Of a DNA stretch of 64,000 bases, positions 1 through 64,000 are shown one piece after another (the stretch's first letter is position 1; each line of letters opens with the position of its first letter). The stretch spans positions 248,001 to 312,000 of the forward strand of contig PHBY01000001.1 in assembly GCA_002840735.1 (NCBI GenBank). Reading direction: 5' to 3'. The translations under genes were made by a program, and so were the position numbers. This DNA is from Chloroflexi bacterium HGW-Chloroflexi-2 (GTDB taxonomy: Bacteria; Chloroflexota; Anaerolineae; Anaerolineales; Anaerolineaceae). A model generated the notes under the pieces. It saw only the letters and a program-made list of their open reading frames with translations, was not told the origin of the DNA and made no database searches.

Positions 1-1
1 A

Positions 2-241
2 TTATCCACAATCGGTGGTGGCAGTCTACCCGAGGAGACGCTTCCAACTTTCGTTTTGGCTGTTCTGCTCCCAAAACCAGATTTGGTTATGAAGAAGTTA
101 CGCTCTCTTGATCATCCCATTATTGCCCGACTCGAAGATAATAAAATCCTGTTCGACCCCAGAACAGTATTACCAGAACAGGAGACTGCATTTATCTTTG
201 GGCTACAAAAAATCTTTGATGAACTTAAAAAGGATAGATAA
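2..241 (+). CDS. selA: L-seryl-tRNA(Sec) selenium transferase, C-terminal end (partial)
   Basis: The reading frame is open from the first bases of the window and ends at TAA 239-241, so the 5' part lies outside. The visible ~79 residues begin with STIGGGSLPEETLPT, the glycine-rich segment near the C-terminus of SelA. SelA is a PLP enzyme that converts seryl-tRNA(Sec) to selenocysteinyl-tRNA(Sec); its PLP lysine lies upstream and cannot be seen. The gene abuts the next one exactly (TAA then ATG), so they are probably cotranscribed. Its presence implies the cell makes selenoproteins. I found no convincing in-frame UGA selenocysteine codon in the other genes here. The first possible internal start (TTG at 56) is not the real start, because the homology extends upstream of it. 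Confidence 0.85.
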   Translation, partial: LSTIGGGSLPEETLPTFVLAVLLPKPDLVMKKLRSLDHPIIARLEDNKILFDPRTVLPEQETAFIFGLQKIFDELKKDR

Positions 242-1477
242 ATGAAAAATGATATTGATCAATTAATGAAAGAAAACGGCATTGATGCATTATTAATTGT
301 CGGGCCTGCTCAACACAATCCAGCGATGTTTTATCTGACAGGTGGTGGTCACATAACCAATGCAGACTTGATCAAAAAAGTAGGTGAAACCCCCGTGATT
401 TTCCATGGTTCGATGGAACGTGAAGAAGCGGCAAGAACTGGCTTAATAACCTGCAGTTATGATCAGTTTTCGTTCTCCGATTATTTAAAGAAAACCAATA
501 ATCATCAGATCGATGCCCATGCACTTCGATACCGGGATCTCTTTTCAAGAGCAGGTGTTGAAAAGGGGAAAATTGCATTATATGGATCGACAGAAATCGG
601 AGCGAAATTTTCAGTACTGCAACGTTTTCAACAACTATTTCCTGAATTTGAAATAACCGGGCTGGTACCAGATTCGATTCTCTTAAAAGCGATGATGATT
701 AAAGATGCCGATGAGATTAATCGGATCAGGAAAATGGGCGTGATTACGACTAACGTAGTTGGAAAAGTAGCCGATTTTCTTAGCAATCAAAGAGTAGAAA
801 ATGAAACGTTGATTGGCGAAGATAATTCGCCGGTAACCATTGGCTTGGTGAAATCAAAAATCAACTTTTGGCTGGCAGAAGCCGGGGCTGAAAATCCCGA
901 ACAGACTATTTTTGCCATTGGACGGGATGCTGGTGTACCTCACAGTCAGGGAAATGACTCGGATGTAATTCAATTGGGTAAGACGATTGTTTTCGATATC
1001 TTCCCCTGTGAAAATGGTGGTGGATATTATTATGATTTTACCCGCACCTGGTGCGTTGGCTATGCGCCTGAGGAAGTCCAGAAATTATATGATCAGGTTA
1101 AATCCGTGTATGATAAAGTCGTTTTAGAATTAGCTGAAAACACTCCCTTTAAACAATACCAACGCAGGACGTGCGAATTATTCGAAGAACTGGGACATCC
1201 GACTGTTCTCTCAAACTCCTCCACATTGGAAGGTTACGTGCATAGTCTCGGTCATGGTTTGGGATTACACGTACATGAAATGCCATTCTCAGGATTAACA
1301 GCAAGTGAAGAAGAAACGCTCGCGAGAGGTTCTGTTTTTACAATTGAGCCTGGATTGTATTATCCGGACAGAGGTATGGGCGTAAGGTTAGAAGATACAT
1401 ATTATGTCTCTGAAAGCGGTACAATAGAAAAGATGGTTGATTTCCCCATGGATTTGGTCATCCCCATCAAACAATGA
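242..1477 (+). CDS. M24 family metallopeptidase (Xaa-Pro aminopeptidase/prolidase type)
   Basis: A 411-residue cytoplasmic protein. Residues ~1-160 form a creatinase-type N-terminal domain and ~170-411 the pita-bread M24 domain. All five expected metal ligands are visible: D252 (FDIFP), D265 (YDFTRTW), H338 (GHGLGLH), E369 (TIEPGLY) and E384 (RLEDTY). With this set, a two-metal aminopeptidase removing N-terminal residues before proline, or a dipeptidase (prolidase), is likely; substrate size cannot be read from sequence. The ATG directly follows the selA stop, with AAGGAT about 7 bases upstream as a plausible ribosome site inside selA. It fits a peptide-degrading lifestyle together with the amino-acid fermentation genes further along. 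Confidence 0.85.
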   Translation: MKNDIDQLMKENGIDALLIVGPAQHNPAMFYLTGGGHITNADLIKKVGETPVIFHGSMEREEAARTGLITCSYDQFSFSDYLKKTNNHQIDAHALRYRDLFSRAGVEKGKIALYGSTEIGAKFSVLQRFQQLFPEFEITGLVPDSILLKAMMIKDADEINRIRKMGVITTNVVGKVADFLSNQRVENETLIGEDNSPVTIGLVKSKINFWLAEAGAENPEQTIFAIGRDAGVPHSQGNDSDVIQLGKTIVFDIFPCENGGGYYYDFTRTWCVGYAPEEVQKLYDQVKSVYDKVVLELAENTPFKQYQRRTCELFEELGHPTVLSNSSTLEGYVHSLGHGLGLHVHEMPFSGLTASEEETLARGSVFTIEPGLYYPDRGMGVRLEDTYYVSESGTIEKMVDFPMDLVIPIKQ

Positions 1478-1531
1478 TTTTTTTCTTAGCCCTATGGATG
1501 ATTTTTTTCTAAATAAATTGGTGGTTTTTTT

Positions 1532-2575
1532 ATGAGTGATCCAAAAATGATTTACCCGGCAGCCAGAATCCTGGCAATTGAAACATCCTGTGATGAGACC
1601 GCAGCTGCTGTTCTTGAAAACGGTCGAGTTTTATTATCCTCGGTTGTTGCATCGCAAATTGATCTTCATCAACAATATGGTGGCGTGTTTCCTGAAGTTG
1701 CTTCACGTCAACACATCATCACAATATACGATGTTGTTGAGCAAGCACTTCAGCAGGCTTACCTGAGTCTGGATAATATTGATGCGATTGCCGTGACAAG
1801 AGGTCCAGGCTTGGCAGGTTCATTGGTTGTGGGGATGAATATGGCAAAAGGAATTGCCCTGGGAAAAAATTTACCTTTGATCGGGGTTAACCACCTGGAG
1901 GGTCACATTTATTCATCCTGGGTTTACTCATCTGAGATCCCCAAACCACCACCTGTTCCAGAATTCCCATTAATTGCGTTATTAGTTTCTGGTGGTCATA
2001 CAGAAATCAATTTAATGGATGGCCATCTCAATTACAAAAGACTGGGCAGCACGCTGGATGATGCAGCCGGAGAAGCATTTGATAAAGTTGCACGTTTATT
2101 GGGGTTACCGTATCCTGGTGGTCCATCCATTCAGAAAGCTGCCATGAATGGGAATCCCAACGCATATAATTTTCCACGGGCTAGCCTGGATGGGAGTTTG
2201 AACTTTTCGTTTTCAGGTCTTAAAACAGCCGTTTTGCGAATGGTGCGAGAATTAGAAAAAACAAGGTCCAGGTTACCAGTGGAAGATCTGGCGGCCAGTT
2301 TTCAGCAGGCTGTAGTAGATGTTTTATTCCAGAAAACAATTCAGGCTGCGCGCCAACATAAAGTTAAGAACATCATTGTTGCCGGTGGAGTTTCAGCAAA
2401 TCAATTATTACGAGATACTTTCCTGGGGCAGACAAATTTCAACATCTTTATTCCACCATTCAAATATTGCACGGATAATGCAGCCATGATTGCCTCAGCA
2501 GGTTACTTCCGTTTTGTAAATAATTTGATTGATCCATTAGACATAGATGTGCTTCCTAATTGGCCGTTATCTTAA
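1532..2575 (+). CDS. tsaD: tRNA N6-adenosine threonylcarbamoyltransferase TsaD
   Basis: 347 residues, the usual length for bacterial TsaD (Kae1/OSGEP family, ASKHA fold). It transfers threonylcarbamoyl from threonylcarbamoyl-AMP to A37 of ANN-decoding tRNAs, acting with TsaB and TsaE. The N-terminal motif ILAIETSCDET, the metal-binding H121-x3-H125 pair (NHLEGHIYS), SGGHTE and the C-terminal GGVSANQ and CTDNAAMIA motifs are all present. An ATG follows a U-rich leader with only a weak ribosome site (GGTGG). The flanking genes do not include tsaB or tsaE, so those partners must be encoded elsewhere. Confidence 0.95.
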   Translation: MSDPKMIYPAARILAIETSCDETAAAVLENGRVLLSSVVASQIDLHQQYGGVFPEVASRQHIITIYDVVEQALQQAYLSLDNIDAIAVTRGPGLAGSLVVGMNMAKGIALGKNLPLIGVNHLEGHIYSSWVYSSEIPKPPPVPEFPLIALLVSGGHTEINLMDGHLNYKRLGSTLDDAAGEAFDKVARLLGLPYPGGPSIQKAAMNGNPNAYNFPRASLDGSLNFSFSGLKTAVLRMVRELEKTRSRLPVEDLAASFQQAVVDVLFQKTIQAARQHKVKNIIVAGGVSANQLLRDTFLGQTNFNIFIPPFKYCTDNAAMIASAGYFRFVNNLIDPLDIDVLPNWPLS

Positions 2576-2607
2576 ATTTGTAACTTTTTGACCGGAGAAA
2601 CCATCTA

Positions 2608-3207
2608 ATGATTAATGAAGAATCGGAACCTTTAAATCTCAAAAAGTTGCAATCTGGTGACACAGAAGAACTGACGAAAATGGTGCAACAATATTCGGAT
2701 CCCATTTATCGCGTTGCGCTTAGAATGCTGAACGATCAGGCAGAAGCAGAAGATGTATTGCAGGAAACTTTCATCAAAGCACTACGATCATTAGAAAATT
2801 TTGAAGGTCGTTCAAACCTCTCCACCTGGTTATATAGAATTGCTGTCAATGAATCCTTAATGGTGATCCGCAAGCGAAAACCTGAAATTTCTATCAAACA
2901 AGATGACGCGGGTGATGAAGAGAATGAAGGGATTTCTGTTTCGCAGATCGTGGATTGGTGTTGTTTGCCAGAATCGGAGTTTCTAACCAATGAAACCCGA
3001 GGTGTATTGGCTGATGCAATTCAAAAGTTGCCAGAGAATTTACGGACTGTTTTTATATTAAGAGATATCGAGGGATTGTCCATAATTGAAACAGCCCAGG
3101 CACTGGAACTGACTGAGACGAATGTAAAAACACGCTTATTGCGAGCACGTATGAAATTGAGAGAAGAATTAAGTGTTTATTTTGGCGAAAGACTCACGGA
3201 GTATTGA
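2608..3207 (+). CDS. ECF-type RNA polymerase sigma factor (RpoE-like)
   Basis: 199 residues with the two-domain layout of ECF sigma factors. Sigma-2 lies at ~25-95 (AEAEDVLQETFIKAL, then STWLYRIAVN) and a C-terminal sigma-4 helix-turn-helix at ~140-190 (LPENLRTVFILRDIEGLS, then TNVKTRLLRARMKLR). It binds core RNA polymerase and directs it to a small regulon. It is followed after one base by a zinc-binding anti-sigma factor, the standard arrangement for an RsrA/ChrR-type redox- or stress-controlled pair. The thiol and peroxide genes just downstream (3584-4938) are plausible targets, but I could not identify a shared promoter motif. Confidence 0.9.
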   Translation: MINEESEPLNLKKLQSGDTEELTKMVQQYSDPIYRVALRMLNDQAEAEDVLQETFIKALRSLENFEGRSNLSTWLYRIAVNESLMVIRKRKPEISIKQDDAGDEENEGISVSQIVDWCCLPESEFLTNETRGVLADAIQKLPENLRTVFILRDIEGLSIIETAQALELTETNVKTRLLRARMKLREELSVYFGERLTEY

Positions 3208-3208
3208 T

Positions 3209-3457
3209 ATGGAAAAACATCTCCACTGTAAAGAATTTGTTGATACCATCTCCTCGTATGTAGATGGGGAACTATCCGAAGAATTATGCGCAGAATTGGA
3301 TAAACATCTCAGTGAATGTGATAATTGTAGAATCGTCGTCAATACACTCAAAAAAACAATTGATATTTATCATCAACAAGCAGAAAGAGAAAAAGTCCCG
3401 GATGATGTAAAAGAAAGGCTTTTTTACAGACTCAATATTGAGCAATTTAGAAAATAA
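3209..3457 (+). CDS. zinc-binding anti-sigma factor (zf-HC2 family)
   Basis: I choose the ATG at 3209 (82 residues), not an upstream in-frame start, because ACGGAG sits about 7 bases before it and the preceding sigma gene stops at 3207. The protein shows the ZAS signature H33-x3-C37-x2-C40 (HLSECDNC) plus C7, matching the zinc-coordinating anti-sigma domain. It has no transmembrane segment, so it is probably a cytoplasmic RsrA-like factor that releases its sigma partner when its thiols are oxidised or zinc is lost. The redox-sensing role is inferred from the family and from the neighbouring thiol and peroxide genes. Confidence 0.85.
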   Translation: MEKHLHCKEFVDTISSYVDGELSEELCAELDKHLSECDNCRIVVNTLKKTIDIYHQQAEREKVPDDVKERLFYRLNIEQFRK

Positions 3458-3495
3458 TCCAAAATTACGAATTCAAATTTGATCTTGATCATTTT

Positions 3496-3524
3496 AACCA
3501 GGCTAGCAACCTGGTTATTTTTTT
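3496..3524 (+). terminator. rho-independent terminator after the sigma/anti-sigma pair
   Basis: Seven-base-pair stem (AACCAGG / CCTGGTT) with a 7-base loop, followed by ATTTTTTTT. It ends the sigma/anti-sigma transcript 39 bases after the anti-sigma stop codon. Confidence 0.8.
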
Positions 3525-3583
3525 AATATTCAGAAGAAATTCATCTGCCACTTTTTCAATAGATTGGCATCTAAAGGATTGTA

Positions 3584-3784
3584 ATGAGTAATAAAGAGGA
3601 AAATTTTACACCAGGTAAGAATCAAAAAATATTTGAAACAATAATTTTTGAGCAGAACGAAACAGCAGAAATAAGATTTGGATCTACATGTTCCATATGT
3701 CGAAAAGGATCATTTGATTACGATGGAATGCTCAACCTGGTTTGCTCAAACTGTGGATATACATCAGGTGGGTGTTTCACCTGA
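3584..3784 (+). CDS. small zinc-ribbon protein of unknown function
   Basis: 66 residues. The C-terminal half holds C36-x2-C39 (CSIC) and C54-x2-C57 (CSNC), a treble-clef/zinc-ribbon spacing, with an extra C64 near the C-terminus. The N-terminal half is polar and featureless. No enzymatic motif is visible and I do not recognise a named family. It lies just after a terminator and 42 bases before a glutaredoxin-like gene, so it may head a small thiol/metal cassette. Possible roles are nucleic-acid binding or a metal-sensing accessory; neither is shown by the sequence. Confidence 0.6.
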   Translation: MSNKEENFTPGKNQKIFETIIFEQNETAEIRFGSTCSICRKGSFDYDGMLNLVCSNCGYTSGGCFT

Positions 3785-3826
3785 TAAACAAATACCCATC
3801 TCGTTGAGATGAATCTTGGAGGAAAA

Positions 3827-4501
3827 ATGGAAAGCAAATTATTGGATGACAAAATTAAAGATCAGGTAAAAGAATTTTTTGGTGAATTAGATAAACCAGT
3901 CAAGATTGTTTTCTTTGGCAGTAATCAACAAAAATGTGAATATTGTAGCGAAACACTGGGTTTATTAAATGAAATTGCTGAGTTAAGTGAATTAATCTCC
4001 ATTGAAGAGTATGATTTGGAAGAAAATCAGGATGTAGCAAATCAATACAATATTGAAAAAGTGCCTATGACTGTGATTGCAGGAATGAATGAAGAAGAAA
4101 TCATAGATTATGGTATCCGTCTTTCGGGTATCCCTGCAGGTCATGAATTCACAACTTTGATTAATGATCTTGTCATGGTTTCAAAGCAAGATTCCGGATT
4201 ATCTCCTGCGATACGCGAGAAACTATCAAAATTAGAGAATTCTGTCAATTTGCAGGTTTTTGTGACCCCTACCTGTCCCTATTGCCCTCAGGCAGTGATT
4301 CTTGCCCACCAGATGGCAATGGAAAGCAAGTATGTGACCGGTGAAATGGTTGAAGCAATGGAATTTGCTGAATTATCCAATCAATTCAATGTATCAGGTG
4401 TACCTCATACTATAATTAATGGTGGCTCTGGAGAAGTTGTTGGCGCAGTTCCAGAATCAAGATTAATGGGTGAAATCGAAAAAGCGCTCTCGTTGAATTA
4501 A
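3827..4501 (+). CDS. glutaredoxin-like protein disulfide oxidoreductase (two thioredoxin folds)
   Basis: 224 residues from the ATG at 3827, which has GGAGG four bases upstream. An in-frame ATG at 3809 exists, but GGAGG would then lie inside the coding region. Two thioredoxin-fold halves carry active sites C37-x-x-C40 (CEYC) and C150-x-x-C153 (CPYC), the layout of PDO/Grx-like proteins of archaea and thermophiles and of the AhpF N-terminal domain. The cis-proline motifs KVPMT and GVPHT follow each site. It probably shuttles electrons from a thioredoxin reductase to cytoplasmic disulfides or peroxidases. It sits 20 bases before an OsmC peroxidase gene, its likely partner. Confidence 0.85.
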   Translation: MESKLLDDKIKDQVKEFFGELDKPVKIVFFGSNQQKCEYCSETLGLLNEIAELSELISIEEYDLEENQDVANQYNIEKVPMTVIAGMNEEEIIDYGIRLSGIPAGHEFTTLINDLVMVSKQDSGLSPAIREKLSKLENSVNLQVFVTPTCPYCPQAVILAHQMAMESKYVTGEMVEAMEFAELSNQFNVSGVPHTIINGGSGEVVGAVPESRLMGEIEKALSLN

Positions 4502-4521
4502 TCAATTGGAAAGGAAAAAAG

Positions 4522-4938
4522 ATGGAAGCAAAAGTTACCTGGCATAAAGGATTGAGTTTTACTGGAACAGCTGACTCAGGATATACCTTACCTCTTGGTG
4601 GTAAAAAAGCTGTTGGCGGCGATGAAGACGGTTTCTTACCAATGGAAATGTTCCTGATTGGGTTGGCTGGCTGTACTGGAATGGATGTTATTTCCATTCT
4701 GGCAAAGATGAGACAGGATGTTACCAATTTTGAAGTGAAAATTCATGCCAATCGTGTTGAAAATCATCCAAAGGTTTTCTCAGATATTATGATTGAGTAT
4801 ATTGTTACAGGAAAAAGCCTGGATCCTAAATTAGTGGAGAAGGCAGTAACCTTATCTGAAACAACCTACTGTCCAGGTCAGGCGATATTAAACAAAACAG
4901 CCGAAATTGATCATAAGATCACCATACTGGAAGCATAA
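4522..4938 (+). CDS. OsmC/Ohr family thiol peroxidase
   Basis: 138 residues, the normal OsmC length. The two reactive cysteines are C51 (LAGCTGMD) and C117 (TTYCPGQ), as expected for OsmC/Ohr enzymes that reduce organic hydroperoxides with dithiol cofactors. The N-terminal half contains the glycine-rich strand LGGKKAVGG. It lies 20 bases after the glutaredoxin-like protein, suggesting a two-gene peroxide-detoxification unit, and is followed by a strong terminator. Whether it is OsmC or the YhfA-like subgroup cannot be settled by eye. Confidence 0.85.
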   Translation: MEAKVTWHKGLSFTGTADSGYTLPLGGKKAVGGDEDGFLPMEMFLIGLAGCTGMDVISILAKMRQDVTNFEVKIHANRVENHPKVFSDIMIEYIVTGKSLDPKLVEKAVTLSETTYCPGQAILNKTAEIDHKITILEA

Positions 4939-4961
4939 TCAAACGTATTATAGATCGATAG

Positions 4962-4991
4962 AAAAGCATGCAGATCGGCGCATGCTTTTTT
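4962..4991. terminator. bidirectional intrinsic terminator between convergent genes
   Basis: Ten-base-pair stem AAAAGCATGC / GCATGCTTTT with an 8-base loop. There are Ts on the right and As on the left, so it can end both the OsmC transcript (+) and the MFS transcript (-), whose stop codon is at 4991. Confidence 0.85.
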
Positions 4992-6313
4992 TATTCTTCC
5001 TCAAAATCCGGAATAATCGTTTCTACATTACGAACAGATGGTGATAAAAATCCATAAAAACCAACAAAAATTATCATTAAAGAGGCGATTGTAATCAATA
5101 ATCCCATTCCTGCGCCAGGGCCTGGTTTAAACCAGTTGCTTAAGAAAATGGTTATTTCTTGATTTGGAGATAACATTGCAGGTTCAAAAAGCTTGTCAGC
5201 CAATGGACCGGCGATTAACAAACCCAGTGGATTAACAATTTGAGCTATAAGGCGTCGGACTGAAAAAACTCTACCCTGCAAATCTGGAGGGACTTTTGAT
5301 TGCCAGATAGCTTGATTGGAACTATTCACCAGAGGAATTACAAGAGATGAAAGGAAAAAGAACACACCCCACCATAGTACTCCCTGTCCTGCTCCCACAA
5401 AAAAGAAAAATAAACCGCTGAAAATCCAACCTAGAAACACGCCGCGAACCTTTTTAATTTTAAATCCACCCCAGGCAGTGATAATCAGGCTGCCTATAAC
5501 GCCACCAATCGCAGAAATGGATTGAACACTGCCTAGGATTGTGGCATTGTTGCCCGTTCTGGCTAAAATCATGGGGCTGCTCAAGATTCCCAGGAAAGCT
5601 GCAAAAAAATTTCCAAAGAAGAAGATCATTTGAAGTCCAAATAAACTTGGTCTGGCCAATATGTATTTAAATCCAAATAACGATTCTTTCCAGATTGATC
5701 CCCGACTTTCCTCACCTTCCTTAGATTTTTTAGGATTAGGAATGACGATAATCAGCAAGGCAGATATGGCAATCGTCATGGTAATTAGATCAATTGTGAT
5801 GATTCCTGATAATTTTAAGCGGCCTATTAAGGCTGCAGCTAACACCGGTGCCCAGATCCCAGAACCCCATTCTGCCAGCGATATCATTGCGCTCGATCGG
5901 GTGTATTGATCCTTAGGAATCATAACCGAAATAGCTGAGGAATAAGCCGGCCATTGAAATGTCTGGAAAATACCCGAGATCATAGCTAATATATACAAAT
6001 GCCAAATTTCCAATGAATCATTACTGAACAGAATCAGGATAACCAACATTCCAAAAGCTGTGCCTAAATCGCTTATGATCATCGACGTCTTTCTGTTCCA
6101 TCGGTCTACTAACGCACCAGCAATTGGGCTGAAGATTACCTGGGGAGCTAAGCCAAAAAAACCCACCAGACTTAATGCTGTTGCCTGACCTGTCTTTTCC
6201 CAGGCCCATAATGTTAATGCGAAAAATGACATACCTGATCCAGTCAGGGATATCAGTTGTCCGAACCATACAATCGTGAATGCTTTCATGCCAGTTGGTT
6301 TTGATATTTTCAT
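4991..6313 (-). CDS. MFS transporter, probable drug/metabolite exporter (DHA3-like)
   Basis: 440 residues with about 12 hydrophobic segments. The first cytoplasmic loop carries the MFS motif GALVDRWNRKT. The N-terminal stretch KAFTIVWFGQLISLTGSGM and the late LQGRVFSVRRLI motif resemble the MFS_3/EntS group of exporters. It is an inner-membrane secondary transporter; the substrate is unknown. It converges with the OsmC gene and is separated by ~90 bases from the LysM-M23 gene upstream of it on the same strand, so it may have its own transcript. Confidence 0.8.
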   Translation of the reverse strand: MKISKPTGMKAFTIVWFGQLISLTGSGMSFFALTLWAWEKTGQATALSLVGFFGLAPQVIFSPIAGALVDRWNRKTSMIISDLGTAFGMLVILILFSNDSLEIWHLYILAMISGIFQTFQWPAYSSAISVMIPKDQYTRSSAMISLAEWGSGIWAPVLAAALIGRLKLSGIITIDLITMTIAISALLIIVIPNPKKSKEGEESRGSIWKESLFGFKYILARPSLFGLQMIFFFGNFFAAFLGILSSPMILARTGNNATILGSVQSISAIGGVIGSLIITAWGGFKIKKVRGVFLGWIFSGLFFFFVGAGQGVLWWGVFFFLSSLVIPLVNSSNQAIWQSKVPPDLQGRVFSVRRLIAQIVNPLGLLIAGPLADKLFEPAMLSPNQEITIFLSNWFKPGPGAGMGLLITIASLMIIFVGFYGFLSPSVRNVETIIPDFEEE

Positions 6314-6405
6314 TGTTATCGATCCTGATGGAAAATTTTTGTGATCTCGTCTATCTCACGCAAGAAATTTATTGAGACTCCATTTTTGGAAAATTAAGCG
6401 AATAA

Positions 6406-7911
6406 CTACGGTAATTTTTCAGACTTGATCTGACTGTCTTTATCTGAACACACACAGGCTCGCAAAACCCGTCCATTTTTTTCCAAAAACCCAAGATACT
6501 CTATTGATCCATTTCTGGCAACCCAGCCTTCTAAATTAAATGGGACTGCTCCACCGGCCAGAACCCATTCACCGTTATATTTTCGAGCAATATGAATGTG
6601 TGTACCGGTGGATCGACCACCATCACAGGATGGGTAACCGATAACATCTCCTTGTTTAAGTTGTTTTCCTACTCGCGGGAGATCTGTGTTTCTTAAATGC
6701 AGATAAAAAACCACCCACCCAGTACGTTCATCACCATCTCCATCCAGATCAAGAACAGCCGATGCATTTCCAGATCGCACAATGACTCCATCCGCAACGG
6801 CAAGTGCAGGTTCTTCTGAAATAGAACATCCACCCACTACACTTCCCGGAGCAAAGTCGATCGCAGCGAAAGGTGCGCCCTGTCCCCAGCCTGTATGCGG
6901 GCCACCAGTATATGCCCAGGCAATCCCAGGAGCAAAAGGCAAAATCATGTCAGGTTGTCGCAGACTTCCTGGAATCAAGGTCAGATCTCCTTCCCATGGA
7001 TTTCCAAATAATTGCGTGTAAGTTTCCAATAATCCAGCAGAACTGATTGCATGCGTGTAAGTGTCACGATCCAATACCTGGGAAAAATAATACTGCAACC
7101 CCGCCGAAGCAGCGTTCTGCCATGGATCAGGTCTTTCCAAACGCCCGTCCTGGTGAGAATAAGTCTTTAGACTGCCTTCTCTCCAACCATAATAGCCATT
7201 ATTTAAGCGGTTAGCTACCCACACCAATTGTTGTGATAATCCTAAATAAGATCTATTTTTATATCCCAATAGAAAATCTGATATTGTTTCAGGCGGTTCA
7301 GGATTTGACAATGCTCCAGTCTGATATTCAAGAATTGCCAATAATAGCTTAGGGCTGATGCTGAAATTCTGACTGATGTTGAGGACTACTTCTGCACCAG
7401 GTCGTATCAACAAATCTACATTACCTTTCGAATTTTTCAGCCAACCCGGATGCTCATTCACAAATGCAACCACATCAAATCCTGTATCCCTTGGACCAAA
7501 TACAAAAGCGATATCAGGAATGATTTGAAAAGAACTGCTCCATATAGCTTCAAAATAGACCGGGATTTGCATAGGAAGACCTGGAGGCATTGTTGTTGCA
7601 TCAGCAGGAATTATTGGATTTGCTTCGCGAATTTCTGCTTCAGTACTGTTAAAATGAGCAGCCAAAGCAGGTAATGTATCCCCGCTTTGCGCGATATATT
7701 CAACCAGGGTGCCAGGTGGATAAGAAGGGCGAGTGGGATTCGGAGTTACTTCCAACAATAAATCATTTGGCGTAGGAATTGAATTATCCTCTGGAACAAG
7801 ATCAAGCGGTTGACGGGCTTCTGGTACGCATGCGGATATCAAAAAACAGCCGATAATAAAAATTATTACTGCAAATTTTTTGGTAGGTCTAATTTTTATA
7901 TGGTTATTCAC
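6406..7911 (-). CDS. LysM-M23 cell-wall lipoprotein (paralogue 3)
   Basis: 501 residues. A signal peptide with lipobox (ISAC) is followed by a Pro/Thr-rich linker, one LysM repeat at ~67-115 (SGDTLPALAAHFNSTEAEI), a helical middle domain at ~180-330 and a C-terminal M23 peptidase domain. The M23 metal ligands appear as GGPH, AAIDFAP, YLHL and THIHI. M23 enzymes cut peptide bridges in peptidoglycan. The middle domain contains SPKLLLAILEYQTG, reminiscent of lytic-transglycosylase helices with a catalytic Glu, but that is a guess. It is the last of three tandem paralogues and probably cotranscribed, 60 bases after the next one upstream. A DLDGDGDE segment could bind calcium. Confidence 0.8.
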   Translation of the reverse strand: MNNHIKIRPTKKFAVIIFIIGCFLISACVPEARQPLDLVPEDNSIPTPNDLLLEVTPNPTRPSYPPGTLVEYIAQSGDTLPALAAHFNSTEAEIREANPIIPADATTMPPGLPMQIPVYFEAIWSSSFQIIPDIAFVFGPRDTGFDVVAFVNEHPGWLKNSKGNVDLLIRPGAEVVLNISQNFSISPKLLLAILEYQTGALSNPEPPETISDFLLGYKNRSYLGLSQQLVWVANRLNNGYYGWREGSLKTYSHQDGRLERPDPWQNAASAGLQYYFSQVLDRDTYTHAISSAGLLETYTQLFGNPWEGDLTLIPGSLRQPDMILPFAPGIAWAYTGGPHTGWGQGAPFAAIDFAPGSVVGGCSISEEPALAVADGVIVRSGNASAVLDLDGDGDERTGWVVFYLHLRNTDLPRVGKQLKQGDVIGYPSCDGGRSTGTHIHIARKYNGEWVLAGGAVPFNLEGWVARNGSIEYLGFLEKNGRVLRACVCSDKDSQIKSEKLP

Positions 7912-7971
7912 TTCAACCGGAAATTATAATTCGAATTTCTAAGTATGGAATTAATGAATAGGATTAATCAA

Positions 7972-9621
7972 TTATCGAGTAACTACCGATTCCGAGGAGC
8001 CATAAATTCTAGCAATCACGACGGCATCCTTGCGAATCAGTTTTCCTTCATAAGGTTTTTCACCTTTGGACGAGATCCAGCCACTTAAATTAAAAGCTAA
8101 TGGACCATCTGCGGCTATCCATTCACCATTATATTTACGGACCATATGAACATGAGTCCCGGTCGCACTCCCCCCTTCACAGGATGGATGGCCAATCAAT
8201 GCATCCTGATCCAGATAGGTGCCTTTTTCAACTTTTCCATCACTGGCGATGTGCAAATATAAAATCACCCAGCCAGTTTGTTCATATCCATCACCGTCCA
8301 GATCCAGAACCACCAGACCTGGCCCTGTTCGAACAACCAATCCTGGAGCAGACGCAACCACCCAATCATAACTAACCGTGCAACCTGATTTATCAGAAGC
8401 TGGCGCAAAATCCAGAGCAGCCCAGGCGCCATGTGAACCCCACGCTGGATGTGGTCCACCAGTATGTGCCCATATTTTTCCTGGAAGAAATGGCAACTCC
8501 ATGTTCGGTTGGGTTAATCCCGTTGAATATAATGGTTCAACTGTCAGCGCTCTTATCCAGGGAGAACCAAACATCTGTTCATACAAAGCTGGAAAACTAC
8601 CTTCTCCATACAACACAGATAACCAACGAGCCGGATCATAAAAATTGGAAAAGAAATGTTCCAGTGCAGCCGAACCTGCGTTCACTTTTGGATGTATACG
8701 TTGCTGCGTCCCATCCTTAAATACAACCTCAGTGATGCGGCCTTCTCGCCAGCCATAATAACCATTGGCTAAAATTTTAACACTGAATGATAATTGTTTT
8801 AGCAAACCTTTTTTATCAATAATGGGAAAACCCATCGGATAATCTTTTTCAAAAACATTTTTCGGTTGTCCATAAACCCAACCACTTTGAAATTCCAACA
8901 GTCCAAGTAGGATTCGCGGATTTATGGATTCTTCTATGGCTACCTTTTGAATGATTTCTGCCCCACTTTTCCATCCATCGACGGTATATTCGCGATACGA
9001 ACTTAAATATCCGCCAGCCTCTGAAACGAATGCAGTAATATCAAAATCAAGTGCGGAAGGAGAATAGATGATTTCACTATCCGGCAAGACTGGATCTGAC
9101 GCAATGTCAAATCCATAATAATCTGGGATCACCAGCAATGTTTGAGGTTTAATTAATTCTCTGGGTGAAATTTCAACCTGGGTTTTTATTTCTTCAATCT
9201 GAACCCCAAAACGAGCAGCTATGACCGGTAAGGTATCACCACTCTGGCTATAATACAGGATGGGGGGTCTCTCTTCATTATCTCTTGTAGCAGTTGGAAG
9301 AGGATCACTCTCTAATATCGGTATGCTTAACTCTGTTGGAGTAGGAATTTCAATATCCGGAGTTGGTACTAGAGGAATTGGGGTGGGTTCTGCAATGGGA
9401 GGAGGAGATTGGGTTGCGTAAAAAGTAGTTGTTGCATCATCCAAAGCGGTGGCAAACACAGCCGTGGCTGTAAGATCCAGAGCACTGACGTAATAATTTC
9501 CCAAATTACAGGATGTAAGTGAGAGCATCAGGAAAACCCAGATCAGAAATAGTATTTTATTCTTAATGCTGAACCAGGCTTGCGGGGCTATAGAACTCCC
9601 AGGCTTCAATAAAAACTCCAT
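7972..9621 (-). CDS. LysM-M23 cell-wall lipoprotein (paralogue 2)
   Basis: About 549 residues from the ATG at 9621; a TTG two codons upstream is also possible. Either start overlaps the 3' end of the preceding paralogue by ~60 bases, which is long, and no strong ribosome site is visible, so the start is uncertain. The lipobox LTSC follows a hydrophobic segment. A Pro/Thr-rich linker, one LysM (SGDTLPVIAARFGVQIEEI), the helical domain (NPRILLGLLEFQSGW) and a C-terminal M23 domain (GGPH, AALDFAP, YLHI, THVHM) follow. It is presumably a lipid-anchored, extracytoplasmic peptidoglycan hydrolase, alike in plan to its two neighbours. Confidence 0.8.
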   Translation of the reverse strand: MEFLLKPGSSIAPQAWFSIKNKILFLIWVFLMLSLTSCNLGNYYVSALDLTATAVFATALDDATTTFYATQSPPPIAEPTPIPLVPTPDIEIPTPTELSIPILESDPLPTATRDNEERPPILYYSQSGDTLPVIAARFGVQIEEIKTQVEISPRELIKPQTLLVIPDYYGFDIASDPVLPDSEIIYSPSALDFDITAFVSEAGGYLSSYREYTVDGWKSGAEIIQKVAIEESINPRILLGLLEFQSGWVYGQPKNVFEKDYPMGFPIIDKKGLLKQLSFSVKILANGYYGWREGRITEVVFKDGTQQRIHPKVNAGSAALEHFFSNFYDPARWLSVLYGEGSFPALYEQMFGSPWIRALTVEPLYSTGLTQPNMELPFLPGKIWAHTGGPHPAWGSHGAWAALDFAPASDKSGCTVSYDWVVASAPGLVVRTGPGLVVLDLDGDGYEQTGWVILYLHIASDGKVEKGTYLDQDALIGHPSCEGGSATGTHVHMVRKYNGEWIAADGPLAFNLSGWISSKGEKPYEGKLIRKDAVVIARIYGSSESVVTR

Positions 9622-11077
9622 TTCCAACTAAATAACCATTATATGCAACACCATTACTTTGAGGTAGAAAGCCACTCATCACAAATGGAATTTCTCCAAC
9701 CGAATCAATCCATTCCCCATTATATTTTCTGGCAATATGTAAATGTGTACCGGTTGAGACCCCGCCCTCACAGGAGGGATGTCCGATCATATCACCAGAA
9801 TTTAAGAATGTTCCTTCTTGAACTCTTTCCCAATAAGCGATATGCATGTACAAAACTGTCCATCCAGTTTGTTCATTTCCGTCACCATCAAGGTCCTGTA
9901 CCACTGCACCATACTCAGATCTGACAATTAATCCATCAGCCACAGCTGTGACCCAATCACCACTGACAGCACATCCCATCGGACTGCCAGGAGGTGCAAA
10001 ATCCAGAGCAGCCCAGGCAGAACCATCATCCCAACCAGGATGTGGTCCTCCGGTAAATGACCAGGCAACACCACGTTGGAATGGTAAAATCAATTCTGGT
10101 TGAGTCAATTTTGCAGGGATCAAAGGATCATAGGCATAATCAAAAGGAAATCCAAAGAAATCGGAATAGGTTTTATATATTCCATTTTCAGATATAGCAT
10201 TCTGCCAATTTCCTTTTCCATAAATTGTTCCTGCCCAATATTGGACTGCAGCTGTTCCAGCATTAATGGTTTCATCAGCAGGAAAATAACTACCATCACT
10301 TAATACATAATAACTCAGGTTGTTCGCCTTCCAGGCATAATATCCCCAGTTAAGTGAATTGGCTGTTCTGGAAAGGATCGTGACCAATCCTGTTTTCCAT
10401 GCGTCTTTTTCAAGTTCCTGTCCATTAATCGGTGTTTCAAGCTCCAGATTTTGCCCGGTCACCCATCCCGTTGAATATTCCAGTATGGCTAACAATATTC
10501 TAGGGTTGACTGAATAATCTCTGGCAATCTGCAGGACTACTTCATCGGAGTTTTCGAGAGATGAGAGATAACTATCAAATGAATAAATCAAGTCATGAGG
10601 ATCAAATCCAACACCCGATGGTCCATAAACAAGTTCTGAGTCGGGGATAATCTTAAAAGAAGGGGCTTTCGAATCAGGATCAGGGGGTGGGATTACCAAT
10701 ATCTGGCCAATTTCCAGATAGTTCGGGTTCGCCAGTTGATTGGCAGAGACGATCGCATTCATATCCACCCCGTATCGTCTTGCAATCAGGTTCAAGGAAT
10801 CGTTCATTTTCACCAGGTAGGTTTCTTCTTCGGATCGCATCGTTGGCATCACTTTTGGCAGATCCGGTGTAGGAGAATACATCGGTTTCCCGGGTTCTCT
10901 GGTGGCAGGAAAAAAAGGGGTGCGTTGTGGAAGCGGTGTGCTTGTATTGGCTTGCGAATTTATCATTGGGGTTACATCCAGGGTCCATGATTCTTTATCT
11001 GGAAAAGGTTGCACACAGCTGGTTAATATTATTAAAAATACACATAAAAGTACAGCTAAAAGTTTAAAGAATTTCAT
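9563..11077 (-). CDS. LysM-M23 cell-wall lipoprotein (paralogue 1)
   Basis: 504 residues. A signal peptide ends in the lipobox LTSC, followed by a Thr/Pro-rich linker, a LysM repeat at ~85-135 (NDSLNLIARRYGVDMNAI), a helical domain at ~180-330 (NPRILLAILEYSTGW) and the M23 domain (GGPH, AALDFAP, YMHI, THLHI). The start codon overlaps the stop of the polysaccharide-deacetylase-like gene by 4 bases (11074-11077), so the two are translationally coupled. It is likely a membrane-anchored peptidoglycan endopeptidase; the exact bond cut is unknown. Confidence 0.82.
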   Translation of the reverse strand: MKFFKLLAVLLCVFLIILTSCVQPFPDKESWTLDVTPMINSQANTSTPLPQRTPFFPATREPGKPMYSPTPDLPKVMPTMRSEEETYLVKMNDSLNLIARRYGVDMNAIVSANQLANPNYLEIGQILVIPPPDPDSKAPSFKIIPDSELVYGPSGVGFDPHDLIYSFDSYLSSLENSDEVVLQIARDYSVNPRILLAILEYSTGWVTGQNLELETPINGQELEKDAWKTGLVTILSRTANSLNWGYYAWKANNLSYYVLSDGSYFPADETINAGTAAVQYWAGTIYGKGNWQNAISENGIYKTYSDFFGFPFDYAYDPLIPAKLTQPELILPFQRGVAWSFTGGPHPGWDDGSAWAALDFAPPGSPMGCAVSGDWVTAVADGLIVRSEYGAVVQDLDGDGNEQTGWTVLYMHIAYWERVQEGTFLNSGDMIGHPSCEGGVSTGTHLHIARKYNGEWIDSVGEIPFVMSGFLPQSNGVAYNGYLVGNGVFIEAWEFYSPASLVQH

Positions 11078-12258
11078 TCCCTGTCAACTCCCCGGTCATA
11101 TTCAGATAAAGGTGGATATTCAGGGCAATAATTCTGGTACCAGAAATATTCATTCGCTTTATTCTGATATGCAAATTCTTTCGCTTCTGCCGAAATCTCC
11201 ACAGCTCTCTCCAAATACAAAGCTGCAGTGTTACTCCAAAATCTGGGTAAAACCATCAAAGGATCATTAATATCTGCTTCTGAAGCTCCTAACGGAATCC
11301 AGTTATACATGAGTGGACCCCGTGAATACACTGTAAAACCCACTTCATAACCTGCTTCACGCGCCATTTGTACTGAATCCATTGTGAAATTTCCACCTGG
11401 CCAGATGAAGGCCTGTGGCCTTCTACCTGCATGTTCCTCAATTACCGGTATGGGACTATATAATTCATGTTCAATCACTTCTATAGAAGTGAATTCGGTT
11501 ATATAAGTTTCACCGTTATGCAAAAACCCGTGTGCCTGCAAATCCAATTGATTGTTGATATTGAGTCTGTCGAATTCATTCCATTCATTTGCAGTGGCAA
11601 TTCCGGTTATGTAAGCAAGCGTCAAAGTCCAATCATTCTCATCCAGATACTTCATAAAATGATCCTTTACGACACCAAGCCTGCGATCATCGATGATCAT
11701 AATCATGGATAAAGGAGGGATCGGATCATTATTATATAGAAATCCTACCAGTTCCTGCGTTGTTATTGTTTCAAAACCCATTTTCTTCGCATATCCCATT
11801 GTGTATTCGAAATATTCCTGGCTTACCTGCATGTTGTCTTGAAGTTCTCTTCCACTCTGTCGGATCGAGTGATACATAATAGGTACAATTATTGTGCCAG
11901 GTTCGCTTTTACCCTTCCCCCATCGATTTGAGAGATATTCACACGTATCCTGATAAGTACGCGGATAGATTTCAGTAGATTTGAAAATATATTCATAAGA
12001 ACTCAAAACAAACTTTGTCGGAGTTGGTGAAGGTGTGGAGCTGGAAATAATTGTTGGTGCTTCAGTTGGTTTTGGGGGTTTAAATGGGGTTTTGGAAATG
12101 ACAGGTGTAGCTGATTGCAAAGGGGTGTTTGTAATCTGAACAGTATCCTGAATGATGGAAAGACTTTGACCGGGTAGGATATTACAAGCTGATAATCCAA
12201 GGATCATCAATAGCAATAATGAAAAAATTACTTTTTGAAATACTACCCGGTTTTTCAT
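11074..12258 (-). CDS. polysaccharide deacetylase (NodB-like) lipoprotein
   Basis: 394 residues with a signal peptide and lipobox LSAC, then a Thr/Pro-rich linker and a NodB-fold domain at ~115-330. The motifs are degenerate: IIDDRR stands at the usual TFDD site, AHGFLH supplies the H-x3-H metal pair, and WPGG replaces RPPYG. The opening VPIMYHSI is typical of the family. Metal binding therefore looks preserved, so de-N-acetylation or de-O-acetylation of a wall or capsule glycan is plausible. It overlaps the downstream M23 gene by 4 bases and lies 28 bases after the inositol-phosphate synthase gene, so all are probably one envelope operon. Confidence 0.75.
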   Translation of the reverse strand: MKNRVVFQKVIFSLLLLMILGLSACNILPGQSLSIIQDTVQITNTPLQSATPVISKTPFKPPKPTEAPTIISSSTPSPTPTKFVLSSYEYIFKSTEIYPRTYQDTCEYLSNRWGKGKSEPGTIIVPIMYHSIRQSGRELQDNMQVSQEYFEYTMGYAKKMGFETITTQELVGFLYNNDPIPPLSMIMIIDDRRLGVVKDHFMKYLDENDWTLTLAYITGIATANEWNEFDRLNINNQLDLQAHGFLHNGETYITEFTSIEVIEHELYSPIPVIEEHAGRRPQAFIWPGGNFTMDSVQMAREAGYEVGFTVYSRGPLMYNWIPLGASEADINDPLMVLPRFWSNTAALYLERAVEISAEAKEFAYQNKANEYFWYQNYCPEYPPLSEYDRGVDRE

Positions 12259-12286
12259 ACCTATAGCATATAATTATGCCACAGTT

Positions 12287-13372
12287 TTACCCGGTTTCCT
12301 CTCCGCGAATAAACGCTTCAGTCATGTCTCTGGCCACATTATCCTGGAATTGTTTCGGAGGAGTCTTCATAAAATATGATGACGGGGCATATAAAGGACC
12401 TGACATTTTGCGATCCAGTGCTAATTTGGCACATCTTACGGCGTCAATAATCACCCCCGCAGAATTAGGTGAGTCCCAGACTTCCAATTTAGCTTCCAGA
12501 TTTAATGGAACATTTCCAAATGTGGTTCCCTCCATGCGTATATAACACCATTTACGATCCGTTAACCAGGGAACATGATCGCTGGGACCCACATGCACAT
12601 CCCCTTCTGGAAGTGTATAAGGCAGCATACTGGTGACAGCGCCAGTCTTGGAAATCTTTTTAGATTCAAGGCGTTCACGTTCCAACATATTCAGAAAATC
12701 GGTATTTCCACCAAAATTGAGTTGATAAGTATGATCCAATTGCACACCGCGATCCACAAATAAACTGGTCAACACACGATGCAGGATGGTTGCCCCCACC
12801 TGGCTTTTGATGTCATCGCCAATAATGGGTAACCCTTTCTGCTGGAATCGCTCTGCCCAATATTCAGAACTGGCGATAAATACCGGAATGGCATTGACAA
12901 AAGCGCAACCAGCTTCCAAAATCTGTTCCACATACCATTTGGTTGCCATTTCTGATCCGACCGGTAAGTAACTAACAACAACATCTGTTTTGGTCTCTTT
13001 AAGGATTTGAATAATGTCTGCGGTTGGCCCAGGTGCCTTTTTGACAATTTCTTTCAAATATTTTCCAAGACCATCATGAGTCATCCCTCGTTCAACTTTG
13101 ATGTTCATAAATGGGACGTCAGAAAACTTGAAAGTGTTATTGGGATAAGCAAAAATCGCTTCTGATAAATCCTTACCTACCTTGGTATCAACAACATCAA
13201 ACGCTGCAGTGAACTCAATATCCTTAATGTGATAACCGCCCAAATTAACATGCATCAATCCTGGAACACGATCACTATCTTTCGCATCTCTGTAAAAATG
13301 TACACCCTGCACCAGGGAAGAAGCGCAGTTTCCAACACCAATAATCGCTACACGAACTTTCTTTTCGGCCAT
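12287..13372 (-). CDS. ino1: inositol-3-phosphate synthase
   Basis: 361 residues, the size of the compact archaeal/actinobacterial enzyme. It converts glucose-6-phosphate to 1L-myo-inositol-1-phosphate using NAD. The Rossmann motif [16 protein letters not shown] opens the protein, and later motifs [44 protein letters not shown] and NAIPVFIAS are characteristic. Inositol phosphate could serve phosphatidylinositol-type lipids, glycolipids or osmolytes. Its position at the head of the envelope gene run favours a lipid or wall role, which is inference. A TATAAT-like -10 lies ~90 bases upstream. Confidence 0.9.
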
Positions 13373-13815
13373 TTAATGATTACTCCTTTATTACAGATTC
13401 TGACTTTTAGGTTTTAATGATTGAATAAGACCCTATGTTTATTTATCCCAATTTTGATAGTAGATTATACCTCGTTCAAATCAACCTCAAATAAAATTTA
13501 CAATTTGTTAACACAATCTATACTCGCCAGATACGATTCATAAAGTAACCGGCTCAAAATCTACATGACTTCATTTGAGTTCGAATACGCATTTTCTACG
13601 CAACTCGTAACTTTTTCCGTTACAAAATTTCAAGAAAAAATCTTTTATAATAAAAATCGATTGGTGGATTATTTCGCAACATAAAATTCTACACATGTGA
13701 GCTGTAGACGAATAATCCTCAGAAACCTTTCAATTGGAAAAAATAAGCAGTTAAGTCTTAGGATGAGTTAGTCCAAATCATCTAATTCTGCGCTCAGTAA
13801 AAATCAGGAGGAATC
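13373..13815. other. 443-base divergent intergenic region, AT-rich
   Basis: No convincing ORF, tRNA or strong hairpin is visible. It must hold the promoters for ino1 (leftward) and the AAC(3)-DUF4910 gene (rightward). A short GTAAC / GTTAC inverted repeat around 13610 is too small to interpret. The rightward gene has a strong AGGAGG ribosome site at 13806-13811 followed by a TTG start. Confidence 0.6.
13464..13490 (-). promoter_or_regulatory. possible ino1 promoter
   Basis: On the minus strand TATAAT lies at 13469-13464, about 92 bases upstream of the ino1 start. The best -35 match is TTGAGG 15 bases further upstream, a short spacer, so only the -10 element is persuasive. Confidence 0.35.
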
Positions 13816-15942
13816 TTGTTAACAAAAAATATCTTAATCAGCGAATTTAAATTATTAGGAATTCAACCAGGTGATACATTATTTGTCCATAGTTCATACT
13901 CATCTCTTTCCCAAACACCGGGTGGTATGGAAAATGGTCCTCAAACAGTGATCGATGCATTATTATCAATCCTCGGAGAAAATGGAACGCTGATCATGCC
14001 AACATTTAATTATGATTTCTTGAGGGGTGAAAAATGGGATATTCGCAGCACACCCTCTCAGATGGGAATACTCACCGAGTTGGTACGAAAAGATCCAGGA
14101 GCAAAACGGATGTTTCACCCAATCTATTCAGTAGCGGCGATTGGCAGATTAGCGGATGAGATAGAAACTGTTCGATCTGATGATTGTTTTGGAGACACCA
14201 CTATTTTTAAGAAATTACGGGACTGGAATGCGAAAATTGTCGTTATCGGTTTACCTTACAGTAAGTCATTTACTTTCTTGCATCATTGTGAACAAATGGC
14301 GAATGTGGATTACCGCTATCTAAAAGAGTTTTCTGGCACTGCGATTGACCAGGCTGGTATACCGCATGAAATGAACATCACCATGTTTGTTAGAGATGTA
14401 GATAAAGGCGTGGTGTTGGATTTCGAACCCATTGGAAAAATTCTCGATGATAAAGTAGCCAAAATCCGGCAGATCGGGTTAAGTACTGTTCGGTTACTGG
14501 ATGTCAATCAATCTTATGAAGTTTCCGTTGATGCCATTCAGAAATTTTCAGGTCCTGGCTTAACCTACCAGATTGAGTCAAAAGAAAAGGCAATCGATTG
14601 GCTTCCATCCTTAAAACCCATATCAAGCTTAAAAGATGTTCTGGCAGAGTTTTTCCCATTACATCGTACATTAGCATCCGATGATATGGATAAGACACTG
14701 GAAATCATAGGTTCTTATCTTCCTGAGAATGCAAATTACACGATTGAAACTTTCCCACCTCTTTCACAGGTGTGGACCTGGTACGTTCCGGAACGATATG
14801 AGGTGAAGAAAGCTTATCTTGAGACAGAAGATGGTGAAAAAATTGTCGATTTTCATGATAATTATTTGCATTTGGTGTCCTATTCGCTGCCAGTGGATAA
14901 AATGTTGAACTGGGAAGAATTACAACCACATCTATACTTTAACGAGAATCTTCCGCACACCATTCCCTGGAATTTTAAATATTATGAAAGGGATTGGGGC
15001 TTCTGTTTAACAAAAAATCAATTTGATCGTTTGCCTAGAGACAAACGCTACCATGCTGTTATTGATGCAGAATTTGTCACGGATCCAGAAAAAGGCTTCA
15101 AAGTCGCAACCGCTGTCGTTCATCCCAAAGGAGGACCCAATCCTGAGGCGGGAGAAATATTCATCATGGCGCATACCTGCCATCCAAATCAAGCCAACGA
15201 TGATGCTGCCGGCGTGGTAACAGCGATAGAAATAGCCAGGCAGTTGTGTATGAATCCACTTCCAGCCGGTTCAATGAGTGTGCGCTTTTGGTTTGGTCCA
15301 GAAACGATTGGCACCATCACCTACCTTGCGAACCATGAAGAAAGGATTCCTGACATTCGGGCAGGAATTTTCATTGAAATGACCGGCAATAACTATACGC
15401 TTGCGCTACAAAGATCACGACAGAACGACACATTGATTGACAGGATTGGTCATCATGTCTTAACAAAGAATAATTGCAAATTCCGCGAGGGTGCATTTGC
15501 AGAAATTATCGCCAACGATGAACGCGTCTTAAATGGACCCGGTATCAATGTTCCGACGATTTCACTGACCCGATATCCATATCCTGAGTATCATACTTCC
15601 GATGATAATTTGTCTATTATCCATGAAGATAAATTATTGGAAGCCGCAAAAATGATTGAAGAAATCATCCGGATTTTTGCAACCAATTATATTCCCGTAA
15701 GGAAATTCCGTGGTCCTGTTTTTCTTTCAGGATACGGTTTATATGTCGATTGGCAGGATGACTGGGAATTGAATCGCAACATCGAAAAAATTATGATGCG
15801 ATTTGAGGGTGAACAAACAGTGTTCGATATCGTGGAGGAGTTGGATCTGGCTTATTGGGATACACGCAAATACATTGAAAAATTCAGGATCAATGATCTA
15901 ATTGACGCTGTCTCCATTCCCAAAATAGCTGAAGAGAAATAA
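13816..15942 (+). CDS. fusion of AAC(3)-family acetyltransferase and DUF4910 aminopeptidase-like domain
   Basis: 708 residues from a TTG start with AGGAGG four bases upstream. Residues ~1-260 match the aminoglycoside N3-acetyltransferase (AAC(3)) family, with LFVHSSYSSL, GTLIMPTFNY and MFHPIYSVAAIG; such domains often acetylate amino sugars or other metabolites rather than antibiotics. Residues ~280-640 match the DUF4910/DUF2172 aminopeptidase-like fold, with zinc-peptidase-like elements MAHTCHPNQANDDAAG and YPEYHTSDDN resembling M28 metal sites. The last ~60 residues look like a winged-helix tail. The protein stands alone between ino1 and tRNA-Pro. A role in modifying a glycan or peptide-like metabolite is inference; the substrate is unknown. 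Confidence 0.75.
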   Translation: MLTKNILISEFKLLGIQPGDTLFVHSSYSSLSQTPGGMENGPQTVIDALLSILGENGTLIMPTFNYDFLRGEKWDIRSTPSQMGILTELVRKDPGAKRMFHPIYSVAAIGRLADEIETVRSDDCFGDTTIFKKLRDWNAKIVVIGLPYSKSFTFLHHCEQMANVDYRYLKEFSGTAIDQAGIPHEMNITMFVRDVDKGVVLDFEPIGKILDDKVAKIRQIGLSTVRLLDVNQSYEVSVDAIQKFSGPGLTYQIESKEKAIDWLPSLKPISSLKDVLAEFFPLHRTLASDDMDKTLEIIGSYLPENANYTIETFPPLSQVWTWYVPERYEVKKAYLETEDGEKIVDFHDNYLHLVSYSLPVDKMLNWEELQPHLYFNENLPHTIPWNFKYYERDWGFCLTKNQFDRLPRDKRYHAVIDAEFVTDPEKGFKVATAVVHPKGGPNPEAGEIFIMAHTCHPNQANDDAAGVVTAIEIARQLCMNPLPAGSMSVRFWFGPETIGTITYLANHEERIPDIRAGIFIEMTGNNYTLALQRSRQNDTLIDRIGHHVLTKNNCKFREGAFAEIIANDERVLNGPGINVPTISLTRYPYPEYHTSDDNLSIIHEDKLLEAAKMIEEIIRIFATNYIPVRKFRGPVFLSGYGLYVDWQDDWELNRNIEKIMMRFEGEQTVFDIVEELDLAYWDTRKYIEKFRINDLIDAVSIPKIAEEK

Positions 15943-16001
15943 TCCTATTTGCATTTTCAAGTTATTTTATTTCTCACCATTACGGTAGCTTCCCTTAATC
16001 C

Positions 16002-16030
16002 TTTACGGGAGAGGAGAGCAAGTGTATAAT
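16002..16030 (+). promoter_or_regulatory. promoter of tRNA-Pro
   Basis: TTTACG at 16002-16007 and a perfect TATAAT at 16025-16030, spaced by 17 bases. The -10 ends 11 bases before the first base of the tRNA, as expected for a tRNA promoter. Confidence 0.7.
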
Positions 16031-16041
16031 CCAGAACACTG

Positions 16042-16116
16042 CGGGGCGTGGCTCAGCCCGGATAGAGTGCACGGTTCGGGTCCGTGAGGTCGGCGGTTCA
16101 AATCCGCCCGCCCCGA
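16042..16116 (+). tRNA. tRNA-Pro, anticodon CGG
   Basis: A complete cloverleaf can be drawn. The 7-base acceptor stem CGGGGCG / CGCCCCG is followed by the D arm GCTC / GAGT with a 10-base loop, anticodon stem CACGG / CCGTG with loop TTCGGGT, a 5-base variable loop, and T stem GGCGG / CCGCC with loop TTCAAAT. The discriminator is A. The anticodon CGG at 16077-16079 reads CCG proline codons. The 3' CCA is not encoded: CAAAA follows the discriminator. Confidence 0.95.
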
Positions 16117-16118
16117 CA

Positions 16119-16150
16119 AAAAAAGTTGATTCACTCAATCAACTTTTTTA
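16119..16150 (+). terminator. terminator after tRNA-Pro
   Basis: Stem GTTGATT / AATCAAC with a 5-base loop, flanked by As on the left and six Ts on the right. It starts just after the tRNA and could also serve the convergent gene ending at 16164. Confidence 0.85.
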
Positions 16151-16163
16151 TTTAACTACTTAA

Positions 16164-17630
16164 TTACACCTCGTGGTATTTCAAATCCACAAAACTCTCC
16201 GCCAACTTCACCATCTTGTAAACATCCTCGAAATTTGACACCAGACCCAGCGATACCCGCACAGCACCGGTACTTTTTTCTGCCAGACAGCTACGAAAAT
16301 CCTGATATTCAAAATTTGTTTTGATGGCGAAACAGGAGGTTAATTCATCAGCGGAAAGACCCAAAGCCATTTCGCCATCTCCCGGATTGCAAAAGCAGCC
16401 AGAACGCAATGAAATTCCTTGTTGATTGGCTCGTGCTTCCACTCGTAAATGGTCAATGAAATGTCCTTCAGGATCATAGAAATTCATTGCAATGGTGCCA
16501 CCGCGGTTCTGGGTATTTTCAGGTCCGTAAATACTGATTAAATTGCGTCCATTCGAATGGCGGATATTTGCCAATTTTTTGATCAGCCACCCCGTCAAAT
16601 CCATTACCCGGTTATGGATTGTTTCATATCCAATACTTGTGAAATGCTTCAAACCAATCTCAACCGCTGGAATATTCAAATAATCCAGGGTCCCATCTTC
16701 AAAACCTTCCGCCCCTTGATGGAGGTAGTATTTATCTCCCTTCACCGATGCCACGGTGATAGTTCCTCCGGCAAACCATGGACGCTGTAATTTATTCAGT
16801 GCTTCACGTCTTGCTAACAAAAGTCCAACGCCTGTTGGATAACCAAACATTTTATAAAATGAGAGTGTGACAAAATCAGGGTGGTATTTTTGCAAATCAA
16901 GGGAATTGGTGGGAACAAAAGCAGCTGCATCCAATAAGACATCCCAACCTGCTTCCTGGGCAACTTGAATCCATTCCAAAGAATGTTGTACACCGGAGAA
17001 ATTGGACTGGGCGGGATAAGCAAACAAACTGTGTGCAGCAGGATCTATATTTTTCAGTTGGCAAGATAATTCCTGTTGATCTATCTGAAGATCTGGCAGC
17101 AAAACGGGAATGTAATTGATTTGTGCTCCTTTTGCACGGGCAAATTCACGGATTCCATTGACTGAATTATGGTTGTCATATGTCAGGAGATAATGGCTGT
17201 TATTTGAAAAAGGATAAGATTCACCTACCAATTTTAGCGCTCCACTCGCATTATTGGTGATTATGCACACATATTCCTGTGGATCTGCGTTAAAAAAAGT
17301 TAATATCGTTTCTCTGGTTCTTTCAATTAAATGGGTAGCAGCCAGTGAGGTCGGATTGCTGGAGTGAGGATTCCCAAAAACAGTATTTTTCAATAAATCC
17401 TGATGTTTCTGAACCTGCGAATGCGCATATAAACCTGCCCCTGTGAAATCCAGGTAAATGTGGCCTTGGTGATCCAGGTTGGCATAATCATTTTTCCGGA
17501 GTTCATCCAGAATAGAAGTCAGTTGAAAATTAGGGTACTCGGTCAAAAATTTTTGCTGCTCTTCTTCAACGGATAATAAAGAATTGGTATTCTTGACAAA
17601 GATTGGTTGTGAATTTACTTTTGATTTCAT
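16164..17630 (-). CDS. class V aminotransferase-fold PLP protein (cysteine desulfurase / Moco sulfurase-like)
   Basis: About 488 residues from the ATG at 17630, which has TGAGGG upstream; an in-frame start at 17708 lacks such a site. The fold-type I PLP pattern is clear: YLDFTGAGLYAHS near the N-terminus, NPHSSNPTS, LDAAAFVPTN for the PLP aspartate and SFYKMFGYPTG for the Schiff-base lysine. A later LRSGCFCNPGD supplies cysteines at the place of the desulfurase persulfide loop. The match is closest to the N-terminal domain of molybdenum-cofactor sulfurases, which take sulfur from cysteine. A standalone form could sulfurate a cofactor or tRNA. mnmA, which needs persulfide sulfur, lies about 1 kb away on the other strand, but a link is only a suggestion. 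Confidence 0.75.
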   Translation of the reverse strand: MKSKVNSQPIFVKNTNSLLSVEEEQQKFLTEYPNFQLTSILDELRKNDYANLDHQGHIYLDFTGAGLYAHSQVQKHQDLLKNTVFGNPHSSNPTSLAATHLIERTRETILTFFNADPQEYVCIITNNASGALKLVGESYPFSNNSHYLLTYDNHNSVNGIREFARAKGAQINYIPVLLPDLQIDQQELSCQLKNIDPAAHSLFAYPAQSNFSGVQHSLEWIQVAQEAGWDVLLDAAAFVPTNSLDLQKYHPDFVTLSFYKMFGYPTGVGLLLARREALNKLQRPWFAGGTITVASVKGDKYYLHQGAEGFEDGTLDYLNIPAVEIGLKHFTSIGYETIHNRVMDLTGWLIKKLANIRHSNGRNLISIYGPENTQNRGGTIAMNFYDPEGHFIDHLRVEARANQQGISLRSGCFCNPGDGEMALGLSADELTSCFAIKTNFEYQDFRSCLAEKSTGAVRVSLGLVSNFEDVYKMVKLAESFVDLKYHEV

Positions 17631-17733
17631 TGTGCCCTCAGAAGGAATTATGCTTTGATTTATTATAATCTTTGTTGATTGTACAGTTTGTAAATTTTGG
17701 ATTTTCACAGATCGGTGTTAAAATCATTGGGTC

Positions 17734-18696
17734 ATGAATAATATTTTGTACCCTTTTCTTTTAGAACCAACGATTAAGAATTATGTGTGGGGAGGTCAGA
17801 ATTTCTCACGCTTTTTGCACAATAATCCTGATCCAACACAACCAGTTGCAGAAATCTGGACGATCTATAACCATAACAGAATCCGTAACGGGTATCTTTC
17901 AGGAAAAACCCTCCAGGATTTGGTCAGAAATTTTGGAACTGCACTTTTAGGAAACTTCTACAATTCAAACTCTTTTGAGAATTTTCCACTTTTAATTAAA
18001 TTGTTGGATAGCCAGCAATGGTTATCCGTGCAGGTACATCCGAATGACGATCAAGCCGTAAACCTCGAAGGCAATGGGTTTAATGGAAAGACAGAGGGTT
18101 GGTTCATCCTCGATGCTGACCCAGGGGCTCAATTGATCGCAGGTATAAAACCTGGGATGGACAAAGGAGAATTGGCAACAAGCATCCAGAATGGAACGAT
18201 TACTTCTCAATTACAATATCATTCCATTCACAAAAATGATTACATCTTCATACCTGCCGGCACCATCCATGCATTAGGACCTGGAGTGCGTGTTTACGAG
18301 ATACAACAAAATTCAGATGTGACCTATCGTGTTTATGATTGGGATCGCCCAGCATCTGCAGGTCGCCCTTTACACATTGAAAAATCCATCGCAGTAGCAA
18401 ATACCGCTTCTCAAAGTCAACTTCATAAATCGTTGGATTTACCCTACCAAAATATTTTTAGCTGTGAATATTTTTCATTGGATTTACATCATTCTGAAGG
18501 GCAAAAAATTGAGCTAGATCCAAATCAAGACACATTTCATGCGCTGACAGTTATCCAGGGTGTTGCTGAATTTTCTGGACCAGATACCCAATTTTCTATA
18601 AACCAATATGAAAGTGTACTGGTTCCCGCCAATTATCCGTCCTACCAGTTGTCTGGGAAATTTAAAATTCTTAAAGCTAGTTTGAATAGGAATTAA
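17734..18696 (+). CDS. manA: mannose-6-phosphate isomerase, class I
   Basis: 320 residues, the short Bacillus-type ManA cupin enzyme that interconverts fructose-6-phosphate and mannose-6-phosphate. The zinc site is visible as SVQVHPND and GKTEGWFILD, and the later IPAGTIHALGPG and EIQQNSDVTYRVYDWDR segments are diagnostic. It feeds mannose-6-phosphate toward GDP-mannose; gmd, which uses GDP-mannose, lies at 41738. mnmA follows after 6 bases, so both are probably on one transcript. It diverges from the aminotransferase-fold gene with ~100 bases between the starts. Confidence 0.92.
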   Translation: MNNILYPFLLEPTIKNYVWGGQNFSRFLHNNPDPTQPVAEIWTIYNHNRIRNGYLSGKTLQDLVRNFGTALLGNFYNSNSFENFPLLIKLLDSQQWLSVQVHPNDDQAVNLEGNGFNGKTEGWFILDADPGAQLIAGIKPGMDKGELATSIQNGTITSQLQYHSIHKNDYIFIPAGTIHALGPGVRVYEIQQNSDVTYRVYDWDRPASAGRPLHIEKSIAVANTASQSQLHKSLDLPYQNIFSCEYFSLDLHHSEGQKIELDPNQDTFHALTVIQGVAEFSGPDTQFSINQYESVLVPANYPSYQLSGKFKILKASLNRN

Positions 18697-18702
18697 AGGA
18701 AT

Positions 18703-19788
18703 ATGACCGAAAAAAAACCAACCATTCTCGTCGCTGTCAGTGGCGGCGTTGATAGTTCTGTCGTCGCTGCCATGCTGGCAGAGCAGGGATATCCCATCAT
18801 CGGTGTCATGCTGCATCTGTGGAGTGAAGCTGGCAAAGAATGTGAAAACAAGTGTTGCACTCCACAATCCATGGAAGAAGCCCGTAAATCGGCTGAAACC
18901 ATTGGTTATCCTTTTCATGTGATAGATGCTGCTGAAATTTTTAGAAAACAAATCGTGCAATATTTTCTGGATGAATACGGAAAAGGCAAAACCCCCAATC
19001 CCTGTGTAGTCTGCAATAAGGACATTAAATGGGGCTTGCTCTTTGATAAATTAAATGAATTTGGAGCCGATTATCTCGCTACCGGTCACTATGTCCGCTT
19101 GGATAAAGATAAAGATCCCAAAGTAAAAGTATTTAAAGCAAAAGACACATTGAAAGACCAATCCTATGTCATGTGCATGCTGCAACAGGAACAATTACAA
19201 AAAACGATGTTCCCGCTGGGTAATATGCTGAAAACCGAAGTACGTGAATTGGCCAGGAAATACAATCTTCCCATGGCTGAGAAGAAAGACAGCCAGGATC
19301 TCTGTTTTGTATCGGATGACAGCTACCGCGATTTTCTAGTAAGAAATGCCCCTGATATTGCCCAACCAGGGAACATTATGGATCGACATGGCAATCGATT
19401 AGGTCAACATCAAGGCCTTGCATTTTACACAATTGGCCAGCGCAAAGGAATTCGGATTGCTGCTCCTGAGCCTTTATATGTTCTGGAAAAAAATGCAAAC
19501 GAAAATATTCTGGTAGTTGGCTCAGCGGATGATTTGAACCAGAAAAAGATTCTGGTTAAAGATGTTAATTGGATCAGTGGCGAGATTCCCCCATCTCGAT
19601 TCGAAGCGGATGTTAAAATTCGCTATAAGGCTGATTACCAACGAGCAGAAATCACCCCTCAGGATCATACAAAAGTCGTCATTGAATTTGACAAACCTGT
19701 CAGAGATGCCACACCCGGTCAGTATGCTGTTTTTTACGATGGAGATGAATTACTGGGTGGTGGAGAAATCGAACATACGGTTTTTTAA
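18703..19788 (+). CDS. mnmA: tRNA-specific 2-thiouridylase MnmA
   Basis: 361 residues. It uses ATP and persulfide sulfur to make s2U34 in tRNAs for Lys, Glu and Gln. The PP-loop SGGVDSS is at residues 13-19. The catalytic pair is C101 (NPCVVCNKDIKWG) and C201 (SQDLCFV), the spacing of the E. coli enzyme. The C-terminal beta-barrel domain (YTIGQRKGI, then PGQYAVFYDGDELLGGGEI) is intact. It follows manA by 6 bases. Confidence 0.96.
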   Translation: MTEKKPTILVAVSGGVDSSVVAAMLAEQGYPIIGVMLHLWSEAGKECENKCCTPQSMEEARKSAETIGYPFHVIDAAEIFRKQIVQYFLDEYGKGKTPNPCVVCNKDIKWGLLFDKLNEFGADYLATGHYVRLDKDKDPKVKVFKAKDTLKDQSYVMCMLQQEQLQKTMFPLGNMLKTEVRELARKYNLPMAEKKDSQDLCFVSDDSYRDFLVRNAPDIAQPGNIMDRHGNRLGQHQGLAFYTIGQRKGIRIAAPEPLYVLEKNANENILVVGSADDLNQKKILVKDVNWISGEIPPSRFEADVKIRYKADYQRAEITPQDHTKVVIEFDKPVRDATPGQYAVFYDGDELLGGGEIEHTVF

Positions 19789-19891
19789 ATCTCTTACGAT
19801 TTCAGTGAACATTCATCTCCATTTGGAATGATAGTCTTTACATCATATTCATAATTCGAATAGTCAATTAATGATTGAATAAGGTATTACC

Positions 19892-19921
19892 TTTACTTAT
19901 CATTGATTATTATGGTATATT
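19892..19921 (+). promoter_or_regulatory. possible promoter of the DUF4395 gene
   Basis: TTTACT at 19892-19897 and TATATT at 19916-19921 with an 18-base spacer, 30 bases before the start codon at 19952. Match quality is moderate in an AT-rich region. Confidence 0.35.
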
Positions 19922-19951
19922 ATCTCAAATTAAATTAATACGGAGTTAATC

Positions 19952-20392
19952 ATGGATATAACAAAACAAAAACAAAAGGGAGTTCCATTTCCAATCGTTA
20001 CTTTGAACAGAGCTGTATTAACCTTTGGAGTATTAGTGTCTCTACTCACCCAACAGATCTGGATTATAACCATACTGTTCCTGATTATATTGCCGACCAC
20101 ATTATTTGGAAAAAGATTCAGCCTGGTCTATTATATTGGAAACATCCTATTCAAAAAACAAATACAAATTTCACAGTATGAAGACGCTGGTCTTCAACGC
20201 TTTAATAATACCATTGCTACAACCTTACTTGGCTTCAGTCAAATATCTTTTTTGGCTGGACAGTCCATCCTGGGTTGGATATTTGCATCCATGGTTATGC
20301 TAGCTTCAGGTGTTGCTTTGTTAGGTTTTTGTATAGGTTGTTTTTTGTATTACCAATTTAAAATTCAGCGTTATCGAATATTTGGTCCTTAA
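19952..20392 (+). CDS. DUF4395 family integral membrane protein
   Basis: 146 residues with about four hydrophobic segments (residues ~25-55, ~85-105, ~108-132). Features fitting DUF4395 are a short cytoplasmic start, VTLNRAVLTFGV, and a last segment GFCIGCFLYY with two cysteines near the membrane face. The family's function is not established; members often sit near thioredoxin-like or rhodanese genes. Here it stands alone and its last four bases overlap the end of iorB on the opposite strand. An ATG follows CGGAG. Confidence 0.7.
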   Translation: MDITKQKQKGVPFPIVTLNRAVLTFGVLVSLLTQQIWIITILFLIILPTTLFGKRFSLVYYIGNILFKKQIQISQYEDAGLQRFNNTIATTLLGFSQISFLAGQSILGWIFASMVMLASGVALLGFCIGCFLYYQFKIQRYRIFGP

Positions 20393-21015
20393 TCAGGTCT
20401 TTTCTGAATTGTTTTGTAACCAGAATCAAAAGCCTGCTCATTAAAGGAAATGTATTTCTGTGAAATTCTGGCTGCAATCACTTTTAACACCTCTTTTGGG
20501 TCAATCGCTAAAAGCGCCGTTAATGCACCCAACAAAACAACATTGGAAGCTTTTGGATACCCGATTTCTTCTGCAATATCCTGACCTTTTACCCAATAGG
20601 TGTTGGACGTGAATTTTTGCAAGCTCTCCTGGATATTTTCATCATCCGGATACACTGACAATCCTGAACTCACTGTGACCGGAACAATCGCATAGTCGTT
20701 AATCAAGATCATGCCATCCGGACTTATCTGTTCAATCGATCGCAAAGCCTCCAGTTTTTCAAAAGCAAGGATGATATCCGCCTCACCTTTCGTAATGATG
20801 GGTGAGTAGACATGTTCACCCCAACGAATGTATGAAATCACGTTGCCACCTCTTTGCGACATGCCGTGAATTTCTGCTTTTTTTACATCAAATCCCAACG
20901 CCATACCCAGGTCAGCGAGCACATTACTGGCAAGAATCGTCCCCTGCCCACCGACTCCAGTCAGTAAGAAATTGATGCCTTCGGGATATTTATTTTTTAA
21001 TTGTTTGATATCCAT
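20389..21015 (-). CDS. iorB: indolepyruvate:ferredoxin oxidoreductase, beta subunit
   Basis: 208 residues. This is the gamma-domain-type subunit of 2-oxoacid:ferredoxin oxidoreductases: the N-terminal LLTGVGGQGTILASNVLADLG glycine motif and GMSQRGGNVIS are characteristic. With the alpha subunit it oxidatively decarboxylates aryl pyruvates (indolepyruvate, phenylpyruvate, hydroxyphenylpyruvate) to aryl-acetyl-CoA, reducing ferredoxin. It starts one base after the iorA stop, so the two are cotranscribed and likely translationally coupled. Action on other 2-oxoacids cannot be excluded. Confidence 0.9.
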   Translation of the reverse strand: MDIKQLKNKYPEGINFLLTGVGGQGTILASNVLADLGMALGFDVKKAEIHGMSQRGGNVISYIRWGEHVYSPIITKGEADIILAFEKLEALRSIEQISPDGMILINDYAIVPVTVSSGLSVYPDDENIQESLQKFTSNTYWVKGQDIAEEIGYPKASNVVLLGALTALLAIDPKEVLKVIAARISQKYISFNEQAFDSGYKTIQKRPD

Positions 21016-21016
21016 T

Positions 21017-22858
21017 TCAACCCACTTCCGACTTTGTTAAAGCGATTACCTGATCTCGAAATAGAATTGCATCTCTGGGGCAAACCTGGGCACATATTTC
21101 ACAGCCCGTACATAACTCCTGATCGATGATAGCCAGTGGTCGATGATATTTAGGATCCAGTTCTTCGGATTTCAAAATAGCCGGACAACCAATTCGGAAA
21201 CAGACAGTACAACCATTACATTGATCGGTTACCTGTAAAGGTAGATATCGTTTTCTGGCAGAGGGTAGTAATGCACATTCTTCTCTTGTTATCAAAACAG
21301 CCGGTCCATCTTCTTTCATCCATTGTTTCAGGGTTTTTTCAATAACATCCACCTGGAAAGCCTCAACTGTCAACACCTTTTCTATCCCGCAGGCAAGCAC
21401 TAACTTTTCAATATCCAGTTCAATCGTTGCCTGATTCTGTAATGTAAATCCGGTGCCTGGATTTTCCTGATGACCTGTCATTCCCGTGACACGATTATCC
21501 ATGATGATGGTGATCACATTACTGCGATTGTAGGCAACGTTTATCAAAGCCGAAATGCCGGTATGGAAAAAGGTGGAATCTCCGATGACAGCTACATGCC
21601 GTTCCTGATCACCAGCAACGGCTGCCCCATGCGCTACTCCAATGCCGGCCCCCATACAACCACAGGTATCGATGGTTGATAACGGTGGCGCGACACCCAG
21701 GGTATAACAGCCAATATCGCCATTGACAGGCACCTTTAACTTGGATAAGACGTAAAATGAAGAACGATGTGGACAACCTGGACATAAAGTTGGGGGACGG
21801 GCTGGCAAAGGAACATTAAGATTGATTTGTTCCTGTTTTATGTCAACATTGATAAGCCCGGCCAGGTAAGCAGCATGCCTGACGATGGCTGAATTCAATT
21901 CTCCTGGTATGGGAAATATGGATTTGGTATGAGCATAGTCCGAATTTATTGGTTTTGCAGGTTTGTAAAGTTCAATACCCATTAATCGAACCTGATCTTC
22001 AATAAAGGGATCAAGTTCTTCTAAAACAATCACTTTTTCAACTGACTCACTAAAAGTTCGAATCATTTCTACCGGAAGCGGGTACACCATGCCCAACTTT
22101 AGAATACTGGCGTTCGGAAAAACCTCTCTGGCATATTGATAAGCAACCCCTCCGGTTATAATCCCAAGATCTTTACTGCGATATTCAATCCTGTTGTAAG
22201 GAAAATTTTCAGCAAACCTGGATAATTCACTTACTCTTTCTTCTATTACTGGATGGCGTCGGCGTGCATTTGCCGGGATCATCACATATTTTGCAGGGTT
22301 ACGGGGGTATTTTCCTTTTTCAGGAATTTGTTGCTGTTGCTCCGTTACTTCTACGGGAGAACTGGTATGACAGACGCGTGTCGTCATGCGCAATAGTACC
22401 GGCGTGTCGAATTGCTCGCTTAGATCAAAAGCTGCGATGGTGAAATCGCGCGCTTCCTGACTATCCGCAGGGTCCAGACATGGAATTCTCGAGAACTTAG
22501 CAAATTGGCGGTTGTCCTGCTCATTTTGCGAGGAATGCATGGAGGGGTCATCCGCTGAAACAATCACCAACCCGGCTTCCACTCCTGTCATAGCCACATA
22601 AAATAAAGCATCTGCTGCCACATTCAGACCGACATGTTTCATGGTTGAGATGGCGCGTTTGCCGGCATAAGCAGCCCCAATGGACACATCCAGGCCTACT
22701 TTTTCGTTGGTTGCCCATTCTGCATACGCATTTGGATATCGGGCAAAGGTTTCCATAATTTCAGTGCTGGGGGTTCCCGGATAACCGGAAGCGACGGAAC
22801 ATCCTGCTTCCCAGGCACCTCTGGCAACTGCTTCATTCCCTGATAAGATTCTTTTCAT
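21017..22858 (-). CDS. iorA: indolepyruvate:ferredoxin oxidoreductase, alpha subunit
   Basis: 613 residues, the usual IorA size. Residues ~1-180 are the pyrimidine-binding domain (GYPGTPSTEI), ~360-520 the thiamine-diphosphate domain (PGCPHRSSFY, CMGAGIGVAHG, GDSTFFHTG), and the C-terminus carries two [4Fe-4S] ferredoxin motifs (CNGCTVCFRIGCP and CTGCEICAQVCP). It is the catalytic, electron-delivering subunit. The start overlaps the upstream acyl-CoA synthetase gene by 26 bases, giving the order synthetase-iorA-iorB. That order fits aryl-acid formation from aromatic amino acids with ATP gain. Confidence 0.95.
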   Translation of the reverse strand: MKRILSGNEAVARGAWEAGCSVASGYPGTPSTEIMETFARYPNAYAEWATNEKVGLDVSIGAAYAGKRAISTMKHVGLNVAADALFYVAMTGVEAGLVIVSADDPSMHSSQNEQDNRQFAKFSRIPCLDPADSQEARDFTIAAFDLSEQFDTPVLLRMTTRVCHTSSPVEVTEQQQQIPEKGKYPRNPAKYVMIPANARRRHPVIEERVSELSRFAENFPYNRIEYRSKDLGIITGGVAYQYAREVFPNASILKLGMVYPLPVEMIRTFSESVEKVIVLEELDPFIEDQVRLMGIELYKPAKPINSDYAHTKSIFPIPGELNSAIVRHAAYLAGLINVDIKQEQINLNVPLPARPPTLCPGCPHRSSFYVLSKLKVPVNGDIGCYTLGVAPPLSTIDTCGCMGAGIGVAHGAAVAGDQERHVAVIGDSTFFHTGISALINVAYNRSNVITIIMDNRVTGMTGHQENPGTGFTLQNQATIELDIEKLVLACGIEKVLTVEAFQVDVIEKTLKQWMKEDGPAVLITREECALLPSARKRYLPLQVTDQCNGCTVCFRIGCPAILKSEELDPKYHRPLAIIDQELCTGCEICAQVCPRDAILFRDQVIALTKSEVG

Positions 22859-24977
22859 CTATACCTCCGTATAATCCAGCACTTTGTCTGAGAATCACTC
22901 TGCCATCCAATGCCAGACAGCCTTTTTCAAGCACCAATAATGGATTAATCTCAATTTCCTCAATTTTATCAAAATCCACAGCTAACTGACTTAATCTGAG
23001 TATGGTATCCACGACCGCATCAAGATCTGCTGGTTTCTGTCCTCGATACCCGGTTAATAACATTCCTGCTCGCGTGGTGTGGATCATGTCATAAGCATCA
23101 CTTCTGGTCATCGGAGCTACCCGAAACGAGACATCCTTGAATAATTCGACAAAAATTCCTCCCAACCCAAACATCATCATGGTACCAAATCCAGGATCAC
23201 GTTTCATTCCAATAATAACTTCCTGACCTCTTGGCGCCATTGCTTCGATAAGTACACCCTCCAGTCTTGCATCGGGCATCTTTTGTTTGATATTTACGAT
23301 CATTTCCCGGTAAGCTTCGATCACTGCTGCTTTGTCATTCAGCCCTAACTGAATACCACCCAGGTCAGATTTGTGCAGGATATCCGGAGAATTGATTTTC
23401 ATGACAACCGGATAGCCAATCGCATCTGCCAAATGACCTGCATCATCTTCGCTATGCGCGATATGCGCTGGAATTAGTGGTATTCCATAAGCCTGCAGGA
23501 GTGGGCGGGTAAGCGCTTCACCCATACTTCCAAGATGCAGCGCCTGGTCGATGGATGTTCGTACTACACCTGGATCAACATCCTTAAATGTTGCTGTTTC
23601 ATCAGTTGGCTTTGCGAGCCAATTCGCATAGACTTTCATCGCTCCCAGAATCGTTCCAACGCTCTCCGGAAATACAACCATCGGCACCTTACGACGATGC
23701 AGAAGTTTTCGGGGCTCTAATACCAGCGAATCTCCCATAAAAACGGCGATGACAGTTTTATCTGTGGATTCAGAAATGGTGGCAATTTTCTCAGCAACCT
23801 CGACTGGATTTACCAGGGCTTGCGGAACCAGAATGGGTATGACCACATCCACATTTGGATCATCCACCAATAATTGCATGGCTCTCTCATATTCGTGTGG
23901 TTCTGCCCCACCCAACATATCCACAGGATTGGCAACCTGTGCGCTGGGATTTAGCACTTCACGCAGCGCCTGCATGGTTTCAGGTTGCAAATCAGCCATC
24001 GTAAAACCATTATTCGCCAGACTATCAGATAATAAAGCAGCCGGACCTCCCGAATTTGTTAGGATGGCAACATTTTTTCCCTTAGGTAATGGTTGCAATG
24101 CCAAAGCTTGTGACACATCAAATAAATCATTAACAGCCTGAACCTCTACCACACCACTTTGAGCGAAAGCAGCCTGGTAGGCCGCATGACTACCCGCCAA
24201 CGAACCAGTATGTGAAGAGACTGCTCTGGCTCCTGCAGAGGTTCTTCCGGCTTTAAGCAATACAATCGGTTTCTTTTGGGTGACCTTTTTTGCAATAGAT
24301 ATGAACTTTTTCCCATCCTGTATCTGCTCGATATATGCTGTAATAACCTGAGTATGCGGATCATCGCCCAGGTATTCAATCATATCTGTCTCGGTGACAT
24401 CAGCTTCATTCCCCAAACTGAGAAAATGTGAAAAACCAATCCCTTTGCCTTTTACATAATCGACGACCCCACCCAGGACTGCCCCGGATTGTGACAAAAA
24501 GCCAATCCCACCGGTATCCGGCACACCGGAAATAAAGGTTGTATTTAACCCGGTATGCAAGCTCATCGTTCCAACACAATTGGGTCCAACCATACGCATG
24601 TCATGGTCTTTTACAAATTGCAGAATTCTTTGCTCTAAAGCTTCTCCCTGTGGACCTAATTCTTTAAACCCACCAGAGATCACTGTAATTGCCTTGATTC
24701 CTCTTTTTTCACAATCCTGGATAACTGGTAAGATGACACCAGCTGGTAAGACAATCACTGCCAGGTCAACAGGATCAGGAACACTCAGAATATCTGGATA
24801 ACAACGATATCCCAAAATTTCATCCACTTTCGGATTGACTGGATATATTCCCCCTTTGAATCCATATAAAGTCAGGTTTTTTACAATCCCATAACTGAGT
24901 TTATTGGGCTTGTTGGTGGCACCGATGATTGCCACACCGTTTGAGTCAAAGAATGGTTTTAAACGATCTTGCATCAA
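22833..24977 (-). CDS. acyl-CoA synthetase (ADP-forming), alpha-beta fusion
   Basis: 714 residues, the single-chain form in which the CoA-binding/ligase alpha part (~1-460) is joined to an ATP-grasp beta part (~480-714). The N-terminus shows a Rossmann CoA-binding domain (VAIIGATNKPNKLSYG). H256 in SHTGSLAG sits where the family's phosphohistidine lies. The ATP-grasp domain begins near GYPVVMKINSPDILHKSDLGG. The enzyme converts acyl-CoA, ADP and phosphate to free acid, ATP and CoA. Its overlap with iorA suggests aryl-acetyl-CoA as the physiological substrate, though acetyl-CoA is also used by relatives. Confidence 0.92.
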   Translation of the reverse strand: MMQDRLKPFFDSNGVAIIGATNKPNKLSYGIVKNLTLYGFKGGIYPVNPKVDEILGYRCYPDILSVPDPVDLAVIVLPAGVILPVIQDCEKRGIKAITVISGGFKELGPQGEALEQRILQFVKDHDMRMVGPNCVGTMSLHTGLNTTFISGVPDTGGIGFLSQSGAVLGGVVDYVKGKGIGFSHFLSLGNEADVTETDMIEYLGDDPHTQVITAYIEQIQDGKKFISIAKKVTQKKPIVLLKAGRTSAGARAVSSHTGSLAGSHAAYQAAFAQSGVVEVQAVNDLFDVSQALALQPLPKGKNVAILTNSGGPAALLSDSLANNGFTMADLQPETMQALREVLNPSAQVANPVDMLGGAEPHEYERAMQLLVDDPNVDVVIPILVPQALVNPVEVAEKIATISESTDKTVIAVFMGDSLVLEPRKLLHRRKVPMVVFPESVGTILGAMKVYANWLAKPTDETATFKDVDPGVVRTSIDQALHLGSMGEALTRPLLQAYGIPLIPAHIAHSEDDAGHLADAIGYPVVMKINSPDILHKSDLGGIQLGLNDKAAVIEAYREMIVNIKQKMPDARLEGVLIEAMAPRGQEVIIGMKRDPGFGTMMMFGLGGIFVELFKDVSFRVAPMTRSDAYDMIHTTRAGMLLTGYRGQKPADLDAVVDTILRLSQLAVDFDKIEEIEINPLLVLEKGCLALDGRVILRQSAGLYGGIDEKNLIRE

Positions 24978-25004
24978 TCTCTCCTAATGATAATTTTTCT
25001 GGGT

Positions 25005-25373
25005 TTAACCCCCAGCCTTTTTCACAACGTATCCTTTTCCCTGTAATAAGGGTAATGCAGAATCACGAACATCACCTTGAATTTCAATGATCCCATTTTT
25101 TACTGATCCACCAACCCCACAATGCTGCTTCAGTTCTTTGACCAGTTCTTTTAATAAATCTTCATCAGGTGGAAGTCCCTCGACCAGCGTGACCGATTTT
25201 CCCCCTCTTCCTTTGCGCTCTAAACGTAATCGAATAATGCCATCACGCTTTACAGATGGGCTATCTTTTTTCTTTTTGCATTGACAATTCTGAACAGGCT
25301 TTCCACAATTGGGACAGACTTTGCCGTGTTCGGTTGAATAAACTGTGCGATTTTCATCTCGATTAGCAGGCAT
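25005..25373 (-). CDS. yciH: SUI1/YciH-type translation factor
   Basis: About 122 residues from the ATG at 25373, chosen because TGAGGG lies four bases upstream and the protein then starts as MPANRDENRTVYSTE, like other YciH proteins; an in-frame ATG at 25403 would add ten residues. A small zinc-like motif (CPNCGKPVQNCQC) precedes the SUI1 fold (GKSVTLVEGL, LKELVKELKQHCGVGGSVK, then GDVRD). It resembles eukaryotic eIF1 and may influence start-codon fidelity; its bacterial role is not settled. Confidence 0.88.
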   Translation of the reverse strand: MPANRDENRTVYSTEHGKVCPNCGKPVQNCQCKKKKDSPSVKRDGIIRLRLERKGRGGKSVTLVEGLPPDEDLLKELVKELKQHCGVGGSVKNGIIEIQGDVRDSALPLLQGKGYVVKKAGG

Positions 25374-25570
25374 TAAACCCTCATTAACTACATTGTTTTT
25401 CATCCATGCTTGGTTGAATCAACTATAGAAAAAATAATTGCATAAACAAAGTTCGAATTTGTAAAGAAAACACTGGCTCTTTATAAATATAACCAGCTTG
25501 CATCCATTATACCGATGAAATGGAGATAAAAAAATCTTCAATGTAATTTAATTATTATTATTTTTGTCAA

Positions 25571-25621
25571 AAAAGAATGAATCAAAAACCGGTGTTTCAC
25601 CGGTTTTTGATTCATTCTTTT
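25571..25621. terminator. perfect 24-bp hairpin terminator at the end of the small heat-shock operon
   Basis: The left arm 25571-25594 and right arm 25598-25621 are perfectly complementary over 24 bases with a TTT loop. A-rich and T-rich ends make it work in either direction. The right arm overlaps the stop codon of the last small heat-shock gene (25620-25622). Confidence 0.85.
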
Positions 25622-26117
25622 ATTTCTTGACAATCGAGATTTTTTTCTTTTTTTGAGTTGGATCGGATATTTTTGGCAAATTAATGGTTAATACACCATT
25701 TTTAAACGTCGCCTCAATCTTACTATCATCAATATTTTCCTGAAGCGGGATATCCCGTCTGAATTGGCCTGAATATCTTTCGATCCGATGATATTGTCTA
25801 TCTTTCTCTTCTTTTTCTTCCTCTTTTTTGCCTGAGATGGAAAGTACATTACGACTGTAAGACAGATCAATGTCTTTTTCATCCATTCCCGGCAAGTCAA
25901 CGATCACAGTGTATTCTTGATCGGTTTCACTCAGGTCAATTCGGGGTAAGAAAATGTCGTTTTCCTCTAAAAGATCCAGTTCGAATGGGTTTCTCCAGAA
26001 AGAGTCCAGATATCGGTTCATTCGATCTCGAAATTGCCATAAAGGATCATCTGAAAAGCGAGCCAGATCACTTCTTTTCTCATCTCTTTTCCATGGAACC
26101 AAACTTTTCATAACCAT
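25620..26117 (-). CDS. small heat-shock protein, Hsp20/alpha-crystallin family (copy 3)
   Basis: 165 residues, start supported by AAAGGAGG five bases before ATG. The alpha-crystallin domain covers ~55-150 (LPRIDLSETDQEYTVIVDLPG, then ATFKNGVLTINLPK). The C-terminal tail is lysine-rich (QKKKKISIVKK) and contains an I-x-I-like ISI motif used for oligomer contacts. An unusually charged Lys/Glu stretch (KKEEEKEEKDRQ) lies in the middle of the domain. ATP-independent holdase chaperone; third gene of a tandem set, 24 bases after copy 2. Confidence 0.9.
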   Translation of the reverse strand: MVMKSLVPWKRDEKRSDLARFSDDPLWQFRDRMNRYLDSFWRNPFELDLLEENDIFLPRIDLSETDQEYTVIVDLPGMDEKDIDLSYSRNVLSISGKKEEEKEEKDRQYHRIERYSGQFRRDIPLQENIDDSKIEATFKNGVLTINLPKISDPTQKKKKISIVKK

Positions 26118-26141
26118 TTTGACCTCCTTTTAATTCTCTAC

Positions 26142-26555
26142 TTACTCCTTTGCAGCTTTAACTGAAATCTTTTGTGTTACTTTCTCAGATTTAGGTAGTA
26201 CCAGTTTTAATACGCCGTCCTTCACTTCCGCGACAATTTTTTCCTGGTCAATTTCGTTTGACAGGTTGAATTTCCTTCTGAAACCGCCAATACCATATTC
26301 AGCATACATCAATGAATAATCTTGCGGTTTTTCAGCCTGCACCTCAGCATCAATGGTGAGAACATTTTTCTCCAGAGTAATGTCGATAGAATTCTCATCC
26401 GCGCCGGGAATATCTGCCAGGATATGAATCGCATCATCGGACTCGTATATATCTACTCGCGGAACGTACATGCGACTTTCTCGAGTGCGTTCAGTCTGTT
26501 CCTGTTCTACAATTTCTTGTTTTTGTGTTTCAGGATTGGATAATTGTTCAGTCAT
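26142..26555 (-). CDS. small heat-shock protein, Hsp20 family (copy 2)
   Basis: 137 residues. The alpha-crystallin domain spans ~28-125 (MYVPRVDIYESDDAIHILAD, then GVLKLVLPKSE) and the C-terminus ends QKISVKAAKE. The N-terminal arm is short and Gln/Glu-rich. It sits 14 bases after copy 1 and 24 before copy 3, so the three form one transcript. The sequence differs enough from both neighbours to be an old paralogue rather than a recent duplicate, and may form mixed oligomers with them. Confidence 0.9.
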   Translation of the reverse strand: MTEQLSNPETQKQEIVEQEQTERTRESRMYVPRVDIYESDDAIHILADIPGADENSIDITLEKNVLTIDAEVQAEKPQDYSLMYAEYGIGGFRRKFNLSNEIDQEKIVAEVKDGVLKLVLPKSEKVTQKISVKAAKE

Positions 26556-26569
26556 AAATCACCTCCTGT

Positions 26570-27025
26570 TTATATTGCTTTAACCGTAATCTTGCGGGGT
26601 TTGTCTGATTCTGCTCTTGGTAACCAGACTTTCAATACCCCTTTTTCGTAATTGGCTTCTACTTTATCTACTTCAATCGCGAAAGGTAATTGAATGGTAC
26701 GTGTAAAACTTCCATATCCCCGTTCCTGACGATGATATCGAATATTTTCATCATCCACCGGTGCTTGTCTTGATCCACTGATTGTCAAGGTCTCACCCAC
26801 CACTTTGATATCCAGATCATCCACATTCATGCCAGGAATTTCAGCTGTGATGACCTGCCCAACGTCTGCCTTCGTCCAGACATTCATGGCTGGAAAATCG
26901 TGGCTGTTGATCGGGCGATCAATCAGACGATTCGTGAAGGCGCTATCAAACATCCGATTCATCTCTCTTTGTAATTTGTCCATTTCTTCCCATAAAGAAG
27001 GTGAAGATGTTCTTCTATATATCAT
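26570..27025 (-). CDS. small heat-shock protein, Hsp20 family (copy 1)
   Basis: 151 residues, first gene of the three-gene operon, with GAGGAGG seven bases before ATG. The N-terminal arm (SLWEEMDKLQREMNRMFD) is the classical bacterial class A type. The alpha-crystallin domain runs ~45-145 (FPAMNVWTKADVGQVITAEIPG, then NYEKGVLKVWLPRAE), ending in KPRKITVKAI. The upstream region is shared with a divergent ECF sigma gene and contains a direct repeat at 27152-27171. No CIRCE element is visible. Confidence 0.9.
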   Translation of the reverse strand: MIYRRTSSPSLWEEMDKLQREMNRMFDSAFTNRLIDRPINSHDFPAMNVWTKADVGQVITAEIPGMNVDDLDIKVVGETLTISGSRQAPVDDENIRYHRQERGYGSFTRTIQLPFAIEVDKVEANYEKGVLKVWLPRAESDKPRKITVKAI

Positions 27026-27151
27026 AAAAACCTCCTCGTTAATTGATTTTTTCTACTGCATAATTTATCTCGAAAATATTAGAAATGTACAAACAAAATA
27101 TTAAAAAAATGTAAAAAAATTTCTTAATTGATTAATTTTTGTACAATACTC

Positions 27152-27171
27152 TTATTAGCAATGTTATTAGC
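27152..27171. repeat. direct repeat TTATTAGC-N4-TTATTAGC in the hsp20/ECF divergent region
   Basis: Two identical 8-base copies at 27152-27159 and 27164-27171, period 12, between the hsp20 start (27025) and the ECF start (27212). A TTGTACAA palindrome lies just to the left, near 27139-27146. Spacing of about one helical turn suggests a protein-binding operator, but no known regulator motif matches. Confidence 0.4.
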
Positions 27172-27211
27172 GTATCGATTCATGGATTAACGCGTCATAA
27201 AAGGTGAACAC

Positions 27212-27754
27212 ATGTCTATCATCGAAGAAGAAGAAGGTTTGATCTCCAGGTTACAGGCGTTTGATATGAGTGCGATAGAGTCGGTTTTTGATCAATATAA
27301 TGAAGCAATATACAGATATGGCTACCGGTTATTGGGCAGCCAGGACAAAGCTGAAGAATGTGTTGCTGAAACATTTAGCCGATTTTTACATGCTCTCAAA
27401 AATGGCAAAGGCCCTAAAAAGTATGTACGGCCCTACCTGTATCGAATGGCACACAACTGGATAACAGATCAATACCGACGCGCAATTCCAGAAGATGAGG
27501 GTCTTCCAGAGTATCATGCTTCGCAAAATGATCATCCGGAAGATATCGTCATTGACAACATTGAAAGTCAGGAAATTCGGAATGTTTTGCGAGCACTTCC
27601 GGAGAACCAACGACAGGCAGTCGTCCTCAAATTTCTGGAAGGTTTGGAAAATCAGGAAATAGCTATAGCAATGAACAAACCTGTCGGTGCGGTGAAAGCC
27701 CTTCAACATCGTGGTTTACAGACAATCAGAAAAAAATTAGTGGTGAAGCTATGA
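27212..27754 (+). CDS. ECF-type RNA polymerase sigma factor
   Basis: 180 residues. Sigma-2 at ~20-85 (DKAEECVAETFSRFL, then YVRPYLYRMAHNWITDQYRR) and sigma-4 at ~125-178 (LPENQRQAVVLKFLEGL, VKALQHRGLQTIRKKL). It overlaps the next gene by 4 bases, so translation is coupled to a membrane protein of the DUF5667 type, a common pairing that suggests membrane-linked control. The divergent small heat-shock operon may be under its command, which is inference. Confidence 0.88.
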   Translation: MSIIEEEEGLISRLQAFDMSAIESVFDQYNEAIYRYGYRLLGSQDKAEECVAETFSRFLHALKNGKGPKKYVRPYLYRMAHNWITDQYRRAIPEDEGLPEYHASQNDHPEDIVIDNIESQEIRNVLRALPENQRQAVVLKFLEGLENQEIAIAMNKPVGAVKALQHRGLQTIRKKLVVKL

Positions 27755-28764
27755 ATAACTGGGAAAATGAAATCAAACAAAAGCTGGAAAAATTGGACGC
27801 AATTCCTGAAAGAAATCCTTTACGGGTGCAGTCAGCCAAAAAGAATTTCCTGAGCGAAATGCACCAGTTAGCTGGTGAAACAACGGTTTCTGTCCCAGGA
27901 AAATCATGGTGGAACCAACTAAATATCAAGAAGGAGACTTTTTCCATGAAACTGATAACAATCGCAACGATCCTCTCACTCTTATTGGGTGGTGGAATTA
28001 CTGCCGTGGGTGCACAGGACAGCTTGCCAGGAGATTTACTTTACCCCGTAAAAACCCTGGTAGAAGATATTGAATTGGGTCTCGCAACCGATCCAGAAAC
28101 CGAATTTGACATTGCTCTCAATCATGCTTTTAAACGATTTGAGGAAATACAAATTTTACTTGACGAAGGCGAAGTTGTTGGAGAAGCACATTTACTAGCC
28201 TGGCAGGAAGCATTTCAAAGGGCATTACAATATGGAGTTAATACAGAAGATCCAATTGGCAAATTATTGATGGTTCAACAACAATTAAAATATCAAGAAG
28301 AAATGATGAATAAAGGTAAACAAACTGGTGTACCATTCCAAAATCAATTTGAACGCATGATGAATTATCAAGCCGGCTTGGTAGATGCAAGTATTGAAAA
28401 TCCAGAATTACTTGCAAGCGAACTCGAATTCATGGCAAATTACTCTAATCAATACGGTGAAGAAAAACTAGAGAATGTATGGATGAACATGTATATGTTC
28501 GGAGCTCTCGATACTGAAGGAGAAGTCGGAGAAGTTCAAAATCAAGGCGAAGTACAACACCCTGTCGAAGATCCCTTTATGTGGATGCACCTGCTTGGTA
28601 ACCACCTTACGGAAATTGATCCTGCTGGATTGGATCAGGGAGGTACAACTGGTGGATTCCAAAATTCATACAATGATCAACCCAATGGTGGCAACCAGGG
28701 CGATAATGGTAATGGTAACAATGGTGGTAGTGGAGGAAATGATGGCGGAAACGGAGGAAAGTAA
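27751..28764 (+). CDS. DUF5667 membrane protein, probable regulator of the preceding sigma factor
   Basis: 337 residues. Residues 1-60 are polar and probably cytoplasmic. A single membrane segment lies at ~68-88 (LITIATILSLLLGGGITAVGA), followed by the DUF5667 signature (QDSLPGDLLYPVKTLVEDIEL) in a helical extracytoplasmic domain. The last ~40 residues are a Gly/Asn-rich low-complexity tail. The single-pass layout and 4-base overlap with an ECF sigma gene suggest an anti-sigma or sensor role; no zinc-finger motif is present, so the mechanism is unknown. Confidence 0.75.
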   Translation: MNNWENEIKQKLEKLDAIPERNPLRVQSAKKNFLSEMHQLAGETTVSVPGKSWWNQLNIKKETFSMKLITIATILSLLLGGGITAVGAQDSLPGDLLYPVKTLVEDIELGLATDPETEFDIALNHAFKRFEEIQILLDEGEVVGEAHLLAWQEAFQRALQYGVNTEDPIGKLLMVQQQLKYQEEMMNKGKQTGVPFQNQFERMMNYQAGLVDASIENPELLASELEFMANYSNQYGEEKLENVWMNMYMFGALDTEGEVGEVQNQGEVQHPVEDPFMWMHLLGNHLTEIDPAGLDQGGTTGGFQNSYNDQPNGGNQGDNGNGNNGGSGGNDGGNGGK

Positions 28765-28822
28765 TAATAATTACCCCATATTTCAATTCACTTCCTGACT
28801 AACAGAGAATTAAATTGAATAC

Positions 28823-28861
28823 AATGGGCTGTTTCCCAAAATGAAACAGCCCATTTCTTTT
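28823..28861. terminator. intrinsic terminator between convergent genes
   Basis: 13-base-pair perfect stem AATGGGCTGTTTC / GAAACAGCCCATT with a 7-base loop, then a T-rich run. It lies between the DUF5667 gene (+) and the MFS gene (-). Confidence 0.85.
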
Positions 28862-28875
28862 ATTTCTCTTTTTTT

Positions 28876-30057
28876 TTATTTCTCTTTTTTTCCAAATATT
28901 GCCGGTAGTAATGGTATTGCCAGAAGATTCAAACTGGCAATGATGGCAAATGTCCAACGATACCCAACCCCATCTGCCAGTAAACCAGCAATCGGCAACC
29001 CTATGCCCGTTCCGATATTGGCAATTGCCATCAATATCGAAAACATGGATGCTGCAATCCTGGGGTCAGATTTTCGCATGGAAATTGCAAAATAGACGGT
29101 TTCATAATAACCATACGCAACACCAAAGATAAAAACCAGTGGCCAGGCGATCGCTGCTGTAGAGGTGAATGAAAAGATAGATACAGAAACGAAGGAAATC
29201 ACCAATGCAATTTCTACAGCTCGCCGTTGTCCCACCCGATCGGTCAATGGACCACCGGTAATTCCTCCAACCACAACACCAATCCCCCACACCGTCGTAA
29301 AAAATCCCGCCATCATAACGGATATGCCAAAATCTGATTGCAGAAATGGATTAATAATTTCATTGGCAGCATTGATAATCAATGAATACAAAGCACCCAA
29401 TAACCCCAAGGCGATAATCGGCCAGTGTTTGAATGCCGCAAAAGCCTTCCACTCAAATTTTTGGTCAGCTTTTCTAGGAGGTTCCTTAAATCCAATCAGA
29501 AAAACCAATGGTAAGAGCGTCAGAATTGCCAGTAGCCAGAATGCAGCCATCCAGGATACGTTCTGTGCCAGAACTCCAATCAAACTGGATAGCACCACCA
29601 CGCCCATCGCCCTGCCACCGACCATGATTCCCTGTATCTTCCCAGCTTCATCCTCTGGCGTTGTATCCAAAGCAAGACCATCCGTGGAGGTGTCATACAT
29701 TGCCATGCCAGTCATCACCAGAAAGGCCATCAATCCATATAATGCAAAATTCTTTCCCGGATCTATAAAAGGAACTATAAATAAACACACTGCCTGAATG
29801 ATCAATCCGATAATGATATATGGTTTCCGATGCCCCATCTGGAATAAATTGATGCGATCACTCAGAATGCCCAAAAAGATCTTCAGCACAAATGGAGTAA
29901 GTGCAATCCCACTGATTAATCCAATCTGCCCTAGATTGAGACCAAATGATAAAAGATAGATTGCGTTTAATGCCGTGAAGTAGCTCAATACCGAACCTTG
30001 AGCAAAATACAGGAGACCAAACATACTGTATCGGGTAAAATTTGATGGATGTCTCAT
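28876..30057 (-). CDS. MFS transporter
   Basis: 393 residues with ~12 membrane helices. The first cytoplasmic loop reads GILSDRINLFQMGHRKPY, close to the MFS loop motif. The fourth-to-fifth helix region MAMYDTSTDGLALDTTPEDEAGKIQG resembles AmpG/folate-biopterin/acetyl-CoA-type MFS carriers, in which the Asp-rich segment is conserved. Inner-membrane solute transporter of unknown substrate, transcribed alone. An inverted repeat lies 30-60 bases upstream of the start. Confidence 0.78.
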   Translation of the reverse strand: MRHPSNFTRYSMFGLLYFAQGSVLSYFTALNAIYLLSFGLNLGQIGLISGIALTPFVLKIFLGILSDRINLFQMGHRKPYIIIGLIIQAVCLFIVPFIDPGKNFALYGLMAFLVMTGMAMYDTSTDGLALDTTPEDEAGKIQGIMVGGRAMGVVVLSSLIGVLAQNVSWMAAFWLLAILTLLPLVFLIGFKEPPRKADQKFEWKAFAAFKHWPIIALGLLGALYSLIINAANEIINPFLQSDFGISVMMAGFFTTVWGIGVVVGGITGGPLTDRVGQRRAVEIALVISFVSVSIFSFTSTAAIAWPLVFIFGVAYGYYETVYFAISMRKSDPRIAASMFSILMAIANIGTGIGLPIAGLLADGVGYRWTFAIIASLNLLAIPLLPAIFGKKEK

Positions 30058-30086
30058 ATATAATCCTACTTTGCGATAAAATTACG

Positions 30087-30116
30087 CTATACTTTTGATT
30101 GATCAGAAAAGTATAG
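30087..30116. repeat. 10-bp inverted repeat upstream of the MFS gene
   Basis: CTATACTTTT at 30087-30096 and its exact complement AAAAGTATAG at 30107-30116, separated by 10 bases. It has no T tract on either strand, so it looks more like an operator for the leftward MFS gene or its divergent neighbour than a terminator. Confidence 0.45.
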
Positions 30117-30281
30117 ATTTGATTAAAAAGAATGTCAAAAGAAAAACCTGTTTAAGTTTAAAATTTGATTTTTAGCCTGGCAATTGTTGCTTGTCAACAC
30201 TTTGCTAGTCTAGTAGACAATGGGAATTTAACAAAATTGAGATTTTCGACCTGAAATTAACGAGGTGTGGAGACGTCCTTT

Positions 30282-33200
30282 ATGAATTCTGAAAAAACAA
30301 CCAACATGTGGCTTGATAAACCAATCTCAGATTACTTGCCAAAACTAACAATTGAAAATTTAATCATCATTATCATCATTATTTTAGCCATTGTTAGCCG
30401 TTTCTATGATCTCGGTGCCAGGGTCATGAGTCATGATGAAGTCAATCATGTCGTTCCATCCTGGGATCTGGCTACCGGAAAAGGATATGTTCAGGATCCA
30501 ATCACCCATGGTCCGCTTCAATTTCACTTAATCGCGTTATCCTATTTTATGTTTGGGGACTCGGATTTTACATCTCGCATTCCAGCGGCCCTCGGAAGTG
30601 TAGCAGCAATTGTTTTAATTTTGTTCCTTTTTAAACCCTATTTGGGGAAATATGGACATCTGATTGGCGGATTTCTCTTCCTGATTTCTCCCTACTTGCT
30701 TTTTTATGGTCGTTACACCAGAAATGAAGGGATAATAGAATTCATTGCGGTTTTGATGATTTATGCAACTTTACGGTATTTGGACAGGGGTGATACTTTT
30801 TCATTGATGTTGCTGACAGTATCTCATGCGCTGAATTTTGCAGCCAAAGAAACTGCTTATATTTACATGGCAATTCTTCTCCTGTTTTTAGCCTTTCAAT
30901 TTTTAACCGAGGTTATCCGAGAGCGCTGGCGAACAGCCCAATCCCGGCAATTATTTGTAATCCTGATGTTGATAACACTAGGTTTGTTATTCGCCGGAAT
31001 TATCCTGGGTTACCTGAATGCAAAACAGAATCCTACCAATGAATTGGGCGAAGTGATTTCGCAATCAGCTTCCAATATCGGCCTGCTTGCCAGCCTATCT
31101 GTGCTGGTGGCCATATTGATCGGAATATCCACCATTATTATGCTGGTAAAAGGGATTGGGCTGGATGCAATCCGGCATCTACGCACATTTGATTTGTTGA
31201 TTCTCAATGGAACTATCGTACTCCCGCTTTTAGCTGCATTTCCCATAAATATCATAGGTTCGCTTTTGGGACAAAACTGGAAACCAACTGATTACACGAC
31301 CATGGGTATGATCCGTATTGGATTCGCTTTGTTGGTATTCGGTGGTATTGCCGTTGCAATTGGAGTTTGGTGGAACCGAAAAGTTTGGTTCAAAAATATG
31401 GCTGTTTTTTGGGCTATTTTTATCGTTTTTTACACAACTTTCTTTACCAATGGAAGAGGATTCTTTACCGGCATTGTTGGTTCATTGGGTTATTGGCTGG
31501 AACAACAAGCGGTTAATCGTGGCACCCAACCACCTTATTACTATGCTGTATTGCAGATGCCTTTTTACGAATATCTTACAATTCTTGGATTTTTCATAGC
31601 CATCATATTTGGATTGGTGCATTTACGAAAATCGAGTTTGGCTGTTTCTGTTCCTTTAACACCCCTGTCACAGATCAATCTCATCACTCCCGAAATTCAG
31701 GCGAGCGATGAACTGGAAGATAATGAAGACTTGTTTATAGAAGAAAATATCCCTGAAGAGAGACAGATTGAAATCATTCAGGAACATGAAGATGGAGAAG
31801 AAACTTTTGTAGGATTCACGGAATATTCACCCGACCATTATCGTGTACCCGTGCTATTTCTATTGGGCTTTTTTTCATTGATGAATTTACTGGCGTATAG
31901 TCTGGCAGGAGAAAAAATGCCATGGCTGACGGTTCACATTGCTCTGCCATTTGCCCTGACGGCTGCCTGGGGGTTTGATAAACTGATCGGGCAAATTCCA
32001 TGGAAAAAATTTAAGGAAAGTAAAAGCTGGATCAGTCTCTTGCTGTTACCAGTTTTAATCACAAGCCTTCTAGGCTTTCTTGGAGCTGTTATGGGCTCCA
32101 CTCCGCCATTCCAGGGTAATTCCCTGGAACAATTACAGGTAACAAGCACATTTATCACATCGTTGATTGTGCTGATTTTTTCTGGCTATGGATTTATTCA
32201 CTACTTGAGAAATTTTTCATGGATGGGTATAGCCAGGCTTTTAGTTTTAGCGTTTTCGATCTTATTATCATTTTTAACGATCCGTACTGCCTTCATGGCA
32301 TCTTTTATTAATTATGATAATGGAAAAGAATTTCTTGTTTATGCTCATGCAGATCGTGGACCAAAAGATATCCTGGAGCAGGTGGAAGAAATTTCCAAAC
32401 GCACTGTTGGCGAAAAGAAAATCAATGTTGCTTATGATAACGACTCATTGTATCCATTCTGGTGGTATTTCCGTGATTACCCAAATAAACAGTGGTATAC
32501 CGATAAACCAACCCGTGATCTGCTAAATTCCCCCATCATTCTGGCTAGTGATCAGAACTACTCCAAAATTGATTCATTGGTCAAAGATGATTATGTCAAA
32601 TACGATTACATTCGACTGGTATGGCCAACCCAGGATTATTATTTTCTAACCTGGGAAAGAATTGTCTATGCAATCACAGATGCCGACATGCGCTCAGCTC
32701 TTTTCCAAATCTGGCTTAATAAGGATTACAGCAAATATGCAGACATTAAAGGCAGAAGTGATCTCACGATCTCCACCTGGTCACCTTCTGATCCCATTCG
32801 CATGTACATACGCAAGGATGTAGTCGGACAAATTTGGAATTATGGTTCGATGCCTGCCATTATATCCGAGCCAGTTGTCGATCCTTATGAAGGAAAAATA
32901 CAATCTCTGTTACCAGATAAGATTATTGGATTTTATGGAAAAGGACCTGGTCAATTAGATGCTCCACGTGGAGTCGCGATTGGCAATGATGGATCGATTT
33001 ATGTAGCTGACTCACGTAATCACCGTATTCAACGCTTTGCCGAAGATGGAACATTGATGAATAGCTGGGGCAGCTTTGCGGATATCCTTTCTGGTGAAGC
33101 GCCACAAGGAACTTTCAATGAACCATGGGGAATCGCAATTGGTCCGGATGGATCAGTTTATGTCACAGATACCTGGAATCATCGTGTCCAAAAATTTACT

Positions 33201-33794
33201 GCAGAAGGTAATTTCATCACCATGTGGGGATACTTTGGCGCAGCAGAAAATCCAGATGGTTTCTGGGGACCACGGGGGATTATTGTGGATGATGCAGGTC
33301 GTGTCTATATTGCAGATACAGGGAATAAACGCATAGCTGTCTTTGACTCAAATGGCAATTTTCTGACTCAATTCGGTGAGGCAGGGTTCGATCTGGGACA
33401 ATTGGATGAACCAGTTGGTCTCGCCATGGGGTTAAATGGTGAAATTTACATTTCTGATACCTGGAACCAACGCATTCAGGTATTCATGCCAGATTCTGAG
33501 AAAACGAGCTACTATGCCATAAATTCCTGGGAAGTCGTTGGTTGGTTTGGACAGAGCCTGGATAATAAACCATTCCTGACAACCGATAATTTTGGAAATG
33601 TGTACACCACAGATCCTGAAGGTTTCCGGATATTAGGTTTCCAACCAGATGGCCAATTTATAATGGGCTGGGGTGATTACAGCCCAGGTACGGATGGATT
33701 TGGATTACCCATTGCCCTGGCGTTTGATCGCAACAATGGTGTTTGGGTATCTGATGCCGGTAATAGTGTGTTGTTACATTTCACCTTACCGTAA
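30282..33794 (+). CDS. TIGR03663/Agl23-type membrane glycosyltransferase-like protein with C-terminal NHL propeller
   Basis: About 1170 residues from the ATG at 30282 (GTGGAG nine bases upstream; an in-frame GTG at 30267 lies too close to its GAGG). Residues ~25-670 hold about a dozen or more membrane helices of GT39/PMT style. The first loop carries SHDEVNH, the acidic pair expected for a GT-C enzyme, and later AGEKMPWLTVH is typical of the TIGR03663/Agl23 group. An acidic cytoplasmic-type insert lies at ~485-515. Residues ~885-1170 contain at least four clear NHL repeats (RGVAIGNDGSIYVADSRNHR, WGIAIGPDGSVYVTDTWNHR and others), forming an extracytoplasmic beta-propeller. A role in transferring sugars from a lipid carrier is inferred from the family. 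Confidence 0.8.
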   Translation: MNSEKTTNMWLDKPISDYLPKLTIENLIIIIIIILAIVSRFYDLGARVMSHDEVNHVVPSWDLATGKGYVQDPITHGPLQFHLIALSYFMFGDSDFTSRIPAALGSVAAIVLILFLFKPYLGKYGHLIGGFLFLISPYLLFYGRYTRNEGIIEFIAVLMIYATLRYLDRGDTFSLMLLTVSHALNFAAKETAYIYMAILLLFLAFQFLTEVIRERWRTAQSRQLFVILMLITLGLLFAGIILGYLNAKQNPTNELGEVISQSASNIGLLASLSVLVAILIGISTIIMLVKGIGLDAIRHLRTFDLLILNGTIVLPLLAAFPINIIGSLLGQNWKPTDYTTMGMIRIGFALLVFGGIAVAIGVWWNRKVWFKNMAVFWAIFIVFYTTFFTNGRGFFTGIVGSLGYWLEQQAVNRGTQPPYYYAVLQMPFYEYLTILGFFIAIIFGLVHLRKSSLAVSVPLTPLSQINLITPEIQASDELEDNEDLFIEENIPEERQIEIIQEHEDGEETFVGFTEYSPDHYRVPVLFLLGFFSLMNLLAYSLAGEKMPWLTVHIALPFALTAAWGFDKLIGQIPWKKFKESKSWISLLLLPVLITSLLGFLGAVMGSTPPFQGNSLEQLQVTSTFITSLIVLIFSGYGFIHYLRNFSWMGIARLLVLAFSILLSFLTIRTAFMASFINYDNGKEFLVYAHADRGPKDILEQVEEISKRTVGEKKINVAYDNDSLYPFWWYFRDYPNKQWYTDKPTRDLLNSPIILASDQNYSKIDSLVKDDYVKYDYIRLVWPTQDYYFLTWERIVYAITDADMRSALFQIWLNKDYSKYADIKGRSDLTISTWSPSDPIRMYIRKDVVGQIWNYGSMPAIISEPVVDPYEGKIQSLLPDKIIGFYGKGPGQLDAPRGVAIGNDGSIYVADSRNHRIQRFAEDGTLMNSWGSFADILSGEAPQGTFNEPWGIAIGPDGSVYVTDTWNHRVQKFTAEGNFITMWGYFGAAENPDGFWGPRGIIVDDAGRVYIADTGNKRIAVFDSNGNFLTQFGEAGFDLGQLDEPVGLAMGLNGEIYISDTWNQRIQVFMPDSEKTSYYAINSWEVVGWFGQSLDNKPFLTTDNFGNVYTTDPEGFRILGFQPDGQFIMGWGDYSPGTDGFGLPIALAFDRNNGVWVSDAGNSVLLHFTLP

Positions 33795-33834
33795 TTTACT
33801 TTGCTCATTATCTGATTAAATAATCCAATAAAAC

Positions 33835-33871
33835 AAGCAAGGTTTTTCATCCAGAAAGATCTTGCTTTTTT
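33835..33871 (+). terminator. intrinsic terminator of the NHL-fusion gene
   Basis: Outer stem AAGCAAG / CTTGCTT with an inner TTTC / GAAA pairing, followed by a run of Ts. Confidence 0.65.
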
Positions 33872-33900
33872 GTGTCAGTTACGAATTCTTTAATACGAAT

Positions 33901-34069
33901 TTATGATTTTTTATCCTGTTTTTTATATCCGTCAATAATAGTGTCAAGGACGTCACCCAAACCAGCACCAAGCGCAACTCCCATTGCCTCTGATCAGCAT
34001 CGATTTCTCACCTTTTATAATTCTCGCCAATTCATTTTCTTTTGCTTCACAGTAAGCCAGATGTTCCAT
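33901..34069 (-). pseudogene. frameshifted small gene of unknown function
   Basis: On the minus strand GAGGTG is followed by ATG at 34069, and the frame reads MEHLAYCEAKENELARIIKG and continues to SMLIRG. The same frame then stops after 38 residues. Shifting one base near 33985 gives a continuation GVALGAGLGDVLDTIIDGY ending at 33901. The total length is 169 bases (3n+1), consistent with one inserted base. The start resembles small bacterial and archaeal proteins that begin with AYCDAKAKEL and have a KTMIIRGA motif, recalled from memory. It could be a real 38-residue protein, a pseudogene or a sequencing error. Confidence 0.4.
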
Positions 34070-34267
34070 TTTCACCTCAATTTATTAATGATTGCAAGTT
34101 TCATTTATTCCTTATCAAGATAACATGCACCCGCAAATTAATCCCTAACCAAGCAACCAGTACTTTTCAGACGAAGGTTCAAAAAGATTCTCAAACTTTT
34201 GGGGAGATTTGGTATCAATCGACCCACTTCATGGTAAGATACATCGATTTGAGTAGATTGGAAAATT

Positions 34268-35155
34268 ATGGGCGAAATTGCGGCCATTTCAGCAGCTTTC
34301 TTATGGGCATTATCATCGATATTGTTTTCGTTTTCAGGTAAACAAATCGGTTCTTCCTCCTTAAACCGTATCCGATTGAGTTTTGCTTTCTTATTTCTGA
34401 TCATTACACATACGTTGGTTTATGGAACTCCTATCCCATTTAATGCAACCTATGAACAATGGATGTGGTTAGGTTTATCCTCCATTATTGGACTGGTGGT
34501 GGGAGATCTGCTTCTATTTCAATCCTTCATCATGGTCGGACCCCGTTTGGCAATGCTGGTAATGGCCGTCAGTCCGGTAATCAGTGCTTTGTTTGCCTGG
34601 ATTTTCCTGGGGGAGATCCTGTCCATCCTGCAAATTAGTGGAGTTATCCTCACCATTGGGGGTATTGCAGTTGTAATTATGGATCGTAATAATTCTCATA
34701 CCCAGATCTATAGTGATCGCCATAAATGGATTGGGATTCTATTTGGCGTTGGGGCAGCTATAGGCCAGGCCGCCGGGCTTATCTTTGCCAAAAAAGGTTT
34801 ACCGTCAGAGTTTCCCGCTCTTTCTGGTGTAGTCATTCGCGTTCTGGTAGCTGTAATTTCTGTTTGGTTTTTTGCCTTATTAACCAAACAAGTTAAAAAG
34901 AGTTTTCAACAAATCAGGCAATTTCCCAAAGCGTTCAGATTTGCATTTATTGGAGCAATGGTTGGACCATTCCTGGGAGTCTGGTTGTCTTTGATCGCTG
35001 TTCAATTTGCAAAGGTAGGAATCGCATCAACCCTCATGGCATTAACCCCCATTTTCCATTTACCGATTGGCACGATATTGAAAGAAAAGATTTCAAAACA
35101 AGCCATAGCAGGCACTGTTATTGCGATGGTCGGTGTAGCCATAATCTTTTTGTAA
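34268..35155 (+). CDS. EamA/DMT family transporter
   Basis: 295 residues with ten membrane helices in two EamA repeats (~5-140 and ~155-295). The typical ends of each repeat are visible: ISALFAWIFLGEILSILQISG in the first and STLMALTPIFHLPIGTIL, with the Glu-Lys loop after it, in the second. It probably exports amino acids or other small metabolites across the inner membrane; the substrate is not predictable. No strong ribosome site precedes the ATG, and the gene appears to stand alone. Confidence 0.85.
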   Translation: MGEIAAISAAFLWALSSILFSFSGKQIGSSSLNRIRLSFAFLFLIITHTLVYGTPIPFNATYEQWMWLGLSSIIGLVVGDLLLFQSFIMVGPRLAMLVMAVSPVISALFAWIFLGEILSILQISGVILTIGGIAVVIMDRNNSHTQIYSDRHKWIGILFGVGAAIGQAAGLIFAKKGLPSEFPALSGVVIRVLVAVISVWFFALLTKQVKKSFQQIRQFPKAFRFAFIGAMVGPFLGVWLSLIAVQFAKVGIASTLMALTPIFHLPIGTILKEKISKQAIAGTVIAMVGVAIIFL

Positions 35156-35257
35156 TTGAACTGATTTCGCAGTTTGTCAAAAAAAATCAATGACAAGTTA
35201 AACTTGTTTTATTTATTTGGGTTTTGTATCATTTTAAGGCAACCTGGTCAGTAAATT

Positions 35258-35497
35258 ATGCAGATATGTATTAAATTGTTGGCGAATTACCGTAATAATC
35301 TTCCAGAAGGCACAAACGGGGATCAAATTTCCATTGATGTGCCCGAAGATATTCGTCCCGAAAAGATCCTGGAAATGTTTTCAATTCCACCAATTCCAGA
35401 AAGTGTCGTATTAATCAATGGTCGAACCATGGTTCCTGGAGAACCATTAAACGAGGGTGATGTTGTATGTGCCTTTTCCGCAATGGCTGGAGGCTAA
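35258..35497 (+). CDS. MoaD/ThiS-like ubiquitin-fold sulfur carrier associated with AOR
   Basis: 79 residues ending in the diglycine tail AMAGG, the hallmark of ThiS/MoaD carriers that are adenylated and thiocarboxylated. The body fits the beta-grasp fold (DVPEDIRPEKILEMF, then VLINGRTMVPGEPLNEGDVV). It lies 23 bases before the aldehyde oxidoreductase gene, which needs a tungsten/molybdenum-pterin cofactor. The likely job is donating sulfur for pterin dithiolene formation, as a MoaD substitute dedicated to this enzyme. No partner E1-like gene (moeB/thiF) is visible nearby. Confidence 0.8.
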   Translation: MQICIKLLANYRNNLPEGTNGDQISIDVPEDIRPEKILEMFSIPPIPESVVLINGRTMVPGEPLNEGDVVCAFSAMAGG

Positions 35498-35520
35498 TTA
35501 ATTTAAGAGGAGAGACAAAA

Positions 35521-37362
35521 ATGTTTGCCTGGCATGGAAAAATTTTAAGAGTAAATCTGAGTACAAAAACGATAAAAGTCGAAACTGTTGATAAAGATTT
35601 CGCCGCAAAATATCTTGGCGGCCGTGGATGGGCGATAAAATATCTTTTGGATGAAATGGATCCGAAAGCTGAGGCGCTTTCACCAGAGAATATGATGATT
35701 TTTGCCACAGGTCCACTCACTGCGACGGTTGCTCCAACTGGAAATCGCTATATGGTTGTCACCAAATCTCCTCTCACGGGAGCGCTCAGCGACTCAAACT
35801 CCGGCGGTTTCTTCCCAACTGAAATGAAACGCACCGGTTTTGATATGTTCATCTTTGAAGGGAAGGCTGAAACCCCTGTTTATTTATGGGTGAATGACGA
35901 TCATGTTGAACTCAGACCAGCTGACCAAGTTTGGGGAAAAATAGTACCCGAAACCGAAGATATCCTCCGCTCAGAAACGGATCCGAAAGCCAGAGTTGCC
36001 TGCATTGGACCTGGAGGTGAGAACCAGGTTCTGTTTGCTTCGATTATGAATGATAAACATCGAGCAGCCGGGCGTTCAGGGGTTGGCGCAGTGATGGGTT
36101 CCAAGAACCTGAAGGCAGTCGTCGTTCGCGGTTCACACAAAGTTGATGTTGCACATCCTGAAGAATTGGAAGCGTATTGCAAAGCGATGGCCAAAAATGT
36201 TGGCGATGTCATGAAAGCCGGTGGAGCCATGCGTGTGTATGGAACCTCTTACGTGCCACCCATTACCAATGAAATGGGTATCTTGCCGACCAGGAATTTT
36301 CAATCCGGCCGTTTTGAAGGGATTGCTGGTATTACCGGAGATGTCATTAATGAAAAATACCTGAAGAAGTCAAAACCGTGTTTTCGCTGTCCAATTGCCT
36401 GCGGTCGCGATACCAAAGTAGATGATCCAAAATATGCGGGTGAAGGTGAAGGTCCTGAATATGAAACCATAGCTGCTTATGGAAGTGGATGTGGTATCGA
36501 TAACATGGCTGCTATTATTAAAGCCAACTATCTGTGTAATGAGTATGGATTGGATACAATTTCTGCGGGAATGACGATTGCCTGTGCCATGGAAATGTCA
36601 GAAAAAGGGATTATCCCAAAGGATACGATTGGGTTTGATCTGAAATTTGGTGATCCAGATGCGATTATTACACTTACCCATCAGATTGCGAACATGCAAG
36701 GATTCGGGAAAGAATTAGCTCAGGGAAGCTTCCGATTAGCTAACAGTTACAGGCATCCTGAGTTGGCGGTTACAGCCAAAAAACAGGAATTTCCAGGATA
36801 CGATCCACGCGGATCGAAAGGAATGGGATTGCTCTATGCAACATCCAATAAAGGTGCATCTCACATGGCTGGCGATTTAGCCTACAGTGAAGTCTTTGGT
36901 GTCCCACAAAAAATTGATTCATTATCCCTGGAGAACAAACCCGAACTGGTGAAACGCTTCGAGGATGCTTTTGCGGTTATTGATTCAACTGGATTATGTG
37001 TTTTTCTATCCGTGCGGTATATGTTCGAAGACAAAGTGGAATTATGGCCAACACCGCTAACAGAAATCATGAGATTATCTACCGGACATCCATTTACACA
37101 ACAAAGTTTGTTGGATGCCGGTGATCGCATATTCAACATGGAAAGACTTTTCTTGTTGAAAGCAGGATTCACGAAGGAAGATGATACACTTCCTCATAGA
37201 ATGTTACATGAACCTCTCCCGGAAGGACCCGGGAAGGGTCATGTTGTTGAGTTGGATAAAATGTTACCGCGGTTTTATGAATTGCGCGGTTGGAGCCAGA
37301 ACGGTGTTCCGACCAGCGATAAACTGGAAAGTTTGGCGATTGCTGAGTATCAATTTATATAG
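35521..37362 (+). CDS. aor: tungsten-dependent aldehyde:ferredoxin oxidoreductase
   Basis: 613 residues from ATG 35521 (AGAGGAGAG upstream); an in-frame start at 35467 overlaps the previous gene and is unlikely. The four cluster cysteines C287, C290, C294 (CFRCPIACG) and C493 match the spacing of the archaeal AOR. N-terminal motifs GKILRVNLST and YLGGRGWAIKYL and the pterin-binding segments are intact. The enzyme oxidises aldehydes, including those from 2-oxoacid decarboxylation, to acids with ferredoxin as acceptor, or reduces acids to aldehydes. It likely works alongside IOR in amino-acid fermentation; substrate preference among AOR, FOR and GOR types is not certain. Confidence 0.92.
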   Translation: MFAWHGKILRVNLSTKTIKVETVDKDFAAKYLGGRGWAIKYLLDEMDPKAEALSPENMMIFATGPLTATVAPTGNRYMVVTKSPLTGALSDSNSGGFFPTEMKRTGFDMFIFEGKAETPVYLWVNDDHVELRPADQVWGKIVPETEDILRSETDPKARVACIGPGGENQVLFASIMNDKHRAAGRSGVGAVMGSKNLKAVVVRGSHKVDVAHPEELEAYCKAMAKNVGDVMKAGGAMRVYGTSYVPPITNEMGILPTRNFQSGRFEGIAGITGDVINEKYLKKSKPCFRCPIACGRDTKVDDPKYAGEGEGPEYETIAAYGSGCGIDNMAAIIKANYLCNEYGLDTISAGMTIACAMEMSEKGIIPKDTIGFDLKFGDPDAIITLTHQIANMQGFGKELAQGSFRLANSYRHPELAVTAKKQEFPGYDPRGSKGMGLLYATSNKGASHMAGDLAYSEVFGVPQKIDSLSLENKPELVKRFEDAFAVIDSTGLCVFLSVRYMFEDKVELWPTPLTEIMRLSTGHPFTQQSLLDAGDRIFNMERLFLLKAGFTKEDDTLPHRMLHEPLPEGPGKGHVVELDKMLPRFYELRGWSQNGVPTSDKLESLAIAEYQFI

Positions 37363-37391
37363 TTTGATTGGCAATTGCTTCATTTTAACAT

Positions 37392-37784
37392 TTATCTATG
37401 AGAACGTTTCTTCAGATCATCCTTGAATAAACCAGTTAATACAAAACTGACAATGCTGACGATAATAGCGCCGATCAGTCCTACCCAGAAATTATCAACG
37501 GTAAATCCCACCTGAAATTGAGTGCCAATCCAGCCAGCCATTAAGAACATCAAGGTATTAATGACCAGAGTTCCCAATCCTAAAGTTAGGATTAAAAGCG
37601 GACAACTCATAACAACCAGTACCGGTTTAATGATGGCATTTACCAAACCAAAAATTAATGCCAGCCATACAAAACTCAACCAGTTTTCATTTTGAGGATT
37701 GATGCCACGGCCATCTAATAAAGCAACAGCTGCATATAATGCGACTGCATTGATTCCTAATCGAATAAGCAATTTTTTCATCAT
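37392..37784 (-). CDS. small membrane protein, phage-holin family 4 (PF04020-like)
   Basis: 130 residues with four hydrophobic segments (~7-25, ~38-58, ~62-88, ~97-120). The pattern LIFGLVNAIIKPVLVVMSCPL followed by LGLGTLVINTLMFLMAGW is typical of the YvlD-like family annotated as phage holin superfamily IV. These are widespread chromosomal membrane proteins, not evidence of a prophage; the function is unknown. It converges with the AOR gene, 29 bases apart. Confidence 0.82.
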   Translation of the reverse strand: MMKKLLIRLGINAVALYAAVALLDGRGINPQNENWLSFVWLALIFGLVNAIIKPVLVVMSCPLLILTLGLGTLVINTLMFLMAGWIGTQFQVGFTVDNFWVGLIGAIIVSIVSFVLTGLFKDDLKKRSHR

Positions 37785-37831
37785 TATCTCCTATATTAAT
37801 TAAATACGATATTCTTCTGTTAAAGTTGCAA

Positions 37832-38821
37832 TTACTTAAGTGAGAATCCTGGTGGAATAATCGTCTCTTCCATCCAGATCAATGTGTGATTTTTTTCAAA
37901 GCCTAAATCCGTAAATGCTCTTTCACCTCGACCAACAGGATAATTGATCGATAGAGGTCGCGTGTTAATCGTTGATGAACGTAAATATGGTACTGCAGCG
38001 GAAATTACTTCATCATCATGATTATCTTCTGCCACAATCCAAAGATTATCGGCATACAAAGTTGTTCTTTCCAGGGATGCAAAACCAAGCAACTTATTTC
38101 CATGATAAATGCTGATATTGGTAATAGACATCCCGGATAAAAACCTCGATAATCCATGCCAGAAACCTGGTAATAATCTTTTTTCTCTTAAACCCACATT
38201 CCAGCGGATATCCTCAGGATAGAAAACCTGTAACAGACTCTTTTGTTTTTCCCATTCTGAATCTTTTCTTTTCCGAACCTTGATTTCCTTTCCGTGTAAT
38301 TCCGTCCATCTTTTTCTGGATTTAATTGTGTATGTTGAACGCCGGCATCGTTCGACAAATCCCATTTGTGTATACAGATCTATGGCGGGTGGATTATCAT
38401 CCCGAACCTGAAGCCAGGTACTTTTAGCGGATTTTTCTCTGGCATATTTCAGCGCTCTGGCTGTTAAGTCAAAAGCAATCCGTTGCCTGCGAAATTCTGG
38501 GTGAACCGCCACATTGGCGATAAGATAAACAAAATCTCCGTTTTTGTGGAAGGGTATCATGGATAAATTTCCAACAATTCGTCCTTCAACCTCATACACA
38601 AATCCCTGAATCGGGGCGAATGTATGCTGTGGTCGTCCCAATCCCAAATATAAACTGTTATTATCAGAGGCTAATTTTCGTAGATAGCGAATATAGTCTA
38701 ATCCATCTTCATCAATCGTGTCTATAAAACACATCTCAATCAGATCAGCAATCGCTCGCAGATCAGTACTGGGATTTAACGCCCGAATTTGTCCTGCCCT
38801 CTTTCCTGTTTCATCATTCAT
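37832..38821 (-). CDS. GNAT family N-acetyltransferase
   Basis: 329 residues. The acetyl-CoA-binding motif is FRRQRIAFDLTARALKYA at ~113-130, preceded by the strand VAVHPE and followed by NPPAIDLYTQMGF, all standard GNAT elements. The C-terminal ~170 residues form a second domain of low similarity to the first and may be a degenerate GNAT repeat. Acceptor unknown. It is divergent from clpC across a 225-base spacer and no partner gene is evident. Confidence 0.75.
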   Translation of the reverse strand: MNDETGKRAGQIRALNPSTDLRAIADLIEMCFIDTIDEDGLDYIRYLRKLASDNNSLYLGLGRPQHTFAPIQGFVYEVEGRIVGNLSMIPFHKNGDFVYLIANVAVHPEFRRQRIAFDLTARALKYAREKSAKSTWLQVRDDNPPAIDLYTQMGFVERCRRSTYTIKSRKRWTELHGKEIKVRKRKDSEWEKQKSLLQVFYPEDIRWNVGLREKRLLPGFWHGLSRFLSGMSITNISIYHGNKLLGFASLERTTLYADNLWIVAEDNHDDEVISAAVPYLRSSTINTRPLSINYPVGRGERAFTDLGFEKNHTLIWMEETIIPPGFSLK

Positions 38822-38984
38822 GCGATTTTATTTTACACCACTGAAATGGATACACAAAATGAATCAATTCGTTAAATATTTTTTTCGATCATCCCGATCT
38901 GTTTCCTGAAACAGTAATAAAAATGCTCTATCGAAATTCTTATAAGCTTCTAATACAATTCTGGCAATTTTAAGGATTGTATTT

Positions 38985-38993
38985 TGATATAAT
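38985..38993 (+). promoter_or_regulatory. extended -10 promoter of clpC
   Basis: TGATATAAT, an extended -10 (TGnTATAAT), 53 bases before the clpC start. No clear -35 is visible, which is common with extended -10 elements. The same element occurs upstream of rpsO at 46618. Confidence 0.55.
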
Positions 38994-39046
38994 CCTACAT
39001 AACAAAGAAATGTATGATGCATATGTAATGGAAGGACAATACCCAT

Positions 39047-41509
39047 ATGATGAGATTTGACCGATTTACAGAACGTGCTCAGGAAGCTGCCCAAAGAGCA
39101 GCTGAGATCATTCAAAGATATGGACATAATCAGATTGATACCGAGCACATTCTTTTAGCCTTGATTGAACAACCAGAAGGTGTAATACCGCAAATTTTAG
39201 AGATTTTAAAAATCGACCCCAGTATTCTGGAAGAACGATTGGATTATATTCTACGCACCAGCCCAAAAGCCAGTATTTTTGGTGGAGGAGCAGGTCAGGT
39301 CTTTATTACACCGCGCGTGAAGCGAATTATTGATCTTGCCAATGAAGAAGCCAGTCGATTGAAAGATGAGTACATTTCAACGGAACATATTTTCCTGGCA
39401 ATTCTCAGTGAAAAGAATACCCCTGCAGCTCGCCTGCTGGAGGGCTCAGGCATCAATCGTGAAAGAGTCGTCGAGGCAATTAATCAATTACGTGGTGGCC
39501 AAAGGGTAACCGATCCGCAAGCCGAGACCCGTTATCGCAGTCTCGAAAAATATTCTCGTGACCTGACCACACAGGCTCGGGAAGGAAAATTAGACCCGGT
39601 TATTGGCCGAGATAATGAGATATTACGTGTCATGCAGATCCTTTCCCGTAGAACGAAAAACAATCCTGTCCTCATCGGTGAAGCAGGCGTTGGAAAAACG
39701 GCAATAGTCGAAGGATTAGCTCAAAAGATCGCTTCTAATGATATTCCTGAAATACTGATGGGTAAAAAGGTTATTTCATTGGATCTCAGCGCCATGATCG
39801 CTGGTTCGCGCTTTAGAGGTGAATTTGAGGAGCGACTTAAAGCCGCCATAGAAGAAGTTCAGCGCTCTGCAGGTGAAGTAATACTTTTCATCGACGAATT
39901 ACATACGGTTGTTGGAGCTGGCGCTGCCCAGGGTGCCATGGATGCATCTAACATGTTGAAACCTGCCTTGGCACGTGGTGAATTGCAATGTATCGGTGCC
40001 ACTACATTGGACGAATATCACAAACACATAGAAAAAGATTCTGCTCTGGAGCGACGGTTTGCTCCTGTATATGTAGATGAACCAACCGTGGATGATACCA
40101 TTCTGATGTTACAAGGTCTACGCGACCGTTATGAAGCTCATCACAAAGTTCGTTTTGCAGATGAAGCCCTTGTTTCTGCTGCCAGACTATCTTCACAATA
40201 TGTCACGGACAGAAGATTGCCAGATAAAGCTATTGATTTGATGGATGAAGCTGCAGCAAAATTAAGGGTAGCGCTATACTCCCTACCAGCAGATTTGAAA
40301 AAAACAAAATCTGAGTTAGATCGATTAGCCGCTGAAGAAGAAAAAGCGGGGGTGGAACGCGATTATGAACGCGCTGCCCGCATGAAAGCGGAACGATTAC
40401 GCCTCCAAACAGAATTTGATGAGCAACGTGATAAATGGGAAGCCGATCATCAATTGGATGAAGTCGTGGATATCGATGATATTGCGCAAGTCGTAGCCCA
40501 GTGGACAGGTATCCCGGTCAATCAGATGATGGAAACGGAATCTGAGAAATTATTGCATATGGAAGAACGATTACACGAAAATATCATCGGGCAGGAAGAA
40601 GCAATAAAGGCGATCTCAGATGCCATTCGACGTGCCCGCTCCGGGTTGAAAGATCCCCGCAGACCAATCGGTTCATTTATCTTCATTGGACCCTCTGGTG
40701 TTGGAAAAACTGAACTTGCCAAAGCCCTGGCTTTATTCATGTTTGGTGATGAAGATGCTCTGGTGCGATTGGATATGAGTGAATATCGCGAACAACACAC
40801 AGCCTCGCGCCTGTTTGGTGCTCCTCCTGGATATATCGGTTACGAAGAAGGTGGTCAGTTAACCGAAGCTGTTCGCCGACGTCCTTACCGGGTGATCCTG
40901 TTCGATGAAATAGAAAAAGCTCATCCCGAAGTTTGGAACTCATTACTCCAAATTTTGGATGATGGCAGACTCACCGATGGGCAGGGTCATCAGGTTGATT
41001 TCCGCAACACGGTCTTGATTATGACATCTAACCTGGGAACGGAATTTGTGAAAAAGGGTGGTACGCTGGGCTTTTTGTCCAGTGACAGTGATGAACGAGA
41101 TGCTCATGAGAATATTGAGAAAGCCCTGAAAAGCACTTTTCGTCCGGAATTTATCAACCGGGTGGATGAGATTATCATGTTCTCACCGCTCACAGTCGAT
41201 CAGGTTAAAGATATCGTCATTTTACAAATGAAGGAGATACAGGATCGTCTCCAGGAGAATGGTATTCAAGTTGAGTTAAGCGAAACTGCACGGGATTGGC
41301 TGGCAAATGAAGGTTATGATTCCATGTTTGGTGCACGACCATTGCGTCGAGCCTTACAAAAATTTGTAGAAAGTCCTCTTTCAGTCAGCATTCTGGCAGG
41401 TGAATTCCACGATGGAGATGTTATTTTAGTCGACCTGAACACTGAATCCAATAAACTGGAATTTCTTAAGAAAGAAAAACTAAAAGAAACCTCTCAGGAA
41501 TCCGAATAG
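39047..41509 (+). CDS. clpC: ATP-dependent Clp protease ATP-binding subunit ClpC
   Basis: 820 residues. Two Clp N repeats (~4-150) precede the first AAA+ module, with Walker [10 protein letters not shown] at ~211 and Walker [14 protein letters not shown]-type coiled region follows at ~420-460 ([18 protein letters not shown]), then the second module with GPSGVGKTE at ~548 and [14 protein letters not shown] in the late domain (GGTLGFLSS) sits where the ClpP-docking tripeptide lies, so this is a protease partner rather than a ClpB disaggregase; the middle coiled domain is also short. It unfolds substrates into ClpP, whose gene is not in the window. No CIRCE or CtsR site was recognised. Confidence 0.93.
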
Positions 41510-41530
41510 AGTTTATCAATTTTAAGCATA

Positions 41531-41569
41531 AAATCCAGGTTTGATTTTTCTTCGAACCTGGATTTTTCT
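41531..41569 (+). terminator. intrinsic terminator after clpC
   Basis: Stem AAATCCAGGTT / AACCTGGATTT around a 13-base loop, with TTTTTC following, 21 bases after the clpC stop. Confidence 0.85.
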
Positions 41570-41652
41570 TTCTCAATATGAATCGAAACTAATGATAAAA
41601 TTTCTACGCAACACCGAATTCATCATATTTAATTTTCAAAAATTCAAACTGT

Positions 41653-41681
41653 TTGACAGTCACCTTGCCTGTCGTTATACT
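41653..41681 (+). promoter_or_regulatory. strong sigma-70 promoter of gmd
   Basis: TTGACA at 41653-41658 and TATACT at 41676-41681 with a 17-base spacer: six of six and five of six consensus positions. It is 56 bases upstream of the gmd start and probably drives the whole gmd-to-proS run. Confidence 0.8.
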
Positions 41682-41737
41682 TGATTTCAACTTGAAAATA
41701 GACTTTTACCCACATTAATGGGTTTCAGGAGGTTTCA

Positions 41738-42808
41738 TTGAAAAAAGCACTTATCACAGGAATAACTGGCCAGGATGGTTCATATTTAGCCGAACTATTA
41801 TTGTCTAAAGGATACGAAGTTCATGGGTTGATCCGTCGAGCCAGCACCTTCAATACACGACGTATTGACCATATCTATCATGATCCGCATAATACTGGTG
41901 AGGAGGTTAAATTAACGCTCCACTATGGCGACGTATCTCAATCAGAAGCACTTCTGGATGTTATTTACAACATCCGACCTGAAGAGGTTTATAACCTTGC
42001 TGCACAAAGCCACGTTCGCGTAAGTTTTGACATGCCCGAATATACGGGTGATGTAACCGGACTTGGGACCATAAGAATTCTGGAAGCCATTCGAAAAAGT
42101 GGCGTGAAAGCCAGATTTTATCAGGCTTCTTCCAGTGAATTGTATGGTTCTTCGCAACCTCCCCAAAATGAAGATACCCCGTTCCGTCCTCAAAGCCCAT
42201 ATGCAGCTGCAAAGTTGTATTCATATTGGGTCACAAAACAATACCGGGATGGTTATGGGATTTTTGCCAGCAATGGAATTTTATTCAATCACGAATCTCC
42301 ACGACGTGGCGAAACCTTTGTGACCCGAAAAATCACCCGTGCTTTAGCCAATATTGTGAAAGGCACTCAAAAACACCTGTATCTGGGAAATCTGGACGCC
42401 AAACGTGATTGGGGGTATGCCCCTGATTATGTTGCAGCCATGTGGAAAATGATGCAACATGACGAAGCTGGTGATTTTGTGATCGGAACAGGAGAAGCCC
42501 ATTCTGTGCGTGAATTTCTGGATGAATCTTTCGGTTATCTCAATCTTGATTGGCATGATTATGTACGCATCGATCCGCGCTATTTTCGACCCAATGAAGT
42601 CGACTATTTGTTGGCAGACCCCTCAAAGGCAATCCGGGAAATTGGCTGGACGCCTCGGGTTTCCTTCAAAGAATTGGTCAGAATTATGGTCGACGCAGAT
42701 ATGGAATTGGTTGACTTAGAATCTCCAGGTGAAGGTAAATCGCTACTCGAAAAACATCATGGCCGCTGGCATCGTTGGGATAGCCAGGTCGTCAGTATGG
42801 ACCGCTAA
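41738..42808 (+). CDS. gmd: GDP-mannose 4,6-dehydratase
   Basis: 356 residues from a TTG start with AGGAGG five bases upstream. An SDR-fold enzyme that makes GDP-4-keto-6-deoxymannose, precursor of GDP-fucose, rhamnose and perosamine-type sugars. The NAD(P)-binding motif [20 protein letters not shown], and the catalytic YxxxK ([12 protein letters not shown]) are visible, with [16 protein letters not shown] typical of GMD. It works downstream of manA in GDP-mannose metabolism. No follow-on reductase or epimerase gene is adjacent, so the final sugar is unknown. Confidence 0.95.
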
Positions 42809-42809
42809 T

Positions 42810-43307
42810 ATGTCAAAAAAGAGAGCCATTCTTTTTGTTTGTACCGCCAATCAATGTCGTTCCCCGATGGCAGAAGCAATGATGAAAGATTATATTACAA
42901 GAATGGATCTCCCAACCAATTGGGTCGTTCAATCCGCAGGTACGTGGGCTGAAAGTGGTCATCCTGCTACCCCTTCAGGTGTCAAAGCCATGGCACAACG
43001 TGGATTAGATACCAGTTCACATCAATCACAAACCATAACAAAAGATTTGCTCAACCAGTTTGATTTGATTCTCACTATGGAATCAGGTCACAAAGAAGCC
43101 ATTCAAATTGAATTTCCTGAATTTTCAAAAAAAGTGTTCATGTTATCAGAAATGTCTGGAGCTGCGATCAATATCGAAGATCCCATCGGTGGTACATTCG
43201 AGGATTATTTGAACACAGCAAATGAAATTGATGAGTGGATTCGTAATGGGTTCCCTGGAATACTCGAAATATTGGAAGAAACAGAGCACGAACAATCAGC
43301 TGATTAA
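42810..43307 (+). CDS. low-molecular-weight protein tyrosine phosphatase family protein
   Basis: 165 residues from ATG 42810, one base after the gmd stop; an upstream in-frame start would lie inside gmd. The active-site loop VCTANQCRSPMAEA fits C-x5-R-S, and EDPIGGTFEDY provides the general-acid aspartate (usual DPxG). Such phosphatases act on tyrosine kinases of exopolysaccharide assembly or on arginine phosphate. Coupling to gmd favours polysaccharide control, and the ClpC neighbour would fit an arginine-phosphatase role; the sequence does not decide. Confidence 0.85.
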   Translation: MSKKRAILFVCTANQCRSPMAEAMMKDYITRMDLPTNWVVQSAGTWAESGHPATPSGVKAMAQRGLDTSSHQSQTITKDLLNQFDLILTMESGHKEAIQIEFPEFSKKVFMLSEMSGAAINIEDPIGGTFEDYLNTANEIDEWIRNGFPGILEILEETEHEQSAD

Positions 43308-43331
43308 TTTATAAGGGTAAAGTGAGGACAG

Positions 43332-43652
43332 ATGGGGAAAGACATCAAACAGCTAACTGAAGATATGAATAATTTTGTTACTGCCAAAGGATGGTACACG
43401 CCGGATAGCAAGCGACCGCAAACACCTAAAAATATTGCCGTTTCTCTGGTTCTGGAAGCCAGTGAAGTTCTGGAACATTTTCAATGGAGCGAAAATGATT
43501 TTGATATAGAAAAACTAGGAGGTGAAGTAGCAGATGTTACTCTTTACCTCTTTCAGCTCTGCCAAATATGTAACATAGATCTGGAAAAAGCCATTCATCA
43601 GAAACTGAAACAGAATTACGAACGTCAATGGGATCAAAATACGGTAAAATAG
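43332..43652 (+). CDS. MazG-like nucleotide pyrophosphohydrolase
   Basis: 106 residues, single-domain MazG/RS21-C6 type. The metal-binding acidic pattern is seen in LVLEASEVLEHFQW and GGEVADVTLYLFQL. Such enzymes hydrolyse (d)NTPs, often damaged ones, to the monophosphate. GAGG precedes the ATG. It lies between the phosphatase and LOG-like genes in the same orientation with short gaps, so cotranscription is probable. Confidence 0.85.
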   Translation: MGKDIKQLTEDMNNFVTAKGWYTPDSKRPQTPKNIAVSLVLEASEVLEHFQWSENDFDIEKLGGEVADVTLYLFQLCQICNIDLEKAIHQKLKQNYERQWDQNTVK

Positions 43653-43675
43653 CACGTATTCTTAAAGGATAAACT

Positions 43676-44218
43676 ATGAAACTCACCATATTTGGCGGTT
43701 CATCTCCGCTCCCAGAAAGTAATGAATATCAATTTGCCTACAATCTCGGGTATGCACTGGCTTTGGCTGGTCATACGGTGTTAACGGGTGGCTATATGGG
43801 AACCATGGAAGCAACATCGAAAGGCGCTGCTGAAGCAGGTGGGCATGTGATTGGAGTCACCTGTGAGGAAATTGAACGCTGGCGAAAACGCTCACACAAT
43901 CCATGGGTAAAAGAAGAGTGGAAGCTGGAAACATTACATGAGCGTATGATCAAGTTGATCGATTCATGTGATACTGCTATTGCGCTACCTGGTGGCCCCG
44001 GCACCCTGGCTGAAATCGTGCTTATGTGGAACAGAATTCAAATCGAAGCAATTCCTTCAGTCCCTATCATTCTGGTTGGTGACGAATGGAAGAAAATCTT
44101 TTTATTGTTTTACCAGGAACTCAACGGATATATTCCTCCCGCCAGTATTGAGACGATAAAATTTGCCAATACAATTGAAGAAATCAATTCATATTTACCA
44201 TTTGAAACAAGAATTTAA
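43676..44218 (+). CDS. LOG family (SLOG) nucleotide phosphoribohydrolase-like protein
   Basis: 180 residues with a Rossmann-like fold. GGYMGTMEATSKGA and the signature LPGGPGTLAEI (PGGxGTxxE) identify the lonely-guy/TIGR00725 superfamily, whose members release bases from nucleoside monophosphates or bind nucleotide ligands. The true substrate is unknown. Its neighbour is a MazG-type NTP pyrophosphatase, so nucleotide salvage or clean-up is a reasonable joint role. Confidence 0.8.
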   Translation: MKLTIFGGSSPLPESNEYQFAYNLGYALALAGHTVLTGGYMGTMEATSKGAAEAGGHVIGVTCEEIERWRKRSHNPWVKEEWKLETLHERMIKLIDSCDTAIALPGGPGTLAEIVLMWNRIQIEAIPSVPIILVGDEWKKIFLLFYQELNGYIPPASIETIKFANTIEEINSYLPFETRI

Positions 44219-44231
44219 TTCATCAAAATAA

Positions 44232-45683
<1,452 letters not shown>

Positions 45684-45719
45684 TCGTAATCAAGGTTCGA
45701 CAAAGTAGAGATCACTGGG

Positions 45720-46535
45720 ATGCCTGCAATTCAAATTGACCGGTTGGTTCAACAAATTAAGACCATATTTGAACCAGAATCTTCTGGCCCGATTTTTCGG
45801 GAAAATTTCAGGTCTTTGTTAGATGTCCATGCAAATCTGGCATATCAACCAGGAGTTGAAATTCAACGAAAATCATTGGTCCCAAAATTACAGCTGGCAC
45901 CGATCGTGATGCATCATTTACAACAACAATTTTCAGCGTTGGCTAAAAAAAAGCCAGAGTTAGCGCTTGAATATGCAGATCAACTCTGGTTAGAAGACTT
46001 GTATGAAGCCAGATTCTTTTCTGCTGTAATTCTTGGTTCATTACCAGTTGTCTATAACCGTGAAATCATCGAACGATTTGTCGCCTGGGGATCCAAAACC
46101 TCAGATAAGGAAATCCATCAAGTTTTATTTAAATACGGCACGCAAACGATCAAACAATCGAGTGCTACGAAATGGTTAGATACTATTCAGACCTGGGTAG
46201 ATTCAGCTGATGTACCACAGGCAATCACTGCCATATATGCATTACAATCGCTTATAAATGATCCATCATTTGTAAATCTACCAAGAGTTTTTCGTATCCT
46301 GACCCCTTTGTTTTCTATGAACAACAGGAAGATTACTACAGGTTTAACATTGTTGGTTAATGATCTCGCTTTAACAAATCCAACCGAAACATCACATTAC
46401 TTATCAAATTTACTATTGAGCTCTTCATATCCCTCCCCCAAACAAATCATCAGAAAAAGCCTGAAATCGTTTCCTGAAGAGGGACAAAAAAATCTTAGGG
46501 CGGCATTATCAAATATTTCTGACCAGGAATCCTGA
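45720..46535 (+). CDS. helical-repeat protein of unknown function
   Basis: 271 residues, predicted almost wholly alpha-helical, with amphipathic repeats that resemble HEAT/ARM arrays, possibly related to the DNA alkylation-repair (AlkD-like) superfamily. The residues around LWLEDLYEARFFSAVILGSLP and RFVAWGSKTSDKEI recall that family, but the catalytic Asp/Trp pattern cannot be confirmed by eye. It has no membrane segment or signal peptide. It lies 36 bases after proS; the ATG lacks a strong ribosome site. Protein-protein or nucleic-acid scaffolding is possible. Confidence 0.55.
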   Translation: MPAIQIDRLVQQIKTIFEPESSGPIFRENFRSLLDVHANLAYQPGVEIQRKSLVPKLQLAPIVMHHLQQQFSALAKKKPELALEYADQLWLEDLYEARFFSAVILGSLPVVYNREIIERFVAWGSKTSDKEIHQVLFKYGTQTIKQSSATKWLDTIQTWVDSADVPQAITAIYALQSLINDPSFVNLPRVFRILTPLFSMNNRKITTGLTLLVNDLALTNPTETSHYLSNLLLSSSYPSPKQIIRKSLKSFPEEGQKNLRAALSNISDQES

Positions 46536-46617
46536 TTTTCTTGATTTCATTGTTTTTAAAAATAGAAAACATGATTTCCACCGAATTTGTAGCCCCCTGT
46601 ACTTTGGCTGGAATCCT

Positions 46618-46626
46618 TGATATAAT
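46618..46626 (+). promoter_or_regulatory. extended -10 promoter of rpsO
   Basis: TGATATAAT (extended -10), 83 bases before the rpsO start. Transcription starting a few bases downstream would yield a leader of about 75 nucleotides that opens with a short hairpin, GATCA / TGGTC (46631-46645). Confidence 0.55.
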
Positions 46627-46709
46627 TCTCGATCAGTGACTGGTCCTATATCCGGAATAATCTGGGTGTATGGAGACCTGCATAAAATAAATTTTAAGGA
46701 GCACATGTC

Positions 46710-46982
46710 ATGTCATTAACATTAGAACAAAAAACCGCGATTATCGATCAATTTGCTCGCCATGAAGGCGATACTGGATCACCTGAAGTTCAGATTGCTT
46801 TATTAACAACACGCATCAAAGAACTTACCGAGCACCTGCGTGCTCACAAACATGATGAATCTTCCCGCCGAGGTTTGTTAAAATTGGTCGGAAAACGACG
46901 TCGTTTACTAGCTTATCTTCGCGCCAGTGATTTTGGCCGATTCAGTGCAGTAGTAGAAAAACTCAGTCTGCGCGCAAAATAA
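46710..46982 (+). CDS. rpsO: 30S ribosomal protein S15
   Basis: 90 residues, the usual S15 length, a helical protein binding 16S rRNA in the small-subunit platform. Motifs [16 protein letters not shown] and [22 protein letters not shown] are diagnostic. AAGGAG precedes the start. pnp follows, an rpsO-pnp pair common in bacteria. S15 often represses its own mRNA through leader structure, so the ~75-base leader may be regulatory here. Confidence 0.97.
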
Positions 46983-46994
46983 GTTTATCGCGAG

Positions 46995-47029
46995 AATGGA
47001 AAGGTAAACAAATTGCCTTTCCATTTCTA
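46995..47029 (+). other. rpsO-pnp intergenic hairpin
   Basis: Ten-base-pair stem AATGGAAAGG / CCTTTCCATT with an 11-base loop and only a weak T tail. It could be a partial terminator or a processing hairpin like the RNase III site ahead of pnp in enteric bacteria; that parallel is an inference. Confidence 0.55.
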
Positions 47030-47136
47030 TGAATCAACTCGCAGGTTGGGTATTGAAACCTGTTCAGAACAATTGAAGTTCTGGATAATTTTCAGTTCCT
47101 GACCAGGCGGGACATTTTAGTTAAGAGGGAAAAAGT

Positions 47137-49383
47137 ATGAAACCCGAAAGTAAGTCTTATAGCGTCCCCATGGGGGAAACCGTGATAACCATTGAAACTG
47201 GAAAGCTGGCTCTACAAGCTGGTGGAGCAGTAACAATCACTTGTGGAGAAACAATGATTTTTGCTGCAGCAACGATGGATAAACAACCAAAAGAAAGTAC
47301 AGATTTCTTTCCTTTGACCATTGATTATGAAGAACGAATGTACGCTGGTGGCCGCATCCCTGGTTCATTCTTCCGGAGAGAAGGTCGACCCAGTACAGAT
47401 GCCATTTTGTTAGCCAGACTAACGGACAGGCCAATTCGTCCATTATTCTCAAAAGATATGCGCAACCCTGTCCAGATCATTATGGTCTCATTTTCATCAG
47501 ATGGTATCAATCCAATCGATATTCTGGGTATCAATGCAGCATCTGCGGCTTTAACAATCTCAGATATTCCCTGGAGTGGTCCAATTGGTGCCGTTCGTGT
47601 TGGTCGCATCGATGGGAAATTTATAGTCAATCCCACATTCGCACAAATAGATGAATCCGATCTGGATTTACGTGTTGCTGGAACAAAAGAAGCCATTTCG
47701 ATGGTCGAGTGTGGCGCCAATGAGATTCCTGATGATATCATGGTAGAAGCACTGGCATTTGCGCACGAAGCCATTCAGCCAATTATCGATCTTCAATTGA
47801 AGATGGCTGCTGAAATTGGTAAACCAAAAACTGTTGTTCCATTATTCCCGGCCGATGAGAGTCTTGTCAGCAAAGTGGAAGCTCGCGTGGCTGCGGACAT
47901 CGAAAATGCCCTGGCAACACCGCATACCAAAGCAGAATTAAACGCTGCCATTGATGAATTAAAAGCAAAAATGATTGAAGAATTCGCAAGTGAGGATGAA
48001 TCCCTTTCCGGTGCTGTTTCAGAAGCATTTGAAGTGAGCTACAAACATGTCGTTCGCAAAAGAATTCTGGATCTGGGTTTTCGCCCGGATGGTAGAAATC
48101 CGGAAGAAATTCGACCAATCTGGTGTGAAGTAGGTTATAGCCCGCGTGCACATGGTTCAGCCATTTTCACACGTGGTGAAACACAAGCGTTAACATTAGC
48201 CACATTGGGAACTCCTCGGGAAGCCCAGGAGATGGATACACTGGCTCCCATGGAAAATAAACGCTATATGCATCATTACAATTTTCCTCCTTATTCAACC
48301 GGTGAGGTAAAACCCTTACGTGGTCAATCCAGACGGGAAATTGGTCATGGCGCATTGGCAGAACGTGCATTGGTTCCTGTTATTCCTGATGAATCTGAAT
48401 TTCCTTACACAATTCGTCTGGTAAGTGAAATCCTGGCTTCCAATGGATCCAGTTCCATGGCATCTGTTTGTGGATCTACCTTGGCTTTGATGGACACAGG
48501 AGTTCCGATTAAAGCTCCTGTAGCTGGTGTGGCCATGGGATTAATCAAAGAAAATGAAAAATTTGCCATTCTGACTGACATCCAGGGCTTGGAAGATCAC
48601 CTTGGTGATATGGATTTCAAAGTTGCTGGAACGAGCGCAGGCATCACAGCTTTACAAATGGATATCAAGATTGCTGGTATCACACCAGAAATCATGTCCA
48701 TAGCGCTTAAACAAGCTTATCAAGCCCGGCTATCGATCCTTGATAAAATGCTCGAGGTGATCGCAGTCCCCAACACTGTTCTGAAAGCCCATGCTCCCAA
48801 GATTACAATCGTGAAAGTTCCTATTGACAAGATCGGTGCGATTATCGGACCAGGTGGAAAAAACATCCGTGCCTTGCAGGAAGAAACCAACACCAAAATT
48901 GATATTGGAGAAGATGGTAGTGTCTTCATTGCAGCAGCAGAAGGATACGGCGCTGATATCGCTCGTGAAAGAATCGAAGCCCTCATTGAAACACCTCAAA
49001 TTGGCAGAATTTACACCGGAAAAGTTGTTCGGACAGTGGACTTTGGTGCATTTGTAGAAATCATTCCCGGAACAGACGGATTGGTTCATATCTCCCAATT
49101 GGACACAGAACGTGTCAATTCTGTGGAAGACATTGTGAGTGTTGGTGATGAAATCACAGTTATGATCACAGATATTGATAGCAATGGCAAGATCCGGCTT
49201 TCAAGACAGGCTGTTTTAGAAGGTTGGACTGTTGAAGAAGCCAAAGAGCGCGATCGAGGTGGAAAGCCATCAAGTGGACGTCCCGGTGGACAACAGCGTA
49301 GTGGTGACCGCAACAATCGTGGAGATCGTGGCGGAAATCGAGACAATCGCTCTGGAAGTCGTGGCGGACAAAACCGATATTAA
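47137..49383 (+). CDS. pnp: polyribonucleotide nucleotidyltransferase (PNPase)
   Basis: 748 residues. It degrades RNA 3' to 5' with phosphate and forms a trimer. Two RNase PH domains (~10-145 and ~330-545; [22 protein letters not shown] and [14 protein letters not shown] are diagnostic) flank an alpha-helical domain. A KH domain ([19 protein letters not shown] at ~570) and an S1 domain ([15 protein letters not shown] at ~630) follow. The C-terminus carries a ~45-residue Arg/Gly/Asn/Asp-rich low-complexity tail. It probably shares the rpsO transcript. Confidence 0.97.
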
Positions 49384-49510
49384 ACCTTTAGCGCAATTTT
49401 TAAATTCAGAGACTTTTAAGTATTAAATTTTATCTGTAATTTGAAGAAACTAAACCATCTCAGTAATAATAAAACCTACTGTATCTAGCTGGTAGTGTAA
49501 GAAAATATGT

Positions 49511-49542
49511 CAAAGCGGTGAAAATAAAATCTCACCGCTTTG
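49511..49542 (+). terminator. stem-loop after pnp
   Basis: Perfect 11-base-pair stem CAAAGCGGTGA / TCACCGCTTTG with a 10-base loop, about 130 bases after the pnp stop. There is no T run immediately after it, so it may stabilise the 3' end or end transcription inefficiently. Confidence 0.5.
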
Positions 49543-49568
49543 CGCGTCCTGTTTATTATGTTTGTTGA

Positions 49569-50588
49569 TTATTTTATATCAATAACTATGTCACCGACAT
49601 CAAATGGATCGCCACATTCTGGGCAGAACTTTGGAGGGCGAGTTTTATCATCCGGTTCCCAACCGCATTTGTCACATTTGTATTGTGGTATCCCAGCGGG
49701 TTTTGCCCTTCCACATTCAGGGCAGAATTTACCTTTGTTGTCCAAACCACAAGTACATATCCAATAATTTGTCGCAACAGCCTCAGTCGCCACTTCAACA
49801 ATCTCACCTTCTATTTCTGAGTCTTCCACGTCTACGACAATAGCAGCTTCGTATTCGGCAAACTCTTCCGGCGACATATGAGCCAATGTTGAGAGATGGC
49901 TCTTTAGCCTATGAGCCATTGGCTTAAACGTTACCAGTGTGAGCCCACCAGATGCAGCTCCGCCAAGTATTGGCACAGCTTTTGATACTCCCTTGGCAAA
50001 TGTTTCCTTCACCATTTTTTGCCCCAACATTGCCGTAATTTTCTTCACAATTGGATAATACCACGTCTTAGTGAGTGCTTTTGTAGCAATCTTTTTTGTA
50101 ACAGCCCTCATTGCTGTTTCACCGAACAACTTGGTCACGACTTTGTTAGCGGCTCCTACACCAGACATCACGCCGATAAACAAAATTAGTTGAGACTCCA
50201 TTTCTGAATCAATCTTAGACGATTCGGTAAATATCTCGGTCCATCCATAGATGTATGCCAATTCTTGTGCAATGCGGATAACAAATCCGTAGAACTGCAC
50301 CAAGTCAGCCGGGATAGTACCCACCATAGCGAACCCGCCTGGTATGCCTGCAGCTGTTGATATTGCAGTTACTCTGATGGTTTCTGCATTTATCACAGCG
50401 TTTGCAAGACTATCCAGTTTTGCAATCGGAATGCCGGCATGAAGCGTTCCCTCAACGATAGCTTTTTGCAACTGCCTGTGAGTACACAGCTTGTTGAGGT
50501 TCTTAGTCAGAAACTCTTCTCGATTGATATGGACAAGTGGCAGTTTTGACGCACTCTCAATAACAGTGGTGAATGATGGTTGTTCCAT
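49569..50588 (-). CDS. EcsC-like protein with C-terminal double zinc ribbon
   Basis: 339 residues. Residues ~50-225 match the EcsC-type pattern (AISTAAGIPGGFAMVGTIPA, then AQELAYIYGW), rich in Ala/Gly helices that could associate with membranes. Residues ~275-335 hold two zinc ribbons: CTC, CPEC then CDKC, CPEC, the second rubredoxin-like. The function of EcsC proteins is poorly defined. It stands alone, flanked by ~185 and ~380 bases without other genes and opposite in strand to pnp, so it may be an acquired gene. An acidic linker (VVDVEDSEIEGEIVEV) joins the parts. Confidence 0.7.
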   Translation of the reverse strand: MEQPSFTTVIESASKLPLVHINREEFLTKNLNKLCTHRQLQKAIVEGTLHAGIPIAKLDSLANAVINAETIRVTAISTAAGIPGGFAMVGTIPADLVQFYGFVIRIAQELAYIYGWTEIFTESSKIDSEMESQLILFIGVMSGVGAANKVVTKLFGETAMRAVTKKIATKALTKTWYYPIVKKITAMLGQKMVKETFAKGVSKAVPILGGAASGGLTLVTFKPMAHRLKSHLSTLAHMSPEEFAEYEAAIVVDVEDSEIEGEIVEVATEAVATNYWICTCGLDNKGKFCPECGRAKPAGIPQYKCDKCGWEPDDKTRPPKFCPECGDPFDVGDIVIDIK

Positions 50589-50966
50589 AATGATCCTTCC
50601 TTAAAATATTTTTGCGTTATTGGCGAATCTTGTTTTGCGGACAAAGGCGTTTCTTTATAAGATGTGTAATTTTTGCGAGTAATCTAGAATATGATTGCAG
50701 AAATAAATAATAAATATTTCATAATCTATTTAAAGTTTATTATAGCTTTACATCTGTGCGCATACCATACTTTTACAGGATCTCATATAACAATGGGAAA
50801 AAAAGTGCATGAAGTTTTTACTTAATGTGGCGCACGCACTATGTTCGCTCTACCGATCATAAATATGTTCAATCGATTTTTTTGTCTGTAACAGTGGTAT
50901 CGTCGTTTGGTTTCTCTTGGTACCGCTCCATACGGGAGGTCTTTTTTTTAACCAGAGGAATCATTT
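50589..50966. other. 378-base intergenic region, no clear gene
   Basis: No supported ORF. A GC-richer imperfect hairpin (CTCC / GGAG core at ~50922-50941) followed by eight Ts (50942-50949) looks like a weak plus-strand terminator, although no plus-strand gene precedes it. It could end an unannotated small RNA from this gap. I do not recognise SRP RNA, 6S, tmRNA or RNase P features. Confidence 0.5.
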
Positions 50967-52535
50967 TCATGCCTGGTGGGTGGGCAGGTAAGGCATTTCC
51001 GGACCCGGGATATTTAATAATTTGGACAAGGCCGCTCGCATTGCTGTGCGGTCATCCCAGAGATATTCAATTTCCCCGAAACACATGGATTGTTCATGAC
51101 CTTTTCCACATGCTATAACCAAATCCTCTACTTTTGCCATTTGAACACCTAATTCTATTGCATTCCCCCGATCAGGTACAACAAACAGGTTTTTACCCAG
51201 AATAGCTCCCTGACTTTCTGCTGCATGCTGCATTTCAGCCAAAATTGAATCCAGGTCTTCTGTACGAGGGTCTTCGGCAGTAATAATGGTGATATCCGCC
51301 AATTGGGCAGATTTTTCTGCCATTAACCTTCTTTTTTCCCGATCTCGTAACCCGGCAGAACCAAATATGGTGATTACCCTTCCATCCGTTATTTTCTGCA
51401 CTGTTTTTATAGCGTTTTCGAGTGCATTCGGTGTGTGTGCAAAATCAACAATCGCCTGGAAGGGTTGCCCCATGCGTATCTGTTCCATGCGTCCGGGAAC
51501 TGACTGCATATTTTCTATTCCTTTTGCAGCAAGGTCTGAATTGATTTTTAAACCAAATATTCCTACAGATAATGCCGCCAGAACATTCGAAATGTTGTAA
51601 TCACCTGGTAAGTGAGAATGTACATCCACTGAAAAATTAATACCACTAGCTTTGAATCGGACTCCATCTATTCCCATTTGGATTTCTTCTGCCCAGATAT
51701 CATTTTTTTCTTGAATAGAGTAAAAAATCTTAGCAACATGCGAAATGCTTTCTAAATAATCACTGGAAGAATCATCTTTGTTGATGACCGCCAGACGATC
51801 CGGGAAGAATGATTTTACAGCTGTCTGATGGAGTGATTCAAAGAGACGTCCTTTGGCTTGTAAATAGGCAGGATATGACCCATGATAATCTAAATGTTCA
51901 TGGGTAATATTCGTTACAACAGCAATATCAAAATCACATCCAGTCACCCTGTGTTGCGCCAGACCATGCGATGTTGCTTCCAGAACAACATGCGTCAATC
52001 CAGCTTCTTTCATACACCACAGATAATGCTGCACAGCAGGCGCTTCAGGTGTGGTCACATGAAAACCAGTGTCAAGCACTTCCTCCCCTATTTGTGCATT
52101 TACTGTCGAAATCATACCGGCTTTAAATCCAGCTGATCGTAATATTTCATAAATCAGGTTGGATGTTGTTGTCTTTCCATCTGTGCCTGTTACCCCAATC
52201 AAGACCATAGAACGAGAAGGATATCCATAATAACTGGCTGATAATAATGCCAATGCCTCACGAGAATTTCTGAATTGAAGATAAGGAATATTCAGATGTT
52301 CCCAGTTCTCGATTGATTGAGATCCTATTGCAGCGACTGCGCCATTTTTTGTAGCAGCTTCAATGTATTTATGCCCGTCAACATTTCCTCCCTCAAGTGC
52401 CACAAAGATTTGCCCTGGTTCAATCAAACGCGAGTCGTATTGAATACCCTCAACCACAATATCAGGTTGAATTGAAGTACTGTTATAGGAAAGGGGAAGG
52501 TCTTCTAGTATTTGGTTTAATGTCTGTTTTTGCAT
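50967..52535 (-). CDS. murE: UDP-N-acetylmuramoyl-tripeptide synthetase MurE
   Basis: About 522 residues from ATG 52535. An upstream TTG at 52571 is in frame, but the GGAGG near it belongs to the terminator of the preceding operon and lies only three bases away. The ATP-binding motif GVTGTDGKTTTSNLIYEIL and the later TNITHEHLDYHG, FAHTPNALENAI and GSAGLRDREKRRLM motifs are Mur-ligase signatures. It adds the third amino acid to UDP-MurNAc-Ala-Glu. The substrate motif reads AEDPRTED instead of the DNPR of typical diaminopimelate enzymes; the Arg is kept, so diaminopimelate is possible, but lysine or ornithine cannot be excluded. Confidence 0.92.
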   Translation of the reverse strand: MQKQTLNQILEDLPLSYNSTSIQPDIVVEGIQYDSRLIEPGQIFVALEGGNVDGHKYIEAATKNGAVAAIGSQSIENWEHLNIPYLQFRNSREALALLSASYYGYPSRSMVLIGVTGTDGKTTTSNLIYEILRSAGFKAGMISTVNAQIGEEVLDTGFHVTTPEAPAVQHYLWCMKEAGLTHVVLEATSHGLAQHRVTGCDFDIAVVTNITHEHLDYHGSYPAYLQAKGRLFESLHQTAVKSFFPDRLAVINKDDSSSDYLESISHVAKIFYSIQEKNDIWAEEIQMGIDGVRFKASGINFSVDVHSHLPGDYNISNVLAALSVGIFGLKINSDLAAKGIENMQSVPGRMEQIRMGQPFQAIVDFAHTPNALENAIKTVQKITDGRVITIFGSAGLRDREKRRLMAEKSAQLADITIITAEDPRTEDLDSILAEMQHAAESQGAILGKNLFVVPDRGNAIELGVQMAKVEDLVIACGKGHEQSMCFGEIEYLWDDRTAMRAALSKLLNIPGPEMPYLPTHQA

Positions 52536-52548
52536 ATTGTCATTATAT

Positions 52549-52583
52549 AAAAAAAGGTTGGAAGCAAGCAAATACCTCCAACC
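52549..52583 (-). terminator. terminator of the nuo-atp operon
   Basis: On the minus strand GGTTGGA / TCCAACC forms a 7-base-pair stem with a 14-base loop, followed by seven Ts (As at 52549-52555 on the plus strand). It begins 22 bases after the stop of the b-delta fusion gene. Confidence 0.85.
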
Positions 52584-52605
52584 GATGTTAATTAAAAATT
52601 ATTTG

Positions 52606-53343
52606 TTACTGTAATGATCTTTGTAAATTCGACAGTTGCCCAGCGACTGATCCATCAACGACACGATCACCAATTTTTACTACCAATCCACCTAAAATGG
52701 CAGGATCTACCCTGAAACTGATGCTGGCTGTGTTGCCAATTTTACTGAGAACGTCCTGTTTAACAGTCTGTTGTTCCTCAGATGTCAATGGTAAAGCACT
52801 GGTAACTTCAGCTCCTGAACCGGAAACTGATTGATCTTCAATGACAACCACTCTTCCATTTTTCACACCACTGAAGAATTCGGCCAGGAGAGTTCTTTGA
52901 CGCTTCTCATCTAAAGCTTCCCCAATCAATTTCTGGGCTGCAGCAATAGCGATTGCAGAAACGTCACCACGCATCTCACTTAATAATCTAACGCGTTCTT
53001 CTTCAACTTCGGACAAAGCATTTTCTCTTTGTTTGTCAATACCTTGTTTGGCTTCTGCCACCATTTCTTTTTGAAGAGCTTCTGCCCGCGAGGTAGTTTC
53101 CCGAATAATCTCATTGGCTTTTAACTGTGCATCGCCAATAATTTTATCTGCAGCTTTTTCTGCGGTCGCTCGCGCATCAGCGGCAATACGTGCATCTTCA
53201 AGACCCTGGGCAATTTTATTTCTTCGATCTTCCAGCATTTTCGTCACAGGACCAAACACCCAGGCACGCAACACAACATAAACAATCGCAAAATTTATGA
53301 TGTGTACCAATAAAAATCCCAGATTTAAACCAAGCTTTTCCAA
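52606..53343 (-). CDS. atpFH: ATP synthase b subunit fused to the C-terminal domain of delta
   Basis: 245 residues. Residues ~1-155 are subunit b: one N-terminal membrane helix (LLVHIINFAIVYVVLRAWVF), then a long charged coiled coil (DRRNKIAQGLEDARIAAD onward). Residues ~160-245 match only the C-terminal domain of delta (TSEEQQTVKQDVLSKIG, then DPAILGGLVVKIGDRVVDGS). The six-helix N-terminal delta domain that binds the alpha subunits is missing. Joined, it forms a peripheral stalk linking Fo to F1. Known b-delta fusions in mycobacteria keep the full delta, so this short form is unusual. It is the last gene of the operon; no atpA, G, D or C follow. Confidence 0.85.
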   Translation of the reverse strand: MEKLGLNLGFLLVHIINFAIVYVVLRAWVFGPVTKMLEDRRNKIAQGLEDARIAADARATAEKAADKIIGDAQLKANEIIRETTSRAEALQKEMVAEAKQGIDKQRENALSEVEEERVRLLSEMRGDVSAIAIAAAQKLIGEALDEKRQRTLLAEFFSGVKNGRVVVIEDQSVSGSGAEVTSALPLTSEEQQTVKQDVLSKIGNTASISFRVDPAILGGLVVKIGDRVVDGSVAGQLSNLQRSLQ

Positions 53344-53361
53344 TGTTCGCTCCTTTCTTGT

Positions 53362-53598
53362 CTAGAGGACGAACAACATCATGAAGGAAACAACCAGACA
53401 ATAGATCGCGATTGCCTCAGCGAACGCAATACCTAAAATCATAGTCGTTAATATGTTGCCATATGCATCAGGATTGCGAGCCATACCATTCAGTGCGCCC
53501 TGGACCAATAAACCGATACCAATACCTGCGCCTAAGGCTCCAATCATTGATAATCCGGCACCAATAAATTTTGCAGCTTGAATTAATTCACCTTCCAT
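53362..53598 (-). CDS. atpE: ATP synthase subunit c
   Basis: 78 residues from the ATG at 53598, chosen for GGAGG four bases upstream; an in-frame extension to 53619 would overlap the atpB end. Two membrane helices are joined by the polar loop NGMARNPDAYG. The ion-carrying Glu lies in GIAFAEAIAIY. The helix-1 motif reads GAGIGIG without the Gln of Na+-binding rings, and Ala follows the Glu, so proton coupling is likely (inference from known motifs). Confidence 0.93.
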   Translation of the reverse strand: MEGELIQAAKFIGAGLSMIGALGAGIGIGLLVQGALNGMARNPDAYGNILTTMILGIAFAEAIAIYCLVVSFMMLFVL

Positions 53599-53619
53599 TA
53601 TTCCTCCATAAATTTGCAA

Positions 53620-54594
53620 TTAATGATCAGCGTTTTCGCCATGCCCTTGTGTGGCCTGAACCATAAAGACCATGGTTAACATACCGAACACAAACGCCTG
53701 GATTGCTCCCATAAATAATTCGAACAAGAATATGCCAGCAGGGGCAAATATGGGCAACATGGATCCCAATAAAGCCACCAACACCGTTCCTGAAAACATT
53801 ACGCCAAATAGACGGAATGTAAATGATAATATTTTTGCAATTTCTGAAATTAATTCCAAAAAACCCACCAGAAAATCGATAAACCCCAATGCAGGTTTTT
53901 TAAATATTGTTCTAACATTCAAAAATTTTGAAAAATAACCAATACCTTGCGTTTGCACCCCGATAACCTGAGTCATAAATACTGCGATCAGCGCGAGTGA
54001 AAGGGTGAAATTAAGGTCTGTCGATACACCACGGAAGAAGGGAGTGACGATATAACCCTCACCCTCATGGGCTTCGACAGGAAGAATGTTGTACCAATTA
54101 CCACCTAAAGCCTGGGTTTCATATCCATGATCGTAATGATGGAGCACACCAATTGTCTCCATACCAGGAATAATTTTCATAAAATTGGCTACAATCACAA
54201 TAATCATGATCGATGCAAACCAAGGAAAGATCTTCTTGGTATATTTCCCGGCTGAGGTCGCAGTCATGTTGTAAAGAACTTCAACCAGCATCTCCATAAT
54301 TGATGTAATGCCTTTGGGAACCAAATTTCCACCCTGCAATGCTTTTTTCACCGTTAAAGCCATCAATATGATGATAATATCCAGCACCAGCAATGTCGGC
54401 AAAGTATTTACCAGATAAAAATCACCAATGACTGGAAGGGTGAACAATGGTTCTAATAAAATTCTTTCCGGAGCAACCTGAATGTGTGGTTGAATTGGAG
54501 ATGCTATAAAGGTTATAGAAATCCAGGTAAGGATTAGTAAACCTAACACCCACCATCGGTATTTTCCCCACTTCCACTTACGAGTTTTTTCCAA
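53620..54594 (-). CDS. atpB: ATP synthase subunit a
   Basis: 324 residues from a TTG start with AAGGAGG six bases upstream; the start overlaps the atpZ end by 17 bases. The essential arginine lies in SFTFRLFGVMFSG, and helices typical of subunit a follow. It is longer than E. coli's 271 residues, through an N-terminal extension and a ~35-residue loop (MIGVLHHYDHGYETQ region) between helices. It forms the proton half-channels of Fo. Confidence 0.93.
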   Translation of the reverse strand: MEKTRKWKWGKYRWWVLGLLILTWISITFIASPIQPHIQVAPERILLEPLFTLPVIGDFYLVNTLPTLLVLDIIIILMALTVKKALQGGNLVPKGITSIMEMLVEVLYNMTATSAGKYTKKIFPWFASIMIIVIVANFMKIIPGMETIGVLHHYDHGYETQALGGNWYNILPVEAHEGEGYIVTPFFRGVSTDLNFTLSLALIAVFMTQVIGVQTQGIGYFSKFLNVRTIFKKPALGFIDFLVGFLELISEIAKILSFTFRLFGVMFSGTVLVALLGSMLPIFAPAGIFLFELFMGAIQAFVFGMLTMVFMVQATQGHGENADH

Positions 54595-54886
54595 GTTCTA
54601 CCTCCTTATGTTCGGGATTTCCTTGCGGTTGAGATGTTTTAATCCTGGAAATTGCTACACGCACAACTATTAACATAACACCCAAAGATATGGGTATACT
54701 GACAATCATTAATCCAATTGTGTACATTGGCTTTGTATCGAATCGATTATCTAACCACAATCCCCCAAATAATGCGCCAACTACTATTAATAAGGTTAAG
54801 CAACCTACCTGTCCAGCAACACTGGCAAGTGTCAGATTAAGAAATTTTGTTTTTGAATTATCCGTTGCAGGTTTCTCAGGTGGCAT
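54578..54886 (-). CDS. atpZ: AtpZ/AtpI-like ATP synthase accessory membrane protein
   Basis: 102 residues with two membrane helices (residues ~20-45 and ~55-80), the GLWLDNRFDTKP loop between them and a polar C-terminus. It matches the AtpZ family found ahead of atpB, proposed to help c-ring assembly or Mg2+ supply. It overlaps atpB by 17 bases and lies 33 bases downstream of nuoN, linking the nuo and atp gene runs into one transcription unit. Confidence 0.8.
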   Translation of the reverse strand: MPPEKPATDNSKTKFLNLTLASVAGQVGCLTLLIVVGALFGGLWLDNRFDTKPMYTIGLMIVSIPISLGVMLIVVRVAISRIKTSQPQGNPEHKEVELGKNS

Positions 54887-54919
54887 ATTAGAAAATTATA
54901 TCAGATTCAAAAAATAGTA

Positions 54920-56380
54920 TCAATGAAGCAGCATCAAATTTGTAGAAGCAACTTCCAGCCAATTCAACCAGGGAGTAAAAATCACACCCATAACAATGAT
55001 CCCAATCACACAAACAGTCAATGCCAGCTTCCAACCCAAATATATGGTTTGCGATTTTGTTTCCTCGCTATCTGCAAATGTGATTCTGAGCACTGTTAGA
55101 TAATAGTATAAGGCAATGATCGAATTAATAATACCGATGATCAACAACCAGATTAAGCCTGCATCCATGGCTGCCATAAAAACAAGCACTTTACTTATAA
55201 ATCCACCAAATGGTGGGATTCCAGCCAGTGATAAAACTGCGATGAGGAATACAAGTGCAATGCCCGGAGATTGTTTCATCAAACCCTGGAAAGACGCAAT
55301 CTCACTGGATTTCTTGGTTTTTTCAACAATTTGGATAACACCAAATATGGCCAGGTTGGTAAACAAATAAGCCAGCAGGTAATACATGGAAGCTTTGAAA
55401 CCCATTGCAGTTCCAGATGCCACTCCAATCAACATATAGCCAGCATGTGCAATCGATGAATATGCAAACATACGTTTGATATCCTTCTGCACCAAAGCGA
55501 GTAAATTGCCAACAAACATGGATGCGGTAGCCATCAGTGCTAATAACAATGTCCAGCTTTGTGGTTCTGGTGAGAAAATTGAAACCATGAACCTCATAAT
55601 AACAACAAAACCTATTGCTTTTGATGCGGTGGAAAGATAACCAGCAATCGGTGTCGGTGCCCCCTGATATGCATCTGGTGCCCAAAAGTGAAATGGAAAT
55701 CCGGAAATTTTTGTCCCAAATCCCACAACTGTTAATAACAAAATGAATATCAACAACCCTGTAGAAATTTTTCCAGCTTCAATCGCTGCCAGGATTTCAG
55801 GGAAATGTGTACTGCCGGTGAAGCCGTACAAAAGACTGAATCCATACAATAATACAGCTGATGTGAAAGCGCCAAATAGGAAATATTTCAAACCACTTTC
55901 AATTGAAAAATTATTTTTCGTAAGAAATCCGACCAGAACATAAAGGGGAATCGCAGTCGTTTCAATCGCCAGGTAGAGCAAAATAATATTAGATGAGGCT
56001 GCCATCACACTCATACCGATCACGCTCAATAACAACATGGCAAAGTATTCGCCTTTGTCATTTACTTCCTGATGATACATGGAGAATAAAGTCGTGATCG
56101 CTGCACCCACCATCACAATTAATTGGAATGTAAAACTGGCTGCATCCACCCGAATCATCCCACCCCATGCAAAACGGGTGGTATTTCCTGGAGATAAGAA
56201 TAAAAGAGTAACCAGAATAATAATTAACAGACCCAAAAACGTGATCCAACTTAATGTGTTTCCATTAACATGTTTTTTTCTAAAAACATCAACGATCATC
56301 ACGATGGCAATCAATCCAAGTAAAAGGATATCTGGCAAAATGGCTATCAAATCAAAATTAGTGATCATATTCGACCCCAT
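54920..56380 (-). CDS. nuoN: NADH-quinone oxidoreductase subunit N
   Basis: 486 residues with about 14 membrane helices, an antiporter-like subunit of complex I. The start ATG directly follows the stop of the second nuoM, with GGAGG seven bases upstream. Family motifs include YLAIETTAIPLYVLVGF, KISGFPFHFWAPDAYQGAPTP and FAYSSIAHAGYMLIGV. It pumps protons as the antiporter module nearest NuoK in the membrane arm. Confidence 0.95.
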   Translation of the reverse strand: MGSNMITNFDLIAILPDILLLGLIAIVMIVDVFRKKHVNGNTLSWITFLGLLIIILVTLLFLSPGNTTRFAWGGMIRVDAASFTFQLIVMVGAAITTLFSMYHQEVNDKGEYFAMLLLSVIGMSVMAASSNIILLYLAIETTAIPLYVLVGFLTKNNFSIESGLKYFLFGAFTSAVLLYGFSLLYGFTGSTHFPEILAAIEAGKISTGLLIFILLLTVVGFGTKISGFPFHFWAPDAYQGAPTPIAGYLSTASKAIGFVVIMRFMVSIFSPEPQSWTLLLALMATASMFVGNLLALVQKDIKRMFAYSSIAHAGYMLIGVASGTAMGFKASMYYLLAYLFTNLAIFGVIQIVEKTKKSSEIASFQGLMKQSPGIALVFLIAVLSLAGIPPFGGFISKVLVFMAAMDAGLIWLLIIGIINSIIALYYYLTVLRITFADSEETKSQTIYLGWKLALTVCVIGIIVMGVIFTPWLNWLEVASTNLMLLH

Positions 56381-57853
56381 TTATGCACCTCCCAGAATTG
56401 CCAGAATATGATTTACGCCAGTCTCTATCAGCGGTACCATCAGACTGGGTACCAATCCGATAACGATCATAAACAAGCTGAGCAATCCAATAACGATTTT
56501 ATCTTTGACAGTGATATCCTTTACTTTGCCTTCGAATTCTTTTGGTAGATCTCCAAAGAAAACCTTGCGTACAACCAGCAAAATATAGGCGGCGGTCACA
56601 ACGATGGAAATCACAGATATGATCGCCACAATCGGTGCTACCTGCCAAACACCCATATAAATGGGTATTTCTGCAATAAAACCGGAAAGACCCGGCATAC
56701 CCATCGATACCAGACCACCAACGATAAATCCAACCATCGCCCATGGCATTACTTTATATAAACCACCCAATGATGCGATATCACGGGTATGTGTTCGATC
56801 ATATACCATACCAACAATAGAAAAGAAGAGAGCTGTCATGACACCATGCGAGAACATTTGTAATCCAGCGCCTAATAATCCATTGTAATTTAAGGATGCA
56901 AATCCAATTAACACCAACCCCATATGTGACACCGATGAAAAACCAATCACATATTTAAAATCTTTTTGAATCATGGCGATAAAAGCGCCGTACACCACAT
57001 TGATCGTCGCCAAAACCATTATCCAGGTAGCCCAATGCCTGGCGCCTTCAGGCAATAACATGATCCCTACTCGTAGTGCTGCAAAAACGCCAACTTTCAT
57101 CTCGACACCTGCCAATAACATTGAAATCGCTGTTGGGGCTGCCACATGACCATCCGGTGCCCAGGAGTGAAATGGGAAGATACCTCCTAATATTGCAAAT
57201 CCAAGGAAGACAAATGGGAACCAAATTCTTTGCATCTCTACGGAGAAACCGGCGTTTTCAAGCAACAAAAGATCGAATGTCTTCTCAGGTGAAGCCTGGT
57301 AAATAGCCAATGCGCCAATCAAAGCCAGGACAGAACCAATAAATAAGTATAGTGTAAGCTTCATACCGCCATAATTACGGGTTTTGGGGTATCCCCATAT
57401 CACAATCATCAAGTACTTCGGAAAAACTGCTAATTCGAGGAAAAAGAAGAGCAAGAATAAATCCAGTGAGGAAAAAACACCTAAAACACTGGTAGCTAAA
57501 AACATAAGATAGGAGAAGAATTCGTTTGGACGGTTATCAATATTCCATGAAACCATCACACCCGAAAAAACAACCAGTCCTGTCATCACCAGCATAGCAA
57601 CACCAATACCATCTACACCCAGATGGTAGGATATTCCCAATTGGGGTAACCACGGGAGGTACTCTGTGAATTGATAGCCTGCTTTCTCGATACTATAACT
57701 CGCCCAGATAAGGAGGGTTAATAAAAGCACAAGACTGGAAGCTGCCAGTGCTATCGGCCTGATCCAACCGGGTTTCTGACGCCCAAATAAAAGGATGATC
57801 AGTCCGGCGATTAGTGGTATAAAAATGGTTACACTCAGGATAGGAAAATCCAT
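56381..57853 (-). CDS. nuoM: NADH-quinone oxidoreductase subunit M, second copy
   Basis: 490 residues. Antiporter-like subunit with the key Glu in FLLFFFLELAVFPKYLM, a conserved FPFHSWAPDGHVAAPTA segment, and KYVIGFSSVSHMGLVLIGF. It is clearly NuoM-like but diverges from the 516-residue NuoM just upstream, so the pair is not a recent duplication. GAGGTG lies five bases before ATG. It sits between the first nuoM and nuoN with 12-base and 0-base gaps. Two NuoM copies in one operon point to a complex I with an extra antiporter module. Confidence 0.93.
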   Translation of the reverse strand: MDFPILSVTIFIPLIAGLIILLFGRQKPGWIRPIALAASSLVLLLTLLIWASYSIEKAGYQFTEYLPWLPQLGISYHLGVDGIGVAMLVMTGLVVFSGVMVSWNIDNRPNEFFSYLMFLATSVLGVFSSLDLFLLFFFLELAVFPKYLMIVIWGYPKTRNYGGMKLTLYLFIGSVLALIGALAIYQASPEKTFDLLLLENAGFSVEMQRIWFPFVFLGFAILGGIFPFHSWAPDGHVAAPTAISMLLAGVEMKVGVFAALRVGIMLLPEGARHWATWIMVLATINVVYGAFIAMIQKDFKYVIGFSSVSHMGLVLIGFASLNYNGLLGAGLQMFSHGVMTALFFSIVGMVYDRTHTRDIASLGGLYKVMPWAMVGFIVGGLVSMGMPGLSGFIAEIPIYMGVWQVAPIVAIISVISIVVTAAYILLVVRKVFFGDLPKEFEGKVKDITVKDKIVIGLLSLFMIVIGLVPSLMVPLIETGVNHILAILGGA

Positions 57854-57865
57854 TCCATCACCTCT

Positions 57866-59401
57866 TTAGAAGAAAAAATTTACTGCATGATTGATTAAAT
57901 TCAATAATGATGCTGGCCAGATTCCAATCCAGAGCATCAAAACCATCAATGGAGCGATCACCCAAACTTCCCGAGTACTGATTTCCGGGATCGCCAACCA
58001 ACGATCATTTCTTGGACCGTGTAAGACACCGGCAATAGCCTTCAGAATATAGACGCCTGTAAAGAACAAACCGATCATGGATAAAGCTGTGGCAAGCGGG
58101 AAAATTCCCCAGGCACCTCGCACCACAAGGAACTCAGAGACAAAACCATTCAATCCTGGTAAGCCCAAAGCTGCCATTGCTGTAAACACAAAAATGGCTC
58201 CATATTTGGGTAGAATTGGCCACAAACCACCCAATTCATCTAACTGACGGGTGTGGGTGCGATCATATATGACACCTACCAGGAAAAACATTCCTGCAGA
58301 TGTTAATCCATGGTTGAACATTTGAAGAATGGATCCGTTTAACGCGATCGTGCCGCTTTCAATAACCCCGTTGTCTGTTGATTGCCAGGCAAAGGCAGCT
58401 GCAGCAATCCCTAAGACAACAAAACCCATATGATTGATGGATGAGTAAGCCACCAACCGTTTCAAATCTTTTTGCGCAAAAGCTGCCAGAGCTCCAAAGA
58501 TGATGGCTGCTGTGGCTAAAACTGCCAATGCTCCAGCATAACGATTCGCTTCGACCGGGAAAAATGGAATAACCAGTCGAATAAACCCATAAGCGCCTAA
58601 TTTTAATAGAACACCAGCCAGGATCATTGATCCAGCCGTGGGTGCTTCAGTATGGGCATCCGGTAACCAGGTATGCACTGGCCAGATCGGCACTTTGATG
58701 GCGAATGCCAACACGAAAGCCCAAAAGGCGATTGTCTTAACTGAAGTTAATGAAAGCCCTAACGGTATTGCATGTTGGAAATTTTCTTCGGTTAACGTTG
58801 GCCATAATTGGTATATTTTTACCAGATCGAAACTTCCTGTTGTGATACCAACAATTTGTATCGAGAGTAGCAATCCCAGGGACCCTGCCATGGTAACCAG
58901 GATAAATTTGAGAGCAGCATAATTGCGTTTTGCCCCCCCCCATTGGTTGATTAGAAAATACATGGGGATTAAACCAATTTCCCAAAATAAGAAAAACACC
59001 AATAAATCTAAGGAAATAAATACACCCAGAACCCCTGTTTCCAGGAATAAAAACAGTGCCATATAAGCTTTGACCTGATCCTTGATTCCATAGGAAGCCA
59101 GGATGGCTAATGGAGTCAGTATTGTTGTCAGGAGAACCATTGGTAACGAAATGCCATCCACACCAAAGTGGAAAGATGATCCGATAGCAGAAAACCAGGG
59201 TAAAAATGTCTCAAATTGAAAACCAGGTTGGGTTTTGTCAAACTGGAACCATAAAAGAATCGATAACAAGAACGGAATTAAGGAACTTCCAAAAGCGACC
59301 CATCTAATCGTGTTTTTGTTGCTTGTTGGTAAAATAACAACCAGAATAGCTGCCAGGGTTGGAAGTAAAAGAATGTAAAAAAGTAGATTATTTTCCATCA
59401 T
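57866..59401 (-). CDS. nuoM: NADH-quinone oxidoreductase subunit M, first copy
   Basis: About 511 residues from ATG 59401, preceded by AAGGA; a TTG at 59416 is also in frame but has no site. Antiporter-like motifs include VFFLFWEIGLIPMYFLINQW, KVPIWPVHTWLPDAHTEAPT and LVAYSSINHMGFVVLG, the closest to classical NuoM. It follows nuoL and precedes the second nuoM. With the key Glu and Lys residues kept, it should be an active proton-pumping module. Confidence 0.94.
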   Translation of the reverse strand: MMENNLLFYILLLPTLAAILVVILPTSNKNTIRWVAFGSSLIPFLLSILLWFQFDKTQPGFQFETFLPWFSAIGSSFHFGVDGISLPMVLLTTILTPLAILASYGIKDQVKAYMALFLFLETGVLGVFISLDLLVFFLFWEIGLIPMYFLINQWGGAKRNYAALKFILVTMAGSLGLLLSIQIVGITTGSFDLVKIYQLWPTLTEENFQHAIPLGLSLTSVKTIAFWAFVLAFAIKVPIWPVHTWLPDAHTEAPTAGSMILAGVLLKLGAYGFIRLVIPFFPVEANRYAGALAVLATAAIIFGALAAFAQKDLKRLVAYSSINHMGFVVLGIAAAAFAWQSTDNGVIESGTIALNGSILQMFNHGLTSAGMFFLVGVIYDRTHTRQLDELGGLWPILPKYGAIFVFTAMAALGLPGLNGFVSEFLVVRGAWGIFPLATALSMIGLFFTGVYILKAIAGVLHGPRNDRWLAIPEISTREVWVIAPLMVLMLWIGIWPASLLNLINHAVNFFF

Positions 59402-59419
59402 ATTTTCCTTAATCAATCC

Positions 59420-61594
59420 CTAAAACAATATCCAATAGAAGATAAAACCACCCAGTAATGAAAATGCGAGCGCAAGTATCATATAGTCCTGAATCCGGCC
59501 AGATTGTGTGACTTTGAGATTGGTTCCGATTTTCCTTGTCCAGGACGCGATGTTGTCACCACCGCGATTGATCACCGGTAAATCGAACCAATATCTGAAT
59601 TTATCACCCAACCAGATGCTTATGCTTCCTATTCCATGCAGGAAGCCATCAAAAATCTTTTGATCAAAGAATTGATAGACAATTTTTTCCGATACCCATT
59701 GGGCGGGCTTAATGAATACCAATTGATAGAACTCATCAATATAATATTTGTTTGCCAATACTTTATAGAATCCGGAGAGTGACCACTCCAATGGATCTTT
59801 ATCGGTTTCTTTGATCCTGCGGTAAAGGAGTCCACCCAGGAATAAACCGCCCAGGCTAACAACCAGGGAGGTGATCAATGGGATAGAGCTATGATGTTCA
59901 ACCACAGCATGTTCTCCATGCAGCATGGTCCCTAAAAATGTCTCGAGCCAGTTAGGAACCAGACCTCCAATGACAGGGAAGTATTCTGGTATACCCACCC
60001 ACCCGATTGTGATGGCAAAAAATGATAATACGACCAATGGAACTGTCATAGTACTGGGTGTCTCGTGCGCATGTTTTGCAGCTTCAGTACGTGCTTCACC
60101 TAGGAATACAAGCGAAATCTGCCGCATTATATAAAAAGCCGTAATAAACGCGGATATTGCCAACACCCAAAATACAATACTGAAGCCCCCATTGAAAGCT
60201 CCGGAAAGGATTTCATCTTTGGACCAAAAGCCTGCTGTTATAAATGGAAAACCTGCCAGGGCGAACCCTCCAATAACAAAGGTTGCAAAGGTTTTCGGCA
60301 TTTTTTTATAAAGTCCGCCCATGTTATACATATCCTGAGGATCAATGTGTTCCTGTGTATGTAATATCCCATGCTCCATGCCGTGGATAATCGATCCTGA
60401 TCCGAGGAATAACAAGGCTTTAAAGATGGCGTGGGTTACCAGATGAAAAGCTGCGGCAACATAAGCGCCAACGCCTAAAGCGGCAATCATGAATCCCAAT
60501 TGAGAGATGGTGGAATAGGCAAGCACTCTTTTCACATCTCTTTGGGCAACCGCAATTGTCGCAGAGAATAATGCAGTAAATGAACCAATCACGGCCATCA
60601 CCAGCATGGGTGTGGTGAGTGCTGCTCCTCCATCCCAACCTGCTGACAGCACCGGGAAGAACCGTAACGCCAGATAAACACCGGCTGAAACCATCGTGGC
60701 GGCATGAATCATTGCTGAAACCGGGGTTGGGCCTTCCATTGCATCCGGCAACCAAACATGCAATGGGAATTGGGAGCTCTTGCCAACTACACCCATAAAT
60801 ATGAGCAATCCGATCAGCCCAGCCCAGGACAAACCGAGAACTGGCGACATGGATGTGGCGAGATAGTGAATAACATCCTCAGAAAAAATTACTTCGTATT
60901 GAAGACTGCCTGTAATGGTGTAAAGAGCTGCCAGACCAATCAACATAAAAACATCGCCAATACGGGTAGTTAGAAAGGCTTTTTGAGCGGCAGCTTTTGC
61001 GGATGGTTTGGCATACCAGAAACCGATCAACAGGTAAGAGCATAAACCCATAATTTCCCAACCAATATACAGGGTCAGTAAATTGTTGCTAACCACCAGC
61101 AAATACATGGCAAACGCGAATAATCCAAAGAAACCGAAAAACCTGGCATACATCGGCTCGATCGAAGGAACATGCTGATGTTTTCCTTCTTGATCGATGA
61201 TTTCCGCTCCATGTGGTGGCAGTCCAGGTCGATCATGATCCCCTTCAGGTTGACCAAAATTATGATATCCAACACTGTAGATAAAGATCATTAGAATGGT
61301 CCAGGAGACGAAGAACAAAGTGATTGTTGTAAGGGGGTCGACCTGCACACCAATTTTCAACCATGTTTCACCAGTTGGTAACCAGGAAATTGAACTGGTA
61401 AGCCCCTCTTCAATGACCTCCTGATTCGTTACTGCAAAAACAAAAATGATCATACTGAGCAACCAGGAGATGGCAGCTGAACCGATGGCCAATGAATGGC
61501 TCAGGCGATTGTTTTTATAGGTTACCAAAAAAATGATAAAGAAAGCCAGAAGTGGTGCTAATGGGATCAACCAGGTGATGAGTTCATAATTCAT
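59420..61594 (-). CDS. nuoL: NADH-quinone oxidoreductase subunit L with extended lateral helix
   Basis: 724 residues, about 110 longer than E. coli NuoL. The antiporter core is normal (LYIGWEIMGLCSYLLIGFW, KSSQFPLHVWLPDAMEGPTP, LAYSTISQLGFMIAALG). A ~40-residue hydrophilic insert lies near residue ~110-150 (QPEGDHDRPGLPPHG). The C-terminal lateral helix region, residues ~616-704 from KYYIDEFY to GRIQDY, is 89 residues, against roughly 60 in ordinary NuoL as recalled, ending in a final membrane helix. A longer lateral helix is needed to clamp an additional antiporter subunit, which fits the second nuoM. Confidence 0.94.
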   Translation of the reverse strand: MNYELITWLIPLAPLLAFFIIFLVTYKNNRLSHSLAIGSAAISWLLSMIIFVFAVTNQEVIEEGLTSSISWLPTGETWLKIGVQVDPLTTITLFFVSWTILMIFIYSVGYHNFGQPEGDHDRPGLPPHGAEIIDQEGKHQHVPSIEPMYARFFGFFGLFAFAMYLLVVSNNLLTLYIGWEIMGLCSYLLIGFWYAKPSAKAAAQKAFLTTRIGDVFMLIGLAALYTITGSLQYEVIFSEDVIHYLATSMSPVLGLSWAGLIGLLIFMGVVGKSSQFPLHVWLPDAMEGPTPVSAMIHAATMVSAGVYLALRFFPVLSAGWDGGAALTTPMLVMAVIGSFTALFSATIAVAQRDVKRVLAYSTISQLGFMIAALGVGAYVAAAFHLVTHAIFKALLFLGSGSIIHGMEHGILHTQEHIDPQDMYNMGGLYKKMPKTFATFVIGGFALAGFPFITAGFWSKDEILSGAFNGGFSIVFWVLAISAFITAFYIMRQISLVFLGEARTEAAKHAHETPSTMTVPLVVLSFFAITIGWVGIPEYFPVIGGLVPNWLETFLGTMLHGEHAVVEHHSSIPLITSLVVSLGGLFLGGLLYRRIKETDKDPLEWSLSGFYKVLANKYYIDEFYQLVFIKPAQWVSEKIVYQFFDQKIFDGFLHGIGSISIWLGDKFRYWFDLPVINRGGDNIASWTRKIGTNLKVTQSGRIQDYMILALAFSLLGGFIFYWILF

Positions 61595-61606
61595 TGATAT
61601 CCTCCA

Positions 61607-61927
61607 TTAACCTTTGAGTACATTAATATCTGAAGCAACAACGGTTTTTCGCAGCCGGTATACAGCAATGATGATTGCCAATCCAATTGCTACTTCGGCA
61701 GCAGCTGCGATGATCACTACAGCTGCAAAAACCAATCCGTTGATTTCTGTGTATCCAAGGGATTGAGAATGATAATGCCAGAATGCCAGAATATTAATAT
61801 TGACTGCATTTAACATTAGCTCAATACTGATCAACACAGCCACAGCATTCTTTCGGGAAATAGCGCCAAACATGCCAACACTGAATAACACTGCGGCTAA
61901 AATTAAATACCAGGAAAGTGGGATCAT
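61607..61927 (-). CDS. nuoK: NADH-quinone oxidoreductase subunit K
   Basis: 106 residues, three membrane helices. The helix-2 Glu (LISIELMLNAVNIN) and helix-3 Glu (AAAEVAIGLAIIIAVYR), both part of the proton path, are visible. The start overlaps the nuoJ end by 4 bases. Confidence 0.94.
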   Translation of the reverse strand: MIPLSWYLILAAVLFSVGMFGAISRKNAVAVLISIELMLNAVNINILAFWHYHSQSLGYTEINGLVFAAVVIIAAAAEVAIGLAIIIAVYRLRKTVVASDINVLKG

Positions 61928-62451
61928 TTGTTCTCCCCTCCTTTTTTGTCCATGGCAATATAAACACCCCCAACCAGAGCCCCTAAAAGTAATAATGACG
62001 CAAGCTCAAAAGGTAGAGCATAACCTGCCGGGTCCAGTAATCCTTCTCCAAATGCGATGATGCTCTCCTGTCCTTGAAATTCCAAAGGTACCAGTGTTGT
62101 ACTGATTACAGCACTGCTGGAAAGCTGACTGATGAAAATCACAGCAAATATCAGAACAAGTAACATCACAATCCCCCATGATCGATTGATTTGAATTTCG
62201 TCATCGCTCATAATGTTCCTGGTTAACATGATGGCAAATATCAAAATAATAGCGATCGCCCCGATGTAAACAAGGATTTGTACTGCTGCAAAGAAACTTG
62301 CCTCTAATAAAGCAAAAATGATCGCTACACCCATCAATGTAACAATCAGCCATAAAGCTGCATGAAAGATTTTCCGTAAACTGACCACAAATATGGCGGA
62401 GAGAATTGTGACCAGAGAGACGAGGATAAAAACAATTTGTAAGGGAGTCAC
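61924..62451 (-). CDS. nuoJ: NADH-quinone oxidoreductase subunit J
   Basis: 175 residues, five membrane helices. The conserved third helix with the pi-bulge region reads AAVQILVYIGAIAIILIFAIM. It starts one base after the nuoH stop, so nuoI, normally between H and J, is absent here. The C-terminal helix ends LASLLLLGALVGGVYIA. Confidence 0.93.
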   Translation of the reverse strand: MTPLQIVFILVSLVTILSAIFVVSLRKIFHAALWLIVTLMGVAIIFALLEASFFAAVQILVYIGAIAIILIFAIMLTRNIMSDDEIQINRSWGIVMLLVLIFAVIFISQLSSSAVISTTLVPLEFQGQESIIAFGEGLLDPAGYALPFELASLLLLGALVGGVYIAMDKKGGENK

Positions 62452-62452
62452 A

Positions 62453-63685
62453 TTAACCTCCTGTTTCCGATTGAGTAAATGGGTTTGTTGGTTGTGCTAA
62501 AGCTCGCTTTTTAGTAGAGACTACTTTTCGCTCTTTTTCTTTTTCACACTTCCTGACGATCGCAAATCCAACCACATATAATGCCACATTAATCACCAAA
62601 AAAATTAGAACTTGCAGCCATTGATTCGTGCCTTCAATCAATTTTGTTACAAAAGCGACGACGATAAACAAAGCTAAAGCCAATGGTGTCAGAAATTTCC
62701 AGGTGATTGCCATCATCTGATCCACACGGAAACGTGGCAAGCTACCTCGAATCCAAACACCCAGGAACCAGACAATTACAGATTTGATTAGCAAATAAAC
62801 AAAACCCAAAATCGGTATTTGCTCAGCGCCTGGACCTCTCCATCCGCCGAGGAATATTGATGAAAAGATCACCGCGGATGTAAATGCTCTTAAGAAGTCA
62901 GCCACATAAAACATGCCGAATTTAAGACCGGAATATTCCACATTAAAGCCTGCAACCAGCTCTGACTCAGCCTCGGCTAAATCAAAAGGCGCACGGCCAT
63001 TCTCTGCAATTGAAGCGATGAAGAAAATAAAAGCACCTAACGGAAGAAAGAAGATATAAGCTATATTTTGCGATTTTACAATATCTCCCAGTGCCATGGA
63101 GCCTGATAATATGACTGAAGTCAACAAAACAATCGCCATTGGAACTTCGTAGGAAATCATCTGCGCAGAGGCGCGGAAAGCAGCCAGCATGGAATATTTG
63201 TTGTTGGATCCCCAACCAGCCAGAATGACACCAAGCTCTCCCAACCCTCCTACACCGAGGATGAACAACAAAGCGACATTGAGATTCGATCCACGTACAC
63301 TATCTGAAAAAGGAACGACTGACCATAATAAAAGAACGGATGCAACGGAAATTATGGGTGCGAGATGGTAAGGGATAGGATCAACTTCATCAGGAATGAT
63401 GTGTTCTTTAATAAATATCTTTAACATGTCTGCAACGGGTTGAAAAATTCCCCATGGACCAACTCTATTTGGACCTAATCTATCCTGTAGTCTACCGATG
63501 ATTTTTCGTTCAGCCCAAATGAGGATCAATGTAAATAACAAAGCCCCTGTCCCGAGAATGGCTGCACCAATTAAATACACAATGAAGGTTTGCCACTCTG
63601 GTGCGACCCCCCAATTTTCCAATAATTGCACAATCCAGTTTTCAATTCCAATGATTGGGTCACTTAAGAATTCCAGTATTTTCAT
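62453..63685 (-). CDS. nuoH: NADH-quinone oxidoreductase subunit H
   Basis: About 410 residues from ATG 63685, preceded by GAGAG; an upstream in-frame start at 63736 would overlap nuoA. It is the quinone-proximal membrane subunit. Motifs ERKIIGRLQDRLGPNRVGPWG, AENGRAPFDLAEAESELVAGFNVEYSG and RGSLPRFRVDQMM are diagnostic. A ~30-residue charged, lysine-rich C-terminal tail extends past the last helix. It lies 20 bases after nuoA, with nuoB-G not between them. Confidence 0.95.
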   Translation of the reverse strand: MKILEFLSDPIIGIENWIVQLLENWGVAPEWQTFIVYLIGAAILGTGALLFTLILIWAERKIIGRLQDRLGPNRVGPWGIFQPVADMLKIFIKEHIIPDEVDPIPYHLAPIISVASVLLLWSVVPFSDSVRGSNLNVALLFILGVGGLGELGVILAGWGSNNKYSMLAAFRASAQMISYEVPMAIVLLTSVILSGSMALGDIVKSQNIAYIFFLPLGAFIFFIASIAENGRAPFDLAEAESELVAGFNVEYSGLKFGMFYVADFLRAFTSAVIFSSIFLGGWRGPGAEQIPILGFVYLLIKSVIVWFLGVWIRGSLPRFRVDQMMAITWKFLTPLALALFIVVAFVTKLIEGTNQWLQVLIFLVINVALYVVGFAIVRKCEKEKERKVVSTKKRALAQPTNPFTQSETGG

Positions 63686-63705
63686 GCTATATCTCTCTTT
63701 TGGAA

Positions 63706-64000
63706 TTATTGCCAGGTTAAAGCATCTTTTCGCCACACATATAAATACCCACCTAATAGGATGAGTATAAATATGATAGCTTCAACAACTGCAAATAATG
63801 CTAAATTCCCATAAGCAACTGCAAATGGGAACAAAAACACTATTTCCACATCAAAAATTAAGAAAATTAATCCATACAGATAATATTGGATTTTAAATTG
63901 AATCCATGTAGGGTCAAAAGTTTCCATCCCACATTCATAAACCGAATTCTTAATTTTTGTTGGTTTTTTGGGTGATAAGAGGCGTGCCAGAAAGATGGCT
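63706..64000 (-). CDS. nuoA: NADH-quinone oxidoreductase subunit A (5' end beyond the window)
   Basis: The open frame runs from the stop at 63706 to the window edge, giving ~97 visible residues; the missing N-terminus is about 20-35 residues. The diagnostic segment NSVYECGMETFDPTW (the YECG loop) is followed by helices FKIQYYLYGLIFLIFDVEIVF and a final helix. An internal ATG at 63927 is not the start, because the conserved YECG lies upstream of it. Confidence 0.93.
   Translation of the reverse strand, partial: AIFLARLLSPKKPTKIKNSVYECGMETFDPTWIQFKIQYYLYGLIFLIFDVEIVFLFPFAVAYGNLALFAVVEAIIFILILLGGYLYVWRKDALTWQ

Follow-up and report, generated by a model that had tools for sequence, protein, structure and literature searches.

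A complex I membrane-arm cluster with two nuoM genes in a Chloroflexi genome, the second encoding a NuoM without the TM7 lysine

The stretch of Chloroflexi bacterium HGW-Chloroflexi-2 analysed here (64,000 nucleotides, hereafter the window) contains a gene cluster that belongs to the already described 2M kind of complex I, known also from Chloroflexi, and its second NuoM (M2) has a leucine at the place of the canonical TM7 lysine. In the explanation we prefer, to which we assign a probability of about 0.7 as a whole, NuoA, H, J, K, L, M1, M2 and N would together form the membrane arm in a complex I of the 2M type, most likely joined to three proteins encoded on contig C11: NuoB, a NuoCD fusion and NuoI. 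The result would be a proton pump that reduces quinone and has no evident module of its own for oxidising NADH, and in it M2 would act as a relay lacking the usual switch. There is good support for a fourth antiporter-like subunit: the complex with L, M, M and N proposed in the original prediction agrees with the synteny, with an extension of the lateral helix of NuoL and with the separate nuoB-CD-I set.

Gene order and identity of the two NuoM proteins

The cluster lies on contig C7 and consists of eight minus-strand ORFs that NCBIfam models identify as N, M, M, L, K, J, H and A, as expected for a nuoA-H-J-K-L-M-M-N series on a single strand. In ascending coordinates, all on the minus strand, these are nuoN (54920..56380; 486 aa; TIGR01770 404.8 bits, cut-off 332.6), nuoM2 (56381..57853; 490 aa), nuoM1 (57866..59416; 516 aa from a TTG start), nuoL (59420..61594; 724 aa; PRK06590 592.8 bits, TIGR01974 566.8 bits), nuoK (61607..61927; 106 aa), nuoJ (61924..62451; 175 aa), nuoH (62453..63736; 427 aa from a GTG start) and nuoA (63706..64000; cut by the window end, whole protein 118 aa). 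Judged by eye, nuoH more likely starts at an internal ATG, residue 18 of the ORF; it overlaps nuoA only with the GTG start. According to the ORF list the genes are separated by 1 (H-J), 12 (K-L), 3 (L-M1), 12 (M1-M2) and 0 (M2-N) bases, and nuoJ and nuoK overlap by 4 bases; the gaps of 0–33 bases given originally thus hold at their lower end, between M2 and N, but the 33 bases separate nuoN from atpI and the J/K junction is an overlap. Directly downstream of nuoN, and outside complex I, lie atpI, atpB, atpE and an atpF/atpH fusion (52606..54886, minus strand; Pfam), a conserved neighbour found after nuoN in 15 of 80 related loci. A scan of the region returned 12 terminator-like sites (11.5 expected) and 47 promoter-like sites (32.1 expected).

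The two consecutive nuoM genes sit between nuoL and nuoN, and the order A-H-J-K-L-M1-M2-N was found in many relatives, so it is not a product of chance. Both proteins exceed the cut-off of the NuoM model TIGR01972 (263.8 bits) by a wide margin, M1 with 525.4 and M2 with 461.4 bits, while no Mrp or hydrogenase model scores above 194 bits with M1 or 161 bits with M2, which rules out such an origin for either protein by family score. M1 and M2 share 34% identity over 511 aligned positions, so neither is a recent copy, in agreement with the original prediction; since they also fall in separate clades, tandem duplication of one NuoM is ruled out. The single-chain AlphaFold2 model of M2 has a mean pLDDT of 92.4, and its best Foldseek matches are NuoM, ND4 and NdhD chains.

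Key residues of the second NuoM

The claim that the key Glu/Lys motifs are intact in both NuoM proteins proved wrong for M2. M1 has all four residues of a canonical NuoM (Glu146 in TM5, Lys241 in TM7, Lys272 in TM8 and Glu428 in TM12), whereas M2, aligned with E. coli NuoM and with the family, has Leu222 (codon 57188..57190, minus strand) at the place of E. coli Lys234 in TM7 and retains TM5 Glu140, TM8 Lys253 and TM12 Glu395. The NuoN of the window keeps TM5 Glu140, TM7 Lys224, TM8 Lys254 and TM12 Lys397.

The substitution extends to every second NuoM checked, 55 of 55 from four phyla (the Nitrospirota ones from among the matches listed). In the family alignment the TM7 lysine occurs in 0/42 NuoMs of the M2 clade versus 68/68 other NuoMs, and in 79/79 rows each of NuoN and NuoL (NuoM ORFs shorter than 441 aa were left out of the residue counts; the short NuoMs of loci L039 and L087, examined separately, also lack the lysine). 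Among the Nitrospirota matches listed, from which the pairs were picked by hand and which are no census, it is present in 0/16 M2 and 16/16 M1 proteins of two-NuoM loci and in 30/30 single NuoMs (an odd 17th row of the M1 group, L161_4148, is a wrong-frame ORF). The replacement residue is leucine in 41 of the 42 M2-clade proteins and isoleucine in all 16 Nitrospirota M2s among those matches. TM7 is not the sole change in M2: the Arg/Lys at M1 position 320 (0/42 versus 67/68 other NuoMs) and the Glu at position 257 (0/42 versus 60/68) are missing as well. An additional lysine six positions after the TM5 glutamate, seen in 19 of 42 M2s including that of the window and in 0/16 Nitrospirota M2s among the matches listed, may partly compensate for the missing one; no compensating lysine is shared by all M2s, and at the thresholds used no charged column has been gained within TM7 of the M2s. 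The titles and abstract openings found in the literature, a scope outside which the founding 2M study lies, hold no report of the missing M2 lysine.

In the preferred explanation, the ion pair between TM5 Glu and TM7 Lys would have been lost in the M2 lineage by Lys-to-Leu/Ile replacement, while the TM12 glutamate and, in all but a few members, the central lysine of TM8 would have been retained. M2 would then be a module that conducts protons but lacks the usual ion-pair switch, placed by gene order in a membrane series N-M2-M1-L, where it could relay a charge signal between N and M1.

The published 2M hypothesis, which makes M2 a fourth pump in its own right and has five protons moved per two electrons despite the missing lysine, has in our estimate not much less than an even chance. 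The other proton-path residues of M2 are strongly conserved across the clade (TM5 Glu 42/42, TM8 Lys 39/42, TM12 Glu 42/42). The TM7 lysine of the sister subunit NuoN is moreover not strictly essential, since E. coli NuoN K217A is described as keeping 68–109% of pumping with NADH oxidase activity at about half (PMC13073174), and in isolated antiporter modules removal of the Glu charge is reported to open the ion pair and speed proton conduction (PMC11496545). Against a full pump, K234 of E. coli NuoM is described as essential, together with K265 and E144 (PMC5061711), and the TM7 replacement is conserved rather than drifting. Because M2 lacks a lysine thought important for pumping, the idea of an extra proton needs a direct test; a fifth proton pumped by M2 is unproven.

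The converse reading takes M2 as a non-pumping spacer or relay in an enzyme that moves four protons, with a role in stability, gating or directionality (for instance in reverse electron flow), and we place it on the less probable side. The loss of the switch lysine from all second NuoMs checked argues for it, as do HycC of E. coli formate hydrogenlyase, which has a leucine at the same place and in which 18 substitutions had no effect on activity (PMC5061711), and locus L041, which is nested among two-NuoM Anaerolineales, lacks M2 and has kept a long NuoL lateral helix. The conservation of the remaining proton-path residues speaks against a mere spacer, and so do four other genomes whose only NuoM over the cut-off is a member of the lysine-less clade.

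The NuoL lateral helix and the history of M2

An insertion of about 26 residues in the NuoL lateral helix (HL) is described as a feature of 2M complex I (PMC9040806), and the NuoL of the window has one of 27. In the AlphaFold2 model the HL forms an unbroken helix of 81 residues (616–696; 59507..59749, minus strand); aligned with the genome's own canonical NuoL, the insertion comprises residues 666–692 (59519..59599, minus strand), where model confidence is moderate (block means 61–81). The HL segment (E621–Q697 in the window) measures 77 aa versus 49 aa in the NuoL of the genome's single-M set. Over 79 NuoLs the HL length is bimodal, with 61 long (73–85 aa), 17 short (48–50 aa) and one truncated (the NuoLs of L047, L061 and L065, which are truncated, and of L099, in which the HL is missing, were omitted). 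The HL is long in 38 of 38 NuoLs with two adjoining NuoMs, the window included, and in 16 of 16 two-NuoM loci among the Nitrospirota matches listed; in the preferred explanation the extended helix would bridge the additional subunit. A long HL occurs as well at 16 loci with a single adjoining NuoM, and by itself is therefore no proof of a bound second NuoM. In none of the 17 genomes with this combination that were searched did a spare NuoM turn up elsewhere, each NuoM over the cut-off adjoining its own NuoL match (one NuoL match in G017 is partial and below the cut-off); these are mostly metagenome assemblies, in which such an absence is not final. A duplicated repeat in the long HL is only hinted at: among 26 offsets tried, self-similarity of the long form is highest at 26 (−0.46) and next at 27 (−0.68), offset 26 (−0.69) comes second to offset 19 in the short form, and the strict repeat motif is present in two copies in only 8 of the 61 long NuoLs.

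In quick trees the M2s form one lysine-less NuoM clade (SH-aLRT 98), and both NuoMs cluster with their respective counterparts in one and the same set of relatives; M2 would accordingly descend from an old NuoM lineage and not be a copy of M1. In a wider tree with Nitrospirota (119 rows, thinned by hand) the second NuoM of the Nitrospirota two-NuoM loci falls in the same clade as the window M2. Their NuoM1 comes from a branch other than that of the Chloroflexi-type M1, and the pairing of M2 with M1 in Nitrospirota therefore probably arose separately. We suggest tentatively, and with less confidence than doubt, that the second NuoM of 2M complexes represents one ancient, naturally lysine-less lineage that was captured on two or more occasions, next to different canonical NuoMs. 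This NuoM would serve as a switch-less lateral proton conduit, so that 2M would not simply be complex I with a fifth proton; a long HL could outlast the loss of M2, as in L041, and its lengthening may have preceded the gain of M2.

How quinone chemistry is coupled to pumping in complex I, and whether every antiporter subunit accounts for one proton, are matters of long-running dispute, in which 2M complexes serve as an example of an added subunit that may add a proton. If a residue regarded as essential to the ion-pair switch is regularly missing from that subunit, 2M enzymes offer a natural test both of the role of the residue and of the one-subunit-one-proton rule. Natural controls would come from genomes with a long HL and one NuoM and from those whose only NuoM is lysine-less.

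Peripheral arm and comparison with known complexes

Although the membrane cluster itself contains no nuoB, C, D or I, the genes for NuoB (221 aa), a fused NuoCD (577 aa) and NuoI (204 aa) lie together on C11, and an ordinary nuoA-N set is present on C10. It is thus very improbable that the cluster encodes no separate enzyme, its products either using the peripheral arm of the C10 complex or staying unassembled: the second set has the arrangement described for Chloroflexi 2M complexes, with nuoBCDI apart from the membrane cluster and nuoCD fused (PMC7117926), and the Chloroflexaceae relatives L069 and L070 have B-C-D-I inside the same cluster. An assembly artefact or chimeric contig, conceivable in a genome of 40 contigs, can safely be set aside given that the same gene order recurs in many independent genomes and that each NuoM clusters with the counterparts of the same relatives.

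A 14-subunit NADH dehydrogenase with NuoE, F and G beside the other subunits is not evident at the locus. The six PF01512 (NuoF-type) matches of the genome fall on C10, C12, C14 and C35, with none on C7 or C11, near either part of the 2M complex, and no NuoE or NuoG was seen by eye in the ORFs flanking the C7 cluster and the C11 set. Pfam matches place ferredoxin-dependent oxidoreductases within the window, at distances of about 17.5 and 32 kb from the nuo genes; ferredoxin, a candidate for the low-potential donor envisaged originally, is unproven as donor to the complex.

The founding paper on 2M complex I is reportedly that of Chadwick et al. (2018). The cluster is closest to the 2M complexes of Chloroflexi, with which it shares the L-M1-M2-N order (Lost City Chloroflexi, PMC7117926; Chloroflexus aggregans, PMC8004040; C. 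aurantiacus, PMC3150298). The separate nuoBCDI with fused CD recurs in the Lost City Chloroflexi, and a second, canonical 14-gene complex I in C. aggregans and C. aurantiacus. As far as the available parts of these accounts go, they make no mention of a missing TM7 lysine and there is no decisive difference, nuoN here running into atp genes. Nitrospira is also described as having a 2M complex I (PMC6606698, PMC12342949), and the Nitrospirota loci share the M2 clade and an HL extension of about the same size, differing in the NuoM1 branch. Canonical NADH:quinone oxidoreductases (the genome's own C10 set and E. coli complex I) have homologous A, H, J, K, L, M and N subunits, but a single NuoM, an HL shorter by about 27 residues, and NuoEFG. 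HycC resembles M2 in its TM7 leucine (PMC5061711) but is a hydrogenase subunit, whereas M2 is by score a NuoM of complex I.

Gene content and genomic setting of the two-NuoM complex I

On the minus strand of the window, ORF calls and NCBIfam models identify the genes nuoA, H, J, K, L, M, M and N. The full nuoA extends past the window edge, and no further nuo genes were seen in the next 9 kb upstream of it. The two consecutive NuoM proteins (M1 and M2) reach 525 and 461 bits with a NuoM model whose cut-off is 263.8, far above their top scores with Mrp and hydrogenase models (194 and 161 bits), and share 34% identity, bearing out the original prediction that both are of the complex I type and differ from each other. 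The cluster is a real two-NuoM complex I, correctly recognised and of a kind already known. The order A-H-J-K-L-M1-M2-N, which was to be sought in related genomes, is widespread among the best 80 of a larger number of loci matched by the window NuoL, a set biased towards such NuoLs; the nearest is from a Chloroflexi metagenome assembly (NuoL 73% identical), followed by Anaerolineaceae and Anaerolineales, which points to a probable place of the organism within Anaerolineae. At 33 bases downstream of nuoN begin atpI, atpB, atpE and an atpF/H fusion that combines b and delta subunit domains in one protein according to Pfam (52606-54920). Such atp genes follow nuoN in 15 of the 80 loci, and each of these 15 is a two-NuoM locus from Chloroflexota; the sequence at some loci is too short to tell.

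Elsewhere in the genome, contig C10 carries a complete canonical nuoA-N set with one NuoM and a short nuoK. Contig C11 encodes NuoB of 221 aa, NuoC and NuoD fused into one protein of 577 aa, and NuoI of 204 aa. This is the same arrangement as that given for Chloroflexi two-NuoM complexes in PMC7117926, with nuoLM1M2N together, nuoBCDI at another place and C joined to D. Six NuoF-type matches occur genome-wide, on C10, C12, C14 and C35; none adjoins either the membrane cluster on C7 or nuoB-CD-I on C11, so a dedicated NADH module is not evident. Pfam domains confirm ferredoxin oxidoreductases within the same window: one that we take to be of the indolepyruvate type (20392-22858) and an aldehyde ferredoxin oxidoreductase (35467-37359). 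The cell may thus make reduced ferredoxin, which does not imply its use by complex I. The indolepyruvate-type oxidoreductase pair and, next to it, what by its Pfam domains is presumably an ADP-forming acyl-CoA synthetase-like protein together span 20392-24977, an association that suggests amino-acid fermentation. At 128-137 kb, C7 also encodes a distinct membrane complex that resembles hydrogenase/complex I and has L- and N-like antiporters of its own (L015, 2135-10605); it adjoins a gene that, judged by eye from translations, is molybdenum hydroxylase-like.

Absence of the TM7 lysine from second NuoMs

Both NuoMs had been credited with the key Glu/Lys motifs, which holds for M1 but not fully for M2, where Leu222 aligns locally with the TM7 lysine, Lys234 of E. 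coli NuoM (position counted from the printed rows). In an alignment of 110 NuoMs, this lysine is present in 68/68 M1 and canonical proteins and in 0/42 members of the M2 clade, which carry Leu (41) or Thr (1) at the site and otherwise keep the TM5 Glu (42/42), TM8 Lys (39/42) and TM12 Glu (42/42). No charge difference between the two groups is sharper, although there are others: in place of the Arg/Lys at M1 position 320 all 42 M2 proteins carry an aromatic residue, and in place of the Glu at position 257 a small one. As a control, NuoN and NuoL retain the TM5, TM7, TM8 and TM12 residues in 79/79 rows each; within this sample, the loss of the lysine is specific to the M2 clade. An independent search of 118 Nitrospirota genomes yielded 17 tandem candidates, picked among the matches listed, 16 of them truly L-M-M-N, in which the site is Lys in every M1 and Ile in every M2 (16/16 each). 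Altogether, the lysine is absent from 55/55 readable second NuoMs of two-NuoM loci (38, being the 42 rows minus four sole NuoMs, plus locus L039 and the 16 Nitrospirota), and this absence from every second NuoM examined merits follow-up.

In current models, as outlined in PMC10212512 and PMC11496545, an ion pair between the TM7 Lys and TM5 Glu helps gate lateral proton transfer. The literature describes K234 of E. coli NuoM as essential (PMC5061711) and the equivalent NuoN lysine as partly dispensable (PMC13073174). M2 could be pictured as a module with a proton path that would lack this ion-pair switch and, in our opinion, would conduct protons between N and M1; whether it adds a pumped proton is roughly an even bet.

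Lateral helix length and NuoM number

The segment of the lateral helix of NuoL from E621 to Q697 spans 77 aa in the window protein versus 49 in the canonical NuoL of the same genome. The structural model of the window NuoL shows a single helix here (residues 616-696, 81 residues, about 121 Å at 1.5 Å per residue), the inserted part at lower confidence, and the nearest solved structures are NuoL/ND5/NdhF chains. A loop rich in histidine and acidic residues, modelled with low confidence, adds about 30 residues (NuoL 113-150; window 61145-61258) ahead of the region that family models of NuoL match best; many Anaerolineae two-NuoM NuoLs have such a loop, and other NuoLs do not.

Across 79 NuoLs (77 loci, the window and C10, three loci being left out as truncated), 61 have a long segment (73-85 aa) and 17 a short one (48-50), and one lacks it. 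The segment is long in 38/38 NuoLs with two adjoining NuoMs and in 16/16 Nitrospirota two-NuoM loci, and also in 16 loci with one NuoM plus NuoN. No spare NuoM was found in the 17 genomes searched (those 16 and that of L088), each above-cut-off NuoM adjoining its own NuoL match; by comparison, 8/8 two-NuoM control genomes have three NuoMs, two in tandem, and three short-helix controls have one each. The NuoL tree places the single-NuoM locus L041 within the two-NuoM Anaerolineales, which suggests that M2 was lost there and the long helix retained. The longest segment, 85 aa, belongs to a NuoL (L071, 4078-6243) with yet only one NuoM. According to PMC9040806, other Manganitrophaceae complexes have such insertions too, so a long helix where a second NuoM is lacking is not entirely without precedent. 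That helix length is not tied to the number of NuoMs likewise deserves follow-up.

Origin of the second NuoM

M2 proteins form one clade with an SH-aLRT of 98 in quick trees built without bootstrap. At its base lie NuoMs of Desulfoscipio, Syntrophomonas, Desulfotomaculum and a Goldbacteria assembly, which belong to sets with short helices and are the sole NuoM over the cut-off in their genomes. All four are without the TM7 lysine (L072 11909-13426, from Desulfoscipio geothermicus DSM 3669; L106 11869-13374; L111 11908-13419; L103 3341-4828). When Nitrospirota are added to the tree, the lysine state switches once, and their M1 falls with canonical NuoMs such as that of C10, not with Chloroflexota M1. 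This would be explained most simply if an old lysine-less NuoM had been joined to different canonical NuoMs at least twice. Two-NuoM complexes are reportedly of convergent origin, going by the title of Chadwick et al. 2018; a pairing that occurred at least twice would agree with that claim, with the difference that all second partners sampled here belong to one clade.
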